This document shows positions 1 through 58,796 of a stretch of DNA of 58,796 nt, in pieces (the first letter of the stretch is position 1; each line of letters opens with the position of its first letter). Source of the DNA: Stutzerimonas stutzeri (GTDB lineage: Bacteria > Pseudomonadota > Gammaproteobacteria > Pseudomonadales > Pseudomonadaceae); assembly GCF_000935215.1 (NCBI RefSeq), contig NZ_JXXD01000052.1:1-58796 (forward strand). Reading direction: 5' to 3'. The notes beneath the pieces are model-generated. The model saw nothing but the letters and a program-made list of their open reading frames with translations, had not been told where the DNA came from and ran no database searches. Position numbers and translations under genes: made by a program.

Positions 1-377
1 GCCGTATCAACCTGATCGCCGAGCGCCTGCTGCGCAAGCCGCAGCGCTTCGCCGAGCAGGCGCTCAAGCATTCCGAATGCCCTTCGGCGATGGAGGGCGG
101 GAGCCTCGGCCTGGTACGCCCCGGCGTGCTCTACCCGCAGCTGGAGGCCTGCCTGTTCGCCCTGCGCGCAGGCGAGATCGGCCCGGTGGTGGAGACGCCG
201 CTGGGCTTTCACCTGCTGTTCTGCGAGGCGATCCATCCGGCGGGCCAGCTGTCGCTGCAGGAGGTCTTGCCGCACCTGCGCGAGAAGCTCCGCGCCCGTC
301 AACACGCGCGGCACCAGCGCGCATGGCTGGCCGGTTTGCTGCAGTCCGCCCCAACCTCACCGGAGTCGCTGCCATGA
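1..377 (+). CDS. nifM: NifM, nitrogenase maturation peptidyl-prolyl isomerase (C-terminal part)
   Basis: The reading frame is open from base 3, so the N-terminal part lies outside the window. The visible 124 residues are the C-terminal half of a parvulin (PpiC-type) domain: a RF-AEQALKHSECPSA stretch followed by EGGSLGLV, then an ending that fits the domain (IGPVVETPLGFHLL). NifM is the isomerase needed to mature the nitrogenase iron protein NifH. The stop codon overlaps the start of the next gene as ATGA, so the two are translationally coupled. A NifM assignment over other parvulins rests on the nif-type neighbours clpX and nifF. Confidence 0.85.
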   Translation, partial: RINLIAERLLRKPQRFAEQALKHSECPSAMEGGSLGLVRPGVLYPQLEACLFALRAGEIGPVVETPLGFHLLFCEAIHPAGQLSLQEVLPHLREKLRARQHARHQRAWLAGLLQSAPTSPESLP

Positions 378-1690
378 CTGATACCGACAAGCCCTGCTGT
401 TCGTTCTGCGGCGCGGAAAAATCGCCGACGGTGCCCTTGATCGCGGGTAACGAAGGTCGGATCTGCGAGGCCTGCGTCAAGCTGGCCCACCAGGTGGTGA
501 CCAGCTGGGGGCAGCGGCGCCAGGCCCAACAGCTGGCGCCGCAACTGCTCACACCGGCGGCCTACATGCAGCACCTGGACGAGTCGGTGATCGGCCAGGA
601 CGAGGCCAAGGAAACCCTGGCGGTGGCGGTCTACAACCACTACCTGCGCCTGCTCAACTGCACCCGCGAGCCGGTCTGCCAACTGGGCGGCACGGTCGAG
701 CTGGAGAAGTCCAACATCCTCATGGCCGGCCCTTCGGGTACCGGCAAGACGCTGCTGGTGCGCACCCTGGCGCGCATCCTCGGCGTGCCCTTCGCCTCGG
801 CTGATGCCACCACCCTGACCCAGGCCGGCTACGTCGGCGACGACGTCGACAGCATCATCGCCCGCCTGCTGGAAGCCGCCGGTGGCGATGTGCAGAAGGC
901 GCAATGGGGCATCGTCTATATCGACGAGGTGGACAAGCTGGCGCGGCGTGGCGGGGGCGGCACGGCGGTGCGCGACATCTCCGGCGAAGGCGTGCAGCAG
1001 GCGTTGCTCAAGCTGGTCGAGGGCAGCGAGGTGCGCATCGGCAAGGGGGGCCGGCGTGGCGAACACGGCGAGGAGCAGGTGGTGGATACGCGCAATATCC
1101 TGTTCATCGCCGGCGGCGCCTTCCCGGGCCTGGAAACCCTGGTCGGCAGCCGCGTGCATCCACGCGGCAGCGCGATCGGCTTCCATGCGCGGCCGCAGCA
1201 ACAGACGCCGTCGCTCAACGAGCTGCTGGCGGCGCTGTTGCCGGACGATCTCCATGAGTTCGGGCTGATTCCGGAGTTCATCGGCCGCTTCCCGATCATC
1301 ACCTTCCTCCGCGAGCTGGACCACGCGACGTTGCTGCGCATCCTCAGCGAGCCGCGCAACGCGCTGGTCAAGCAGTACCAGCAACTGTTCGCCTACCAGG
1401 GCGTGAAGCTGGAGTTCAGCCCGGCGGCGCTCAGCCATATCGCCGACCAGGCGCTGCTGCGCCGCACCGGCGCGCGCGGATTGCGCGCGGTCATGGAGGG
1501 CGCGCTGCAGCGCACCATGTTCGAGATGCCGGCGCAGCCGCAGCTGCGCAGTTGCCTGCTCGACCTCGACGGGGAAGGTGGCGAACTGGTGGTGCTCAGG
1601 CAGTTCGACGAGCACCTGGACGCGCAGTCCGATGCCGCTCGGCCGGCCGTATCCGCGGGGGCACGCGCGCTGCTGAGGGTGGATGGTTGA
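374..1690 (+). CDS. clpX: ClpX-type AAA+ unfoldase, nif-linked paralogue (ClpX2-like)
   Basis: A 438-residue ClpX homologue, full length for the family. The N-terminal zinc-binding domain has C9, C12, C31 and C34. Walker A GPSGTGKT is at 119-126, pore loop GYVG at 152-155, Walker B VYIDEVDK at 181-188, and the ClpP-docking tripeptide IGF at 268-270. The pore-entrance RKH loop of housekeeping ClpX reads RRG here (227-229). The start at 374 is chosen because it overlaps the nifM stop (ATGA); an in-frame extension upstream would lie inside nifM. A nif-linked ClpX2 in Azotobacter is known to control NifB and NifEN levels, so a role in turnover of cofactor-assembly proteins is likely. The housekeeping clpX should be elsewhere, next to clpP. 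Confidence 0.88.
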   Translation: MTDTDKPCCSFCGAEKSPTVPLIAGNEGRICEACVKLAHQVVTSWGQRRQAQQLAPQLLTPAAYMQHLDESVIGQDEAKETLAVAVYNHYLRLLNCTREPVCQLGGTVELEKSNILMAGPSGTGKTLLVRTLARILGVPFASADATTLTQAGYVGDDVDSIIARLLEAAGGDVQKAQWGIVYIDEVDKLARRGGGGTAVRDISGEGVQQALLKLVEGSEVRIGKGGRRGEHGEEQVVDTRNILFIAGGAFPGLETLVGSRVHPRGSAIGFHARPQQQTPSLNELLAALLPDDLHEFGLIPEFIGRFPIITFLRELDHATLLRILSEPRNALVKQYQQLFAYQGVKLEFSPAALSHIADQALLRRTGARGLRAVMEGALQRTMFEMPAQPQLRSCLLDLDGEGGELVVLRQFDEHLDAQSDAARPAVSAGARALLRVDG

Positions 1691-1733
1691 ATGTCGCAAT
1701 ACCGACAGCGGCGCGCGGCTGGCGGCTGCCGGC

Positions 1734-1749
1734 TGTGCGCTTTGCTACA
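1734..1749 (+). promoter_or_regulatory. NifA upstream activator site for nifF
   Basis: TGT-N10-ACA, the NifA-binding consensus, lies in the gap between clpX and nifF. Its centre is about 90 bp upstream of the transcription start predicted from the sigma54 element at 1804-1818, the usual NifA distance. Confidence 0.7.
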
Positions 1750-1803
1750 GCTGGGCTGCACTTAAAGTTGTTTGTTTCCAATGACTTATAAGAATTTATC
1801 GGC

Positions 1804-1818
1804 TGGCGTGCTTCCTGC
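1804..1818 (+). promoter_or_regulatory. Sigma54 (-24/-12) promoter of nifF
   Basis: TGGCGTGCTTCCTGC keeps the invariant GG and GC dinucleotides at the correct spacing of the TGGCAC-N5-TTGC consensus. It lies 72 bp upstream of the nifF start and downstream of a NifA site. The match is imperfect (GT for AC, CTGC for TTGC). Confidence 0.65.
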
Positions 1819-1881
1819 TAGAAGTCTTTTGCCGAGCGGGTGCGGACCCTGCGCGGTGTTTCATTCATCCAACAGCAATGA

Positions 1882-2433
<552 letters not shown>

Positions 2434-2499
2434 ACGGTCGTTGAGCTTCGTTCGGTGGGCGTCGCGCGGCGAAAAACGGTGCGACGCCGATACGAACAG

Positions 2500-2655
2500 C
2501 CCCGGCGAGACCGTAATGCTGTTCAGATAAGCACGGAGAGTTCTTTGTAGGGGCGCGCCATGCGCGCGAATCGCGGGCGTGGCCCGCTCCTACAGATCCA
2601 ACATCCAGCTTGAGTCGTCAAGTGAACAGCATTACGGCGAGGCCGGGGTTTTCTT
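2500..2655 (+). terminator. nifF terminator whose loop holds a 125-bp repeat element
   Basis: CCCCGGC at 2500-2506 pairs with GCCGGGG at 2642-2648, which is followed by TTTTCTT. The two arms are separated by the inverted-repeat element at 2512-2636, so a normal short-loop terminator appears to have been split by insertion. A second perfect 8-bp hairpin without a T tract (GGCGTCGC 2458-2465 / GCGACGCC 2481-2488) lies just after nifF. Confidence 0.5.
2512..2636. repeat. 125-bp MITE/REP-like element with 14-bp perfect terminal inverted repeats
   Basis: CGTAATGCTGTTCA (2512-2525) is perfectly inverted at 2623-2636. Inside is a REP-like palindrome (TGTAGG... at 2546 to ...CCTACA at 2594) of the type common between Pseudomonas genes. 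It has no coding capacity, so any movement would need a transposase in trans. Confidence 0.7.
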
Positions 2656-2658
2656 GCA

Positions 2659-3981
2659 TCAGAAGCGGTAGCTCAGGGCAGCGCCAAAGCCGTGGGCGCG
2701 GTTCTTGAACGTCGCGTCATAGTTGGCCTCGAGCGCACCGCCCTGGTAGGTGCGGCTGCGGTTGATGTCCACTTCTTCCTCTCGCAGATAGGAATAAGCG
2801 AGGTCGACGGTGACGTCGTCAGTCGGATTCCAGGCCAGGCCGAAGCTGATAGCCGTGCGGTCGCCGGTCGGGATGCGCGGAGAGCGATGTACGTTGTTGG
2901 TCGGGCTCTGGTCGAAAGCCAGGCCAGTACGCAGGGTCCACTCACGATTCAGCTTGTAGGCGGCGCCGATGGCATAGGACCAGGTGTCATGCCAGTCCTG
3001 CTCTTCGACGATGGGCGCGAGGTTGCCTTGCAGCGGGCCTGGAATTCCATCGTTTTCGATGATGATCGCTTCGAAGCGGCTCCAGCGGGTCCACATCGCA
3101 CCACCGTACAGGGTCCACTGATCGTTGAGCTCGTGGGTCAGCGAGATATCTACCGATTCTGGTGTGTCCAGATCAAGGGATGCGTCGTATTTGCCGGCCG
3201 CTCCGGTCAGATCGAAGCTGCCGCCGGAGAGCTTGGTGTCACCCTCCAGCTTGTAGGCGACCTTGGAATGGTAGGTGACACCAGCACGGGTTTGCGGAGT
3301 GAACTCGTAAAGGACACCGGCGTTGAAGCCCAGCGCCGTGTCGTTACCGGTAACTTTCACACGCCCGTCGTTGGAGCCCAGTGGGCCGGCAGGGTTTGGC
3401 GAAGTGCTTTGCAGTTCACCTTCGATACGGTTGATAGTCGGCCCGAAACCTACCGACAGCTTGTCGTTGAAACGGTAGCTGATGGTTGGTTGCACAGTGA
3501 TCACGCTGACTTCGCTGTAGTCGCCGAAATAGCGTCCCTGGTAGCCGCTTTCATAATCGGAGACCAGGCCGAACGGGACATACACGCCCACACCAACAGC
3601 CCACTTATCGTCGATCGGCTTGACGTAATAGCCCATCGGGACGGCCGTGAACGGGACCATGTCGCCGTCGTTGCTACCGTCGTAGGGCAGATTGGCGCCG
3701 CCCAAGGCAGGGCCGGAGAACGATCCCGAATTATTCTTGATATCCGTCTTCGCATGAATCGCCGCCATGCCGAAGCTGACTTCCTCACGCTTCAGGCGGG
3801 ACATGCCGGCAGGGTTGCCGAACAGGGTGGTGGCGTCGTCGGCGGAAGAGGAGCGACCTGCAAACGAGGTGCCCATGCCGCTGATGCTTTGTTCGTTGAG
3901 GGCAAAACCGGCGGCCATGGCCTGGGTGGACAAGGCGCCTACGGCTACCGCGAGCGCGGTCTTCAACCATGTTGTTTTCAT
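2659..3981 (-). CDS. FadL-family outer membrane transport protein
   Basis: A 440-residue outer membrane protein of the FadL/TodX family, which moves long-chain fatty acids or other hydrophobic substrates across the outer membrane. It has a signal peptide (MKTTWLKTALAVAV..., cleavage expected after AMA near residue 23), the family's N-terminal plug segment (ALNEQSISGMG, then LFGNPAGMSRL), and a C-terminal aromatic ending (SYRF) typical of beta-barrel proteins. The ATG at 3981 is chosen because the signal peptide begins there and GGAG lies upstream; an in-frame ATG 14 codons earlier has no signal sequence ahead of it. The substrate cannot be told from sequence. Confidence 0.88.
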   Translation of the reverse strand: MKTTWLKTALAVAVGALSTQAMAAGFALNEQSISGMGTSFAGRSSSADDATTLFGNPAGMSRLKREEVSFGMAAIHAKTDIKNNSGSFSGPALGGANLPYDGSNDGDMVPFTAVPMGYYVKPIDDKWAVGVGVYVPFGLVSDYESGYQGRYFGDYSEVSVITVQPTISYRFNDKLSVGFGPTINRIEGELQSTSPNPAGPLGSNDGRVKVTGNDTALGFNAGVLYEFTPQTRAGVTYHSKVAYKLEGDTKLSGGSFDLTGAAGKYDASLDLDTPESVDISLTHELNDQWTLYGGAMWTRWSRFEAIIIENDGIPGPLQGNLAPIVEEQDWHDTWSYAIGAAYKLNREWTLRTGLAFDQSPTNNVHRSPRIPTGDRTAISFGLAWNPTDDVTVDLAYSYLREEEVDINRSRTYQGGALEANYDATFKNRAHGFGAALSYRF

Positions 3982-4178
3982 TGTTCTACTACTCCGGGAT
4001 GAAAGCGGGTCGGAACCTAGCAACTTTCTCCGACAGGTAGCAAGACAATGAATTGCAATTTTTCGTAAAGATGACGACTAACGGTCGTGAAAACAAATGT
4101 AACTTCGGTGAAAACCCCGTGGACGTATTCTGACTGGCGAGCCACGCTGCGCGTTGGGCGCAGCGGGTCTCGTCGGTA

Positions 4179-5024
4179 TCAGGCGCGTGGCCGGCTTGGG
4201 TCGGTGATCCATTCGCTCCATGAACCTGGGTACAGCGTCGCCAACGGGTAGCCTGCCAGACAGAGCGCGAACAGGTTGTGACAGGCGGTGACACCAGAGC
4301 CGCAATAGACCACCGCGGTTCGCGGTGACTTGCCGTCTAGCAGCTGATCGAATCGGCCGCGTAGCTGCTCGGCATCGAGAAAGCGACCATCACTGTCCAG
4401 GTTCTCGCTGAAGGGCACGCAAACGGCACCGGGAATATGCCCGCCGATCGGGTCTATGGGCTCGACCTCGCCGAGGAAACGCGGCAGGGCGCGTGCGTCG
4501 AGCAGTGCCAGCTCGGGGCTATGCAGGCGTTCTTGCAGTCGCGCTGCATTGACGACCATGCTGTCGTCTGCGTTGCCGTCGAAATGGCCCGGCTGCACCG
4601 CGGGCGTGGTGCTTTCCATGGGCAACCCCGCTTCTCGCCAAGCGTTTACGCCCCCGTCCAGCAGGTAGACGCCCTCACGCTTGCCCAGCCACAGCAACAG
4701 CCACCACGCCCGAGCGGCAAACGCGCCGGGGCCGTCGTCATAAAGCACCACTTCGCTGCCGTCACCGAGGCCCCATTGGCGCAGGCGAGTCAGCAACTGC
4801 TCAGGATCCGGCAGTGGGTGGCGCCCGGTGGTGCCGGGGATCACCGGGCCGGACAGGTCTTTTTCCAGATCGGCGAACTGCGCGCCGGGAATATGCGCCT
4901 CCCTGTAACTACGCTCGCCATAGGCCGGATCTTCCAGGGCGAACCGGCAATCCAGAATCAGCAGGTCGGGGGTGTGCAGGCGCTGGGCAAGCTCAGCGGC
5001 GGTAATGAGTTGGGCCAGTGGCAT
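4179..5024 (-). CDS. sseA: 3-mercaptopyruvate-type sulfurtransferase (tandem rhodanese)
   Basis: A 281-residue protein with two rhodanese domains. The active-site loop is CGSGVTA with the catalytic cysteine at residue 241. This loop is the form seen in 3-mercaptopyruvate sulfurtransferases, whereas thiosulfate-specific enzymes have CRKGVT. It transfers sulfane sulfur to acceptors such as cyanide or thiols in the cytoplasm. The gene is divergent from rnd, with 141 bp between the two starts. Confidence 0.9.
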   Translation of the reverse strand: MPLAQLITAAELAQRLHTPDLLILDCRFALEDPAYGERSYREAHIPGAQFADLEKDLSGPVIPGTTGRHPLPDPEQLLTRLRQWGLGDGSEVVLYDDGPGAFAARAWWLLLWLGKREGVYLLDGGVNAWREAGLPMESTTPAVQPGHFDGNADDSMVVNAARLQERLHSPELALLDARALPRFLGEVEPIDPIGGHIPGAVCVPFSENLDSDGRFLDAEQLRGRFDQLLDGKSPRTAVVYCGSGVTACHNLFALCLAGYPLATLYPGSWSEWITDPSRPRA

Positions 5025-5165
5025 CGGTGCGGCTCCAGGCGGATTGATCGGTCAACACTACCAGCGCGCGTGGCGGTCATGAATGCCCCGGCCGCTCGGA
5101 TGCTCGATATATACTGCGCGCCTCGTTCGGCCGTGCGCCGGTCGTCAGCCGAAAAGGAGGGCCGT

Positions 5166-6290
5166 GTGGCCATCGAAACTCAATGGGTTCTGGATGATGA
5201 ACATCTGACCCGCCTGTGCGCCGAATGGCGCCAGCTGCCCTATGTGGCAGTGGATACCGAATTCATGAGGGTCGATACCTTCTACCCCATCGCCGGGCTG
5301 ATACAGGTCGGTGACGGGCGGCGTGCCTATCTGATCGACCCGCTGAGCGTACGTGACTGGTCCGCGTTTGCCGCGTTGCTGCAAGACCCGGCGGTGGTGA
5401 AAGTGCTGCACGCCTGCAGCGAAGACCTCGAAGTACTGCTGCGTCTGACCGGTAGCCTGCCGCAGCCGCTGTTCGACACCCAGCTGGCGGCCGGTTACCT
5501 GAATATCGGTTTCTCCATGGGCTACTCGCGGCTGGTCCAGGCGGTACTCGGCATCGAGTTGCCCAAGGGCGAAACGCGCTCGGACTGGTTGCAGCGGCCT
5601 CTGAGTGACATGCAGGTGCGATATGCCGCCGAGGATGCCCAGCATCTGGCCGAGTTGTACGAAGCACTGCTGCCCAGGCTGTCCGAGGACAAGCGTGCCT
5701 GGGTACTGGAGGATGGTGCCGAGCTGGTCGCCAACCTGCAGCGCGAATCCGATCCCGATGAAGCCTACCGTGATGTGAAGCAGGCCTGGCGGCTCAAGCC
5801 GCAGCAGCTCGCCGTGCTCAAAGTGCTGACGGCCTGGCGCGAGCGTCAGGCCCGTGCGCGCAACCAACCGCGCAATCGCGTGCTGCGCGAAGCCAGTCTC
5901 TGGCCGCTGGCGCGCACCCAGCCGCGCGATCTGGTGACGCTGGCCCGGATCGAGGACATGCATCCGCGTACCGTGCGCCAGGATGGTGAATTGCTGCTGG
6001 AGATGATCCGTGAGGCCGCGGCGACGCCCGAACAGGATTGGCCGGCACCGCTACCGGAACCATTGCCGCTGGAGGTGTCGTCCGTACTGAAAAAGCTGCG
6101 CGCGGTCGGCCAGCGCGAAGCGCAGGCGCTGGATATCGCACCGGAGCTGATGTTGCGCAAGAAAACGCTCGAGGCGCTGCTCAAGAGCGGCTACCCCGAT
6201 GGACCCTACGAACTGCCCGAATCGCTGCGCGGCTGGCGCCGTGAGCGGATGGGGCAAGCCCTGCTCGATGCTCTGGAAAAACGACCATGA
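5166..6290 (+). CDS. rnd: Ribonuclease D
   Basis: A 374-residue DEDDy 3'-5' exoribonuclease that trims tRNA 3' ends and other small RNAs. Exo I is DTE (D30, E32), Exo [10 protein letters not shown] (D87) and Exo III YAAED (Y153, D157). HRDC domains follow in the C-terminal half. The GTG start at 5166 follows a strong AAAAGGAGGG site (5151-5160); a much longer open frame upstream overlaps sseA and has no support. The stop overlaps ycgL as ATGA. Confidence 0.93.
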
Positions 6291-6580
6291 AAGTCATCTG
6301 TTCCATCTACAAAAGCCCACGCAAGGACGGAATGTACCTTTATGTCGAAAAGCGCGATGCGCTCAAGCGTGTCCCCGAAGGCCTGATCGCGGCGTTCGGG
6401 CCGCCGCAGCTGGCCTTCGAAATGGTGCTGACGCCCGAGCGCCAACTGGCACGCGAAGACATCACCAAGGTGCTCGCCAATCTCCAGGCACAGGGTTATC
6501 ACCTGCAGATGCCGCCCGCCGAGGACGATTACATCGAGCATCTACCCGAAGAGCTGCTGCGCATGAATGATCCGATGTAA
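6287..6580 (+). CDS. ycgL: YcgL domain protein
   Basis: A 97-residue member of the YcgL family (DUF709), beginning [20 protein letters not shown], which is the family's signature N-terminus. It overlaps the end of rnd by ATGA. The rnd-ycgL-ycgN arrangement is common in gammaproteobacteria, which suggests a link to RNA metabolism, but no activity is established from this sequence. Confidence 0.88.
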
Positions 6581-6667
6581 ACACCTGCTCGATCCTGACG
6601 CTGGACAAGATACGTCGGCCGGATCGGAACTACGCTCTTCTGACCGTACATGCATAAGGAGACGACG

Positions 6668-7069
6668 ATGAAAACGCGTTCTTTGGTGATCGGTTCGGTA
6701 ATGGCGGCTCTGGCGATGTCGGCCGGCGCGCAGACGCCCTCCAGCGATAACGAAGCTTGGCAGCAGCATTGGCAGAAGATGCAGGAGTACCGGCAGGCCT
6801 GGCAGTCTGCGAAGACCCCGCAGGAGCGACAGAAACTTCGCGAAGAGCATTGGCAGAGCATGCAGTCCGGTATGGGTGGCATGGCCGGGTGCCCGATGGG
6901 CGGGCCCGGCGGCGGAATGGGCAAGCAGGGTGGCAAGCCGATGCAGGGCGCCATGGGTGGCGGCATGATGGGCGCGCCGTCCAAGGAGATGCTCGACATG
7001 CGTATCCAGCACATGGAGCAGATGCTCGAGCAGATGCGTAGTCACCGGCAGATGCTCGACAAACAGTAG
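6668..7069 (+). CDS. Small secreted Gly/Met/Gln-rich protein of unknown function
   Basis: A 133-residue predicted periplasmic protein. The signal peptide is MKTRSLVIGSVMAALAMSAG with cleavage expected near AGA. A first helical part (EAWQQHWQKMQEYRQAWQ) is followed by a low-complexity Gly/Met stretch (MGGMAGCPMGGPGGGMG, then GAMGGGMMG) and a helical Met/Gln-rich end. GGAG lies 8 bp before the ATG. The Met clusters could bind copper(I) or act like Spy/CpxP-type helical chaperones, but I cannot place it in a family. It sits between ycgL and ycgN. Confidence 0.75.
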   Translation: MKTRSLVIGSVMAALAMSAGAQTPSSDNEAWQQHWQKMQEYRQAWQSAKTPQERQKLREEHWQSMQSGMGGMAGCPMGGPGGGMGKQGGKPMQGAMGGGMMGAPSKEMLDMRIQHMEQMLEQMRSHRQMLDKQ

Positions 7070-7174
7070 CGCTCGATGTAGCCGCCGGCTCCTACCGGCG
7101 GCATCCGCCTGGCGGCTCTTGGCCGGATATCCGACAGTGGCTAGACTTGCCGGTTTTTACCGGTAGTGACAGTC

Positions 7175-7624
7175 ATGGCGGCCAAGGTCGAACCCTTCTG
7201 GATGCGCAAAACCCTTGCCGAACTCGATGCGGCGGAATGGGAGTCGCTGTGCGACGGATGCGGCCTCTGCTGCCTGCAGAAGCTCGAGGACGAGGAAGAC
7301 GGCGCCGTTTACTACACACGTATCGCCTGCAAGCTGCTCGACCTGAAGACCTGTCGCTGCAGCGATTATCCCAACCGGCGCGCCAGTGTGCCGGACTGCA
7401 TACAGCTGAACGCTGCCGATGCTGCTCAGTTCAAATGGCTACCGCCCACCTGCGCCTACCGCCTGGTGGCCGAGCGCAAGGACCTGCCGCTCTGGCATCA
7501 CCTGGTCTGTGGCGACCCTGAAGCGGTGCACGTCGAGCGGATTTCCCAGTCGGGCCGGATGCTCGCCGAAGGCAGCGTTGCCGAGGAGCACTGGGAAGAC
7601 CACCTGATTTTCCGTGCCGGTTGA
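7175..7624 (+). CDS. ycgN: YcgN-family cysteine-cluster protein (UPF0260)
   Basis: A 149-residue YcgN protein. Cysteine clusters [10 protein letters not shown] near residue 27, CRCSDYPNR in the middle and PTCAYRL further on suggest a bound metal or iron-sulfur centre. The family's biochemical role is not established. The ATG at 7175 is preferred over an in-frame GTG three codons upstream. The next gene begins about 70 bp downstream. Confidence 0.87.
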
Positions 7625-7691
7625 ATCTAAGCCTCGTTTGCATCGTCTCAAGATCAGCACACCCCGCGCGTTTCCGATGGAGTTCTCTTCG

Positions 7692-8912
7692 ATGCTTGTT
7701 CGACTGCTGTCGCTGTTCGCTCTTGTTCTTTTCGTCAGCGCCGAGGCCCACGCGGCCAAGCGGGTCGACCTGGACTATCACGTGCGTTTTCTGCCCGACG
7801 AGGATGAGGCCGAGGTGCAACTGATCCTGGAGAAAGGCGAAGCGGTTCGTAGCCTGGAGTTCAATCTGGGCGATGACGGCTACTACAGCGATTTCGTAGC
7901 GGATGGCGAGTGGTTGCAGGCGTCGCCGGAGCGTGGTGCCTGGCGACCCGCCGAAGGCAAGGCGCGTCTCAGCTACCGCGTGCGTATCAGCCATCCGCGC
8001 GACAACGGACGCTACGACGCACGGATGACCAGTGACTGGGCGCTGTTCCGTGGCGATGATCTGGTGCCGCCGGCCCGGCTCGATCAGGTCGACGGTGTGA
8101 AACTGGTTTCGCGCATCACCTTCGAGCTGCCCGAGGGTTGGAAGAGTATCGAAACCGGCTGGCCGCGTGTCGGCAAGAATCGCTTCCGCGTGGATAACCG
8201 TGAGCGGCTGTTCGACCGGCCGACCGGCTGGATGCTCGCCGGCAAGCTCGGTACCCGTCGCGCCAAGCTCGGCGAAACGGACGTCACCATCGCGGCGCCG
8301 GTTGGCGAGGGCGTCCGGCGGATGGATATTCTGACGATGCTGACCTTCGTCTGGCCGGAGATCCAGCACGTATTCCCACGCGATCCGGAGAAACTCTTGA
8401 TCGTCGGCGCGGGCGATCCGATGTGGCGTGGTGGCCTGTCCGCTCCCAATTCGTTCTACATGCATGCCGACCGTCCGCTGGTCAGCGAGAACGGTACCAG
8501 TTCGCTGGTCCACGAACTGGTGCATGTCTTCAGCCGGATCCAGGACACCGACCGCAGCGACTGGATCAGCGAGGGCTTGGCCGAGTACTACGCCATCGAA
8601 CTGGTGCGGCGCGCCGGCGGCATGAGCGAGGACCGCTACCAGGCCGTGCGCGAGGAACTGAGCGACTGGAGCCGCAAGGTCGACAGCCTGCGCACCGCGC
8701 GTTCCACCGGTCCGGTGACCGCGCGGGCGGTGCTGCTGCTGCAGGAGCTGGACAAGGAGATCCGCCAGCGCAGCAAGAGCCGTTATTCGCTCGACGACGT
8801 GAGCCGCGGGCTGATGCGGCTGGACAAGGTCAGTACCCAGGACTTCATCGACATCACTGAAACATTGCTGGGCGGCGGCTCGAAGGTGCTCGACACACGC
8901 CTGCTGCGCTGA
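7692..8912 (+). CDS. Predicted secreted zinc metallopeptidase (gluzincin type)
   Basis: A 406-residue exported protein with a signal peptide (MLVRLLSLFALVLFVSAEAHA). The zinc-binding HELVH motif is followed after 15 residues by EGLAEYY, which resembles the WxxEGxAxY third-ligand segment of M1/M61-type enzymes. The N-terminal half is beta-rich, as in those families. The ATG at 7692 has GGAG about 9 bp upstream; a second ATG five codons earlier is possible. The substrate is unknown. Confidence 0.75.
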   Translation: MLVRLLSLFALVLFVSAEAHAAKRVDLDYHVRFLPDEDEAEVQLILEKGEAVRSLEFNLGDDGYYSDFVADGEWLQASPERGAWRPAEGKARLSYRVRISHPRDNGRYDARMTSDWALFRGDDLVPPARLDQVDGVKLVSRITFELPEGWKSIETGWPRVGKNRFRVDNRERLFDRPTGWMLAGKLGTRRAKLGETDVTIAAPVGEGVRRMDILTMLTFVWPEIQHVFPRDPEKLLIVGAGDPMWRGGLSAPNSFYMHADRPLVSENGTSSLVHELVHVFSRIQDTDRSDWISEGLAEYYAIELVRRAGGMSEDRYQAVREELSDWSRKVDSLRTARSTGPVTARAVLLLQELDKEIRQRSKSRYSLDDVSRGLMRLDKVSTQDFIDITETLLGGGSKVLDTRLLR

Positions 8913-8993
8913 GCCCGCTGTTCGTTAACGATCGCCGCGCCGCTGAAATCATTTAGGGTGACAGGCTTGTTTCGACGAGGAACCGGAGCTTCC

Positions 8994-10019
8994 ATGAGCA
9001 TCATCGATCTGCGCAGCGACACCGTCACCCAGCCGACCGCGCCGATGCGCGAGGCCATGCTGCGTGCCGCGACCGGCGACGACGTCTATGGCGAGGACCC
9101 CACGGTCAACCGGCTGGAACGCGAACTGGCCGGGCGCCTGGGCTTTTCCGCCGGGCTGTTCGTGCCGTCCGGCACCATGAGCAACCTGCTGGGGCTGATG
9201 GCGCATTGCGAGCGTGGCGACGAGTACATCGTCGGGCAGCAGGCGCATACCTACAAGTACGAGGGCGGCGGCGCGGCGGTGCTGGGCTCGATCCAGCCGC
9301 AGCCCATCGAAATGGAAGCCGACGGTTCGCTGGACCTGGCGCGCGTCGAGGCGGCGATCAAGCCGGACAATTTCCACTTCGCCCGCACCCGCCTGCTGGC
9401 GCTGGAAAACACCATGCAGGGCAAGGTGCTGCCGCTGGGCTATCTGGCCGCCGCGCGTGCCTTCACCCGCGAGCGGGGGCTGCAGCTGCACCTGGATGGC
9501 GCGCGGCTGTTCAACGCGGCGGTGAAGCTCGGCTGCGACGCACAGGCGATCACTCGCCATTTCGATTCGGTGTCGGTCTGTCTGTCGAAGGGCCTGGGAA
9601 CGCCGGTCGGCTCGGTGCTCTGCGGCAGCGACGCCTTCATCGCCAGGGCGCGGCGCCTGCGCAAGATGGTCGGCGGCGGCATGCGCCAGGCCGGCATTCT
9701 CGCCGCCGCGGGGCTGTATGCGCTGGAGCACCACGTCGAGCGGCTGGCCGCGGACCACCAACTGGCGCAGGCGATCGGTTCCGGGCTGGCGGCGCTCGGC
9801 TATGCCGTCGAGCCGGTGCAGACCAACATGGTCTACCTGGACATCGGCGATCGGGCGTCGGCGCTGGCGGCGTTCTGCGCACAGCGCGACATTCGCCTGA
9901 CGCCGGCGCCGCGGCTGCGCCTGGTGACGCACCTGGACCTGCGCCCCGAGCATGTCCAGCCGATCCTCGACAGCTTCGCCGCGTTCGCCCAGGCTGATCG
10001 GGCGGGTGCCGTCGAATAG
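8994..10019 (+). CDS. ltaE: Low-specificity L-threonine aldolase
   Basis: A 341-residue fold-type I PLP enzyme that cleaves L-threonine and L-allo-threonine to glycine and acetaldehyde. It opens with [12 protein letters not shown], the family N-terminal signature. LHLDGAR (D168) contacts the cofactor, and SVCLSKGLG carries the Schiff-base lysine K199. The start is chosen where the family begins; an open frame 12 codons longer lacks a good ribosome site. Confidence 0.92.
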
Positions 10020-10180
10020 CTTGATTCAATCGACGTTATCCCCTATACCCGGCGCGCAGGCCCGATATAATGCGGCCCTTTGCCGGCTATCCGTTTGGGT
10101 AGTTGCGAACCGGCTTTCGGTGGTCCCGCCTCGCCGTGTCGTTTTGCAGCCGTTCGGCCGCAGTCCTCTGGAAGAAATCT

Positions 10181-12806
10181 ATGAAAAGCGCAGAAATCCG
10201 TGAAGCCTTCCTCCGCTTCTTCGAAGAGAAGGGCCACACCCGCGTGGCCTCCAGTTCGCTGATCCCGGCGAACGACCCGACCCTGCTGTTCACCAACGCC
10301 GGCATGAACCAGTTCAAGGACTGCTTCCTCGGCCTGGAAAAGCGCGCCTACACCCGTGCCACCACCAGCCAGAAATGCGTACGCGCCGGCGGCAAGCACA
10401 ACGACCTGGAAAACGTCGGCTACACCGCGCGGCACCATACCTTCTTCGAGATGCTCGGCAACTTCAGCTTCGGCGACTACTTCAAGCGCGATGCCATCAC
10501 CTACGCCTGGGAATTCCTCACCAGCGACAAGTGGTTGAACCTGCCCAGGGAAAAGCTCTGGGTCACGGTCTATGCCAGCGATGACGAGGCCTACGACATC
10601 TGGACCCGGGAAGTCGGCGTGCCGGCCGAGCGCATGGTGCGCATCGGCGACAACAAGGGCGCGCCCTACGCCTCGGACAACTTCTGGGCGATGGGCGATA
10701 CCGGCCCCTGCGGACCCTGCACCGAGATCTTCTTCGACCACGGCGAGCACATCTGGGGCGGCCCGCCCGGCAGCCCGGAAGAGGACGGCGACCGCTACAT
10801 CGAGATCTGGAACAACGTGTTCATGCAGTTCAACAGGACTGCCGACGGCGTCCTGCACCCGCTGCCGGCCCCGAGCGTGGACACCGGCATGGGCCTGGAG
10901 CGCATCAGCGCGGTGCTGCAGCACGTCAACTCGAACTACGAGATCGACCTGTTCCAGAACCTGCTGAGCGCCGCGGCCGAAGCCATCGGCTGCCGCAACG
11001 ACGGCCAAGCCTCGTTGAAGGTCGTCGCCGACCATATCCGCTCCTGCGGCTTCCTCATCGCCGACGGCGTGACCCCGTCCAACGAAGGCCGCGGTTACGT
11101 CCTGCGCCGCATCGTTCGCCGTGCCTGCCGTCACGGCAACAAGCTGGGCGCCAAAGGCAGCTTCTTCCACCGTATCGTCGCCGCACTCGTTGCGGAAATG
11201 GGCGATGCGTTCCCTGAGCTCAAGCAGCAGCAGGCGCATATCGAGCGTGTGCTGAAGAACGAGGAAGAACAGTTCGCCAAAACCCTGGAGCAGGGCCTGA
11301 AAATCCTCGAGCAGGATCTGGCTGGCCTGACCGGCAGCGTCATACCCGGCGATGTGGTGTTCAAGCTGTACGACACCTACGGCTTCCCGGTCGACCTGAC
11401 CGGCGACATCGCCCGCGAGCGCAATCTGACCCTCGACGAAGACGGTTTCGAACGAGAAATGCAGGCGCAGCGTGAGCGTGCGCGTTCGGCCAGTGCCTTC
11501 GGCATGGACTACAACAGCTTGGTAAAAGTGGAAGGCGAAACGCGCTTCCTCGGTTACCAGGGCACATCCGGTGCCGGTAAGGTGCTTGCGTTGTTCAAGG
11601 AAGGCATGGTGGTCGACAGCCTGAGCGCTGGCGAGGAAGGCGTCGTGGTGCTCGATCAGACGCCGTTCTATGCAGAGTCCGGTGGCCAGATTGGTGACTG
11701 TGGCTATCTGGCGGCAGAGGGCTTGCGTTTTCGATGTCCGCGATACCAGCAAGGCCGGCAGCGCATTCCTGCATCACGGCATCGTCGACAGCGGCACGCT
11801 GCACGTAGGTGCGGATGTCGAGGCGACTGTGGATGCGTCCGTGCGCCAGGCCACTGCGCTCAACCATTCGGCAACCCACCTGCTGCATGCCGCGCTGCGC
11901 GAAATTCTTGGCGAGCACGTCAGCCAGAAGGGCTCGCTGGTGGACAGCCAGCGCCTGCGCTTCGACTTCAGCCACTTCGAGGCGATCAAACCAGAGCAGC
12001 TGCGCGCGCTGGAGGATCGGGTCAACGCCGAGATTCGCCGCAACTCCGCGGTGGAGATCGAGGAAACCGATATCGATACCGCCAAGGCCAAGGGCGCTAT
12101 GGCGTTGTTCGGTGAAAAGTACGGTGACTCCGTGCGGGTGCTGACCATGGGCGGTGGCTTCTCGGTCGAGTTGTGCGGCGGTACTCACGTAAACCGCACT
12201 GGCGACATCGGGCTGTTCAAGATCACCAGCGAAGGCGGCGTGGCGGCTGGTGTTCGGCGGATCGAGGCGGTCACTGGTGCACCTGCATTGGCCTATCTCA
12301 ATGCAGCCGAGGAACAGCTGAAAGAGGCGGCGAACCTGGTCAGGGGCAGCCGTGACAATCTGCTCGACAAGCTCGGCGGCATCCTCGAGCGCAACCGTCA
12401 GCTGGAGAAGGAACTCGAGCAGCTCAAGGCGAAGGCGGCCAGCGCAGCAGGCAACGACCTGGCGACCTCCGCCTTGGACGTGAAGGGCGTGCGCGTGCTT
12501 GCTGCGCGCCAGGACGGGCTGGACGGCAAGGCGTTGCTGGCGCTGGTCGACCAGCTGAAGAACAAGCTGGGTAGCGCCGTCATCCTCCTGGGTGGTGTTC
12601 AGGACGATAAAGTGGTGCTGGTCGCGGGCGTAACCCAGGACCTGACTGGTCGTTTGAAGGCCGGCGACCTGATGAAGCAGGCCGCGACAGCGGTTGGCGG
12701 CAAGGGGGGCGGTCGTCCGGATATGGCGCAAGGCGGCGGCAGCGAACCGGCCAAGCTGGACGATGCGCTGGCACTGGCTGTGCCGTTCGCCGAGCAGGGG
12801 CTTTGA
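10181..12806 (+). CDS. alaS: Alanyl-tRNA synthetase, apparent +1 frameshift at 11728-11731
   Basis: Charges tRNA-Ala. The first part (from ATG 10181) has the class II catalytic core ([37 protein letters not shown]). The second part, in another frame, has the editing domain zinc motifs HSATHLLH and CGGTH and the C-Ala domain ending. The frames meet at a run of four T (11728-11731): removing one T gives [13 protein letters not shown] without a break and an 874-residue product, the normal length. As written, the first frame would run on out of frame to a stop at 12115. alaS is essential, so a sequencing or assembly error is most likely; a real mutation with a second alaS copy, or recoding, is less likely. 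Confidence 0.9.
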
Positions 12807-12927
12807 TACAGGTACCGAGTCGCGGTCCGTCGGCTGCCGTCGAGCGGGTCTGGGCTGAGTCGGTGCTTGGCAGGTTTCGGGGTTGTTTGTTTAATGATCG
12901 CCCTTCAGGGGCTCTAGGCGGCTAACA

Positions 12928-14166
12928 ATGGCTTTGATCGTACAGAAGTTTGGAGGCACCTCGGTCGGCACTGTCGAGCGGATCGAGCAGGTGGCCGAGA
13001 AGGTCAAGAAGTTCCGCGACGGTGGAGACGATATCGTCGTGGTCGTCTCGGCAATGAGTGGCGAAACCAACCGCCTGATCGATCTCGCCAAGCAGGTCAG
13101 TGATCAGCCGGTCGCCCGAGAATTGGATGTGATGGTTTCCACCGGTGAGCAGGTGACCATTGCCCTGTTGGCGATGGCGCTTATCAAGCGCGGCGTACCG
13201 GCGGTGTCCTACACTGGCAATCAGGTTCGTATCCTCACCGACAGCGCCCATACCAAGGCACGCATCCTGCAGATCGATGGCCAGCGGATCCAGCGCGACA
13301 TCAAGGCTGGGCGCGTTGTTGTGGTGGCTGGCTTCCAGGGCGTGGACGAGAAGGGCAATATCACTACCTTGGGTCGTGGCGGCTCGGATACCACAGGCGT
13401 GGCGCTGGCCGCTGCGCTGAAGGCCGACGAATGCCAGATCTATACCGATGTGGATGGCGTCTATACCACCGATCCTAGGGTCGTGGCCAAGGCTCAGCGA
13501 CTGGACAAGATCACCTTCGAGGAGATGCTGGAAATGGCCAGCCTCGGCTCCAAGGTGCTACAGATTCGGGCGGTTGAGTTCGCCGGTAAGTACAGCGTCC
13601 CGCTGCGCGTACTGCACAGTTTTCAGGAGGGTCCGGGTACCCTCATTACCCTTGATGAAGAGGAATCCATGGAACAGCCCATCATTTCCGGCATCGCCTT
13701 TAACCGCGACGAGGCCAAGCTGACCATCCGTGGGGTCCCGGATACGCCCGGTGTGGCGTTCAAGATCCTCGGTCCGATCAGCGCCGCGAACGTTGAAGTG
13801 GATATGATCGTGCAGAACGTCGCGCACGATAACACCACCGACTTCACGTTCACTGTGCATCGCAACGACTACAACAATGCGTTGCAGGTATTGCAGGGCA
13901 TTGCATCCGAAATGGGCGCTCGTGAGGTCATCGGCGATACGGATATCGCCAAGGTGTCGATCGTCGGCGTAGGCATGCGTTCGCATGCCGGCGTAGCCAG
14001 CCGCATGTTTGAGGCCTTGGCGAAGGAAAATATCAACATTCAGATGATTTCGACGTCGGAAATCAAAGTGTCGGTAGTGATCGAGGAGAAGTATCTCGAG
14101 CTTGCCGTGCGTGCTTTGCATACTGCGTTCGAACTTGATGCGCCCGCCGGCAATACTGCGGAATGA
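12928..14166 (+). CDS. lysC: Aspartate kinase
   Basis: A 412-residue aspartokinase that phosphorylates L-aspartate, the first step towards lysine, threonine, methionine and diaminopimelate. The nucleotide-binding start MALIVQKFGGTSVG is present, as is GRGGSDTTGVALA. Two ACT domains in the C-terminal third (from about residue 265) give allosteric control by end products. It follows alaS by 121 bp and precedes csrA, the order seen in many Pseudomonas (alaS-lysC-csrA). Confidence 0.95.
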   Translation: MALIVQKFGGTSVGTVERIEQVAEKVKKFRDGGDDIVVVVSAMSGETNRLIDLAKQVSDQPVARELDVMVSTGEQVTIALLAMALIKRGVPAVSYTGNQVRILTDSAHTKARILQIDGQRIQRDIKAGRVVVVAGFQGVDEKGNITTLGRGGSDTTGVALAAALKADECQIYTDVDGVYTTDPRVVAKAQRLDKITFEEMLEMASLGSKVLQIRAVEFAGKYSVPLRVLHSFQEGPGTLITLDEEESMEQPIISGIAFNRDEAKLTIRGVPDTPGVAFKILGPISAANVEVDMIVQNVAHDNTTDFTFTVHRNDYNNALQVLQGIASEMGAREVIGDTDIAKVSIVGVGMRSHAGVASRMFEALAKENINIQMISTSEIKVSVVIEEKYLELAVRALHTAFELDAPAGNTAE

Positions 14167-14170
14167 TTCG

Positions 14171-14198
14171 CAGAAGGCGCGCTAGTCCGCGCCTTCTG
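14171..14198 (+). terminator. Hairpin after lysC
   Basis: CAGAAGGCGCG (14171-14181) is perfectly inverted at 14188-14198 with a 6-nt loop, directly after the lysC stop. There is no real T tract, so termination may be partial and csrA may receive read-through. Confidence 0.55.
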
Positions 14199-14345
14199 TC
14201 GTATTGGGTCATGCGAAAAGGAACTTTAGGCTCCTGCGCGCGGGTCAATACCTGTTGAAAGGCTCTAGCTTCATGTTTTACGGACATTTTCCGTATTTAT
14301 CTTTGCAGACTGTTTACTGAACTGAATCCGTTTAAGGAGAAAGGA

Positions 14346-14531
14346 ATGCTGATTCTGACTCGCCGGGTTGGAGAAACCCTGATGGTGGGTGACGATGTGA
14401 CTGTCACCGTGTTGGGTGTGAAAGGAAACCAAGTACGTATCGGCGTCAATGCGCCCAAGGAGGTGGCGGTGCATCGCGAGGAGATTTACCAACGGATCCA
14501 GAAAGAGAAGGATCAGGAACCAAGCCACTAA
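14346..14531 (+). CDS. csrA: Carbon storage regulator CsrA/RsmA
   Basis: A 61-residue RNA-binding regulator matching CsrA/RsmA along its full length ([18 protein letters not shown] ... [10 protein letters not shown]). It binds GGA motifs in leaders of target mRNAs and is titrated by small RNAs of the RsmY/Z type. A strong AAGGAGAAAGGA precedes the ATG. The 179-bp gap from lysC leaves room for its own promoters. Confidence 0.96.
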
Positions 14532-14550
14532 TTTTTCTGTAATTTTCGGC

Positions 14551-14579
14551 TTTGCAAACGGGGCAAAGATGGGTATTAT
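14551..14579 (+). promoter_or_regulatory. Probable sigma70 promoter of tRNA-Ser
   Basis: TTTGCA (14551-14556) and TATTAT (14574-14579) are 17 bp apart. A G+C-rich discriminator (GCGCCCCG) follows, as in stringently controlled stable RNA promoters, and the tRNA begins 14 bp downstream. Confidence 0.45.
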
Positions 14580-14593
14580 GCGCCCCGTGTTGC

Positions 14594-14684
14594 GGAGAGG
14601 TGGCCGAGTGGCCGAAGGCGCTCCCCTGCTAAGGGAGTACACCTCAAAAGGGTGTCGGGGGTTCGAATCCCCCCTTCTCCGCCA
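14594..14684 (+). tRNA. tRNA-Ser (anticodon GCU)
   Basis: A 91-nt class II tRNA with a long variable arm. The anticodon GCT is at 14628-14630. The acceptor GGAGAGG pairs with CTTCTCC (one G-U pair), the discriminator is G, and CCA is encoded. Confidence 0.96.
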
Positions 14685-14754
14685 TTTTGCATTCTAGGGT
14701 TCAGGGTTCTCGCGGCAGCCTGCTTTCATATAAGAAAGCGCCACGGCAAAGTGC

Positions 14755-14782
14755 TTGACCGTCAATGTTTACTCCCTATAAT
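14755..14782 (+). promoter_or_regulatory. Sigma70 promoter of the tRNA-Arg pair
   Basis: TTGACC and TATAAT, a near-consensus pair with a 16-bp spacer, lie 13 bp upstream of the first tRNA-Arg. A G+C-rich discriminator follows. Confidence 0.75.
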
Positions 14783-14795
14783 GCGCACGCTCAGC

Positions 14796-14872
14796 GCACT
14801 CATAGCTCAGCTGGATAGAGTACTCGGCTACGAACCGAGCGGTCGGAGGTTCGAATCCTCCTGAGTGCGCCA
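14796..14872 (+). tRNA. tRNA-Arg (anticodon ACG), copy 1
   Basis: A 77-nt tRNA. The acceptor GCACTCA pairs with TGAGTGC, the anticodon ACG is at 14830-14832, the T loop TTCGAAT is present, and CCA is encoded. The wobble A is expected to be edited to inosine. Confidence 0.96.
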
Positions 14873-14943
14873 CACTTCGAATGATCGGCAGAAATGCGGA
14901 TCACTCAAGCCACCAGCGGTGATCTGGTCTAACAAGCACTTAC

Positions 14944-15020
14944 GCACTCATAGCTCAGCTGGATAGAGTACTCGGCTACGAACCGAGCGGTCGGAGGTTC
15001 GAATCCTCCTGAGTGCGCCA
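14944..15020 (+). tRNA. tRNA-Arg (anticodon ACG), copy 2
   Basis: Identical in sequence to the copy 148 bp upstream, so the pair is a tandem duplication. No clear promoter is seen between the copies, which suggests one transcript ending at the terminator just downstream. Confidence 0.96.
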
Positions 15021-15030
15021 ACCAAGAGAA

Positions 15031-15057
15031 GGGCCTGCAGCGATGCAGGCCCTTTTT
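15031..15057 (+). terminator. Terminator of the tRNA-Arg operon
   Basis: GGGCCTGCA / TGCAGGCCC hairpin (15031-15039, 15044-15052) followed by TTTTT. A textbook intrinsic terminator, which also separates the tRNA unit from the convergent DUF4124 gene. Confidence 0.93.
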
Positions 15058-15069
15058 CGTTTTCGAGCG

Positions 15070-15552
15070 TTAGCGTCTACCAAGAACGCAGCCGAACTCG
15101 TCGAAGCTGACGGTGCGTACCTGGCCGCTGCTGCTGCGAAAGCGCAGGCGTTCCCGCCCGTTGCTACTTGTGATGCTCTCCGGTCGTCCGAATGCGCTTT
15201 CGACGTCACTGCGAGTCATGCCGGTGCGGATCTGTTTGTTGATGATTGCGCTGCGCCGTTCGCTGCCGGTTACTCTGTTGCCGCAACCGTCATCTCGTTC
15301 GGCGACTATCGCCAGGCTTTCGCCTTCACTGCCGGCGGGGCTTTTCCTGGTCTTGAGGGTCGCCATTGGCACGGCTTTCCCTGAACTGGGTGTTGGATTG
15401 GTTGCGCGCTGCCGTTGCTGTCTTTGGTTTTCCGGGCAACCTTGCTGGCTGAAGGTGACATGCCCGGATTCGTCGATGCAGCGAAATACGCTTGCTGAAA
15501 ATGCGGGGGTGGATAGCAATAACAGGCTCACACCTATGGACAGTGCTCTCAT
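15070..15552 (-). CDS. DUF4124-containing exported protein
   Basis: A 160-residue exported protein with a signal peptide (MRALSIGVSLLLLSTPAFSA). A DUF4124-type segment follows (SVFRCIDESGHVTFSQQGCP, two cysteines). The C-terminal part has IRTGMTRSDVESAFGRPESI, which resembles the GMT-xxDVxxxFGxP signature of BamE/OmlA-like folds. GGAGGACGAGA before the ATG supports the start. The function is unknown; an envelope role is likely. Confidence 0.75.
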   Translation of the reverse strand: MRALSIGVSLLLLSTPAFSASVFRCIDESGHVTFSQQGCPENQRQQRQRATNPTPSSGKAVPMATLKTRKSPAGSEGESLAIVAERDDGCGNRVTGSERRSAIINKQIRTGMTRSDVESAFGRPESITSSNGRERLRFRSSSGQVRTVSFDEFGCVLGRR

Positions 15553-15886
15553 TCTCGTCCTCCATGACTGAACAACTGTCCATTCAGGCTACTCAATAAA
15601 AGCTGCTCGTACATTCGTGTCTCTTCGCAGCGTGAAGGCGTCGACAGAATGTCGGCTTCTCCGTCGCAAGCTTTTCTACATCTTTGACGCAGCCCTTGTG
15701 ATGGCCGTGTTTGAGCGCGTCGGGCCGCTGATTGCGATGTTATGATGCCCGCATCTGCCCCTCAGGGTTTGTGGAACAACCTTTCTTTATGGACTTACCC
15801 AGTAGTCGTTCACGTTTCCAATTTGCCAATCACGTACTGATTGATTGATTTTCCCTGGCGTGCTCCCGGCCAGGGTGGAGTGCGCC
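15553..15886. other. Intergenic region between divergent DUF4124 gene and mgtE
   Basis: 334 bp without a plausible gene. It must hold promoters for both divergent genes. TATGAT at 15741-15746 is a possible -10 for mgtE, without a convincing -35. I see no recognisable magnesium riboswitch, although such elements are hard to judge by eye. Confidence 0.4.
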
Positions 15887-17320
15887 ATGACAGAAGTAGA
15901 AGCAAAAAAGCCCCAAGAGACCCTGCAAGATCGCCTGGCGCAGGTGGTCGATCTGCTGCAGCGCCGTCGCCTCGGTGAGGACGGGGAGTACCGGCAGGAC
16001 GGCGAGCAGGGTGAGATCTACGACGAGAGTCAGATTCTCGCCGAGCTGCAACGCAAGCTCGACGAATTGCATCCTGCTGACGTCGCTCACATTCTCGAAG
16101 CGCTACCGCTCGAAGAGCGACTGACAGTCTGGCAACTGGTCAAGGCCGAGCGAGACGGCGATATCCTGCTCGAGGTGTCCGACGCAGTTCGGGAAACGCT
16201 GATCGCCGATATGGACGATCACGAACTGCTTGCCGCGGCGAAGGAAATGGACGCCGACGAGCTGGCAGACCTAGCGCCGGAGTTGCCGCGCGACGTCGTT
16301 CATGAGTTGATGGAAAGCCTCGATGCGCAACAGCGCGAGCGCGTGCGATCAGCGCTGTCCTACGAAGAGGATCAGGTCGGGGCACTGATGGACTTCGAGA
16401 TGGTGACCATCCGTGAGGATGTCAGTCTCGAGGTGGTGTTGCGTTATCTGCGCCGCCTCAAGGAGTTGCCGGGCCACACCGACAAGCTGTTCGTGGTCGA
16501 CTACGACGGCGTGCTCAAGGGCGTGCTCCCGATCAAGCGTTTACTGGTTAACGATCCGGACAAGCAGGTCGCGGAGGTGATGGCCAGCGACCCCGTCACC
16601 TTTCACCCGGATGAAGACGCCTATGACGCGGCGCAGGCCTTCGAACGTTATGACTTGGTATCGACGCCGGTCGTCGACAAGGGTGGCAAGCTGATCGGGC
16701 GTCTGACCATCGATGAGATGGTCGACCTGATCCGTGAGGAGAGTGAAAGCGAAGTTCTCAACATGGCCGGTCTGCGCGAGGAGGAAGACATCTTCGCCTC
16801 CGTCTGGAAATCCGTCCGTAACCGTTGGGCCTGGCTCGCGGTCAACCTGGTCACTGCATTTATCGCCTCCCGGGTAATCGGCCTGTTCGATGGCTCGATC
16901 GAGAAGCTGGTGGCCCTCGCGGCCCTGATGCCAATTGTCGCAGGCATTGGCGGAAATTCGGGTAATCAGACAATCACCATGATCGTGCGCGCAATGGCGT
17001 TGGATCAGGTGGGTACCGGTAATACGACCCGACTGTTGCGCAAGGAGGTCGGGGTTGGCCTAGTCAACGGGCTGGTCTGGGGTGGTGTGATCGGTGCGGT
17101 GGCCTGGTGGCTGTATGGCAGCTGGTCTCTGGGGGTAGTCATGACGGCGGCTATGACACTGAACCTGCTGCTCGCTGCGCTTATGGGGGTGCTGATTCCT
17201 ATGACGCTGGCGCGCCTGGGGCGCGATCCAGCAATGGGGGCAAGCGTCATGATCACTGCCATGACAGACAGCGGTGGGTTCTTCATTTTCCTTGGATTGG
17301 CGACCATTTTTCTGCTGTAG
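15887..17320 (+). CDS. mgtE: MgtE-family magnesium transporter
   Basis: A 477-residue Mg2+ channel/transporter. The order is a cytoplasmic N domain (to about residue 140), two CBS domains (about 140-265) that sense Mg2+, and five membrane segments. The membrane part has the conserved VAGIGGNSGNQT pore signature and ends with DSGGFFIFLGLATIFL. The ATG at 15887 has GGTGGAG upstream; an earlier in-frame start lacks a ribosome site. Confidence 0.92.
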   Translation: MTEVEAKKPQETLQDRLAQVVDLLQRRRLGEDGEYRQDGEQGEIYDESQILAELQRKLDELHPADVAHILEALPLEERLTVWQLVKAERDGDILLEVSDAVRETLIADMDDHELLAAAKEMDADELADLAPELPRDVVHELMESLDAQQRERVRSALSYEEDQVGALMDFEMVTIREDVSLEVVLRYLRRLKELPGHTDKLFVVDYDGVLKGVLPIKRLLVNDPDKQVAEVMASDPVTFHPDEDAYDAAQAFERYDLVSTPVVDKGGKLIGRLTIDEMVDLIREESESEVLNMAGLREEEDIFASVWKSVRNRWAWLAVNLVTAFIASRVIGLFDGSIEKLVALAALMPIVAGIGGNSGNQTITMIVRAMALDQVGTGNTTRLLRKEVGVGLVNGLVWGGVIGAVAWWLYGSWSLGVVMTAAMTLNLLLAALMGVLIPMTLARLGRDPAMGASVMITAMTDSGGFFIFLGLATIFLL

Positions 17321-17460
17321 CGGTACTTTTCGCGCTTTATTGGGGTTTGCCTTATTTCGCTGTTTCGGGCTAAGGTTCGGCCGTTTCGTGTGTCGCGAAA
17401 CGTGTCCGAACCCACGCAGCGAATAACAAGCAGCTTGAGCTGCTGACAAGGGAACTCCCG

Positions 17461-17703
17461 ATGACCCCCAGCCAACTCCTGCTCGAAGGCGTCGAACTCA
17501 TGCTGTTCGGCATCGGTTTCGTCTTCGCCTTTCTCGTTCTGTTGATCCTCTGCATTCGCTTGATGTCGTACCTCGCCGGCCGCTTCGTCACTGAGCCGGC
17601 GCCTCGAGTAGCGGCCGCTCAGGTTGCGAGCGCTGAAACAGATGCGGATATTCTTGCAGCCATCCAGGCCGCGATTCATCAACACCGCGCGCGACGCGGT
17701 TGA
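17461..17703 (+). CDS. oadG: Oxaloacetate decarboxylase gamma subunit
   Basis: An 80-residue protein with one N-terminal membrane helix ([18 protein letters not shown]) and a short polar tail, the pattern of OadG, which anchors the alpha subunit to the beta subunit. It is the first gene of an oadG-oadA-oadB operon, 22 bp before oadA. Confidence 0.88.
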
Positions 17704-17725
17704 CTCTGGAAAGGGAGTTCCTTCC

Positions 17726-19510
17726 ATGACCATTGCTAAACAGCCGCTCGGCATAACCGATGTGGTGCTGCGTGATGCGCACCAATCCATTCTAGCCACC
17801 CGTGTTCGCTTGGAAGACATGTTGCCGATCGCTGCCAAGCTCGATCAGGTTGGCTTCTGGTCGGTGGAAAGTTGGGGCGGCGCGACCTTCGATGCCTGTA
17901 TCCGCTACTTGGGAGAAGACCCTTGGGAGCGCATTCGCGAACTCAAGAAGGCCATGCCCAACACGCGCCAGCAGATGCTGCTGCGAGGCCAGAACCTGCT
18001 GGGCTATCGGCACTACGCCGATGATGTCGTGGAAAAATTCGTCGAGCGCGCCGCTGTAAATGGCGTCGATGTCTTTCGCGTATTCGACGCTATGAACGAT
18101 CCGCGCAATCTCGAAACTGCCCTGCGTGCCGTCAAACAACAGGGTAAGCATGCACAAGGCACCATTTCCTACACCACCAGTCCGGTGCATACGCTGGAGA
18201 TGTGGGTCGATCTGGCAAAGCAGATCGAGGATATGGGCGCCGACTCGGTGGCGATCAAGGATATGGCAGGCATCCTTACGCCGTACATGGCGTTCGAGCT
18301 GGTGTCGCGCTTGAAGTCCAGCCTTGCGATTCCGATCCATATGCAGTGCCACGCTACAGCCGGCCTGTCGACGGCCGCCATCCTCAAGGCAGTAGAAGCG
18401 GGTATCGACAATGTCGATACAGCCATTTCGTCGCTATCGATGACCTACGGACATTCTCCGACGGAATCGGTGGTGGCTATTTTCCAGGGCACGGAGCGCG
18501 ATACCGGCTTGAACCTGGAGCTGCTCGAGGAAATCGCGGCGTACTTCCGCGAGGTCCGCAAGAAGTACGCGAAATTCGAGGGCACCCTGCGCGGTGTCGA
18601 CTCGCGAATCCTCGTGGCTCAGGTGCCCGGCGGCATGTTGACCAATATGGAAGGTCAGCTGAAAGAGCAGGGCGCTCTGGACAAGTTCGACGACGTGCTT
18701 GCTGAAATCCCTCGCGTTCGTGAAGACCTCGGCTTCATCCCGCTGGTGACGCCCACGTCGCAAATCGTCGGTACCCAGGCGGTGATCAATGTGCTGATGG
18801 GAGAGCGCTACAAGTCGATCACCAAAGAGACGGCAGGCGTGCTCAAAGGTGAATACGGTGCGGCCCCTGCGCCTTTCAATTCCGAGCTGCAGGCTCGTGT
18901 GCTGGAGGGGGCCGAGGTGATCACCTGTCGTCCCGCAGACCTGCTGCAGCCGGAAATGGATCGACTTACTGCCGAACTGAAAGGGATCGCAAAAGAGAAA
19001 GGCATCAAGCTCGCTACGGATTCGATCGATGACGTGCTGACCTATGCGCTATTCCCCCAGATCGGATTGAAGTTTTTGGAGAACCGTGGAAACCCATCCG
19101 CGTTCGAGCCGGCGCCAACCGGGGGCGATCTACCACCGCGAGAGGCGGGCAAGCCGGAGGTCTACACCGTTGAAGTCAACGGCAAATCTTTCGTCGTACA
19201 AGTGAGCGATGGCGGCGATATCGAGGGCATCAAGCCTCTCGGCGCTGGTGGCGGCGTTACCAGCGCGGTTGCTGGTTCTGCCTCCGTGCCTGCCAGTGGT
19301 GAAACCCAGGCGGCGCCGCTGGCGGGCAACATATTCAAAGTGCTGGTGCAGCCCGGACAGTTGGTCCAAGAGGGCGATCTGGTGATGATTCTCGAAGCCA
19401 TGAAAATGGAGACCGAGATCCGTGCGTTCAAGGCCGGTACCGTCGCCTCCGTCAGCGTCAAGGTGGGCGACGCGGTTTCGGTCGGTGACAGTCTGCTGAG
19501 CATCGGCTAA
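17726..19510 (+). CDS. oadA: Oxaloacetate decarboxylase alpha subunit (biotin carboxyltransferase)
   Basis: A 594-residue protein. The N-terminal carboxyltransferase TIM barrel begins [19 protein letters not shown], with metal ligands in RDAH and in the HMQCHATAG segment. A conserved PYC/OAD domain follows. An Ala/Gly-rich linker leads to a C-terminal biotinyl domain with EAMKMET, biotin on K560. It moves CO2 from oxaloacetate to biotin, and the carboxybiotin is decarboxylated by OadB. The start follows AAGGGAG at 17711. A pyruvate carboxylase B subunit has the same fold, but oadG and oadB on either side decide the name. Confidence 0.93.
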
Positions 19511-19520
19511 GGGGAGTCCC

Positions 19521-20657
19521 ATGGAAAAGTTGCTCAAGCTGTGGCACGGAACCGGCCTGTACCATCTGGAGCCAGGGCAGGCGCTGATGATCTTCGTCTG
19601 TCTGGGGCTGATCTATCTAGCGATCCGGAAGGGATTCGAACCTTTGTTGCTGATCCCTATAGGGTTCGGTGGCATTCTGGCAAACATCCCGGTTGCCAAC
19701 ATGGGCGAGGGTGCCGGAATTCTGCATCTGTTTTATGAGGTAGGGTTACCGACCAGCGTCTTTCCTCTGTTGATCTTCATGGGCGTTGGCGCGATGACCG
19801 ACTTTGGCCCCATGCTTGCCAACCCAAAGACCCTGCTGCTTGGTGCAGCGGCGCAGTTCGGAATCTTTGCGACCCTGCTAGGCGCTCTTGCTCTGACCGC
19901 TGCCGGGATTCCGGGTATGGAGTTCACGCTGCGCGAGGCAGCGTCGATCGCTATCATTGGGGGCGCAGACGGTCCAACGTCGATCTTCGTGACATCCAAG
20001 CTTGCCCCAGAGCTGCTCGGTCCGATTGCGGTTGCCGCGTATTCCTACATGGCCCTCGTGCCGCTGATTCAGCCGCCGATCATGCGTGCGATGACCACAA
20101 AAGAGGAGCGTGCAATCGTCATGACGCAACTGCGTCATGTCGGGCAGGTCGAGAAGATAGTATTCCCGCTGGTGCTCTGTTTGCTGGTCGGCTTGCTACT
20201 GCCGGATGCCGCACCGCTGGTGGGTATGTTCGCTTTCGGTAATCTGTTGCGCGAATGTGGTGTGGTGGACCGCCTGGCGGATACTTCACGAAATGCCCTG
20301 ATCAACATCGTCACCATTGCTCTTGGTCTGACAGTCGGTTCGAAGCTATCGGCCGAAGCCTTCCTGCAGATGAAAACCTTGGGGATTCTCGTGCTGGGTA
20401 TGGTTGCCTTTTGCGGTGGTACCGCAGCGGGTATTTTCATGGCCAAAGTGATGAACCGTTTCAGTGAGAACAAGATCAATCCGTTGATCGGTTCCGCAGG
20501 AGTCTCTGCTGTGCCGATGGCTGCGCGTGTATCGAACAAGGTGGGGCTGGAGGCCAATCCTCAGAACTTCCTGCTGATGCATGCCATGGGGCCCAACGTG
20601 GCAGGTGTCATCGGCTCTGCGGTTGCGGCCGGGGTGCTGCTCAACTTTGTAGGCTAG
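19521..20657 (+). CDS. oadB: Oxaloacetate decarboxylase beta subunit, Na+ pump
   Basis: A 378-residue polytopic membrane protein that decarboxylates carboxybiotin and exports Na+. [10 protein letters not shown] carries the conserved aspartate of the Na+/proton site. [13 protein letters not shown] and the terminal [15 protein letters not shown] are also typical of the family. It starts 10 bp after oadA with GGGGAG as ribosome site and ends the operon. Confidence 0.95.
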
Positions 20658-20663
20658 TTGTAT

Positions 20664-20688
20664 AGGCGCCTCTGCAACGGGGGCGCCT
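20664..20688 (+). terminator. Hairpin after oadB
   Basis: AGGCGCC (20664-20670) / GGCGCCT (20682-20688) directly after the oadB stop. The T tract is poor, so this is a moderate terminator call. The rest of the gap to 20931 contains one further inverted repeat (CAGCTGGAG 20887-20895 / CTCCAGCTG 20908-20916), which lies downstream of amrZ and may end its transcript. Confidence 0.5.
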
Positions 20689-20931
20689 TGCTGCATCCAA
20701 GTTCTAACTTCTTATCGAGCGCGGATCTCGGGTCGACCATAGATTCGGCGCAACCCGTGTGTCCGAAGCACATTCGTGCCTGTCTTGATGGCTAGGACGA
20801 TGATGAAGGGGGAACTGATGCGGCTGGCTGACTTGTTGACCGCCTGAGAGTGGCAGCCGGAAGCAGGGGGTAATCAGAGACAGCGTCAGCTGGAGCCAGT
20901 CACCTGTCTCCAGCTGGTGGCTGGTCCGGGG

Positions 20932-21255
20932 TCAATCTTCTTTGGCGAGCTCGGTGTCCTGAGCGATCAATGCAATGAGCGCGTTCTGCTGGCGGTGAGC
21001 GAGCTGGCGAAAGCGCTGCAGAAGCTCTCGCTCGTGAAGAGACAGCTCTGGGCTGTCGAGCCGCATGCTCAGATCTTCATCCAGTGCGCCTTCCTGCAGC
21101 AGGCTCTGCTCCAATCTGGCGATGATTTCTGAGTTCATGCTGCGGTGATGATTCCGCGCTACCTCGGCGATGCGTTCACGCATGCCGTCGGGAAGCCGAA
21201 CAACGAATTTGTCAGCCGTACGGCTGGAATAAACTGCCTGTTTCATAGGGCGCAT
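20932..21255 (-). CDS. amrZ: AmrZ (AlgZ) ribbon-helix-helix regulator
   Basis: A 107-residue Arc-type regulator matching Pseudomonas AmrZ nearly end to end: [19 protein letters not shown] and [19 protein letters not shown] form the ribbon and two helices, and [15 protein letters not shown] is the C-terminal oligomerisation part. AmrZ regulates alginate, motility and c-di-GMP genes in other pseudomonads. The start MRPMKQ is chosen by similarity to AmrZ. A palindrome TAACCGGTTA (21259-21268) sits 4 bp before the ATG where a ribosome site would be, so it may be an operator, or translation may begin at the ATG three codons later. Confidence 0.88.
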
Positions 21256-21469
21256 AATTAACCGGTTAGTCAGGTGGGCGTGCTGGCGTATTGCCGGGGT
21301 AGTCACCGGTCTGACAACCACCAGTACTCGCTGTTCCGTCAGCCAGGTTAAAAATTAGGAGACGGCTTCATGACGCCAATTGTACGTCGATATTCTGATT
21401 AGTAAAGTGCTCGTGCTATCAAAATGCCTTTACTGTGAACCAGTCTGATTATCGTCCGGCTATGGGGTC

Positions 21470-21655
21470 TTAGCGCAGCACTGGATCGAACTTGATCCTC
21501 CGTCCGATCATGAGTGCGATCAGGGATAAGCTTCCGAATATGCCAAGTCCTGCCTTGCACAAGGTATCCAAGGTCGCCAGGCTTTGGGGGGCCAGGAAGG
21601 CACCGTAGCCGCACGCTGCGGTAAGAAGCAAGCAAGTCAATGCAAATCTGGACAT
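21470..21655 (-). CDS. Small two-helix membrane protein, unknown
   Basis: 61 residues with two hydrophobic segments (FALTCLLLTAACGYGAF and LGIFGSLSLIALMIG) and a short basic end (GRRIKFDPVLR). An AAGGAG ribosome site at ideal spacing precedes the ATG. I do not recognise a family. It lies between amrZ and another small exported protein, all on the minus strand. Confidence 0.65.
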   Translation of the reverse strand: MSRFALTCLLLTAACGYGAFLAPQSLATLDTLCKAGLGIFGSLSLIALMIGRRIKFDPVLR

Positions 21656-21698
21656 GAGTAACTCCTTTTGCGGAACCATCCGCGCTCAACTGAATCCC

Positions 21699-21911
21699 TT
21701 AGAACACCCAGCGTTGCGGTTGAGTGAGCACGCTCGCCTCGCCTGAGTTGAGGGTGGTGATCTGTGCGTGTTCCAAATTGCTCGTGCGCTGAATGGAGAA
21801 CTGGGAAGAGGGCTCGTATCGCTGTTGCTGCGGTTCGGCGGATGGCAGCTGCGAGGCTGTCAGGGCGGCAAATGTAAAGCCTGTAGCAAGAAGAAAAGCC
21901 GACTTGATCAT
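21699..21911 (-). CDS. Small secreted protein, unknown
   Basis: 70 residues with a signal peptide (MIKSAFLLATGFTFAALTAS) and a Gln/Ser-rich mature part (PQQQRYEPSSQFSIQRTS). AAGGAT lies upstream. It is 43 bp ahead of the small membrane protein gene and probably in the same transcript. No family recognised. The 269 bp between it and the tRNA-Arg at 22181 hold nothing else I can support. Confidence 0.6.
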   Translation of the reverse strand: MIKSAFLLATGFTFAALTASQLPSAEPQQQRYEPSSQFSIQRTSNLEHAQITTLNSGEASVLTQPQRWVF

Positions 21912-22180
21912 GAGCGTTATCCTTCGCGTCACGTTAACTTTGCCTAGCTATTGCAGTAGCTGTGCCAAAGTTTATCTGGATAAAAACTCTTATAGATCAA
22001 TAAGTTGGCTTTGTGTTGGGGCGAGTATTGCTTGCGCTTTGCACGGATGACTGATAGTGGTCATGCAATTTGCATTGCTGAGTGTGAGAGGCGTATTCGG
22101 CTGTAGGAGGCTGCATGGCGTCAGGTCTACGATGCGCATGACAAATCATGCTTGGCTCGTTACCATGCCCGCCGCGTGAT

Positions 22181-22257
22181 GTCCCAGTAGCTCAATTGGA
22201 TAGAGCATCCCCCTCCTAAGGGGAAGGTTGTGAGTTCGAACCTCGCCTGGGACGCCA
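22181..22257 (+). tRNA. tRNA-Arg (anticodon CCU), integration target
   Basis: A 77-nt tRNA with CCT in the anticodon loop and encoded CCA. Acceptor GTCCCAG pairs with CTGGGAC. Its last 45 bases are repeated at 31102-31146, so the integrated element restored the 3' part of the gene. Confidence 0.96.
22213..22257 (+). mobile_element. attL core
   Basis: 45 bp from CTCCTAAGG in the tRNA anticodon arm to the CCA end, identical to 31102-31146. Confidence 0.93.
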
Positions 22258-22314
22258 GTAAAATCAGTACCTTGCAAGACTTTGCATATCTCTTGCTCTC
22301 TCGGTTTACTGATA

Positions 22315-22338
22315 TTTTCCCCGTTCCTTCCCCGTTTC
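22315..22338. repeat. Left copy of 24-bp direct repeat, probable integrase arm site
   Basis: Identical to 30952-30975. Each copy holds two tandem 11-mers TTCCCCGTTYC. It is 57 bp inside attL, in the position expected for arm-type sites of a tyrosine integrase. Confidence 0.6.
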
Positions 22339-22342
22339 CCCT

Positions 22343-22549
22343 TCAGGCCAATAATTCCGTGGCCAGGTCGTGTTCACCAGCGGCACGCAACGCAGCGGCA
22401 GCCAGCTCCATGGCGTTCCGCTTCCGAGTGCCAGAATCAACGCCAACCAGCTTCGGGCCGATCAGGTAGGCTACGCAATGGTCCCAGCTTTCTTCCTCCG
22501 TCAGCTCGGACACTTCCACACGTCGGCCTACCATGCCCTTAGCGGCCAT
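22343..22549 (-). CDS. Small satellite protein, unknown (68 aa)
   Basis: Starts MAAKGMVGRRVEVSEL and ends with the helical AALRAAGEHDLATELLA. Start chosen for the 11-bp overlap with the gene upstream and a GTGGA site. It is the last gene of the minus-strand morphogenesis-side operon and stops just inside the left arm repeat. Not recognised. Its C-terminal motif resembles that of the preceding gene. Confidence 0.55.
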   Translation of the reverse strand: MAAKGMVGRRVEVSELTEEESWDHCVAYLIGPKLVGVDSGTRKRNAMELAAAALRAAGEHDLATELLA

Positions 22550-22751
22550 CGCGGCGTTCCACTTCGTGCACCAGGTCCAGCAGCTTGAAAGCCAGATCAT
22601 CGCGGCCGGCGCGCACCGCATGTTCAATGGCCTGCCGCATCAGCTCGACAGCGCCGTCCAAAGCATCGCCGCGTTCGGTCTCCGATTCGTAGGGCGGCAG
22701 CAGGAAAACGGCCGCATTCTCGGTTGCTTGCGTTAAGCGGTCAGTCTTCAT
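22539..22751 (-). CDS. Small satellite protein, unknown (70 aa)
   Basis: MKTDRLTQATENAAVFLL, then an acidic/helical region ending AVRAGRDDLAFKLLDLV. It overlaps both neighbours by 11 bp, which indicates translational coupling in the terS operon. No family recognised; shares an A-x-R-A-G-x-x-D-L-A-x-x-L-L pattern with the following gene. Confidence 0.6.
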   Translation of the reverse strand: MKTDRLTQATENAAVFLLPPYESETERGDALDGAVELMRQAIEHAVRAGRDDLAFKLLDLVHEVERRDGR

Positions 22752-23223
22752 CGGTGGGATCATCCTCAGGCGTAAAATCAGCCTCGGCAGCAGTGGCCAG
22801 GGCTAGGGTAATTTCGTCGGTTAGGACCTGTTTAAACCTTGCTTCGTCGGTTTCGCCGATGAGGCTGGAAACAACGCGACGCGGCACCTGCAGCATGTTT
22901 GCGCGAATTACGCCACAGGCTTGCTGCCAGACAGATTCCATTTCTGCGATTGGCGCGACTTCTCCGCGTGCCTTGGCTAGCTCAAGTTCGGCACGGTCGG
23001 CATCGGCTCGGGTCTTCCGAGTGCGCTGCCGGTTAAGTTCGGAACCTTGCCCGCTGGCTTCCTCGATCAGCGCCGCGAAGGCTTCGCCCAGCAGGAAGCG
23101 GCCAGGCCGGCAGCGCGTTAGCGTGCCTTGTTCGGCCAGTTGCCGGATGCGGCGAGCCGACACGCCAGCCAGGGCGCCCAACTCGGCATCAGTCACTTCG
23201 AGGCTCGTAAGCTCAGCGGTCAT
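22741..23223 (-). CDS. Nu1-type phage terminase small subunit
   Basis: 160 residues. The N-terminal part is a MerR-like winged helix (LGALAGVSARRIRQLAEQGTL), followed by the Nu1 signature region RKTRADADRAELELAKARGEV. The C-terminus is acidic. Small terminases choose the DNA to be packaged; in satellites a private terS redirects the helper phage packaging motor. No large terminase is present here. The start overlaps the upstream gene as ATGA. Confidence 0.78.
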   Translation of the reverse strand: MTAELTSLEVTDAELGALAGVSARRIRQLAEQGTLTRCRPGRFLLGEAFAALIEEASGQGSELNRQRTRKTRADADRAELELAKARGEVAPIAEMESVWQQACGVIRANMLQVPRRVVSSLIGETDEARFKQVLTDEITLALATAAEADFTPEDDPTDED

Positions 23224-23417
23224 TCGCTTGGCCTCTGAGGGGTTGGCTCCAGGGGGGCCAGGTCGTAATCACGCAACGCGAACGCCGCAGACTTGAGCGC
23301 TTCGCACATAATGCGGATCGACTTTCCACGGTCGCGCGCCCTGGTCGGTAGGCGCCAATCGTCTTCGATGCGCCTTGCCAGTGCGATGGTGTTGGCCAGC
23401 TGCCCGTACATGTTCAT
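23220..23417 (-). CDS. Small satellite protein, unknown (65 aa)
   Basis: MNMYGQLANTIALARRIEDDWRL followed by a helical segment with CEALKSAAFALRDYDLAPL. ATGA overlaps at both ends place it firmly in the operon. No family recognised. Confidence 0.6.
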   Translation of the reverse strand: MNMYGQLANTIALARRIEDDWRLPTRARDRGKSIRIMCEALKSAAFALRDYDLAPLEPTPQRPSE

Positions 23418-23767
23418 AAGCCGCCGTCCATCGTGCCAATCAGGCAGCCGCGCTTGGCCATGCGAGCACGCGCACGTTCGCCAGGGCTGCAGTGCTTGGA
23501 TGGGCGCCAGCGCGGCCGGCTGGCCATTTCGCGGGCGTGCTCCGCGTCGGCATGGCGCGTCAGGGCACTGGCCAAGCGTGTGGCGGTGGTCTTGGCTTCG
23601 TCGGCGGTGCGGCGAGCGTTGCGCAGCAGCTCAGGCAATGCCGCGTCCAGGGGCTGACGCTTGATAATCTGCTTGGTGCCGTGCGCTGCGTGAAGCAGGC
23701 GATTGGCTTCGTTCTCAAGCTGGGTTTGCAGTTCCAGTAGCTCGGCCAGGGTTTCGTCGGTGTTCAT
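23414..23767 (-). CDS. Coiled-coil satellite protein, unknown (117 aa)
   Basis: Mostly helical with heptad-like Leu spacing at the N-terminus (DETLAELLELQTQLENEANRLL) and a basic C-terminal region with CSPGERARARMAKRGC. Its ATG is only 13 bp after a terminator-like hairpin (23780-23808), an unusual arrangement. No family recognised. Confidence 0.6.
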   Translation of the reverse strand: MNTDETLAELLELQTQLENEANRLLHAAHGTKQIIKRQPLDAALPELLRNARRTADEAKTTATRLASALTRHADAEHAREMASRPRWRPSKHCSPGERARARMAKRGCLIGTMDGGL

Positions 23768-23779
23768 ATTGTCGGCTCT

Positions 23780-23808
23780 AAAAAGGCCGGCCCGTACAGG
23801 CGCCGGCT
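23780..23808 (-). terminator. Terminator-like hairpin within the satellite operon
   Basis: On the minus strand GCCGGC ... GCCGGC flanks a short loop and is followed by CTTTTTA. It lies after the 58-residue gene and just before the 117-residue gene, so it could split the operon or act as an attenuator. The 106 bp between it and 23915 carry an open stretch (HTGLARRFLDEA) without a start codon, possibly a gene remnant. Confidence 0.6.
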
Positions 23809-23914
23809 CCGAGAAATAGGGCCGCGCATTTCCACAGCCGGGGGCGCGGTCAAACCCGGTGCTGCCAGCCTGACGCCTCGTCGAGGAAGCGCCGCGCCAG
23901 GCCGGTGTGTTCAG

Positions 23915-24091
23915 TCAGTCGTGGTCTACGCCAAGACCCTTTTCTATTGCCCGCTGCGCAACTCTGGTCGCGCTGGGTGCATAACCACCAACTTTCTCAG
24001 CTCGGGCGCGTTCAGCCGCAATAGCAGCGATGATTGCAGGGGTGGCGCGTATACAGATTTTTCGTTGGGAGTCGTTCTTCGCTTCTTTCAT
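23915..24091 (-). CDS. 58-residue ribbon-helix-helix-like protein
   Basis: Begins MKEAKNDSQRKICIRATPAI and ends ATRVAQRAIEKGLGVDHD. A short strand (RKICIRAT) followed by two helices is the layout of small RHH DNA-binding proteins. The gene starts 6 bp after the upstream gene's stop, so it fits the operon. The ribosome site is weak (GGTGAAAG). The function is inferred only from the predicted layout; it may regulate satellite or helper genes. Confidence 0.55.
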   Translation of the reverse strand: MKEAKNDSQRKICIRATPAIIAAIAAERARAEKVGGYAPSATRVAQRAIEKGLGVDHD

Positions 24092-24097
24092 TGTCTT

Positions 24098-24424
24098 TCA
24101 CCAGTTGGTCGCCCAATTGCGGCGGGGCTCTGCCATGTCGTGTTCAGCCTGGCGCAAATAGCCGCCGACCAGGCTTCCGATATAGCGCGTAGCGCGGCTG
24201 GCTTGAGCATCGTTCAGTTCGGGGAAGGCCGCTGCAACGAAGTCAGCAGCGGCGGTGCGGTCGTAGATGAAACCGCCGAAGCCCACAGGCTGAACGATGA
24301 CACGCGGTGCGCCATCCTCGCCGGGCTGGCGGGCGTAGATTGCCGCGCCGTCCAGGGCTGCCAGAACTTCAGATGGCAGGGCGGAACTAACCGCCTCGCC
24401 GTCCTGCTCTCGCTTGAAAATCAC
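24098..24424 (-). CDS. Satellite protein, unknown (108 aa)
   Basis: A GTG at 24424, just after the capsid-like gene's stop, is chosen as start (VIFKREQDGEAV); an ATG at 24469 would overlap that gene by 44 bp. Contains VIVQPVGFGGFIYDR and an Arg-rich end. By position next to a capsid gene it could be a head-completion or decoration protein, but I see no family signature. Confidence 0.6.
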   Translation of the reverse strand: MIFKREQDGEAVSSALPSEVLAALDGAAIYARQPGEDGAPRVIVQPVGFGGFIYDRTAAADFVAAAFPELNDAQASRATRYIGSLVGGYLRQAEHDMAEPRRNWATNW

Positions 24425-24425
24425 T

Positions 24426-25361
24426 TCAAGCCACCGAGAAAAACGCGCTGTCGTCGGGCAGCAACGCAATCAGATTGGCATGGGCGGTCAGCTCCATGGA
24501 GCCGTCGAGATTGGTCCGCTTGGCTACCAGGCTGATTTCCTCGCCAACTGCAACGGCAGCGCGGTTGAAGGCGCCCACAATGGTGGCGGCGGTGGTGTCG
24601 GTCAGCTCGGCGGGCACGCCAGCGACGCGCAGAACGCCATCGGCGCCGACAGCCGCACCATCGGCATCAGTGCCCACCAGGGCGGCCAGCTCGCCGAACT
24701 TCAGGCCACGGGCAGCAGCAGCCGCCAGGGTGAAGGTTGCTGGAGTGGTGGCGACGATGGCAGCCAGCAGGCAAACATCGGCAGCACGCGCCAAACCGAG
24801 CCCCATGGCGGCCAGGACGGCTTCAGGAAGCTGGCCGGTGCCTTCGAAGTCTTTCAACTCGCGGCGCGACAGAGTGCAGCTGAACGAGTAGGTGGGCGCC
24901 GTTTCCGGCTCGAACTCAGCCACGGAGCGGTAGACGGGCACCGCGCTATTCGGCACGTCGGCACCGTCGGCCAGGATGGCGAACTTTGCGGCCTCGACCG
25001 TGGTGAAGCTGGCCAGGCGGCTGCGCAACGCGATGTCACCCGACAGGCCGCCACCTTGGATCGGCTCCGGTGCGGCTGGAACGACGAAGACTGTAGCGCC
25101 GGCCTGAGCGATGCGGCTTTGCTCGATCACTGCGCCGCTGAAGGTGGTTTTTGCGCCGGCCTGGGTAGTACCAGGCAGCCTGGCAATCGCATTGCCGGCA
25201 GTGCCGACCAGGGAAGGCATGGTCAGATCACGCAGCGAGACGCGGGCGACGCTGGCGGCTGCCTTCGGGATGGCGGCGCGGGTTGCGCCGTTGCCGTCGT
25301 AAATTTCGTGATAGCCGAGTTGATGCTTGGCGGATTCGATTAGCTGGCGAAGTTGGTTCAT
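24426..25361 (-). CDS. HK97-type major capsid-like protein
   Basis: 311 residues without an N-terminal scaffolding (delta) domain. The middle segment YSFSCTLSRRELKDFE followed by LPEAVLAAMGLGLARAADVCLL matches the spine-helix region of HK97-type capsids. The C-terminus (VGAFNRAAVAVGEEISL, then ELTAHANLIALLP) matches the P/A-domain ending of the same fold. The assignment is from pattern recognition, not alignment. No protease or portal gene is nearby. GGGGAG lies upstream of the ATG. Confidence 0.6.
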   Translation of the reverse strand: MNQLRQLIESAKHQLGYHEIYDGNGATRAAIPKAAASVARVSLRDLTMPSLVGTAGNAIARLPGTTQAGAKTTFSGAVIEQSRIAQAGATVFVVPAAPEPIQGGGLSGDIALRSRLASFTTVEAAKFAILADGADVPNSAVPVYRSVAEFEPETAPTYSFSCTLSRRELKDFEGTGQLPEAVLAAMGLGLARAADVCLLAAIVATTPATFTLAAAAARGLKFGELAALVGTDADGAAVGADGVLRVAGVPAELTDTTAATIVGAFNRAAVAVGEEISLVAKRTNLDGSMELTAHANLIALLPDDSAFFSVA

Positions 25362-25712
25362 TGGGGAGAAGCCTCAGTATTGGTAGCAAGTGGCACCATT
25401 CTGAGCAGTCGCTAAATTTGGTTCCTCCCGGAGTTTTTCCAAGGCACGTCAGTGGCGTGCTAGGAAGTTTGGTAGGTAATTTTTGATGCCTCGGAGATAT
25501 GCGTTATCGCGGTGCTGCTGCCCCCGCATGGGACACCCGCCAGGAAGGACCCACGAAGTTTCCCAGGCTAATCAGGGGCGATAATGTGCGCCACGCATCC
25601 CCCAAGACAGTCAGTTGTTCCGACAGTCGCGCCCCGCTCAACCAAGGCACTATTGCTCAGCTTGTGAGTGCGCCATACGCTGCGTGGGTCTTTATCAATC
25701 AAGGATGTAGCT
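25362..25712. other. Intergenic region between capsid-like gene and DUF2513 gene
   Basis: 351 bp with no supported gene. It should hold the minus-strand promoter of the capsid operon and the plus-strand promoter of the DUF2513 gene. A small inverted repeat (GCACG 25446-25450 / CGTGC 25458-25462) is present. I could not identify a cos or pac site by eye. Confidence 0.35.
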
Positions 25713-26063
25713 ATGAAGCGCGACTGGGATGTGATTCGTGAAGTGCTGATAGAAGTTGAAGCATTGACGCCTGGAACTTATGAGGCCATCCAGTACGACG
25801 ACGAAGACCCGACAAAAGCCGCTCATGCAATGCTTCTCTGGCGGGCTGACTTCATTCAAGGTGTTGATGCTTCGAGCTTGGACGGAGATTCGATAATCGC
25901 TCAAGCGCTTACGTGGGAAGGCCACGATTTGCTTGAGACGATTCGAAGTCAGGCGGTGTGGGAGCGAATCAAGACGACGGCTCGGGATAAAGGGATAGAG
26001 CTAACGTTCGACTCAGTCAAAGCGCTTGGGAAATACGCGCTTGAATGGATCATCAGCAACTAG
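25713..26063 (+). CDS. DUF2513 family protein
   Basis: 116 residues starting MKRDWDVIREVLIEVEAL, which matches the DUF2513 opening. AAGGATG precedes the ATG. It is the only plus-strand gene of the element and sits between the capsid operon and the origin, the usual place for accessory cargo. DUF2513 proteins are common in phages and islands; their role is unknown. Confidence 0.75.
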   Translation: MKRDWDVIREVLIEVEALTPGTYEAIQYDDEDPTKAAHAMLLWRADFIQGVDASSLDGDSIIAQALTWEGHDLLETIRSQAVWERIKTTARDKGIELTFDSVKALGKYALEWIISN

Positions 26064-26067
26064 GTTG

Positions 26068-26339
26068 GGTGAACGACTAGCAATGACGTTCACCAAGTCG
26101 TTCACCCATCTGCAGCCCTAGTGCCGCGTGGCTTTGAGCAGTTTCGGGGTGAACGATGAACGTCTTTTTTGCATATAAATAGGTAGGCGTCTATTTGGGC
26201 TGATAGACGCCCCCTTTCTTCTTTTAAGGGAAAAGACGTTCACTCGTTCACCTTTTTGCCCTCAAATCCAGTAACCATGCGGTTTACAGGTGGGTGAACG
26301 TCTAGGTGAACGTCTGGTGAACGTCTCTGCTCGTTCACC
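26068..26339. other. Iteron-type replication origin of the satellite
   Basis: Ten copies of GGTGAACG or its complement, the last base varying in one copy. Direct copies start at 26068, 26148, 26293, 26305 and 26316. Inverted copies start at 26087, 26099, 26237, 26245 and 26332. They form two clusters flanking an A+T-rich stretch (26162-26230). Phage P4 uses GGTGAACAG iterons at ori and crr, bound by its alpha primase-helicase, so this adjacent replicase probably binds here. Origin activity is inference. Confidence 0.75.
26186..26211. repeat. Inverted repeat in the A+T-rich origin core
   Basis: GGCGTCTA (26186-26193) / TAGACGCC (26204-26211) with a 10-nt spacer, between the two iteron clusters. 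Confidence 0.7.
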
Positions 26340-26350
26340 TTTTTAGACAT

Positions 26351-26374
26351 AAAAAACCCCGCGTTGCGGGGTTT
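26351..26374 (-). terminator. Terminator of the alpA-replicase operon
   Basis: On the minus strand CCCCGC AAC GCGGGG is followed by TTTTTT, 20 bp after the replicase stop. It separates replicase transcription from the origin. Confidence 0.9.
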
Positions 26375-26394
26375 GGGGTGCGGGTCCCAGCTAT

Positions 26395-28698
26395 TCAACA
26401 GGGTCTGCCTGCGACCAATACAGGCACGTCGAAGAAAAGGCCCGATTTAGTGCGTCTCGGTGTCCCGAACAATTGGCGAAGGGCTTGGCCAGCATCGTTC
26501 TTCTGCCGCTGGGTTGGTCGGTCGAAACCAATTTCCAGCAGAATATCGGTCGCGGTCATTGGGCGTCGGATAGCATCAGCCGGCGCGGAGCCGTATCGGG
26601 ATTGAATCAATTCCTGGACCGGGTCAGTCTGCTGGTGCTCGGCGTTGACTCCTTCCAATTGAGCTTCCTCGCCTCGATCCAGCCACCAGCGTTCACCGGC
26701 CTGATACCAGGAAAAGACTTCAGCCCACAGCTGCTGCATGTCGATGCCGTGCTGGTAGTTGACGCTCACCACCGGAACAGTCCACCACCGCACATTCCCT
26801 GTGTCGTCGGCTAAGAACTGCTCAGGGTTCACACTGGCGAAAAATACGGTTCGCCGTTGGAATTTTTCTTCGGTGCGTCCGTAGGGGCGACGGAACTGGT
26901 CCACGTCCTGGCTGATAAAGCCTTTCAGGCGGGCAATGTCCGCTTTGCGTAGAGTGCCGTCCAGCTCGCCCAGCTCCACCAGCCAATGCGAAACGGCGCT
27001 GATGATGCTGTCTTTGTTGTCAGGATTGATAGTGGCGTCGATTTTCACCAGGTCGCGCAGCTCGTCAGGCACCAAGGCGCGAATCCAGGCGGTTTTACCG
27101 ATTGATTGGTCTCCCTGAAAAACCAGTACGCCTTTAGACCAGAAGCCAAACGGCTTGGCAGCTGCTGCAACTGCGGAGACCAGCCAGCGGCGTAGCAGGA
27201 TCGCTAGCAGGTCGCGGTCATAACCAGGGCGCGTTTGGATGGTGTCCAGTAGCTCAGCAAAGCGGGATTGGCCGTCCCATGGCTTGGATTGGATAAAGTC
27301 CATAACCGGATTGAAGGCGTTGTCATCCCCGATGCTGAGCAGAAACGACGGAGTGTCCGACTTAGGGAGGCGGTTAAGAGCAGCCAGGCTCAGAACGGTG
27401 TCAACAGCCTTGCTGCGCTGGTTGTCCACTGTGCCGCATTGCCCTGGATAGCGAATAACCAGGTCCTTTCGGATCACGTCGTAACGAACGGTGAACCCAT
27501 AGTTCGCCAGTAGGTGTTCCAAGTTAGGAATGGTATTTAGTGGTTGGCCGTTGCTTGACGTGTGCGGCCAGGTCATCAGGGGGACAGGCGGCAGCTGGTG
27601 AACATCGCTTACTTGATCGAACAGTGACGGCGCATTGTGGCTTGCCGGAACTGGCGCTAGGGCTGTGCTTAGCAGCTGGCCAACTTCATCCACACTGCGA
27701 CGCGCCGCATAGTCGTTCCAGTCGTCGCCGACGGTCGGCGGCATGGCACATGGCAGGCCGGTAGCTTCGGCCCCCTTGCGACCGGCGCCGTTTGCATCGT
27801 TGTCGGCAGCAACTGCGCTGACCTGATCGGGCAGCTGTCGCGCTACCTCGGCCAAGTTGCCTGCATCGAATGCCACGACAACGGAAGCGCCGGTCGCTGC
27901 ATGAACGGTGGCTGCCGTAGCGTAACCCTCTGCAATCCAGGCCTGTGCCGTGCCCTCGATGCGGTGGAAGGTGCCTTTCTTGCGACCACCCATAACGAAG
28001 CGCTTTCTGCCGTCGGCGTCGATACGCTGGACGTTCCATAGCTTGCCGGCGCTATCCACCATCGGCACTAGCAGATCACCTTTCCGAACAGCAAAGACGT
28101 TCTGCCATTCGCGCTTTTCGTTGTTCCAAAGGTGTGCCCGCATGTCAGCGCGGGCCTTGCGCAATCCGTGTGCTTGTACGCGCTTGCTGGTCAGGTATGG
28201 ATGTTCCGAGCATGGCTCGGCATCGGCCCAGGCTGTTGCCACAGCCTCAGCGGCTGCCTCGTGACCGGCTTTGCGTTGCGCTTCCGCCAATATCTTACCG
28301 GCCTCGCTGGCTGCCCTCAGCTCAGCGGCTCGGGCTTGATATTCGGCGGTGCGGTCGGGGCTATGGGGAGTCTCGGCGCGATCTGCCTGCCATTGCTGAT
28401 ACGCCAAATCGCGCGCTTTCCAGAAAACCGAATCCTTGCCTAAGCCGGTAAACGTTACGGCAGGCCAGGTTGTTCCATCGGCATCGGTAACATACTCGCC
28501 ACGATAGGAGTGCTTCTGCTGGTCCGAGCCTTTTAGGTTAGGCAAGTAATGCCACGTGTTATCCAAGATGGGTAGATATTCCAGCTGCGCACCGACGCTA
28601 GCTGCCGCCATCACCGCGTCGTCGAAATATTCGGCTAGCGCATCAGCTGGACTCGGGAAGCGATTGGCGACCCAAAGCGCAAATTTGCTAGGGGTCAT
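26395..28698 (-). CDS. TOPRIM primase fused to VapE-type helicase (satellite replicase)
   Basis: 767 residues. The N-terminal third resembles phage-type primases. The TOPRIM segment has IAEGYATAATV (255-265), AFDAGN (276-281) and AADNDANGAG (297-306). The C-terminal half is of virulence-associated E type: Walker A GDQSIGKT (529-536), Walker B-like WLVELGELDG (572-581), KADIARLKGFISQDVDQFR, and RRTVFFASVN. It should prime and unwind satellite DNA at the adjacent iterons. The ATG at 28698 overlaps the upstream stop (ATGA); an ATG ten codons earlier is less likely. Confidence 0.85.
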   Translation of the reverse strand: MTPSKFALWVANRFPSPADALAEYFDDAVMAAASVGAQLEYLPILDNTWHYLPNLKGSDQQKHSYRGEYVTDADGTTWPAVTFTGLGKDSVFWKARDLAYQQWQADRAETPHSPDRTAEYQARAAELRAASEAGKILAEAQRKAGHEAAAEAVATAWADAEPCSEHPYLTSKRVQAHGLRKARADMRAHLWNNEKREWQNVFAVRKGDLLVPMVDSAGKLWNVQRIDADGRKRFVMGGRKKGTFHRIEGTAQAWIAEGYATAATVHAATGASVVVAFDAGNLAEVARQLPDQVSAVAADNDANGAGRKGAEATGLPCAMPPTVGDDWNDYAARRSVDEVGQLLSTALAPVPASHNAPSLFDQVSDVHQLPPVPLMTWPHTSSNGQPLNTIPNLEHLLANYGFTVRYDVIRKDLVIRYPGQCGTVDNQRSKAVDTVLSLAALNRLPKSDTPSFLLSIGDDNAFNPVMDFIQSKPWDGQSRFAELLDTIQTRPGYDRDLLAILLRRWLVSAVAAAAKPFGFWSKGVLVFQGDQSIGKTAWIRALVPDELRDLVKIDATINPDNKDSIISAVSHWLVELGELDGTLRKADIARLKGFISQDVDQFRRPYGRTEEKFQRRTVFFASVNPEQFLADDTGNVRWWTVPVVSVNYQHGIDMQQLWAEVFSWYQAGERWWLDRGEEAQLEGVNAEHQQTDPVQELIQSRYGSAPADAIRRPMTATDILLEIGFDRPTQRQKNDAGQALRQLFGTPRRTKSGLFFDVPVLVAGRPC

Positions 28699-29033
28699 GC
28701 CGCCACCCATCGGTTTTTCGCGGCGCAATGCTGCGCGTCTACTGCCAGCCGCCAGGCGTCCAACTCAGTGAATACGAATGGCAGTTCTTGAGGTGCGCTG
28801 CCAGCCATCCGCGCCAGGTTGAGCGCGAACGCTGGACGTCCCATCGCAACGGCTGCGCAAATGACTTCTTGAGCTGCCGCAAGTCGTTGTGCGTCTAGCT
28901 GCTGGCCAGGCTGCAGCCAGCGTGTCTGCAGTGGTGCGATTACTAAGTCGGCGTAACGCTGCAGCATCGGTTGTAGTCTCGCGGGCGCACGTCTCCCGCG
29001 ACCGGCGATGCGCCGGTTCGAATGGGCAGACAT
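28695..29033 (-). CDS. Satellite protein between alpA and replicase, unknown (112 aa)
   Basis: A basic N-terminus (SNRRIAGRGRRAPARLQ) is followed by a helical domain (LDAQRLAAAQEVICAAVAMG). GAGGG precedes the ATG, 3 bp separate it from the alpA stop, and it overlaps the replicase start (ATGA). It probably assists replication or its control. No family recognised. Confidence 0.65.
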   Translation of the reverse strand: MSAHSNRRIAGRGRRAPARLQPMLQRYADLVIAPLQTRWLQPGQQLDAQRLAAAQEVICAAVAMGRPAFALNLARMAGSAPQELPFVFTELDAWRLAVDAQHCAAKNRWVAA

Positions 29034-29036
29034 GAT

Positions 29037-29225
29037 TCAGCCCTCGCCGGTAACAGGGCGAGAGGTCAGCCAGGCTTCAAGTTCAGATTCGAGCCAGCCA
29101 ACGCGGCGCGGACCGATCTGGCGGCGACGCGGCATGTGACCGGCATTCTCCCAGCGCCAAAGGGTGACGCGGCTAACGCCAAGCTGCTGGCAAACGGTTT
29201 TTTCAGAGAGGATTCGGTTTTGCAT
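29037..29225 (-). CDS. alpA: AlpA-type helix-turn-helix regulator
   Basis: 62 residues: ILSEKTVCQQLGVSRVTLWRW is the AlpA/excisionase-like winged helix, followed by PRRRQIGPRRVGWLESELEAWL. AlpA proteins activate integrase or excision genes in P4-like elements and PICIs. The ATG at 29225 is chosen by family length; the frame is open a further 19 codons upstream. A palindrome lies just upstream. Confidence 0.8.
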   Translation of the reverse strand: MQNRILSEKTVCQQLGVSRVTLWRWENAGHMPRRRQIGPRRVGWLESELEAWLTSRPVTGEG

Positions 29226-29231
29226 TTGGAT

Positions 29232-29247
29232 GGTCTCATTCGAGACC
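29232..29247. promoter_or_regulatory. Palindromic operator candidate before alpA
   Basis: GGTCTC-ATTC-GAGACC, a perfect 6+6 palindrome 7 bp upstream of the alpA start. Its position suggests repression of alpA translation or transcription, possibly autoregulation. Confidence 0.45.
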
Positions 29248-29378
29248 GAGGGGCTGCATAGCACTTGCACCATGACGGGCAATCGCGCAGCATTATCAGG
29301 CGTCCCAACGCTCTGACGTCGCCTCGGCGCTGTTCAGATACGGAGCGGAGAGCGCGCCAACGCCTTCCGCACCACTTC

Positions 29379-29401
29379 AAAGCCCGCCCTGTGCGGGCTT
29401 T
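29379..29401. terminator. Hairpin between int and alpA
   Basis: AAAGCCCGC / GCGGGCTTT with a 5-nt loop. A T-rich tail follows on the plus strand (GTTGTTT). On the minus strand it lies between the int stop and alpA and could end int transcripts. Confidence 0.6.
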
Positions 29402-29477
29402 GTTGTTTCACTGTATCCAGCACCGAAAATGACGGCAACTAGCTGATTTTTAACGAAATTAACTAACGTTGCTCCAC

Positions 29478-29517
29478 GTTATTCACAGTTATTAGCGGTT
29501 ATCCGTAGTTATCGAAT
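29478..29517. repeat. Four tandem 10-bp repeats GTTATNNNNN
   Basis: GTTAT begins at 29478, 29488, 29498 and 29508, an exact 10-bp period. The block is just downstream of int in an A+T-rich stretch and is followed by two copies of AATCTTTAC 11 bp apart (29515-29523 and 29526-29534). One-turn phasing suggests a cooperative protein-binding array. Confidence 0.6.
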
Positions 29518-29538
29518 CTTTACGTAATCTTTACATTT

Positions 29539-30948
29539 CTAACGTTCGATTTTCCTACGTTTGCGAATCGTGATGGCCTCGTGCGCATCGTTCCCCTTGA
29601 GGGTGTCCAGGTAATTTCCCCACAGCAGCAGTGCCTCGGTTTTCTCCGGTAGATAGCTGTTCCTGTCGTAGTGCTTTGCTTGAACTCCACTCCGGCCGTG
29701 TGACAGCAGCCAGGCTCGTGTTTCGCTGGAAACACCGTTTGCTGCTAGTAGGGTCTCGCATGTTGCCCGCACGCGCTGCCAACTAAACGGTGTTGTTTCG
29801 CCGGTCTTAACTAGTGCTTTGCTTGCGTCGGTGAAGACTCGGGCGATCGTATCCCGATTAGCGGTTACTCCCTCTTTCAGGCAAAAAGGGCCAGGTCCAA
29901 TGCGGTCTGCAGTAAGCGGCGCCAGGATCGCCTTAATTTGCGGTGTTATCGGAAGCAAGTGTTCCCAGGCTTCAACCTTTCGGCCTTTCAGGTCAAGAAG
30001 CGTCAGCGTATGGTCCGTCATATGTTCCCAGCCAACGGCTAGTAGCTGCCTGATTCGCTGCCCGCCGAGGTAAATTAGAGCCTTGGCGATTGCTGCCTTT
30101 CTTGCGTCTCGCGCATGCAGAGTATCTAGGTAGCGGAGCAGGCTGCCTAATTCTGCAGGCTGCATCGATTCGGTATTACCTCCGCTCGCGTCTTCAATCG
30201 GTGCAATGATGGCAGCGGGGTTCGTCGTAATGCGGAAACGTTTGTCAGAGCCGGTACGGCCGACTGCCAAGTGTGCAGCCGCAGCATATTTGAAGGCGGT
30301 TCGGATGTAGCGGCGCAGCTCATCTGTCGTGCTGCGCATGTTGGTCGAGGGGGCGGCGGCTTTGTTTCCTATGCCTCGACCCTTAGGGCGCCTCAGCAAT
30401 ACGGCGTTGAGCAGGTCTGCGATATCTTCGGGCGTTATTTCATCTGCATAGCGGGCCGCCAAGTCCGGCCGAAACTCCAGCACGTTCACTTTGAACAGCG
30501 AACGAACCTTTTTTGCGCTGGCCTTACCGGCTGCTTCAAGGTGGTCGCAATAGCTCGCTAGCATTTCGCCAAAAGTACCGCGTTTCGCTGCCTCTTCCTG
30601 CTCGCGTTTCTTCTTGGCGCGATCAATTTCAGCCTGTGCGGCGTCTTCAGCCTGCCTCTGTAGGTATGCCGCAAGGCCGCCGACGCTCGCCGCCTCGGTT
30701 GCGATTCGCAATGCTTCCGCGCGGATATCCTGCAAGGTCATTTCGGCAGAGCCTGGCGCCGGCTGCTTGGAAAGAATGCCGATTTGAAGGCGCCTGTCCG
30801 TTGATGGGGTGCGCTCACGATAAAAAGCCATTATCGCGCCTGAAGCCTTGCGCTCCAGCAACAGCGACCCCATGCCCTTAGACCCTACTGGTTCCGATAG
30901 GCGGGTTTTAACGGCGTGTGCTTCCATCGCCGTGAGTCGTTTAGCCAT
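29539..30948 (-). CDS. int: Tyrosine recombinase (integrase)
   Basis: 469 residues. A helical N-terminal arm-binding and core-binding region precedes the C-terminal catalytic domain. Catalytic residues are R298 (GGQRIRQLL), R394 (SWQRVRATCETLL), H417 (LLSHGRSG) and nucleophile Y427 (KHYDR). The box II histidine of the usual HxxR is replaced: the segment reads SWQR-VR. The start MAKRLTAMEAHAVK has a GGGGAA site that lies inside the right 24-bp arm repeat. It is next to attR and reads away from it. It should integrate the element at tRNA-Arg(CCU). Confidence 0.9.
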   Translation of the reverse strand: MAKRLTAMEAHAVKTRLSEPVGSKGMGSLLLERKASGAIMAFYRERTPSTDRRLQIGILSKQPAPGSAEMTLQDIRAEALRIATEAASVGGLAAYLQRQAEDAAQAEIDRAKKKREQEEAAKRGTFGEMLASYCDHLEAAGKASAKKVRSLFKVNVLEFRPDLAARYADEITPEDIADLLNAVLLRRPKGRGIGNKAAAPSTNMRSTTDELRRYIRTAFKYAAAAHLAVGRTGSDKRFRITTNPAAIIAPIEDASGGNTESMQPAELGSLLRYLDTLHARDARKAAIAKALIYLGGQRIRQLLAVGWEHMTDHTLTLLDLKGRKVEAWEHLLPITPQIKAILAPLTADRIGPGPFCLKEGVTANRDTIARVFTDASKALVKTGETTPFSWQRVRATCETLLAANGVSSETRAWLLSHGRSGVQAKHYDRNSYLPEKTEALLLWGNYLDTLKGNDAHEAITIRKRRKIER

Positions 30949-30951
30949 ATC

Positions 30952-30975
30952 TTTTCCCCGTTCCTTCCCCGTTTC
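30952..30975. repeat. Right copy of 24-bp direct repeat, overlapping int ribosome site
   Basis: Identical to 22315-22338 and in the same orientation. It covers the int ribosome-binding region (GGGGAA on the minus strand), 126 bp from the attR core. Integrase binding here could repress its own synthesis. Confidence 0.6.
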
Positions 30976-31101
30976 GCACGGGAAGTTAGGGTATGGCATG
31001 AAACGAGCTTAAGCAATTTTCGAAAAAAATCACTTATAAATCAGTTATTTGGGTTATCGATGATGATTGGCAGAAATTCCATGAAACAACGTAACTTCCC
31101 G

Positions 31102-31146
31102 CTCCTAAGGGGAAGGTTGTGAGTTCGAACCTCGCCTGGGACGCCA
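31102..31146 (+). mobile_element. attR core (tRNA-Arg 3' fragment)
   Basis: Perfect copy of the last 45 bases of tRNA-Arg(CCU). An inverted repeat CGGGAAGTTA (30979-30988) / TAACTTCCCG (31092-31101) ends exactly at the core boundary. The following chromosomal gap to 31262 holds only a hairpin (CAAGGCTTGT 31179-31188 / ACAAGCCTTG 31214-31223). Confidence 0.93.
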
Positions 31147-31262
31147 TAAGATTTCGCACAGCGATCACGTTCAGATAGCAAGGCTTGTGACTCGGCTGTG
31201 CCGCTTTTCCGCGACAAGCCTTGAGCTGAGCGGTGGTCTGGCAAGGCGCGCTGCGCGGCGCG

Positions 31263-32009
31263 TTAGCCGAACGGTGAGGCGGAATTGTCGCGGCGTGCGT
31301 CGCGTTGAAGCTGGTACACGAGCTTTTCAATCTGACGTTGCGTCAGTCCGCTAAGGCGATGAAAGCGCAGCCCGCAGATCGAAGTTCCAGACTTTTCATC
31401 AATGGTCACGTGACGAAGCTCGACTTCCGTCTGGATCGCGCCAATTGGCAGCTTCGCGATCATCTCGTAGACCTGTCCCGTTTGAAGGATGGCCTGTTGG
31501 TCGCCCTTTACGCTCAGCTTGCAGCCAGTAGCCGATATATCGAGCAGCCTGCCTTCCAGGGCTTTTCTTACTGTTGAGCCGCCGAGCTGCGCAGCGACGG
31601 CGATCTCTTTCAGCTGTGCGCGATAAGCATTGCGGCGCTGATGGTAAGTGAGCGTTGTCGGGGTTGGGATCCAATAGCAGCGAGCGCCATCAATTTCGCC
31701 GGTATGAACCTGTTGGTTGCTCGTCCAGGAGAGTCGTGCGCCTTCGTAGAATCCTTCGATATGAATCGGCTCGCCTTGCAATAGCAGTCTCTCGCCGTCA
31801 TTGGGGATCAATTCGTCGAGCGCTATCCAGCCGGTTTCACGGTTCATTTCAACCAGAAAACTCTGGTAGCGCTGGTTGCGCTCATGGAAGCGAAGCGTGA
31901 GGGGGGTGTTGTTGTCCAGAAGGGGACGCAGATTGGCGTAAATCTCGAGTGGCGCCGTCAGTTCCTTGGGAGGCTGCGGGCCTTCATCGCCGAGGAATAA
32001 GCTAGACAC
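31263..32009 (-). CDS. flgZ: FlgZ/YcgR-type flagellar brake, PilZ domain
   Basis: 248 residues: an N-terminal YcgR domain and a C-terminal PilZ domain. c-di-GMP contacts are visible as QRRNAYR (RxxxR) near residue 125 and DISATGCKL (DxSxxG) near 160. When bound to c-di-GMP, such proteins slow or bias the flagellar motor. A GTG start is used, with GGAGAG upstream. It is downstream of flgM-flgN on the same strand, as in other Pseudomonas. Confidence 0.88.
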   Translation of the reverse strand: MSSLFLGDEGPQPPKELTAPLEIYANLRPLLDNNTPLTLRFHERNQRYQSFLVEMNRETGWIALDELIPNDGERLLLQGEPIHIEGFYEGARLSWTSNQQVHTGEIDGARCYWIPTPTTLTYHQRRNAYRAQLKEIAVAAQLGGSTVRKALEGRLLDISATGCKLSVKGDQQAILQTGQVYEMIAKLPIGAIQTEVELRHVTIDEKSGTSICGLRFHRLSGLTQRQIEKLVYQLQRDARRDNSASPFG

Positions 32010-32072
32010 GGGTCGATGCTCTCCGGCGCATTGTAGTCACCATCGCGTTGCGTCCTTGTGGCGGTCTATCGT

Positions 32073-32543
32073 TCAGGCTTGGCTCAGAGGCCGTTGCGGC
32101 TTGTTCTTGGCGGAACCGCCACGATTGTCATACAGGCCGGGTGTATCGTCCTTGCCTTGGAGAATGTGCAGCATTCCGCCGAGGGCGCTTTGATTGGCTC
32201 GGATGAGACGGCCATTTCTTTCATTGGCGCTACGGCAGCGCTCAAGCTCTGTCTCCAGCAATAGCGCTCGCTCAAGGATAAGCGCACCGTCCTTCGATCT
32301 ATTTGCGGCCGCTTCAAGTCCGGCGCGATCAGGCGTCAGCTGTAATCCCGCAAGCCACTGGCTGCGCTGAGTGCCATGCTGTCCAAGCAGTGCCAGTAAC
32401 GGCTGCTTCTTCGCTAATATCGCCTCTAGCTCCGCCAGATTGCGTTCACCCAGTGCGGTGAACTCTTGATCGATGAGTTCAAGGAGCTGGCGTGCGATGC
32501 CGATATCATCGGTTAGCTGCTCAAGCAGGGCTGTATCTTGCAT
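32073..32543 (-). CDS. flgN: FlgN, hook-filament junction chaperone
   Basis: 156 residues, helical. The FlgN pattern appears as LTDDIGIARQLLELIDQEFTAL and ILAKKQPLLALLGQH. It chaperones FlgK and FlgL to the flagellar export apparatus. It follows flgM by 42 bp; together they form the flgMN unit. Confidence 0.88.
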   Translation of the reverse strand: MQDTALLEQLTDDIGIARQLLELIDQEFTALGERNLAELEAILAKKQPLLALLGQHGTQRSQWLAGLQLTPDRAGLEAAANRSKDGALILERALLLETELERCRSANERNGRLIRANQSALGGMLHILQGKDDTPGLYDNRGGSAKNKPQRPLSQA

Positions 32544-32585
32544 TTCGTGCTCTGGGCTTGCTCGCGTGTATGTGTCGGCTCAGGT

Positions 32586-32915
32586 TCAGCGCTGGGTCTC
32601 GAACGCGAGCAGCTTGGATGCGACGCGTTGGCTATCAACCTGGTAGGAGCCATCAGCGATCGCCTGTTTCAGCTTCTCAACGCGCTCCTGGTCCACTGCG
32701 GGCTGCTCGTTCAATTTGTCAGCCGCGTGCTGCAGGCGCTGGGCTTCAGGGCTCAGTTGAACGGTGTCGCTAGTGTTGGAGTTGACGCTGTCGGTTTTAG
32801 GCGCTTCGCTAGCAGGCCCTTGCTGGGTGCCGGCAGTACGCTCGTTGCCTTGTACGCCGCTGCGCCCGTTAGGGGCGTTCAGTGGACTGTTGGGCCGATT
32901 GAAGTCGATGACCAT
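32586..32915 (-). CDS. flgM: FlgM, anti-sigma28 factor
   Basis: 109 residues. A Gly/Asn/Thr-rich disordered N-terminal half precedes the sigma-binding C-terminal part ([10 protein letters not shown] ... [26 protein letters not shown]). It holds FliA inactive until it is exported through the finished hook. A sigma28 promoter lies 37-63 bp upstream, so it is expressed with late flagellar genes. Confidence 0.93.
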
Positions 32916-32951
32916 GATGCAAACCTCGAAGGAATCAGGACGCTTGCCATG

Positions 32952-32978
32952 TGTTCGGCAACAATGGAGGAAACTTTA
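32952..32978 (-). promoter_or_regulatory. Sigma28 (FliA) promoter of flgM
   Basis: On the minus strand TAAA-N15-GCCGAACA, matching the TAAA-N15-GCCGATAA consensus at all but two positions. Confidence 0.8.
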
Positions 32979-33026
32979 GCCTTTTTTTCCAGCGAACACA
33001 CTGGGAAACTGCGGCATGCGGACATG

Positions 33027-33764
33027 CTACATTGCCACTTCAACCTGGCCTGGGCCAGTCACTCGGGCCTTGATAGTGCGGCCGGAACGTTGGTTCTTGA
33101 CCGGGATCTGTTTGCCCGTAACGCCATCGGCCATCGCCTCGCCGGGCATGCGTACGCTTATCGAGCCCGACCTGGCCGTGATGACCACCTGGTCACCTTT
33201 GCGTACTACCTTCGCCATTTCCAGCTGATTAGGCGTGATGACCTGATCTGGCTGAGCCGGCCGCGTCAGCTTGTTACCCAGCGCCTCGTCGTGTCTTGTC
33301 AGGTATCCCTGAGTAAGGATGGACACGTCCCGCTCGGCAAGGCTCACGTCGGCATCGGTCAATACTGTGCCGCGCAGAAGTGATCTGCTGGCGACAAGGA
33401 CCTGACGATAAAGGCGGACGTGGCTAGGGATGAATACCGACCATGGGCTGCTGCCTTCGCAACTTACCCGTACGCTCACACGTCCTACAGGGATAGCGGT
33501 GCTGCCAAGGCTGGTCGTGAGAGTTTGATCGCATTGATTCAAGCGCAAACGAGGGTCCAGCCTGGCTACTTCGACCTCGTAGCGTGCATCGATAGCGCTG
33601 CGGCTTAAATACTCGCTTACTGTCTGCTCAAGAAACTGCTCGGTCACGTCGATAAGCTGCTGAGGATGTGACAAGGTTGACGCATGGGTGAACTGAGAAA
33701 ACACGCACAGCATTGATAGCAGCACGTTTCTGTACGGTAGCCGGCCGCGCCGGAAAATGGTCAT
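33027..33764 (-). CDS. flgA: FlgA, P-ring assembly chaperone
   Basis: 245 residues from the ATG chosen. A signal peptide leads to the periplasm; the SAF domain (RGTVLTDADVSLAERDV) and the FlgA C-terminal domain (VVRKGDQVVITARSGSISVRMPGEAMADG) follow. It assists FlgI P-ring formation. The start is uncertain: the sigma54 promoter at 33788-33803 predicts transcription from about 33777, so an ATG at 33776 would be nearly leaderless and the ATG at 33764 has a 13-nt leader but no clear ribosome site. Confidence 0.88.
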   Translation of the reverse strand: MTIFRRGRLPYRNVLLSMLCVFSQFTHASTLSHPQQLIDVTEQFLEQTVSEYLSRSAIDARYEVEVARLDPRLRLNQCDQTLTTSLGSTAIPVGRVSVRVSCEGSSPWSVFIPSHVRLYRQVLVASRSLLRGTVLTDADVSLAERDVSILTQGYLTRHDEALGNKLTRPAQPDQVITPNQLEMAKVVRKGDQVVITARSGSISVRMPGEAMADGVTGKQIPVKNQRSGRTIKARVTGPGQVEVAM

Positions 33765-33787
33765 TTGGACGTTCATATCCCAACCAA

Positions 33788-33803
33788 AGCAAGGGGCGTG
33801 CCG
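33788..33803 (-). promoter_or_regulatory. Sigma54 promoter of flgA
   Basis: On the minus strand CGGCAC-GCCCC-TTGCT, one base from the TGGCAC-N5-TTGCA/T consensus. flgA is known to depend on FleQ and RpoN in P. aeruginosa. Confidence 0.75.
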
Positions 33804-33846
33804 CGTCCTCGGCCCCAATAATCTGCAAGCAGAGAGGAAGACTGGC

Positions 33847-34779
33847 ATGGCCGGTGTATTGGATTCGGTTAACCAGCGTACCCAGTTGGTGGGGCAAAAC
33901 CGTTTGGAGCTGCTGCTTTTTCGTCTCGAAGGCGAGCAGCTATATGGCATCAACGTGTTCAAGGTGCGCGAAGTGTTGCAGTGCCCGCGCCTGACCGTGA
34001 TGCCCAAATGCGGCCGGGTGGTACGGGGCGTTGCGAGCATTCGCGGCAGCACCCTGCCTATCCTCGATCTGTCGCTCGCCACGGGCAAGTCGGCGCTGAT
34101 GGATTTGCAGAATTCTTTCGCTGTCATCACCGAGTACAACAACAGAACGCTGGGTTTCCTGGTGAGCTCGGTTGAAAGGATCGTCAATCTGAACTGGGAA
34201 GCGATCCTGCCTCCGCCAAAGGGTGCAGGACGCGATCATTACCTGACGGCCGTAACTCACATCGACAACAAGCTGGTGGAGATCATCGATGTGGAAAAGG
34301 TGCTGGCAGAAGTTGCGCCGACCTCCGAAGAGGTGTCAGCTGATGTGGTCGATGACGATACCCGTGCCAGGGCGCTTTCGTGTCGCGTGCTCATCGTCGA
34401 CGACTCGTCTGTGGCGCGTAAGCAGATTGCTCGTTGCCTGGAAAATATCGGTATCGAGGTCGTCAAGCTGAATGATGGACGGGAGGCTCTCAATTATCTG
34501 AAGCGAATGGCTGACGAGGGCAAGAAACCGGCTGAAGAATTTCTGATGATGATTTCCGATATTGAAATGCCGGAAATGGATGGCTATACCCTGACTACCG
34601 AGGTGCGGCACGATCCGCGCATGCAAGGTATGCATATACTCCTGCATACTTCCCTTTCCGGCGTGTTCAACCAGAACATGGTGAAACGGGCGGGGGCGGA
34701 TGACTTCCTCGCCAAGTTCCAGCCTGATGATCTCGCTGCCCGAGTGGCTGAGCGGATCAGGCAGGCGGATGCAAACTGA
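33847..34779 (+). CDS. cheV: CheV chemotaxis coupling protein
   Basis: 310 residues: an N-terminal CheW domain (LLLFRLEGEQLYGINVFKVREVLQ) and a C-terminal receiver domain (VLIVDDSSVARKQ, phospho-acceptor in MMISDIEMPEMDG). It couples receptors to CheA with phosphorylation-dependent adaptation. Divergent from flgA; AGAGGAAG precedes the ATG. cheR follows by 37 bp. Confidence 0.93.
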   Translation: MAGVLDSVNQRTQLVGQNRLELLLFRLEGEQLYGINVFKVREVLQCPRLTVMPKCGRVVRGVASIRGSTLPILDLSLATGKSALMDLQNSFAVITEYNNRTLGFLVSSVERIVNLNWEAILPPPKGAGRDHYLTAVTHIDNKLVEIIDVEKVLAEVAPTSEEVSADVVDDDTRARALSCRVLIVDDSSVARKQIARCLENIGIEVVKLNDGREALNYLKRMADEGKKPAEEFLMMISDIEMPEMDGYTLTTEVRHDPRMQGMHILLHTSLSGVFNQNMVKRAGADDFLAKFQPDDLAARVAERIRQADAN

Positions 34780-34816
34780 GGCTAGTTCCTCTCTCATGAT
34801 GGTGAGGCTTTGATTG

Positions 34817-35641
34817 GTGTCAGTCGATCTGGATTTTGAGCAGTTCCGGGTGTTTCTTGAAAAGACGTGCGGCATTCTGCTGGGCAGTAACAAGCAGTAT
34901 CTGGTGTCCAGTCGGCTGAACAAGCTGATGGAACAACAAGGCATCAAGACGCTGGGCGATCTGGTCCGGAAGATTCAGGCACAGCCACGTAGCGGGCTTC
35001 GGGAATTAGTCGTCGATGCTATGACGACCAACGAAACGCTCTGGTTTCGTGACACCTACCCGTTCGAAGTGCTCAAGAGTCGTGTGCTGCCAGAGATGCT
35101 CAAGACTGGTGCGGGGCAGCGTCTGCGGATCTGGTCGGCGGCATGCTCGTCCGGGCAGGAGCCGTACTCTCTGTCGATGTCCATCGATGAGTACGAGCGC
35201 AGCAATCCCAGTCAGGCGAAAACCGGGGTGCAGATCGTGGCTACCGAGCTGTCCGGCGCGATGCTTGCGGCGTGCAAGGCGGCAGAATACGACAGTCTGG
35301 CAATTGCTCGCGGCCTGTCCAGTGACCGCCTGCAGCGCTACTTCGATGTCAAGGCACCAGGGCGGTGGGCGGTAAAGCCCGCGATCCGTTCGCGGGTCGA
35401 GTTCAGGGTGCAGAATCTGCTCGACAGCTATGCCGCGCTGGGCAAGTTCGACATCGTGTTCTGCCGTAACGTGCTGATCTACTTTTCCGCCGATGTGAAG
35501 AAGGACATTCTCAAGCGCATTCATGCGACGTTGCGCCCAGGCGGCTATCTGTTTCTTGGCGCCTCCGAAGCGCTCAACGGCCTGCCTGAGCTGTATCAGA
35601 TGGTCCAGTGCAGTCCGGGAATCATCTACAAGGCGAAATAG
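34817..35641 (+). CDS. cheR: CheR chemoreceptor methyltransferase
   Basis: 274 residues. The N-terminal helical domain ends in MTTNETLWFRD, and the SAM-binding domain has IWSAACSSGQEPYSL, ATELSG and CRNVLIYF. It methylates receptor glutamates for adaptation. GTG 34817 is used as start; TTG one codon earlier is also possible, both served by GGTGAGG at 34800. Confidence 0.93.
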   Translation: MSVDLDFEQFRVFLEKTCGILLGSNKQYLVSSRLNKLMEQQGIKTLGDLVRKIQAQPRSGLRELVVDAMTTNETLWFRDTYPFEVLKSRVLPEMLKTGAGQRLRIWSAACSSGQEPYSLSMSIDEYERSNPSQAKTGVQIVATELSGAMLAACKAAEYDSLAIARGLSSDRLQRYFDVKAPGRWAVKPAIRSRVEFRVQNLLDSYAALGKFDIVFCRNVLIYFSADVKKDILKRIHATLRPGGYLFLGASEALNGLPELYQMVQCSPGIIYKAK

Positions 35642-35692
35642 CCGGCATGACGCCGGCGGCAGAAAACTGTCATGCAGCATGGCGGGTGCAGC

Positions 35693-35720
35693 AAAAAAGC
35701 GGTAAAGCCTTGCCGCTTTT
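35693..35720. terminator. Terminator after cheR
   Basis: AAAAGCGG (35695-35702) / CCGCTTTT (35713-35720) with a 10-nt loop, A-run before and T-run within the stem end. Symmetric, so it could work in both directions. Confidence 0.8.
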
Positions 35721-35779
35721 GACGCCTTCTAACCGAGTGTTCTCTGGTTAGTCTAATAAAATCAATGATTTGCGTTCAG

Positions 35780-35795
35780 TGGCATGAGCTTTGCT
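35780..35795 (+). promoter_or_regulatory. Sigma54 promoter of flgBCDE
   Basis: TGGCAT-GAGCT-TTGCT, one base from consensus, 43 bp before flgB. Expected to be FleQ/RpoN-dependent. Confidence 0.85.
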
Positions 35796-35838
35796 GGTGT
35801 TTGCGTAAGCAGACTTGTATCCGGCAGAGGGCCAGATC

Positions 35839-36243
35839 ATGAGCATCAGTTTCGATAAGGCACTGGGTTTACACGAGAAGGCACTCGGTTTTCGCTCGCA
35901 GCGCGCCGAAGTGCTGGCGAACAATATCGCCAACGCCGACACGCCTAACTACAAGGCCCGCGATCTGGACTTCAGCAGCGTGCTTGCCGAGCAGTCCGCT
36001 CGCAGCCAGGGTGGGTTCGGGGTAACGCGGACCAGTGACAAGCATATTGCCGCCGAGGGGTTGGAGATTGCCGATGCCTCCTTGCGCTTCCGCACTCCCG
36101 CGCATCCCTCGCTTGATCAGAACACTGTCGATCTGCAGATCGAGCAATCCAACTACGCGAAGAACGCCGTTGACTTTCAGGCGAGCTTCACCCTGCTCAA
36201 TAGCAAGTTCAAAGGGCTGATCAGTGCCCTGCGCGGCGAGTAA
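35839..36243 (+). CDS. flgB: FlgB, flagellar proximal rod protein
   Basis: 134 residues with the rod-protein N-terminal signature RAEVLANNIANADTPNYKARD and the C-terminal helical segment typical of FlgB. First gene of the flgBCDE operon; flgC follows after 11 bp. Confidence 0.95.
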   Translation: MSISFDKALGLHEKALGFRSQRAEVLANNIANADTPNYKARDLDFSSVLAEQSARSQGGFGVTRTSDKHIAAEGLEIADASLRFRTPAHPSLDQNTVDLQIEQSNYAKNAVDFQASFTLLNSKFKGLISALRGE

Positions 36244-36254
36244 AGGAGTTTCCC

Positions 36255-36698
36255 ATGTCTCTAAGCAGCGTCTTTAACATTGCCGGTAGTGGCATGAGTG
36301 CCCAGAGCACCCGTCTGAACACTATATCCAGCAACATCGCGAACGCCGAAACCGTTTCATCTAGCGTCGATCAGACTTACCGCGCTCGGCATCCGGTGTT
36401 CGCTACCGTGTTCCAGCAGGCCGGCGGCCAGCCCAACGAGTCGCTGTTCGCCGAGCAGGACCAGGCCGGCGCGGGCGTGCAGGTGCTCGGGGTGGTCGAG
36501 GACCAGAGCGAGCTGCAGGCGCGTTACGAGCCCAATCATCCCGCTGCCGACGAGAAGGGTTACGTCTACTACCCGAACGTCAACGTGGTGGAGGAGATGG
36601 CCGACATGATCTCCGCCAGCCGCGCGTTCCAGACCAACGCCGAGCTGATGAACACGGCCAAGACCATGTTGCAGAAAGTCCTGACGCTGGGTCAGTAA
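36255..36698 (+). CDS. flgC: FlgC, flagellar proximal rod protein
   Basis: 147 residues: N-terminal QSTRLNTISSNIANAET and C-terminal VNVVEEMADMISASRAFQTN, both conserved in FlgC. Forms the rod with FlgB, FlgF and FlgG. AGGAG precedes the ATG. Confidence 0.96.
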   Translation: MSLSSVFNIAGSGMSAQSTRLNTISSNIANAETVSSSVDQTYRARHPVFATVFQQAGGQPNESLFAEQDQAGAGVQVLGVVEDQSELQARYEPNHPAADEKGYVYYPNVNVVEEMADMISASRAFQTNAELMNTAKTMLQKVLTLGQ

Positions 36699-36717
36699 TT
36701 CCTACGAGAGCATACGC

Positions 36718-37395
36718 ATGAGCACTACAAGCGGCGTCGGCGGCACCAGCTCGATACTCGATCAATATCAGTTCGGCGAGAAGCGCGAGGTCAAGGGCAA
36801 CGATCTTGGCAAGAACGAGTTCCTCGAGCTGCTGGTAGCCCAGTTGAACAACCAGAATCCGCTGGAACCGCAGGAAAACGGCGAATTCATCGCCCAGCTG
36901 GCCCAGTTCAGCACGGTGGAAGGCGTCGAGAAGCTGAACACCAGCATGGAAACCATTCTCTCCGGCTACCAGTCCTCGCAGGCGCTGCAGGCCTCCTCGC
37001 TGGTCGGGCGCAAGGTGGTCGTGCCGACCGACAAGGCGGTAGTGGATACCAGCGAGACCTTCAAGGCCAGCCTGGTACTGCCGGTGAGCAGCAACAACGT
37101 CTACGTCAACGTCTACGACGACACCGGGGCGGTGGTCAGCCGGGTCAACCTGGGCCAGCAGGAAGCCGGCAACATCTCCTTCATGTGGGATGGCAAGGAT
37201 TCCAGCGGCAATACCTTGCCGCCTGGAACCTACAAGTTCGAGGCGCAGGCCACCTACGACAGCGAAACCAAGGGCCTCTACACCCTGCTGCCGGCGAACG
37301 TCGACAGCGTGACCCTGGGCGGCAGCGAGCTGCTGCTCAATCTTGCCGGGCTCGGCAGCGTTCCGCTTTCCAGTGTTCAGGTCATCGGCCAGTAA
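36718..37395 (+). CDS. flgD: FlgD, hook-capping scaffold
   Basis: 225 residues. The N-terminal part (KNEFLELLVAQLNNQNPLEPQENGEFIAQLAQFSTVEG) is the FlgD signature, and the C-terminal part is FnIII/Tudor-like (MWDGKDSSGNTLPPGTY). It caps the growing hook so that FlgE can assemble. Confidence 0.95.
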   Translation: MSTTSGVGGTSSILDQYQFGEKREVKGNDLGKNEFLELLVAQLNNQNPLEPQENGEFIAQLAQFSTVEGVEKLNTSMETILSGYQSSQALQASSLVGRKVVVPTDKAVVDTSETFKASLVLPVSSNNVYVNVYDDTGAVVSRVNLGQQEAGNISFMWDGKDSSGNTLPPGTYKFEAQATYDSETKGLYTLLPANVDSVTLGGSELLLNLAGLGSVPLSSVQVIGQ

Positions 37396-37437
37396 CCATC
37401 AGCCGCAACTGCCGGCAGTTCCGGCGAAGGAGCATTC

Positions 37438-39042
37438 ATGTCGTTCAATATCGGTCTCAGCGGCCTGCGCGCCGCGAGCAAGGATCTCAACGTAACCGGC
37501 AACAACATCGCCAACGCCGGCACCGTAGGCTTCAAGCAGTCGCGGGCAGAGTTTTCCGACGTCTACGCGGCGTCCGTGCTGGGGACCGGCAAGAACCCGC
37601 AGGGCAGCGGCGTGCTGATGTCCAACATTTCCCAGCAGTTCAACCAGGGCAACATCAACTACACGCAGAATGCGCTGGACCTGGCGATCAACGGCAACGG
37701 TTTCTTCCAGGTCAGCAACAACGGTGCCGTGAGCTATACCCGCGCCGGTTACTTCGGCACCGACCGCGAAGGCTTCCTGGTCGATAACTTCAGCTACAAG
37801 CTGCAGGGCTTTCCGGTGGACGGCAACGGCAACCTGCAGAACGGCGTGGTGGGCAATCTGCAAATCCAGACCACCAACCAGGAGCCGAAGGCGACCAGCA
37901 CGATCAATACGGCATTCACCCTGAACTCGACACTGAAGTCGCCGGTTACCTGGCAGTCGGCCTATGATGCCATCGTCGACGATGCCTACCAGTCGGCCTA
38001 CACACCTGCGTATAACAGCACTCTCGCTACGCAGAAGGTTGCCTATTACGCAGACCCGGCCAATGGCGTTGCCGATCCTGCCAACCCGACCGCCGAAGAG
38101 ATTGCAGCGGCAACCGCCTTCGCGACCCCGCTTGCCGAGGCCGCCGCCTCCGCCGCCGGGGATCTGGCCGCCAGCGATGCGGCGGTGCTGAGCGCCGCGC
38201 GTGCGGCGGCCAACGCCACCTTCAATCCGGCCGACCCGACCACCTACAACAGTTCCACCTCGCTGAACATCTACGACTCGCAGGGTAACGCCCACGTCCT
38301 GACGCAGTATTTCGTCAAGACTGGTGCCAACTCCTGGGACATGAAGGTGCTGATCGATGGACGCAATCCTGCCGATCCCGCGCAGGAGCCACCGCAGCCC
38401 TACGTGATGGGGCTGTCTTTCAACACGTCCGGAGTCCTGACTGGTATCGCGAATCCGGAATCTGGTCCCTTCAGCGTCGGGCCTGATCTCAAGGTGACCC
38501 TGAACAGCGCCAGTGCGACCAATCCGAACGGATGGGTGCCGGCGATCTCCGATGGCGGTACGCCCGCGACATGGTCGCCCAATGGCGCACTGGCCAACCC
38601 GGACGGGATTGTGTTCGATTTCTCCAAATCATCCCAGTTCGCCAGTTCCTTCGCGGTCAACAGCGTGGCCCAGGACGGCTACACCACCGGCGAGCTGGCG
38701 AGCCTGGAAATCGACGATAGCGGTGTGGTCTTTGCGCGTTACACCAACGGTCAGTCCAAGGTGCAGGGGCAGATCATCCTCGCCAACTTCGCCAACGTGC
38801 AGGGGCTGACGCCGGTAGGCAAGACGCAGTGGGTGCAGTCGTTCGAGTCGGGCGAGCCGGTGGTCGGCACGCCGGGTTCCGGCACCCTGGGCGCGCTGCA
38901 GGCTGGAGCGCTGGAGGATTCCAACGTCGAACTGTCGGACCAACTGGTCAACCTGATCGTCGCCCAACGCAACTATCAGGCCAACGCCAAGACCATCGAA
39001 ACCGAAAGCGCGATCACCCAGACCATCATCAACCTGCGCTGA
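37438..39042 (+). CDS. flgE: FlgE, flagellar hook protein
   Basis: 534 residues, longer than the roughly 400 of enteric FlgE. Conserved ends: [27 protein letters not shown] and [20 protein letters not shown]. Between about residues 175 and 270 there is an Ala/Asp/Pro-rich stretch ([20 protein letters not shown] and following) that looks like an added surface domain. Last gene of flgBCDE; a terminator follows. Confidence 0.94.
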
Positions 39043-39096
39043 GCATGAGCGGCAATGCGCGTTGCCGCTGACGGCAGTATTCCGCCGCTCTCTTGA

Positions 39097-39125
39097 AAGA
39101 AGGCCCGTCAGGGCCTTCTTCTTTT
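39097..39125 (+). terminator. Terminator after flgE
   Basis: AAGAAGGCCC / GGGCCTTCTT (39097-39106, 39111-39120) with a 4-nt loop, followed by CTTTT. Confidence 0.88.
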
Positions 39126-39171
39126 CCAGGAAACCGTTTCATTTCAGTGCCTTGGACTCCGGCTGGGTCTG

Positions 39172-39187
39172 TGGCACGCGCCTTGCA
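39172..39187 (+). promoter_or_regulatory. Sigma54 promoter of flgFGHIJKL
   Basis: TGGCAC-GCGCC-TTGCA, a perfect consensus -24/-12 element, 52 bp upstream of flgF and after the flgE terminator. Confidence 0.92.
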
Positions 39188-39239
39188 TTTTCGTCATCAA
39201 CACAATCGCAAGCGTCAATCTCGCGTCTCGGAGATTTCG

Positions 39240-39980
39240 ATGGACAAGATGCTCTACGTCGCCATGACCGGTGCCAGCCAGAACGCGCGGGCCCAGCAGG
39301 CGCACGCCAACAATCTGGCGAACATTTCCACCACCGGCTTTCGCCGGGACTTCGAGCAGGCGCGTTCGATGCAGGTGTTCGGCGACAGCTATCCGGCCCG
39401 CGTCTACGCCATGTCGGAGCGCCCGGGTACCGATTTCACCGCTGGCGCGCTGCAGGAAACCGGCCGTGATCTGGATGTCGCCATCGAAGGCCAGGGCTGG
39501 ATCGCCGTGCAGGCTCCGGACGGCAGCGAGGCTTACGTGCGCACCGGCAGCCTGAACATCGACGCGCTGGGCATGCTACGCACGGCAGATGGCATGCCGG
39601 TGCTCGGCAACGGTGGGCCGATCGCCATTCCGCCGGAGGAAAAGGTGGACATCGGCCAGGACGGCACCATCAGCATCCGTGCCCTGGGCGAAGACCCGAA
39701 CATCGTGGTCACCGTGGACCGGCTCAAGCTGGTCAATCCCGATCCGCAGCAGCTGGAGAAAGGCATCGACGGCCTGATCCGCATGAAGGATGGGCAGCCA
39801 CTCGAGGCGGATGCCAACGTACGGGTCACCTCCGGGTTTCTCGAGGCGAGCAACGTCAATGCCGTTGCCGAGATGACGTCCATGCTGGCGCTGTCCCGCC
39901 AGTTCGAACTGCACGTGAAGATGATGCGCACCGCCGAAGACGACGCGGCTGCCATGGCTCGCGTACTGCAACTCAGCTAA
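39240..39980 (+). CDS. flgF: FlgF, flagellar distal rod protein
   Basis: 246 residues: MDKMLYVAMTGASQN, then NNLANISTTGFRRDFEQA, and C-terminal SNVNAVAEMTSMLALSRQFE. The start follows the promoter; an open frame 49 codons longer would include it and is rejected. First gene of the second rod/ring operon. Confidence 0.94.
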   Translation: MDKMLYVAMTGASQNARAQQAHANNLANISTTGFRRDFEQARSMQVFGDSYPARVYAMSERPGTDFTAGALQETGRDLDVAIEGQGWIAVQAPDGSEAYVRTGSLNIDALGMLRTADGMPVLGNGGPIAIPPEEKVDIGQDGTISIRALGEDPNIVVTVDRLKLVNPDPQQLEKGIDGLIRMKDGQPLEADANVRVTSGFLEASNVNAVAEMTSMLALSRQFELHVKMMRTAEDDAAAMARVLQLS

Positions 39981-40022
39981 CACCCGCGCGTAGCGCCCGG
40001 CCGGCGCACGAGGAGAACGCAC

Positions 40023-40808
40023 ATGCTTCCAGCACTTTGGGTCAGCAAGACCGGTTTGTCCGCCCAGGACATGAACCTGACGACCATTTCCAACAACCTG
40101 GCCAACGTATCCACCACCGGTTTCAAGCGCGATCGCGCCGAGTTCCAGGATCTGCTGTACCAGATCCGCCGCCAGCCCGGCGGCCAGTCCAGCCAGGACA
40201 GCGAACTGCCGTCCGGCCTGCAGCTGGGTACCGGTGTGCGCGTGACCGGCACCCAGAAGATCTTCACCGCCGGCAGCCTGCAGACCACCGAGCAGCCCCT
40301 GGACATGGCCATCAACGGTCGCGGCTTCTTCCAGGTGCTGCTGCCCGATGGCACGGTGTCCTATACCCGTGACGGCAGCTTCCACCTGGATTCCGACGGC
40401 CAGCTAGTCACCTCCAATGGCTATGCGCTGGAGCCGGCCATCGTCGTACCGCCGGAAACCCAGACCTTCACCGTCGGCGAAGACGGCACCGTGTCGGTCA
40501 CCACCCTGGGCAATGCCCAGCCGCAGATCATCGGCAATATCCAGACCGCCGACTTCATCAACCCGGCCGGCCTGCAGGCCATGGGCAGCAACCTGTTCCT
40601 GGAAACCGCTGCCAGCGGCGCGCCGCAGGTCAGCACCCCGGGCCTGAACGGCCTGGGCACCGTATTGCAGAACACCCTGGAAAACTCCAACGTCAGCGTC
40701 GTCGAGGAACTGGTGAACATGATCACCACCCAGCGCGCCTACGAGATGAATTCCAAGGTCATTTCCACCGCCGACCAGATGCTGTCGTTCGTCACGCAGC
40801 AGCTCTGA
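40023..40808 (+). CDS. flgG: FlgG, flagellar distal rod protein
   Basis: 261 residues, standard length: MLPALWVSKTGLSAQDMNL, ISNNLANVSTTGFKRDRAEFQDLLYQ and the terminal LVNMITTQRAYEMNSKVI. Forms most of the distal rod that crosses the peptidoglycan and outer membrane rings. GAGGAG lies upstream. Confidence 0.97.
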   Translation: MLPALWVSKTGLSAQDMNLTTISNNLANVSTTGFKRDRAEFQDLLYQIRRQPGGQSSQDSELPSGLQLGTGVRVTGTQKIFTAGSLQTTEQPLDMAINGRGFFQVLLPDGTVSYTRDGSFHLDSDGQLVTSNGYALEPAIVVPPETQTFTVGEDGTVSVTTLGNAQPQIIGNIQTADFINPAGLQAMGSNLFLETAASGAPQVSTPGLNGLGTVLQNTLENSNVSVVEELVNMITTQRAYEMNSKVISTADQMLSFVTQQL

Positions 40809-40889
40809 TCGGGCGTTCGCCGCTGTATACGGGCAGGCATGAGCCGCGCCCGCAGTCGTTTCGATGGCCTGTCAGAGCTTGAGGTGTCT

Positions 40890-41585
40890 ATGAGCCGCTT
40901 GTTGATTGTTGTCTCGCTGTCGTCCGCCTTCGTGCTGGCCGGGTGCGTCGCTCCCGCGCCGAAGCCGAACGATCCGTACTACGCGCCGGTGCTGCCGCGT
41001 ACGCCGCTGCCGGCTGCGCAGAACAACGGCGCGATCTATCAGGCAGGTTTCGAGAACTATCTCTACGACGACCGCAAGGCCTACCGGGTCGGCGACATCA
41101 TCACCATTACCCTCGCCGAGCGCACCCAGGCCAGCAAGAACGCCAGTTCCAGCATTTCCAAGGACAGCAGCGCCAACATCGGGCTTGGCTCGCTGTTCGG
41201 CGGAGCCGTCTCGATGGCCAATCCGTTGACCGGCAACTCGATGAGTCTGGGCGCCGAGTACGACGCGTCACGAGATACTTCCGGTTCCGGACAGGCCGGA
41301 CAGAGCAACAGCCTGTCCGGTTCGATCACCGTGACCGTCTCCGAAGTGCTGCCCAACGGCATCCTCGCCGTGCGTGGCGAGAAGTGGATGACGCTCAATA
41401 CCGGCGACGAACTGGTGCGCATTGCGGGTCTGGTTCGCGCAGACGATATCTCTACCGACAACACGGTCCCGTCTACCCGTATTGCCGATGCACGCATTAC
41501 CTATTCGGGCACCGGCGCCTTTGCCGATGCGAGCCAGCCTGGCTGGCTAGACCGATTCTTCATGAGCCCGATGTGGCCCTTCTGA
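40890..41585 (+). CDS. flgH: FlgH, flagellar L-ring lipoprotein
   Basis: 231 residues. Signal peptide with lipobox LAGC ([19 protein letters not shown]), so it is an outer membrane lipoprotein. [21 protein letters not shown] and [14 protein letters not shown] are typical of FlgH. The ATG at 40890 is chosen because the signal peptide begins there. Confidence 0.95.
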
Positions 41586-41599
41586 CCGGAGCTGATGTC

Positions 41600-42700
41600 A
41601 TGTGGAAAAAACTGCTTCTGCTCGCGGGTTTGCTCACGCTCTGTGCTGGCGCACAGGCCGAGCGTCTGAAGGATGTCGCGACCATCCATGGTGTTCGTAG
41701 TAACCAGCTGATCGGCTACGGCCTGGTTGTCGGCTTGAACGGTAGCGGTGACCAGACCACCCAGACGCCGTTCACCGTGCAGACCTTCAACAACATGCTG
41801 GCCCAGTTCGGCATCAAGGTGCCGGCCGGTGGCAACATTCAGCTGAAGAACGTCGCGGCGGTGTCGATTCATGCCGAACTGCCACCCTTTGCCAAGCCGG
41901 GACAGACCATCGACATCACCGTCTCGTCTATCGGTAACGCCAAGAGCCTGCGTGGCGGCAGCCTGTTGATGGCGCCGCTGAAGGGTATCGACGGCAACGT
42001 CTACGCCATCGCCCAGGGCAACCTAGTGGTAGGAGGCTTCGATGCCGGTGGCGCCGATGGCTCGCGGATCACCGTCAATTCGCCGTCGGCTGGCCGGATC
42101 CCGGGTGGCGCGACGGTCGAACGGCCGGTGCCGAGCGGCTTCAATCAGGGCAATACACTGACGCTGAATCTCAATCGTCCGGACTTCACCACGGCCAAGA
42201 ACATCGTCGACCAGATCAACGACCTGCTCGGCCCGGGTGTAGCGCAGGCGCTGGATGGCGGTTCGATCAGCGTGACCGCGCCGCTGGATCCGAGTCAGCG
42301 CGTGGACTACCTGTCGATTCTGGAAAATCTCGACGTAGAGGTTGGCCAGGCCGTGGCCAAGGTCATCATCAACTCGCGTACCGGCACGATCGTGATCGGC
42401 CAGAACGTGCGGGTACAGCCTGCAGCTGTTACCCACGGCAGCCTGACCGTCACCATTACCGAAGATCCACAGGTGAGCCAGCCGGAACCCTTCTCGGATG
42501 GTCAGACCGTCGTCGTGCCCAACAGCAAGGTGAAAGCCGAGCAGGAAGCCAAGCCGATGTTCAAGTTCGGCCCGGGTACCACGCTGGATGAGATCGTCCG
42601 GGCGGTGAATCAGGTGGGCGCTGCGCCCAGCGACCTGATGGCCATTCTCGAAGCACTGAAGCAGGCTGGCGCACTGCAAGCCGACCTGATCGTGATCTAA
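41600..42700 (+). CDS. flgI: FlgI, flagellar P-ring protein
   Basis: 366 residues. Signal peptide [20 protein letters not shown], then the FlgI opening [22 protein letters not shown]. The terminal [21 protein letters not shown] is the family ending. GGAG sits before the ATG. Assembled in the periplasm with FlgA help. Confidence 0.96.
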
Positions 42701-42710
42701 GGGCAGGGAT

Positions 42711-43883
42711 ATGGAAAATCGTCTCGGAAGCGGAGCGCGCGGCCTCGACAGTGGCAGCTACACCGACCTCAATCGCCTCAGCCAGCTCAAGGTTGGCAAG
42801 GATCGGGACGGTGAGGAGAACGTGCGCAAGGTTGCGCAGGAGTTCGAGTCGTTGTTTCTCAACGAAATGCTCAAGTCGATGCGTTCGGCAACCGAGGTGC
42901 TGGCCAAGGACAATCCGCTGAACAGTCAGGCCAGCAAGCAGTACCAGGATATGTATGACCAGCAGCTGTCTGTCAGCCTTTCGAAGGAGGGCGGTGGCAT
43001 CGGCCTGGCAGACGTACTGGTGCGCCAGTTGAGCAAGCAGACCGAAACCGCGACACGCAACAATCCCTTTGCCCAGGTTGCGCAGACCGAAGGCGCCGCC
43101 TGGCCGAGTAAACCGGCCGCGGCTGTCGAGTCCGCACGAGATGATTCCCGATTGCTCAATCAGCGTCGCCTGGCGTTGCCAGGCCGGGCGATCGAGCGGC
43201 AAGTGGCAGATGTGTCGGCGACTGCGCAGAAACCTGCCGCAGAAGGCGTCCAGCCTTTGGTCGACCTCGATTGGAAGCCTGCCACGGCGTTCGTTCCCCC
43301 CAAGGACAAGCCGTTGGTCGTCAACGGTGTCGAGAAAAGTGCGCCCAACGCGCCGAGCAAGACGCGATTCAATTCGTCCGAGGAGTTCATCGCCACCATG
43401 CTGCCCATGGCAGAAAAGGCGGCCGAACGACTGGGTATCGAACCGCGTTTCCTGGTCGCACAAGCTGCCCTGGAGACCGGCTGGGGTAAATCCATGATCC
43501 GTCAAAAGGACGGCAGCAACAGCCACAACCTGTTCGGCATCAAGGCCACCGGCTGGAAAGGGGCGTCGGCCACCGTGATGACCACCGAGTACGTCAACGG
43601 TACGGCAACCCGCGAGAGAGCGGGCTTCCGCGCCTACGATTCGTTCGAGCAGAGCTTCGACGATTTCGTCAGCCTGCTGGAAAACAACGACCGTTATCGG
43701 ACCGCCATTCAGGTGGCGAGCAATACCGGCGATTCGGAGCGCTTCGTCAAGGAGCTGCAGAAGGCCGGCTACGCCACCGACCCGCAGTACGCGCGCAAGA
43801 TCAGCCAGATCGCCCGCAAGATGCAGACTTATCAGACCGTTGCCGACGCGAATTCGGTGCCCGCCATGCGGACCAGAGGCTAA
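42711..43883 (+). CDS. flgJ: FlgJ, rod cap and peptidoglycan hydrolase
   Basis: 390 residues. The N-terminal rod-cap domain (VAQEFESLFLNEMLKSMRSA) is joined by a variable linker to a C-terminal glucosaminidase domain (FLVAQAALETGWGKSMI, NLFGIKA, RAYDSFEQSFDDFV). It opens the cell wall for the rod. Starts 10 bp after flgI. Confidence 0.95.
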   Translation: MENRLGSGARGLDSGSYTDLNRLSQLKVGKDRDGEENVRKVAQEFESLFLNEMLKSMRSATEVLAKDNPLNSQASKQYQDMYDQQLSVSLSKEGGGIGLADVLVRQLSKQTETATRNNPFAQVAQTEGAAWPSKPAAAVESARDDSRLLNQRRLALPGRAIERQVADVSATAQKPAAEGVQPLVDLDWKPATAFVPPKDKPLVVNGVEKSAPNAPSKTRFNSSEEFIATMLPMAEKAAERLGIEPRFLVAQAALETGWGKSMIRQKDGSNSHNLFGIKATGWKGASATVMTTEYVNGTATRERAGFRAYDSFEQSFDDFVSLLENNDRYRTAIQVASNTGDSERFVKELQKAGYATDPQYARKISQIARKMQTYQTVADANSVPAMRTRG

Positions 43884-43886
43884 ATC

Positions 43887-45929
43887 ATGGCTGACCTATT
43901 GAGCATTGGCCTTTCCGGCCTGGCTGCCAGCAAAACCCAGCTTTCCATCACTGGCCACAACATCACCAACGTCAACACGCCTGGCTACACTCGTCAGGAT
44001 GCGACCCAGGCGACACGCTCGCCGCAGTTCAGTGGCGCGGGTTACATCGGGTCGGGCACCTCGCTGGTAGACGTACGTCGCTCATACAGCGAATTTCTCA
44101 CCAGCCAGCTACGCAGCAGCACCTCGCTGAACAGCGATGTAGAGGCTTACAAGAGTCAGATCGATCAGCTCGACTCATTGTTGGCTGGCACCACCACCGG
44201 CATCACGCCCTCATTGCAGAAGTTCTTTTCGGCGCTGCAGACGGCGGCCGAAGACCCGGCAAATATTCCGGCGCGCCAGCTGGTATTGGCCGAGGCCGAG
44301 GGTTTGGCACGGCGTTTCAACACCGTCTATGACCGTCTCTCCGAGCAGAACAACTTCACCAACAAGCAGATGTCCGCGGTCACCGATCAGGTGAACCGGC
44401 TGGCAGGCAGCATCGGTAGCCTCAACGAGGCGATCGCCGTCGCCGCGGCCAACGGCAAACAGCCGAATGATCTGCTCGATGCCCGTGACGAGGCCGTTCG
44501 GCAGTTGTCGGGTTACATCGGCGTGACCGTGGTGCCGCAGGACGATAGCAGCTTCAATATCTTTATCGGCAGCGGCCAGCCGTTGGTCGTGGGCAGCGCG
44601 GTCGCCAAGCTGGAGGTGGTGCCGGGGCAGGGCGACCCCAACCGCCATGAAGTGCAATTCATCAGCGGTGGCTCGCGGCAGGGCATCACCTCGCAGATTA
44701 CCGGTGGCGAACTCGGCGGGCTGATTCGCTATCGCGAGGAAGTGCTGGATTCGACCATGAATTCGCTGGGGCGCCTTTCGCTGGCGGTCAGTGATCAGGT
44801 CAATACTCAGCTGGGACAGGGGCTGGATCTGAAAGGACAGGTCGGTTCGGCACTTTTCGGTAACTACAACGATCCGGCGCTAGCCAAGTTGCGCGTCAAT
44901 GCGTTTGCCGGGAACAGCAACGCGCAACCAGTGCTGAACATCACCGACACCAGCGTGCTCACCACCAGCGATTACCTGATGGAGTATGACGCGAGCGGCC
45001 CCAAAGTTCGTCGCCTGAGCGACAACCAGCTGATGACCGTAACGGACACCACGCCGCCGACCGGTGTGCTCACGATCACCGACAAGAACGGAGTCGATCA
45101 GGGCTTCCAGGTCGTTCTCGGTAACCCAGCCCCCGCTGTAGGCGACAAGTTCAGTCTGCAGCCGACTCGTCGAGGCGCGGCTGATATCAAGGCGACTCTG
45201 GATCAGGCCGATCAACTGGCCTTTGCTGCCCCGGTGCGCGCGGAAAGCAATTTGCAGAACGCTGGCACCGGTGCGATTGGCCAGCCCGACATGACTTCCG
45301 GGCCTTCGCCGATCAGCATTTCGGCGCTGCAGGGGTTGTTCGGCAGCAATGGAGCGACGCTTACTTTTACCGAGCCGGGCACAGTAACGATTACGGGTGG
45401 TACTGCGCAATTTCGGACTGTGGACGACAGTACTACGCCGCCGACGGTCAGTTACTCGTCGACCGCAACCATCCAGCCAGGGCAAAGCAATTCACTGGTG
45501 GTGGGGGATGCCAATTACCAGTTCGAGTTTTCTCTGAGCGGTACGCCGAAGGATAACGACAGGTTCGCGATGGCGTTCAACCAGAGCGGCGTTTCTGACA
45601 ACCGCAATGCCTTGAAACTAGTCGACCTGCAAACCAAGCAAACTGTTGGTGTGAGCGCCAATGTCGCTGGTTCTGGCTTCAGCTTCACCGATGGCTACGG
45701 CGAACTGGTCGAGCGAGTCGGCACGTTGACGGCACAGGCACGGATGGATAGCGAAGCGACAGGCTCGATTCTCAAACAGGCCACGGACAACCGCGATTCA
45801 CTCTCGGCTGTGAACCTGGACGAGGAAGCCGCCAACCTGATCAAGTTCGAGCAGTACTACAACGCTTCGGCCCAGATCATTCAAGTTGCCCGCTCCTTGT
45901 TCGATACATTGATCAGCTCCTTCAGGTAA
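43887..45929 (+). CDS. flgK: FlgK, hook-associated protein 1
   Basis: 680 residues. N-terminal LSIGLSGLAASKTQLSITGH with NINTP-like NITNVNTPGYTRQD, and C-terminal LDEEAANLIKFEQYYNASAQIIQVA, both HAP1 signatures. The middle carries an enlarged variable domain compared with enteric FlgK (about 550). Client of FlgN. Confidence 0.95.
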   Translation: MADLLSIGLSGLAASKTQLSITGHNITNVNTPGYTRQDATQATRSPQFSGAGYIGSGTSLVDVRRSYSEFLTSQLRSSTSLNSDVEAYKSQIDQLDSLLAGTTTGITPSLQKFFSALQTAAEDPANIPARQLVLAEAEGLARRFNTVYDRLSEQNNFTNKQMSAVTDQVNRLAGSIGSLNEAIAVAAANGKQPNDLLDARDEAVRQLSGYIGVTVVPQDDSSFNIFIGSGQPLVVGSAVAKLEVVPGQGDPNRHEVQFISGGSRQGITSQITGGELGGLIRYREEVLDSTMNSLGRLSLAVSDQVNTQLGQGLDLKGQVGSALFGNYNDPALAKLRVNAFAGNSNAQPVLNITDTSVLTTSDYLMEYDASGPKVRRLSDNQLMTVTDTTPPTGVLTITDKNGVDQGFQVVLGNPAPAVGDKFSLQPTRRGAADIKATLDQADQLAFAAPVRAESNLQNAGTGAIGQPDMTSGPSPISISALQGLFGSNGATLTFTEPGTVTITGGTAQFRTVDDSTTPPTVSYSSTATIQPGQSNSLVVGDANYQFEFSLSGTPKDNDRFAMAFNQSGVSDNRNALKLVDLQTKQTVGVSANVAGSGFSFTDGYGELVERVGTLTAQARMDSEATGSILKQATDNRDSLSAVNLDEEAANLIKFEQYYNASAQIIQVARSLFDTLISSFR

Positions 45930-45940
45930 TAGGTCGCCTT

Positions 45941-47248
45941 ATGCGCATTTCCACCCTGCAAGCATTCAATAACGGCGTCGCCGGACTGCAGCGCAACTAC
46001 GCCAATGCGACCCGCACTCAGGAGCAGATCAGTACCGGCAATCGCATTCTCACGCCAGCCGACGACCCTGTTGCGTCGGTGCGTCTGCTCCAACTGGACC
46101 AGCAGCAGAACGTGTTGAGTCAGTACAACGCCAACCTGACCGCGGCGGACAGCAGCCTGGTCCAGGAAGAGTCGACGCTCAACTCGGTGAACACCGTGCT
46201 GCTGCGCGTGCGCGAGTTGGCCTTGCGCGCCGGCAACGGCTCTCTCGACGCGGAAGATCGCAAATCCATCGCTGCCGAACTGCGTGAGCGTGAGGATGAA
46301 TTGCTGTCTCTAATGAATACTCGCAACGCGCGAGGCGAATATCTCTTCTCGGGTTTTCAGGGCAAGACCCAGCCCTTCGTGCGTGCTGCCGATGGCAGCT
46401 ACAGCTATCAGGGCGACGAAGGGCAACGCAAACTGCAGATCGCCAGTTCGCTGAATATCCCAATCAGTGACAGCGGCAAGTCGATCTTCGAGAACGTTAC
46501 TAATGCTGGGCGGCTAGCGAGCGCTCTGGACACCTCTGGCATAACGCCTGGCGACGTTTCCACTCTAGCCGTATCTAAGCCGCTGGTTGGTGATGAAGTT
46601 GCCTTCTCCGGCTCGCCAGCCTTCCCTGCAGAGGGAGTGGAAATCTTATTCGAGGACGATGGGAGTTATTCCATCTATGGCCTGCCACGTACCGCTGGGG
46701 ATACTGCTCTTCCCGATGGACAAAACTTCAAGATGGACGACGATGCAGAGCGTAGCGACTCTCTGGTGTTTCGGGGGGTCACTTTGCAGTTCGATGGTAC
46801 GCCTGTGGGCGGCGAACGAATCGTTGTCATGCCCGGCGCAGGAATCACCATAGATCCGGTGACTGGGGATGCGTCGGCTGAGCCTGTGCAGAACAAACAA
46901 GGGATTCTGGATACCATCGCCAACCTGCGCAAGACCCTGGAAGACCCGTCCTCCAGCAACGCCGATATTCGCGACTCGGTGGCGGTGAGCCTGACCAACC
47001 TCGACCACGGCATGGTCAGCGTCGATGCCGCCCGGGGCAATATCGGCGCACGGCGGAACGTGATCGAAACCACCCTGACCGACAACGAAGACGTGGCGCT
47101 GGTGAACAAATCGGTGCAGGCCGACTTGCGCGAACTGGATTATGCCGAGGCGCTGTCCCGGCTGTCATTCCAGACAGTCATCCTCGAGGCTGCGCAGCAG
47201 AGCTACGTAAAGATCAGCGGCCTGAATCTGTTCAACGCCATGCGCTGA
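45941..47248 (+). CDS. flgL: FlgL, hook-associated protein 3
   Basis: 435 residues. Flagellin-like ends: MRISTLQAFNNGVAGLQRNY, TQEQISTGNRILTPADDPVAS and the C-terminal LDYAEALSRLSFQTVILEAAQQSYVKI. Residues about 190-300 form a less G+C-rich variable part. Last gene of flgFGHIJKL, followed by a terminator. Confidence 0.94.
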   Translation: MRISTLQAFNNGVAGLQRNYANATRTQEQISTGNRILTPADDPVASVRLLQLDQQQNVLSQYNANLTAADSSLVQEESTLNSVNTVLLRVRELALRAGNGSLDAEDRKSIAAELREREDELLSLMNTRNARGEYLFSGFQGKTQPFVRAADGSYSYQGDEGQRKLQIASSLNIPISDSGKSIFENVTNAGRLASALDTSGITPGDVSTLAVSKPLVGDEVAFSGSPAFPAEGVEILFEDDGSYSIYGLPRTAGDTALPDGQNFKMDDDAERSDSLVFRGVTLQFDGTPVGGERIVVMPGAGITIDPVTGDASAEPVQNKQGILDTIANLRKTLEDPSSSNADIRDSVAVSLTNLDHGMVSVDAARGNIGARRNVIETTLTDNEDVALVNKSVQADLRELDYAEALSRLSFQTVILEAAQQSYVKISGLNLFNAMR

Positions 47249-47253
47249 GCTTG

Positions 47254-47284
47254 ACGAGGTTCGCAAATATGCAACCTCGTTTTT
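47254..47284 (+). terminator. Terminator after flgL
   Basis: ACGAGGTT / AACCTCGT (47254-47261, 47273-47280) followed by TTTT. Confidence 0.88.
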
Positions 47285-47370
47285 GACATCAGCTGGCAGG
47301 CGACTAGATTGGCTGACGCGGAGCAGGAAGTCCCGCGAACGAATACTCTGGTTTTCATAAGGACATGATC

Positions 47371-47682
47371 ATGCGTAAAGCTATTCTTGCCGCTGCGGCG
47401 TTCGCCGTACTTTCCGGCTTTTCTTTCGGTGGCTATGCGGCCACTCAGGCACAACCTGCCCCAACAGCTGTGGCTGTCGCCCCGGCCCCAGTGAACCTCA
47501 ATTCTGCGGATGCTGAGACGCTTACCCGTGAGCTGAGAGGCATTGGTGAAACCAAGGCAAAAGCAATCATCGATTATCGGGAGGAGCATGGTCCGTTCAG
47601 CTCGGTAGATGAGCTGCTCGAGGTAAAAGGCATCGGCTCGGCGACCCTCGACAAGATTCGCGGGCAGCTCAGCGTTCAGTAA
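47371..47682 (+). CDS. ComEA-like exported helix-hairpin-helix protein
   Basis: 103 residues: signal peptide (MRKAILAAAAFAVLSGFSF), a Pro/Ala linker, and a double HhH domain (VNLNSADAETLTRELRGIGETKAKAIIDYRE, then LLEVKGIGSATLDKIRGQL). Such ComEA proteins bind incoming DNA in the periplasm; P. stutzeri strains are known to be transformable. The ATG at 47371 is better spaced from AAGGA than the one two codons earlier. Confidence 0.9.
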   Translation: MRKAILAAAAFAVLSGFSFGGYAATQAQPAPTAVAVAPAPVNLNSADAETLTRELRGIGETKAKAIIDYREEHGPFSSVDELLEVKGIGSATLDKIRGQLSVQ

Positions 47683-47689
47683 GTGAAGG

Positions 47690-47720
47690 GAGGTCGATTG
47701 CAATGATCGACCTCTTTTTT
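47690..47720 (+). terminator. Terminator after comEA-like gene
   Basis: GAGGTCGAT / ATCGACCTC hairpin (47690-47698, 47706-47714) followed by TTTTTT. Confidence 0.93.
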
Positions 47721-48070
47721 CAGCTCTTCATCAACGCCTTCCTCCCTGCCACGACTAGCCCCCTATAGTCCGAACGTCCGGTGTCTTCGTCAGTCAAAGT
47801 GCTTGCAAAGGCATTGACATTCACCGGTTATGCACATTCGGAATAGATTGCGGCGTGCTCGTCGAGCATGTTTCAGTACAATTTCAGTGTCACTGTAACC
47901 TATTGATTATTAAGGGATAGATCGGCTGGATAAAAAAGCACCGATCTGTTCGGCAGCCCCGTAAACAGGGCTTTAGCGGCAACCATCCATAAACTGTTCA
48001 CAAGGTTATCCACAGCTTCGGTGGATAACCTTCTCAAGGTCAGGGATGACGCAGGCTGGAGGCAATCTAG
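47721..48070. other. Gene-free region before the DUF1232 gene
   Basis: 350 bp, A+T-richer than its surroundings in the middle, with no supported gene. It holds a small AGCCC/GGGCT hairpin with a short T tract near 47957-47976 and the DnaA-box palindrome at 48002-48032. Confidence 0.5.
48002..48032. repeat. Perfect 12-bp inverted repeat with DnaA-box sequences
   Basis: AAGGTTATCCAC / GTGGATAACCTT with a 7-nt loop. The left arm contains TTATCCACA, the consensus DnaA box, and the right arm a near-match on the other strand. It is in the leader of the DUF1232 gene. Confidence 0.65.
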
Positions 48071-48520
48071 ATGAAGGCTCCCTGGAATTTCATCCGATAT
48101 TTTCCGCTCGCTCAGCGTCTGATCAAACGCGGAAAGATCCCTGCGTTGCTCCTTGCTGTTGCTCGCAAGTCCTCATCGAAAAGAGGGTTGCTCAAGGGAT
48201 TGCGAGAAGACCTGGCGCTTTTACAGGCGCTTTGCGTAGCCTGGTGGCGCGGCGAGTATCGGGCTATCAGCCCTAACGCATTGATAGCCGTAGTGGCAGG
48301 CTTGCTCTACTTTCTGTCGCCTATCGACGCCATCCCGGATTGGCTGCCCGGTCTCGGATTCGTTGACGATCTGGCTGTGCTCGGCTGGGTAATGCGCAAG
48401 TGGTCTGGTGAGTTGGAGGCGTTCAAGATCTGGAAGCAGGCCCAGACTGCGGATCGGCAGGCATCACTGCAACGCTTGCCTGCGCTGGACGAACCGAAAG
48501 CCGGCGGCCAGCAGAGCTGA
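48071..48520 (+). CDS. DUF1232 (YkvA-type) membrane protein
   Basis: 149 residues with the DUF1232 signature YFLSPIDAIPDWLPGLGFVDDLAVLGWV near residues 80-107. A hydrophobic segment (ALIAVVAGLLYFL) precedes it. Function unknown. GGAGG lies about 10 bp upstream of the ATG. Confidence 0.82.
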   Translation: MKAPWNFIRYFPLAQRLIKRGKIPALLLAVARKSSSKRGLLKGLREDLALLQALCVAWWRGEYRAISPNALIAVVAGLLYFLSPIDAIPDWLPGLGFVDDLAVLGWVMRKWSGELEAFKIWKQAQTADRQASLQRLPALDEPKAGGQQS

Positions 48521-48678
48521 TAGTACAGCGGCACGCGGCGTCGCCGTTTGTCGGTGCCTGATGAGCAATTGCGGTCTCGGTCCCGATTCACTAACGCATG
48601 CGGCAGGTTGGTAGCTTCAAGGAACGGCAAGGGCTGTTAAGATCCCGCTTCTGATCGAAGAAGCCTGGGGAAATACGG

Positions 48679-49008
48679 ATGAATGTACAGGTCATCATGC
48701 GTGACGGCTCGCCGGAATACGCCGTACTGCCGTGGGACGAGTACCAGGCGCTTCTGAATGCGGTCGGTGTCAAATCGTCCGTTACCATTGACGTCCCATC
48801 CAATGGCACTCAATCACCCCCGTCCCTGGTCGAGCTGAGTGCTCTGCGTGAGGCCAAGGGGCTTTCTCAAGAAGCGTTGGCGCGCGCTGTGGGGATCAGT
48901 CCAGCCTACCTGGGGCTGATCGAGGCGGGAGAGCGCGAACCCGATGCTGCGATTCGTCGAGCACTGGCACGTGCGTTGGAAATTGCCGGCTGGGAGGGCG
49001 ACGCTTGA
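48679..49008 (+). CDS. XRE-family transcriptional regulator (BswR-like)
   Basis: 109 residues. An N-terminal strand/helix part (VQVIMRDGSPEYAVLPWDEYQALL) resembles antitoxin N-domains. The C-terminal HTH (LREAKGLSQEALARAVGISPAYLGLIEAGEREP) is XRE type. The layout resembles P. aeruginosa BswR, a motility and biofilm regulator, but that is from memory, not alignment. No toxin gene is next to it; an unknown gene and a Sel1 gene follow with overlaps. Confidence 0.8.
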   Translation: MNVQVIMRDGSPEYAVLPWDEYQALLNAVGVKSSVTIDVPSNGTQSPPSLVELSALREAKGLSQEALARAVGISPAYLGLIEAGEREPDAAIRRALARALEIAGWEGDA

Positions 49009-49373
49009 CGTCAGTATCCATCAGCCGGCACCACTGGCAGGCGCTGCTTGCCGAACTGGATGCCGCTCGCAGGCAGAGACATCTGGTGACCTACCGTGCG
49101 CTGGTCGAGCGGCTCCAGTTGCCCACACCCGCCATGCGAACCCTTACCGCCGCGCTGGAGCACCTCGCTGCGCTGGATGCCCGCTCGGAGCGCCCGTTGC
49201 GCAGCGCACTGGTCATCAGTCAGGGTGCTAGTCGTTTGCCCCGCACGGGCTTTTTCGAGTGTGCTGCGCGGTTGGGACGCTTCTCGGGGCCGGCGGACGG
49301 TGCCGCCGCTGCATCCTGGCATGCGGGAGAGGTGGCGCGCGTTTTCGAGTTCGTTTATTCGGAGGAGCTCTGA
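49005..49373 (+). CDS. Unknown protein in the XRE-Sel1 gene triad (122 aa)
   Basis: Starts with TTG overlapping the regulator's stop (TTGA), with GGGAGG at good spacing. A helical N-terminal half (LVTYRALVERLQLPTPAMRTL) is followed by ISQGASRLPRTGFFECAARLG. I do not recognise the family. The overlaps on both sides suggest co-translation with its neighbours. Confidence 0.65.
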   Translation: MTSVSISRHHWQALLAELDAARRQRHLVTYRALVERLQLPTPAMRTLTAALEHLAALDARSERPLRSALVISQGASRLPRTGFFECAARLGRFSGPADGAAAASWHAGEVARVFEFVYSEEL

Positions 49374-49840
49374 TGCTGGGCAGGCTGCGTGCAAGGCTCG
49401 GTTATTTAACTGCCCGCAAATTGATGACGTCGCACTACGCGGTTCAGCAACCGAAGATCTGGCGTTGGATGGAAGGGCAATTCGCGCGGATGGCGGCACT
49501 GGGCGACGTGTCGGCGCAGAGTTTCTACGGTCATATCCTGTATTTCCGCGGCCGCGGCTATGGTGCCAAGCTGGAAGGCGTTCGCCTTCTAAGGCTGGCG
49601 GCCAAGGCGGGAGATGTGAAAGCGGCATATCAGATGGGCGTCATCAGCCTCAGCGAAGATGCCTCCCACGGCCCGGATGGCAGTGAGGCGGCGCGCTGGT
49701 GGTCCCAAGCGGCCGAGGCAGGGCATCCACTGGCGGCGGTTCGCCTCGAGCAACTGTATCGTGCCGGCGGCCACGGCCTGGCCGCAGACCCCCAGCAGGC
49801 AGATCGTTACAAGGCGAAGGCGGAGCAGCTGGGGTTGTAG
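49373..49840 (+). CDS. Sel1-repeat protein
   Basis: 155 residues. Sel1-type repeats appear from about residue 45 to the end (GDVSAQSFYGHILYFRGRG; AAKAGDVKAAYQMGVISL; AAEAGHPLAAVRLEQLY). The start overlaps the preceding stop (TGATG). Sel1 proteins are scaffolds for protein complexes. Its last 34 bp overlap the convergent EAL-GGDEF gene. Confidence 0.82.
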   Translation: MLGRLRARLGYLTARKLMTSHYAVQQPKIWRWMEGQFARMAALGDVSAQSFYGHILYFRGRGYGAKLEGVRLLRLAAKAGDVKAAYQMGVISLSEDASHGPDGSEAARWWSQAAEAGHPLAAVRLEQLYRAGGHGLAADPQQADRYKAKAEQLGL

Positions 49841-51603
49841 GCATCCTGCGTTGGCTGCCCTGCATCGATCAGGTGGAAGCTCGGGCCGTTCACCTGTTTG
49901 GCAAAGCGCTTGGCCTCCGAAGCAAGGGCGGCGAGCCTGCCTGCATCCAGGCGGTCAGTGTGCTCCGGGTGCACGCTGACGATCCCGATCGAGAGTGACA
50001 GCAGGGCATAGCGCTGTTTACGCCCGTCACGGCTGGTGGAAATAAAGCAGCCGGCTGCGAGGTGTTCTGGCTGGTAGAAGGCGCTGCTGCGAAGCGCGAA
50101 GGCGCTGTGCAAGTCGGCAATGCGCTGCTCCCAGTCGTGACCGCTTAGCACCAGCATGAAATCATCCCCGCCAATATGGCCGACGAAATCCATCTGTGGG
50201 TCGACCCGGTCGTTCAGACATTGGGCCAGGCACAGCAGCACTTCATCGCCTTTGGCGTAGCCATACAGATCGTTGAAAGGTTTGAAGTTGTCGATGTCGA
50301 CGTAGCAGACCATCGCCCTACGTCGCTGTAGCAGCATGCGGGTCAGGCACTGCTGGATAGGTACATTGCCCGGCAACAGTGTCAGGGGATTGGCGTGGCG
50401 CGCCTGCTGAATCTTCAGTTCGGTTATCAACCTCAGAACATCGATGACGCGGCCCAGACCGAGGTATCGACCTGCCTGTGTGATGACGAAGTCTTCCTCG
50501 ATTCTTTGGCGCGCCCGGCTGGTGAGCAAGCGGCTGACCTGTTGCAACGACTGGTCGAGCTCGACGGCGAGGAAATCCGTGCTCATCAGGCGGCTAAGCG
50601 GTTTGCGTGCCAGCAGATCGGTGGCGTAGGGCTTGAGCAGCGCGTCGGAAATGAGATTGCGGTGAAGTATGCCGACCGGCCTGGCGTCAACGTCCAAAAC
50701 TGCGATCGAGTTCAGGGCCGGCTGTAGTCGAAACGCCTCGAGCATTTCAGCGACCGGACGTTCTGCGGCCATGGCGGGTTGTCGGATAAGCAGTCCGGAC
50801 AGGTTGCCGGACTCCTCGCCCAGGACCGCCTGCTGGGCCTCCGGGGGTGGCAGGACCTCGTCGATGTCCTGGGCAGGCAACTCCAGCGGACGTCCGAGCA
50901 GATAGCCCTGCACCAGATCGATACCCATGCCGGCCAGCACCGCCAGTTCCTCGCGCAGTTCGATACCTTCGGCGATGACGTGGGCACGCGATGCGCGGGC
51001 GATCTTCAGGATGGATTCGACGAACTCGCGCTTCACGGGGTCGAGATGGATGCCGTCGATGAAATAGCGGTCGATCTTCACATAGTCCGGTCGCAGCTCG
51101 GACCACAGGCGCAAACTCGAATATCCGGCACCAAGGTCGTCGAGCGCTATGCTGAAGCCCATCGAGCGATAGTGATGAAGCGCCTTGTCCAGCAGCTCGA
51201 GATCGTCGGCCGGTGCCTGCTCGGTCAGCTCGATGACCACGTTGTCCGCGGAAATGCCATAGGTGTGCAGCAGCTCGAGCGTGCGCCCGGGCTTGTGGGT
51301 CGCGTCAAGTAGCGTTTCCGGTGAGGCGTTGAGAAAGAGCTTGCCGCTTAGCGCCCCCTGGCTGTAACGCCGGCACGCTGTTTCGCGGCAGGTCATCTCC
51401 AGTTCGTTGAGCCGGCCGGCGTGGCGTGCTGTGGCGAGCAAATTGATCGGGGAGTGCAGCGGGCCGTTGGATGGTCCACGGCTGAGTGCTTCATAACCGA
51501 GAATGCGTCGCTCCGAAAGCGAGACGATGGGTTGGAACAGGGTGGTGATGTCGCCGTGAGCAAGGATATGTCCCAGCGTGCTCAACTGCTCGGTGACTGT
51601 CAT
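49807..51603 (-). CDS. EAL-CBS-GGDEF c-di-GMP signalling protein
   Basis: 598 residues. The EAL domain (about 15-245) keeps its catalytic features: YEALSRG, ELTE, DDLGAGYS, KIDRYF and AEGIE. A CBS pair (about 275-400) follows. The GGDEF domain (about 420-575) reads GGDDF, a degenerate active site. It is most likely a phosphodiesterase whose other domains are regulatory. No membrane or signal segment is seen, so it is cytoplasmic. Confidence 0.9.
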   Translation of the reverse strand: MTVTEQLSTLGHILAHGDITTLFQPIVSLSERRILGYEALSRGPSNGPLHSPINLLATARHAGRLNELEMTCRETACRRYSQGALSGKLFLNASPETLLDATHKPGRTLELLHTYGISADNVVIELTEQAPADDLELLDKALHHYRSMGFSIALDDLGAGYSSLRLWSELRPDYVKIDRYFIDGIHLDPVKREFVESILKIARASRAHVIAEGIELREELAVLAGMGIDLVQGYLLGRPLELPAQDIDEVLPPPEAQQAVLGEESGNLSGLLIRQPAMAAERPVAEMLEAFRLQPALNSIAVLDVDARPVGILHRNLISDALLKPYATDLLARKPLSRLMSTDFLAVELDQSLQQVSRLLTSRARQRIEEDFVITQAGRYLGLGRVIDVLRLITELKIQQARHANPLTLLPGNVPIQQCLTRMLLQRRRAMVCYVDIDNFKPFNDLYGYAKGDEVLLCLAQCLNDRVDPQMDFVGHIGGDDFMLVLSGHDWEQRIADLHSAFALRSSAFYQPEHLAAGCFISTSRDGRKQRYALLSLSIGIVSVHPEHTDRLDAGRLAALASEAKRFAKQVNGPSFHLIDAGQPTQDAYNPSCSAFAL

Positions 51604-51620
51604 GGAGGTCTCTGGGCGTG

Positions 51621-51646
51621 AAAAGAAAAGGGCCGCAGCGCGGCCC
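51621..51646 (-). terminator. Terminator after prc
   Basis: On the minus strand GGGCCGC GCT GCGGCCC is followed by TTTTCTTTT. It lies between prc and the EAL-GGDEF gene. Confidence 0.93.
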
Positions 51647-51702
51647 TTTCATTTCACGATATCGTGATGTCAATTTGATGACATCGCAGCGCTCCACTCG
51701 AT

Positions 51703-53787
51703 TCAGTGCTTGGCCATCGCCGAGCTGAGACCGAGGTAATCGAGCAGAATGCGTCCGCTCTCGGAGAGGTAGGCATCATCCTCCGGCTTTGGTTTGTCCG
51801 CTTCCGCGTGAGGCGTGTTTTCGTCTTCCTTCTCCAGCTTTGCCAGTGGTTCCTCACCTTTGGCCAGGCGCAATGCATTCTCCAAGGCCAGCTGACGCTT
51901 CTCGATATCGGCCTGCTGTGCACGCCGCTTTTCTTCATTGAGGCTGACGGTGGTTTCGTGCATCAGCTCCTGGGCAAGCGCCAGGCGATCGCGGGTGAAG
52001 ACGAAGTCCGGGTTTTCGCCGGTGCGTGCTTCATGGCGTGCCTTCAGCTCGGCGAGGAACGGCTTGAACGGGTTCATGTGCGGATTGATCGCCGCGCGGA
52101 TGCTGTCCCAAGGCAGCGCTTCCGGCAGCGCACTCTCACCGATTTCCTTGGTGTCGACATCGGCAGGGTAGCTGATGTCGGGAATCACACCCTGATGCTG
52201 AGTGCTCTGCCCGGATACGCGGTAAAACTTGGCCAGGGTCAGTTTCAGCTCACCATGGTTGAGAGGCTGGATCGTCTGCACGGTGCCCTTGCCGAAGGTC
52301 TGGCCACCGAGGATTAAGGCCCGGTGGTAGTCCTGCATCGCGCCGGCGAAGATCTCCGAGGCCGATGCCGAAAGACGGTTGACGAGGACGGCCAGCGGCC
52401 CCTTGTACAGCGCGCCGGTCTGTTCATCGGCAAGCACGTCTACGCGGCCATCGCTGTTGCGTACCAGCACAGTCGGACCCTGATCGATGAATAGGCCGGT
52501 GAGCTCGGTGGCCTCTTGCAGTGAGCCGCCGCCGTTGTTGCGCAGGTCGATGACCACGCCGTCCACTTTCTCTGCTTCCAGTTCGGAGAGCAGCTTTTTA
52601 ACGTCACGCGTGGTGCTCTTGTAGTTCTGGTCCCCGGCGCGCAGTGCCTTGAAGTCGAGGTAGAACGCCGGAATTTCGATCACGCCGAGCTTGAAGTTCT
52701 GCCCCTGGTGTTCCAGGTTCAGCACCGACTTCTTCGCTGCCTGCTCCTCGAGCTTCACTGCTTCGCGGGTAATGGCGACGACCTTGCTGCTCTGGTCATT
52801 CGGCGCGTTGCTCGCCGGGATGACTTCCAGACGCACGACGGAACCCTTCGGGCCGCGGATGAGCTTGACCACCTCATCCAGACGCCAGCCGATGACGTCG
52901 ACCATCTCATCGTTGGCCTGGCCGACGCCGACAATCTTGTCCGCTGGCGCCAGCTGCTTGCTCTTCTCCGCCGGGCCGGCCGGCACCAGGCGTACGATCT
53001 TCACGTGCTCGTTGTCACTCTGCAGCACCGCGCCGATGCCCTCGAGCGACAGGCTCATGTTGATGTCGAAATTCTCCGCGCTGTCCGGCGACAGGTATTG
53101 GGTGTGCGGATCGTAGGTCTGCGCGAAGGCGTTGATGTAGGTCTGGAAAACGTCCTCGCCACGGGTCTGGTTCAGGCGCGATAGCTGGTTCTTGTAGCGT
53201 TTGGTCAGCAGTTCCTCAATGGCCTTCGGCTCCTTGCCGGCGATCTTCAGACGCAATACCTCGTCCTTTACCCGTTTGCGCCACAGGTCATCCAGCTCTG
53301 CGGTGTCCTTGGCCCAGGCGGCCTTCTCACGGTCGACCAGCAGCTCCTCGTCGACGCTGAAGTCGAAGCTGTCGACGCCCTTGTCGAGCAGGCTCAAGGC
53401 GTAGTTCAACCGGTTCTGCAGGCGCTCGAGATGACGGGTGTAGATGATGAAGCCGGGCTCGAGATTGCCGCCCTTGAGGAAGTCATCGAACTGGTTGCGC
53501 CACTTGCCGAACTCTTCGAGATCAGATGCCAGGAAATAGCTGCGCGAGGGATCGAGCATCTGGATGTAGCTGTCGAAAATCTTTGCCGAACGCGCGTCGT
53601 TCAGCGGCGGCTTGTTGTAGTGATGGCGCTTGAGCAGTTCGACGACGTTCAGGCTGGCGATGACCTGTTCACGATCGGGTTGCAGGTAGTCCCAGTTCTC
53701 AGGCGTGCTGACGGCTTTGGCCATCGCCAGGGAAGCGTGAAGGCCGAACAGAACGGCGAGAACGGTGCAGGTCAGCGTACGTTTCAT
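51703..53787 (-). CDS. prc: Prc tail-specific protease
   Basis: 694 residues, normal length. Signal peptide MKRTLTCTVLAVLFGLHASLAMA, an N-terminal helical domain, a PDZ domain (SLEGIGAVLQ ... AEKSKQLAPADKIVGVG), then the peptidase domain with catalytic Ser in LSASASEIFAG and Lys in GGQTFGKGTVQ. A DUF3340-type C-terminal domain follows. It degrades periplasmic proteins by their C-termini. In P. aeruginosa, Prc (AlgO) takes part in the alginate regulatory cascade. An ATG 12 codons upstream is also possible; neither has a strong ribosome site. Confidence 0.93.
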   Translation of the reverse strand: MKRTLTCTVLAVLFGLHASLAMAKAVSTPENWDYLQPDREQVIASLNVVELLKRHHYNKPPLNDARSAKIFDSYIQMLDPSRSYFLASDLEEFGKWRNQFDDFLKGGNLEPGFIIYTRHLERLQNRLNYALSLLDKGVDSFDFSVDEELLVDREKAAWAKDTAELDDLWRKRVKDEVLRLKIAGKEPKAIEELLTKRYKNQLSRLNQTRGEDVFQTYINAFAQTYDPHTQYLSPDSAENFDINMSLSLEGIGAVLQSDNEHVKIVRLVPAGPAEKSKQLAPADKIVGVGQANDEMVDVIGWRLDEVVKLIRGPKGSVVRLEVIPASNAPNDQSSKVVAITREAVKLEEQAAKKSVLNLEHQGQNFKLGVIEIPAFYLDFKALRAGDQNYKSTTRDVKKLLSELEAEKVDGVVIDLRNNGGGSLQEATELTGLFIDQGPTVLVRNSDGRVDVLADEQTGALYKGPLAVLVNRLSASASEIFAGAMQDYHRALILGGQTFGKGTVQTIQPLNHGELKLTLAKFYRVSGQSTQHQGVIPDISYPADVDTKEIGESALPEALPWDSIRAAINPHMNPFKPFLAELKARHEARTGENPDFVFTRDRLALAQELMHETTVSLNEEKRRAQQADIEKRQLALENALRLAKGEEPLAKLEKEDENTPHAEADKPKPEDDAYLSESGRILLDYLGLSSAMAKH

Positions 53788-53961
53788 GGCTTGGGGGCGA
53801 CGTAAGGCTAGGGAATAACGCATATTAGGCCATCTAAAGTAGGCGCCGGTTCGGTTTTCCGTCCGGCGGTGGAAAGCACAAGCCCGATGGTTGAGGTGGT
53901 CAAAGAAGGCCAGCGAGCGATCAGTTGGGTGGGCATAGATAGGAACCACTATGGAGGCAGC

Positions 53962-54924
53962 ATGAAGGCATTGCAAGGTATCGAGGGGCATCTGGAGTGG
54001 GCCGAGCGACCGGCTCCGGCGTGCGGCGATGGCGAAATCCGTATCCGTGTGGCTGCTGCCGGGCTGAACCGTGCGGACCTGCTGCAGCGAGGCGGACACT
54101 ATCCGCCGCCGGCAGGTGTCACCGACATCCTGGGGCTGGAATGCGCAGGGGTGGTCGCCGAGGTCAGTGGGCGTAGCCGCTGGAAGGTGGGTGATCGCGT
54201 GTGCACGCTGCTGGCTGGTGGTGGCATGGCCGAGGAGGTGGTGGTCGATGCCCGTCATGCGCTGCCGGTTCCCGAGGGCATGTCGCTGCATGAAGCTGCG
54301 GTGATCCCGGAGGTATATGCCACGGCCTGGCTCAATCTCTATCGCCTGGGCGCTTTGCTGGCCGGCGACAAGGTGCTGCTGCACGCTGGCGCCAGTGGTG
54401 TCGGCTCGGCGGCGATCCAGTTGTGCAAGGCTTTCGGCAATCCCTGCTGGGTCAGTGTCGGCTCGGCCGAGCGGCTGGCCTACTGTGAGTCGCTCGGTGC
54501 TCAGGGGGGTGTGCTGCGTGGTGACTCGCTCGAAGCGCTACGCGATTTTGGTCCGTTCGACATGATCCTCGACCCGGTCGGTGCCAAGTACGCCGCATTG
54601 AATATGCAGCTGCTGGCGATGGATGGGCGTTGGGTGATGATCGGCTTGATGGGGGGACGCAAGGCCGAGATGGATCTGGCTGGTTTGCTGGCCAAGCGCA
54701 TCCAGTTGATCGGCTCGACCCTGCGCAGCCGCGACGCCGATTACAAGGCCGGGCTGCTGGCGGAAATGGAAGAGAAGGTCTGGCCGCTGTTCGCCCAGGG
54801 CAAGCTTTCGCCGCGTCTGGAGCGAACCTTTGCCATCGGTGATGTGGAGGCTGCATTCGAAACGCTGGCCAGCAACACCGTGTCCGGCAAGGTGGCCCTG
54901 GTGATCGATAGCGCGCTTTCCTGA
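53962..54924 (+). CDS. NAD(P)H quinone oxidoreductase, PIG3-type zinc-free MDR
   Basis: 320 residues of the quinone-oxidoreductase branch of medium-chain dehydrogenases. AAGLNRADLLQRGGHYPPPAG is the PIG3 signature, and the cofactor loop is HAGASGVGSAAIQL. GGAGG precedes the ATG at 53962; a longer frame upstream is rejected. Substrate unknown. Confidence 0.9.
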   Translation: MKALQGIEGHLEWAERPAPACGDGEIRIRVAAAGLNRADLLQRGGHYPPPAGVTDILGLECAGVVAEVSGRSRWKVGDRVCTLLAGGGMAEEVVVDARHALPVPEGMSLHEAAVIPEVYATAWLNLYRLGALLAGDKVLLHAGASGVGSAAIQLCKAFGNPCWVSVGSAERLAYCESLGAQGGVLRGDSLEALRDFGPFDMILDPVGAKYAALNMQLLAMDGRWVMIGLMGGRKAEMDLAGLLAKRIQLIGSTLRSRDADYKAGLLAEMEEKVWPLFAQGKLSPRLERTFAIGDVEAAFETLASNTVSGKVALVIDSALS

Positions 54925-54979
54925 TCCGCATCGGCCTGATGTGGACGGAGCCAGATTTCGCTTTGCCTTGATGGATCGA

Positions 54980-55005
54980 GCAGGTTTGCAGTGCTGCAGA
55001 CCTGC
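54980..55005. terminator. Hairpin between convergent genes
   Basis: GCAGGTTTGCAG (54980-54991) pairs with CTGCAGACCTGC (54994-55005), one G-U pair. It lies between the quinone oxidoreductase and apeB ends, without a clear T tract. Confidence 0.45.
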
Positions 55006-55015
55006 CCGGTGCGGT

Positions 55016-56305
55016 TCAAGGCAACTGGCTGCTGGCGTAGAACGCGGTCAGTACCTTGACCAGATGCGCCAGGTCCTGGCTACCCGCAAGCTCGCGGATC
55101 GAGTGCATGGCGAAGGTCGGCAGGCCGATGTCGACGGTACGCACACCTAGCTGACTGGCCGTGATCGGGCCGATCGTGGAGCCGCAACCCATGTCGCTGC
55201 GGGTGACGAAACTCTGCACCGGCACTTCGTTTTCCAGGCAGAGATGGCGGAAAAAGCCGGCAGTTTCGCTGCTGGTGGCGTAGCGCTGGTTGTTGTTCAC
55301 CTTGATCACCGGGCCGGCGTTGAGCTTCGGCCCGTGATTGCCGTCGTGCTTGTCGGCATAGTTCGGGTGCACCGCGTGGGCATTGTCGGCGGAAATCAGC
55401 AGGGAATGGCTGATGGCGCGCTGGAAGTCGTCCTCATCCGGCAGCACGCGACGCAAGACCTGCTCCAGGAACGGGCCATCCGCGCCGCACAGCGAGGTCG
55501 AGCCGACTTCCTCGTGATCGGTGCAGACGAGTACGCAGGTGTGCTCGGGTTCGGCGTTCAGCAAAGCCTGCAAGCCCGCAAAGCACGAAAGCAGATTGTC
55601 CAGACGGGCGCCGGCGATGAAGTTACTGTGCAAGCCGATGACCGCCGCGCTCTGGGTGTCGTAGAAGCTCAGTTCGAAGTCCAGCACCACGTCGGCGACC
55701 AGCCCATGTTCACGCCCGAGTTGATCGGCGAGCAGTGCGCGGAAGTCCGGGCTTTCCTGGCTGGCGATCTGGGCCAGAATCGGCGGTAGCTCGTTCTGCG
55801 CGTTGATGGCCCAGCCCTGATTGGCTTCCCGATTGAGGTGAATCGCCAGGTTCGGAATCGTCGCGATCGGAACCTTGAAGTCGATCAGCTGGCTTTCGAT
55901 GCGGCCATCACGGCTGTAGGTGACACGGCCGGCCAGCGACAGATCGCGGTCGAACCAAGGAGCGAGCAGGGCGCCGCCATACACCTCGACACCCAGCTGC
56001 CAGAAGCCCTGGCGCTGCAGCTCGGGCTGCGGCTTGACTCGCAGGCACGGGCTGTCGGTATGGGCGCCAACCAAGCGCAGGCCGTGTTCGACGAGCGCTT
56101 TGCTGCCCAGCTGGAAGGCGATGATGGCCGAGTCGTTGCGGGTGACGTAATAACGCCCGCCCGCCTCGGTATGCCAGACCTCGCGCTCGTCCAGCGCACG
56201 GTAGCCGGCGGCCTGTAGCGCTTGGGCGAGATTCTGGGTGGCATGGAACGGGGTAGGGGACGCCTGCAGATATTCGATCAGGCCTTGGTTGAGAGCTTTG
56301 CGCAT
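55016..56305 (-). CDS. apeB: M18 family aspartyl aminopeptidase
   Basis: 429 residues. Zinc ligands and catalytic residues appear as [22 protein letters not shown] (general-base Glu), [11 protein letters not shown] and the terminal [10 protein letters not shown] segment. It removes N-terminal acidic residues from peptides. GGAG lies 6 bp upstream of the ATG. Confidence 0.93.
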
Positions 56306-56418
56306 TTCGGACTCCGGACTGCAAGGTCACGAAGTCTATAGCATTCGACACCTGGTCATAAGCGCACCGGCACCGCCTGCATTTAGTAAGTGCGCGCGAT
56401 GGCACGTGCTTGTCGTCA

Positions 56419-57054
56419 TCAGAACGGTGCCGGGCACTCGAAGCGCAGGCGCTCGCCGGTTTGCGGGTGGGTCAGGGTGAGCATACTGGCGTGCAGACAC
56501 AGGCGCTCATGGGCTTGCAGGGCTTGCTCGTGGGCATACAGGCGATCGCCAAGCAGCGGATGCCCGATCGACAGCATATGGACTCGCAACTGGTGGGAGC
56601 GGCCGGTGATGGGGGTCAGCTCGACGCGGCTGTAGTCGCCGCAGCGTTCAAGCACGCGCCAGAAGGTCAGTGCATGCTTGCCCAGCTCGTGGTCGACGAC
56701 GTGGCGCGGCTTGGTCGGCGGATCGTAGCGCAGCGGCAGGTCGATGCTGCCGCTGTCCTGTTCGGGCTGGCCCCAGCACAGCGCGGTATAGGCCTTTTCC
56801 GTTTCACGATCATGGAACTGACGGGACAGCTCACGGTGCGTATCGGCATCGCGGGCAAGCACGATAAGCCCGGAGGTTTCCCAGTCCAGGCGATGCACGA
56901 TGCGCGCTTCGGGATAGCCGTTTTCCTGCAGGCGGGTCACCAGGCAGTCACGGTTGTCTTCGGCGCGGCCCGGTACGGACAGCAGCAGGGTCGGCTTGTT
57001 GATGACCAGCAGGGCAGCGTCCTGATGGACGATCTCGATAGCGCTTAGAGGCAT
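56419..57054 (-). CDS. rluA: RluA-family pseudouridine synthase
   Basis: 211 residues. The catalytic segment ARIVHRLDWETSGL contains the active-site Asp in HRLD. TEKAYTALCWG and GRSHQLRVHML are also family features. The short length without an S4 domain matches RluA, which modifies 23S rRNA U746 and tRNA U32. The ATG at 57054 is preferred to a GTG four codons upstream. Confidence 0.87.
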   Translation of the reverse strand: MPLSAIEIVHQDAALLVINKPTLLLSVPGRAEDNRDCLVTRLQENGYPEARIVHRLDWETSGLIVLARDADTHRELSRQFHDRETEKAYTALCWGQPEQDSGSIDLPLRYDPPTKPRHVVDHELGKHALTFWRVLERCGDYSRVELTPITGRSHQLRVHMLSIGHPLLGDRLYAHEQALQAHERLCLHASMLTLTHPQTGERLRFECPAPF

Positions 57055-57115
57055 TCGCTTTTCCACAAACGAAGACGGCGACCCGTGGGCCGCCGTTTCT
57101 GTACGCCGGTGTTCA

Positions 57116-57255
57116 GAGCCTATTCACGGTCTAGCGAGCTAGAGTCCTGCAAGGCAAAAACAGGCGAGAAGCGGAGTTTACTGAAGTAAATGAGCATTCC
57201 GAGCCTGTTTTTAACGCAGCAGAACCGACGCGCAGCAGATCGTGTGTGGGTTCTC
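57116..57255. repeat. 140-bp inverted-repeat element at the minE end, with bidirectional terminator
   Basis: Imperfect terminal inverted repeats: GAGCCTATTCACGGTCT at the left and the complement of GAGAACCCACACACGATCT at the right. An inner stem AAAAACAGGC (57156-57165) / GCCTGTTTTT (57203-57212) gives T runs in both directions. I recall similar copies being common between Pseudomonas genes. The right end overlaps the minE stop codon, so the element probably supplies the terminator for minCDE. Confidence 0.6.
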
Positions 57256-57511
57256 AGCGATCCGGTAGGGTGATGTTCAGTTCGAGAATCGAGCAGCTGC
57301 CCTGGTCCTCGAGTGCAACCTGGACCTGATCGCTGTCGATGTTGACGTACTTTCGGATCACCTCGACCAGCTCTTTCTGCAGGGCCGGCAGGTAGTCCGG
57401 CTCGGTGCGCTGGCCACGCTCGTGGGCGACGATGATCTGCAGACGCTCCTTGGCGATCGCGGCTGGGGTTTCCTTCTTCTTGCGTTCACGGAAGAAGTCG
57501 AAAAGGTTCAT
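57254..57511 (-). CDS. minE: MinE, cell division topological specificity factor
   Basis: 85 residues: [33 protein letters not shown] is the membrane and MinD-binding part, followed by the dimerisation domain (LELNITLP). It drives MinCD oscillation. Overlaps minD by ATGA. Confidence 0.97.
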
Positions 57512-58323
57512 TCGCGGCCTCCGAAAAGTCGTTGCAGGAAGCCCGGCTTCTTGACGTCGAGGAAGCGGTGCGCGACTTCCTTGCCGAGCAGACGGTCCAC
57601 GGCGTCGCTGTACGCTTGGCCGGCGTCGCTCTGGTCGTCGAGAATCACCGGGATACCCTGGTTGGAAGCCTTGAGTACGGCCTGCGACTCGGGGATCACG
57701 CCCAGCAGGCGGATGGAGAGGATTTCCTCGACGTCTTCGACGCCGAGCATTTCGCCCTTGGTGACACGCTCGGGGTTGTAGCGGGTCAGTAGCAGATGTT
57801 CCCGAATCGGCTCTTCACCGTTCTCGGCGCGACGCGATTTGCTCGCCAGCAGGCCGAGCATGCGGTCGGAGTCGCGAACCGAAGAGACTTCCGGGTTGGT
57901 GACGACGATGGCTTCGTCGGCGAAGTACATCGCCAGGTGCGCGCCCTTCTCGATACCGGCCGGGGAGTCGCAGATGACGTATTCGAAATTCTTGCCCAGC
58001 TCGTCGATGACCTTGCCAACGCCTTCCTGGGTCAGCGCGTCTTTGTCGCGTGTCTGGCTGGCGGCCAGCACGTAGAGGTTCTCGAGACGCTTGTCCTTGA
58101 TCAGGGCCTGGGTCAGGGTTGCGTCGCCATTGATGACGTTGACGAAGTCGTAAACCACCCGGCGTTCGCAGCCCATGATCAAGTCGAGGTTCCGCAGACC
58201 GACGTCGAAGTCGACGATGACAGTCTTGTGGCCGCGCAGAGCGAGGCCGGTACCGATGGCGGCGCTGGTGGTGGTTTTACCAACGCCACCTTTGCCGGAA
58301 GTGACTACGATGATCTTGGCCAA
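57508..58323 (-). CDS. minD: MinD, septum-site ATPase
   Basis: 271 residues. Deviant Walker A GKGGVGKT at 10-17, [12 protein letters not shown] as switch II, and a C-terminal amphipathic helix (GFLQRLFGG) for membrane binding. Recruits MinC to the membrane. Starts 96 bp after minC. Confidence 0.98.
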
Positions 58324-58419
58324 GGTGATTCACCCTAAATATTTAAAAAATCGGGACCTTACGCCGATCTCAGCGTCAGGATTGCCCGTTTGGTCCTTGA
58401 AAATTCGCGGCAGTATCCG

Positions 58420-58796
58420 TTAAAGGCGGGTGATGTTCAACACGTCGCCAGAGAGGCTGATCTGTACCGCTTCAGCCCAGAGAGGATCGCGTCGCAGGTC
58501 CTCGGCTACCTTGTACTGGCCGGCGATGGAGACCATTTCAGCGGTGAGTTGCTGACAGAAGATCCGCGCCGAAGTGTCGCCTTTGATACCCGCCAAGGCG
58601 CGACCTCGAAGCGGACCGTAGACATGGATGTTGCCATCGGCGAGAAGTTCCGCACCGGGGCTCACGGGAGCGAGAACGATGAGGTCGCCGCCTTGCGCGT
58701 AGACCTGCTGGCCGCCGCGGATGGGGGTGGTCACGACGCGGGTCGGGCGATAGACCGGCTCGGCTGGTTTGGCCGGGGTTTTCGAGCTCAGGTCGA
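58420..58796 (-). CDS. minC: MinC, septum formation inhibitor (C-terminal part)
   Basis: The frame is open to the window edge, so the N-terminal FtsZ-inhibiting domain is missing. The visible 124 residues begin in a Pro/Lys linker and include the beta-helical MinD-binding domain ([45 protein letters not shown]). Order minC-minD-minE confirms the assignment. Confidence 0.97.

Follow-up and report, generated by a model that had tools for sequence, protein, structure and literature searches.

A tRNA-Arg(CCU)-integrated satellite of Stutzerimonas stutzeri with a helper-type cos site, its own TerS and an HK97-fold capsid protein

The window, a 58,796-nucleotide stretch of Stutzerimonas stutzeri DNA (contig NZ_JXXD01000052.1), carries in tRNA-Arg(CCU) a satellite of 8,889 bp that is bounded by exact 45-bp repeats. 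This element is probably a cos-type gram-negative PICI-like satellite of ~40-44 kb myophages that pairs its own TerS with a private cosB and encodes a Ccm-like capsid protein. What is new here is the cos site, the half-and-half pattern of TerS and the association between TerS and the TerS box. Its boundaries and its integration, replication and accessory genes are as follows.

22181-22257: tRNA-Arg(CCU)
22213-22257, plus strand: attL, the 3' end of tRNA-Arg(CCU), exact 45-bp repeat
31102-31146, plus strand: attR, exact 45-bp repeat
29539-30999, minus strand: tyrosine integrase, 486 aa (phrog_1, E 2e-22)
29037-29282, minus strand: AlpA-type regulator/excisionase (PF05930, E 6e-13)
28695-29033, minus strand: 112-aa protein encoded between alpA and the replicase gene, with homologs in relatives
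26395-28728, minus strand: Toprim/VapE replicase, 777 aa (PF05272, E 1e-51; PF13362, E 6e-9; phrog_2249, DNA primase, E 8e-128)
26068-26326, no strand assigned: iteron-like repeats GGTGAACGTCT, five copies plus inverted copies
25668-26063, plus strand: DUF2513 protein (PF10711, E 9.5e-20), 71% identical in L011

The element shows several sequence traits that mark gram-negative PICIs. It is integrated at a specific att site and has both an integrase and att sequences; its genes run in the order int, alpA, replicase, origin, nearly all on one strand (the origin being called from repeats only); it has its own terS as well as a helper-type cos; and it is without a complete head and tail set by Pfam, PHROG and helper-type profiles, the PHROG and Pfam scans covering 11 of its 13 proteins. 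The iteron-like repeats are the probable replication origin. The sole gene on the opposite strand, that of the DUF2513 protein, is probably an accessory gene; the protein has no PADLOC match, and no defence gene was matched by PADLOC among the eight window proteins scanned. A sequence-only reading of this DNA had proposed a phage satellite in tRNA-Arg(CCU) that brings a replicase, a capsid-like gene and terS of its own, which is borne out by the domain and profile matches together with the att repeats. It had also suggested looking for the same gene order at other tRNA-Arg sites, and the Pseudomonas loci L009, L010 and L011 indeed adjoin tRNA-Arg(CCU) with an identical order. In these three loci the integrase is 66% identical and the 112-aa protein has homologs at 36-55% (about 36% in enteric circles); TerS is absent from two of them.

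The same reading had called the satellite reduced and placed it between the known satellite types, and had named as a refutation relatives that always contain portal and terL. That refutation failed: neither TerL nor portal was detected in any of 19 satellite loci, window included, with profiles built from likely helper phages, which very different kinds would escape (phage ep3 matches as a control, but most of these profiles include ep3). Helper-phage profiles likewise found no helper-type connector in any of the 19. The term reduced does not hold. The intermediate position falls away because gram-negative PICIs frequently have a capsid homolog but no full head module, and because portal and TerL of helper type are absent from all 18 other loci tested too. 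Of 29 reference gram-negative PICIs, 21 have a major capsid gene (PMC10111431, excerpt), and terS is carried by some (PMC6092414, excerpt).

The packaging elements lie on the minus strand.

25488-25552, minus strand: cos site from an nhmmer model, left part cosQ/cosN-like, right part diverged
25464-25485, minus strand: TerS box position, not helper-like in the window (score -6.9)
22741-23223, minus strand: TerS of Nu1 type, 160 aa (phrog_57, E 2e-30), with an N/C domain split

The cos model was composed of six cos junctions of ~40-44-kb myophages of the ep3/Arya, Persinger and Mano kind. In the window nhmmer gave one strong match, at 25.2 bits (E 7e-7 for the window alone), compared with 12.6 bits for the best of 100 shuffles. 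All 15 relatives searched were matched, weakly in L010, L012 and L016 (E 0.0012-0.0067), and the best match lay upstream of the capsid gene in 14 of them, or in 15 of 16 loci with the window. The exception was L014, in which the best match is downstream of the capsid gene and the upstream one has an E of 0.36. No match to the cos model was obtained at the record starts of FoX1, Mica or VP882. A strict cos pattern, composed after the window had been seen, had the window as its sole match among 398 genomes of the family; the other three capsid-bearing genomes were missed, and no helper prophage was found.

Identity between satellite and helper TerS is 19.3% in the N-terminal part (28 pairs) versus 37.9% in the C-terminal part (32 pairs); the N/C values are 53.3/48.4 among satellites and 42.2/43.8 among helpers. 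As judged from these alignments, the C-terminal half of satellite TerS is helper-like and the putative DNA-binding half is not. The TerS of VP882 shows no such split against the window TerS (22/24%). A helper TerS box, which was spotted by eye before it was scored, is found beside cos in 10 of 11 loci without TerS (scores of 7.2 to 18.7) and in none of the five TerS-bearing loci, window included (-6.9 to 5.05). The 95th and 99th percentiles of the background are 2.6 and 6.2, so the TerS-bearing L004 and L008, at 5.05, exceed the former. Left out in turn, two of nine helpers were missed by the matrix (Mano 2.3, Alexa 0.9), and the association statistics, as all tests here, ignore phylogeny. The box position in the window, whose coordinates were derived by hand from offsets and confirmed against the sequence, would represent a private cosB. 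Two putative strategies can be told apart: copying the helper's TerS box and using helper TerS, or carrying a private TerS with a matched private box. L014 has no TerS by profile and likewise no helper TerS box, and L017, grouped with the TerS-less loci, has a 49-aa TerS-like fragment. All seven further enteric loci fit the pattern, but they are close kin; the five TerS-less ones have one common box sequence, and L055 matches L008 at 98.9-100% except in its split replicase.

In the mosaic locus L004, ancestry switches inside cos, and cosB, capsid gene and TerS travel together. We lean slightly towards a reading in which the two packaging strategies alternate as a cassette in one satellite family. 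Recombination inside cos would swap TerS and box, key and lock, in one step, so that packaging specificity would evolve as a unit separate from the backbone of replication and integration genes. Our confidence is lowered by the further enteric loci being near copies and by L014, which fits neither state.

Downstream of cos, the capsid gene and small genes complete the element.

24426-25361, minus strand: HK97-fold capsid protein, 311 aa, from predicted structure, with no protease domain
24098-24469, minus strand: small protein of 123 aa directly 3' of the capsid gene, conserved in relatives
23915-24091, minus strand: 58-aa protein, 62% identical over 53 residues in L011
23414-23767, minus strand: 117-aa protein with a conserved basic C-terminal motif, aligned by hhalign to an enteric satellite protein
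23220-23417, minus strand: 65-aa protein, 68% identical in L010 and L011
22539-22763, minus strand: 74-aa protein, 60% identical in L010
22343-22627, minus strand: 94-aa open frame, 61% identical over 54 residues in L009

What had been termed a capsid-like gene encodes a protein whose HK97 fold is clear from its predicted structure, although it has no Pfam or PHROG match; in the fold comparison, the 994 chains realigned were only those ranked by Foldseek. Purifying selection acts on the gene, with dN/dS at 0.15-0.24 across four pairs of relatives. A tblastn search of 50,697 phage records with the protein yielded no match at E 1e-5, and the similarity between the capsid profiles of satellite and helper is only faint (hhalign probability 2%, P 0.02), which weakens the case for co-assembly. 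The 123-aa protein was matched by blastp in all but one of the 14 loci searched (the exception is L015) and has a dN/dS of 0.089 in L010/L011, with no PDB fold match under E 0.001 (model pLDDT 75.6) and no relation to the protein that follows the capsid protein in the helper (hhalign 0.4%). The 117-aa protein shares a family with an enteric satellite protein (hhalign 93.7%) and was not found in nine helper stretches, which include one whole genome; speculatively, it could be a scaffold or size factor.

The likely helpers are small myophages, about 40-44 kb in size, of the kind represented by ep3/Arya, PPpW-3, Persinger and Mano. Evidence for this class comes in the window from cos and from TerS (20 phage records at E 1e-5), and in the relatives from the protease portion of the L013 fusion (best matches 48-57%), from the tape measure of the enteric loci (59-62% over full length at top ranks) and from the enteric primase, which points to the same myophages. 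Counting against the reading, a PPpW-3 query at E up to 1e-10 found no helper-type TerL in the host genome; such a TerL is present in 7 of 56 genomes of the genus at 28-40% identity, one copy having two stops. Among excerpts of CC-licensed PMC literature, neither a Jilinvirus-type helper nor a TerS/cosB pair is described for any PICI. In a wider sample, the capsid family was detected in 4 genomes out of 398 from the same taxonomic family as the window and in 1 out of 369 from the same class, the window's own being counted in both, so the independent set of loci is small. By the genera in which they were found, the satellite relatives come from gamma-, beta- and alphaproteobacteria. Eight stretches from seven genomes of the genus, with other islands at this tRNA gene, gave no blastp match at E 1e-3 to the reference satellite proteins, and a third viral scan, run with a different subset of the relatives, again yielded L017 alone.

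In the mechanism that we propose, the integrase and AlpA would excise the element from tRNA-Arg, and VapE would replicate it from the iterons into concatemers. Its own TerS would bind the private cosB box adjoining the helper-type cosQ/cosN and, through its helper-like C-terminal half, pass the DNA to helper TerL. The capsid protein may join or replace the helper shell, most likely so as to form a smaller head in the manner of SaPIbov5 Ccm. The helper would supply portal, protease, connectors and tail, as judged from their absence in the element.

The capsid step admits other explanations. PICI capsid genes are dispensable for helper-assisted transfer (PMC10111431, excerpt), which counts against the proposed role. 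Conceivably, the capsid protein merely poisons helper head assembly while the satellite travels as concatemers in full-size helper heads; we consider this improbable, with several observations in its favour: a model PICI of E. coli is packaged in concatemers of phage length (PMC10111431, excerpt), the putative capsid gene c1499 of EcCICFT073 gave no phenotype (PMC6092414, excerpt), and one relative has been recorded as a dimeric circle. The position of cos upstream of the capsid gene (15 of 16 loci) and purifying selection fit both roles, and nothing speaks decisively against interference. Alternatively, the capsid protein alone could build the whole shell with helper portal and protease, making the element a stripped capsid-forming PICI instead of one with a Ccm-like modifier. 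We think this rather unlikely given the absence of helper-type portal, TerL and connector from 19 of 19 loci, the lack of a protease domain in the window capsid protein and its 311 aa, which, judged by length alone, leave no space for a long N-terminal delta domain. The partly present head module might also suggest a decayed remnant of a cf-PICI or prophage, an idea to which we give very little credence: dN/dS is far below 1 and the open frames and att sites are intact. A decayed cf-PICI was rejected because all 18 relatives, from several proteobacterial classes, are likewise without helper-type portal and TerL.

Under our preferred reading, a satellite family spread over several proteobacterial classes gains a likely helper class, and the exact DNA for packaging tests is pinpointed. 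L007/L008, L010/L011 and the L004 mosaic offer natural paired contrasts for cos retargeting without Rpp.

P4-like satellites are characterized by Sid, Psu and delta genes and, to our knowledge, have no capsid protein of their own. The window element does have one, and no Sid, Psu or delta appears by name among the Pfam and PHROG matches of 11 of its 13 proteins. A complete head module defines cf-PICIs. It comprises portal, TerL, protease and connector (PMC13230959, excerpt); the window element shares with cf-PICIs a satellite capsid protein of the HK97 fold (EcCI2, structure 9gyi) but is without helper-type portal, TerL, connector or protease domain. PICMI is described as being without capsid-remodelling genes; the window element has a capsid gene, which may or may not remodel a capsid. 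The PISP satellite-plasmid TG93 also has a capsid and a small terminase but no full head, and resembles the enteric circles; it differs in its Vibrio host, parA/repA and a capsid of the E family with protease (PMC13230959, excerpt). PISPs are episomal and integrase-free, whereas the window element is integrated and has an integrase and att sites. SaPIbov5 is likewise a cos-type satellite with a capsid homolog and without the rest of the head, but its Ccm is a homolog of its helper's capsid protein (PMC8569155), whereas the window protein resembles that of its supposed helper barely above fold level. In the Rpp redirection of PICIs A, B, C and G, packaging is also shifted off the helper cosB with cosQ and cosN retained (PMC9026076). 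Rpp hijacks phage TerS (PMC9026076), whereas the window satellite encodes a TerS of its own whose C-terminal half is helper-like, which may make helper TerS unnecessary. The element differs from gram-negative PICIs in its helper class, in having its own TerS, apparently in place of Rpp, in a capsid family without Pfam or PHROG match, and in its 8.9 kb, slightly below the 10-20 kb quoted for them. It shares with EcCICFT073 and PmCI172 the order int, alpA, replicase, origin and then late genes, mostly in one direction, with gram-negative PICIs in general a frequent capsid homolog, and with EcCICFT073 a cos with helper-like cosN and altered cosB (PMC6092414 and PMC10111431, excerpts).

The anatomy of the satellite is demonstrated. 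Two exact 45-bp att repeats enclose an 8,889-bp unit in tRNA-Arg(CCU):

22213-22257, att repeat, one boundary of the unit
31102-31146, att repeat, the other boundary

An unoccupied tRNA-Arg site was found in a same-species genome (111/111 bases matched). Judging by the names attached to close protein matches, the host probably belongs to Stutzerimonas or a neighbouring genus. On the minus strand, the gene order is integrase, AlpA, a 112-aa protein, Toprim/VapE, capsid protein, 123-aa, 58-aa, 117-aa and 65-aa proteins, TerS, and 74-aa and 94-aa proteins; the sole plus-strand entry, DUF2513, lies between Toprim/VapE and the capsid gene, and VapE is followed by iteron-like repeats. The sequence-only reading had proposed looking for this order at other Pseudomonas tRNA-Arg sites, and it was indeed found in Pseudomonas loci L009, L010, and L011, which adjoin the same tRNA; TerS is present in L010 and absent from L009 and L011. 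In congeners G010, G028, G054, G025, G036, and G027, a second att-like copy lies ∼9.6-19 kb from the tRNA-Arg(CCU) site, which suggests occupation by other islands, unrelated by blastp. The 1,175-aa replicase of L009 (6179-9706) has Toprim, matches a helicase-like domain weakly, and lacks any Pfam match to VapE; the replication module seems to have been exchanged between sister elements.

The search of genome contigs gave eight related loci, those besides L009-L011 being from Hydrogenophaga, Novosphingobium, P. sagittaria, and Lysobacter (two). Viral contigs yielded L017, and searching them with an enteric query added L050-L052. Plasmid records yielded five circular elements from Escherichia, Proteus, and Salmonella, all filed as plasmids: four of 8.9-9.3 kb (L002, L003, L004, and L006, whole records) and a 17.4-kb dimer (L005) of two tandem copies, 99.96% identical across 8.4 kb. 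The circles carry replicase, capsid, and tape-measure genes, and also cos (L005 was left out of that search); blastp with two reference satellite integrases gave no match in them. They look like a further group of satellite-plasmids, which are described from Vibrio (PMC13230959). Circle DNA was matched in 65 of 5,426 E. coli genomes, chromosomally in 64, and none of the 65 matches covered >80% of the circle length. The fis gene adjoins all six E. coli chromosomal satellite loci that were read. In satellite L008, an IS1-like element is annotated as splitting the replicase gene (5940-8408).

The idea that relatives retain portal and TerL genes lost only in the window was not borne out, as profiles of helper TerL, portal, Hc1, Neck1, and joining protein matched 0/19 satellite loci. 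The control phage ep3 matched all five, being itself a member of all but the joining profile. The helper capsid profile matched L013 and L016, with the match running through a fused protease, per PHROGs. In these satellites (L013:2737-4332 and L016:9080-10732), the capsid protein is fused to an S78-type protease, similar to the fused protease-capsid protein of helper phages. The fold of the capsid protein is demonstrated, as is purifying selection on the satellite capsid gene (dN/dS 0.15-0.24, four pairs). Tape-measure genes occur in L008 (11929-14214), L007 (11637-13925), L017 (5007-7523), and L013 (5002-7050), and none was found in the window element. In enteric satellites this is the lone annotated tail gene, and that of L008 is ∼60% identical to Jilinvirus tape measures over the full length.

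Several genes point to the same helper class. For the window TerS, matches were obtained in 20 phage records, almost all of the ep3/Arya/Persinger/Mica kind and one from an Exiguobacterium phage; neither PPpW-3 nor Mano is among them, yet their TerS aligns. The protease portion of the fused L013 protein matched 77 phage records, and among the best 40 the FoX, Mica, Mano, ep3, and PPpW-3 kind lead, with matches extending beyond it. The enteric tape-measure protein matched 504, with ep3-type phages leading among the best 30, and the primase region of an enteric circle matches the same phages at the DNA level. The gene order of PPpW-3 is TerS, TerL, joining protein, portal, and capsid protein, and one record labels the last of these 'capsid protein and peptidase U35'. 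Jilinvirus and its kin are described as 41-44 kb myoviruses regarded as virulent, although some have seemingly intact lysogeny genes and prophages are recorded (PMC11990801).

A cos site is likewise demonstrated. The model was built from six helper junctions; PPpW-3 was omitted because joining its printed ends repeats about a dozen bases. The window contains a single strong match (25488-25552, minus strand; 25.2 bits, best of 100 shuffles 12.6). A match was present in 15/15 relatives searched, L005 being left out, and the best one lies upstream of the capsid gene in 14/15; those of L010, L012, and L016 are weak. In L014 (P. sagittaria), the better of two cos-like sites (11911-11983) is downstream of the capsid gene, and the upstream one has an E of 0.36; the box adjoining the latter resembles that of the window, although no TerS gene was found. 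Compared with ep3 DNA upstream of TerS, TerS-less enteric satellites are 83-86% identical across ∼99 bp, versus 71-73% across 78-93 bp for TerS-bearing ones. The Arya record begins (base 1) within the stretch common to ep3 and the enteric satellites.

In lambda TerS, the N-terminal domain is described as binding DNA and the C-terminal part as binding TerL (PMC9026076). Between satellite and helper TerS, N-terminal identity is 19.3% and C-terminal identity 37.9%, versus 53.3/48.4% between satellites (L004, which nearly duplicates L008, was dropped) and 42.2/43.8% between helpers, two of which have annotated starts that are too short. This split, which is demonstrated, is accompanied by a difference at the helper TerS box beside cosN, first spotted by eye and afterwards scored with nine helper sequences. 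The score exceeded the background 99th percentile in 10/11 TerS-less loci and 0/5 TerS-bearing ones (one-sided Mann-Whitney P 0.0066, 17 sites, uncorrected for descent), which demonstrates the association; the exception, L014, fails at both cos-like sites. Seven further enteric loci (two TerS-bearing, five TerS-less), retrieved once the matrix was already fixed and close kin to each other and to the first set, all obey the rule; three of them gave weak TerS-profile matches, which are AlpA. L017 has, between cos and its capsid gene, a 49-aa frame (2712-2861) that resembles a portion of TerS.

Over most of the kilobase ahead of cos, L004 is 95-100% identical to L002, dropping to 85-90% in two 20-bp steps. 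Past cos it is L008-like, and the switch lies in the first 60 bp of the site; therefore, cosB, capsid gene, and TerS arrived jointly. L010 (with TerS) and L011 (without) are 94-96% identical from integrase to replicase, and their cos stretches gave no blastn alignment to each other.

The element is best read as a cos-type gram-negative PICI with a private TerS/cosB pair and a Ccm-like capsid protein. It may excise and replicate, its TerS would bind DNA and hand it over to the helper TerL, and head size may be changed. Our literature search, over CC-licensed PMC papers, found no report of this helper class for a PICI, nor of a family in which some satellites pair their own TerS with a private box and others mimic the helper box. 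A PICI carrying a capsid homolog is already known, as is a helper-like cosN with changed cosB, together with Rpp. Against a Ccm-like role, no phenotype was detected for the putative capsid gene of EcCICFT073 (PMC6092414); the closest functional example of a satellite capsid protein standing alone is Ccm of SaPIbov5, as described in PMC8569155.
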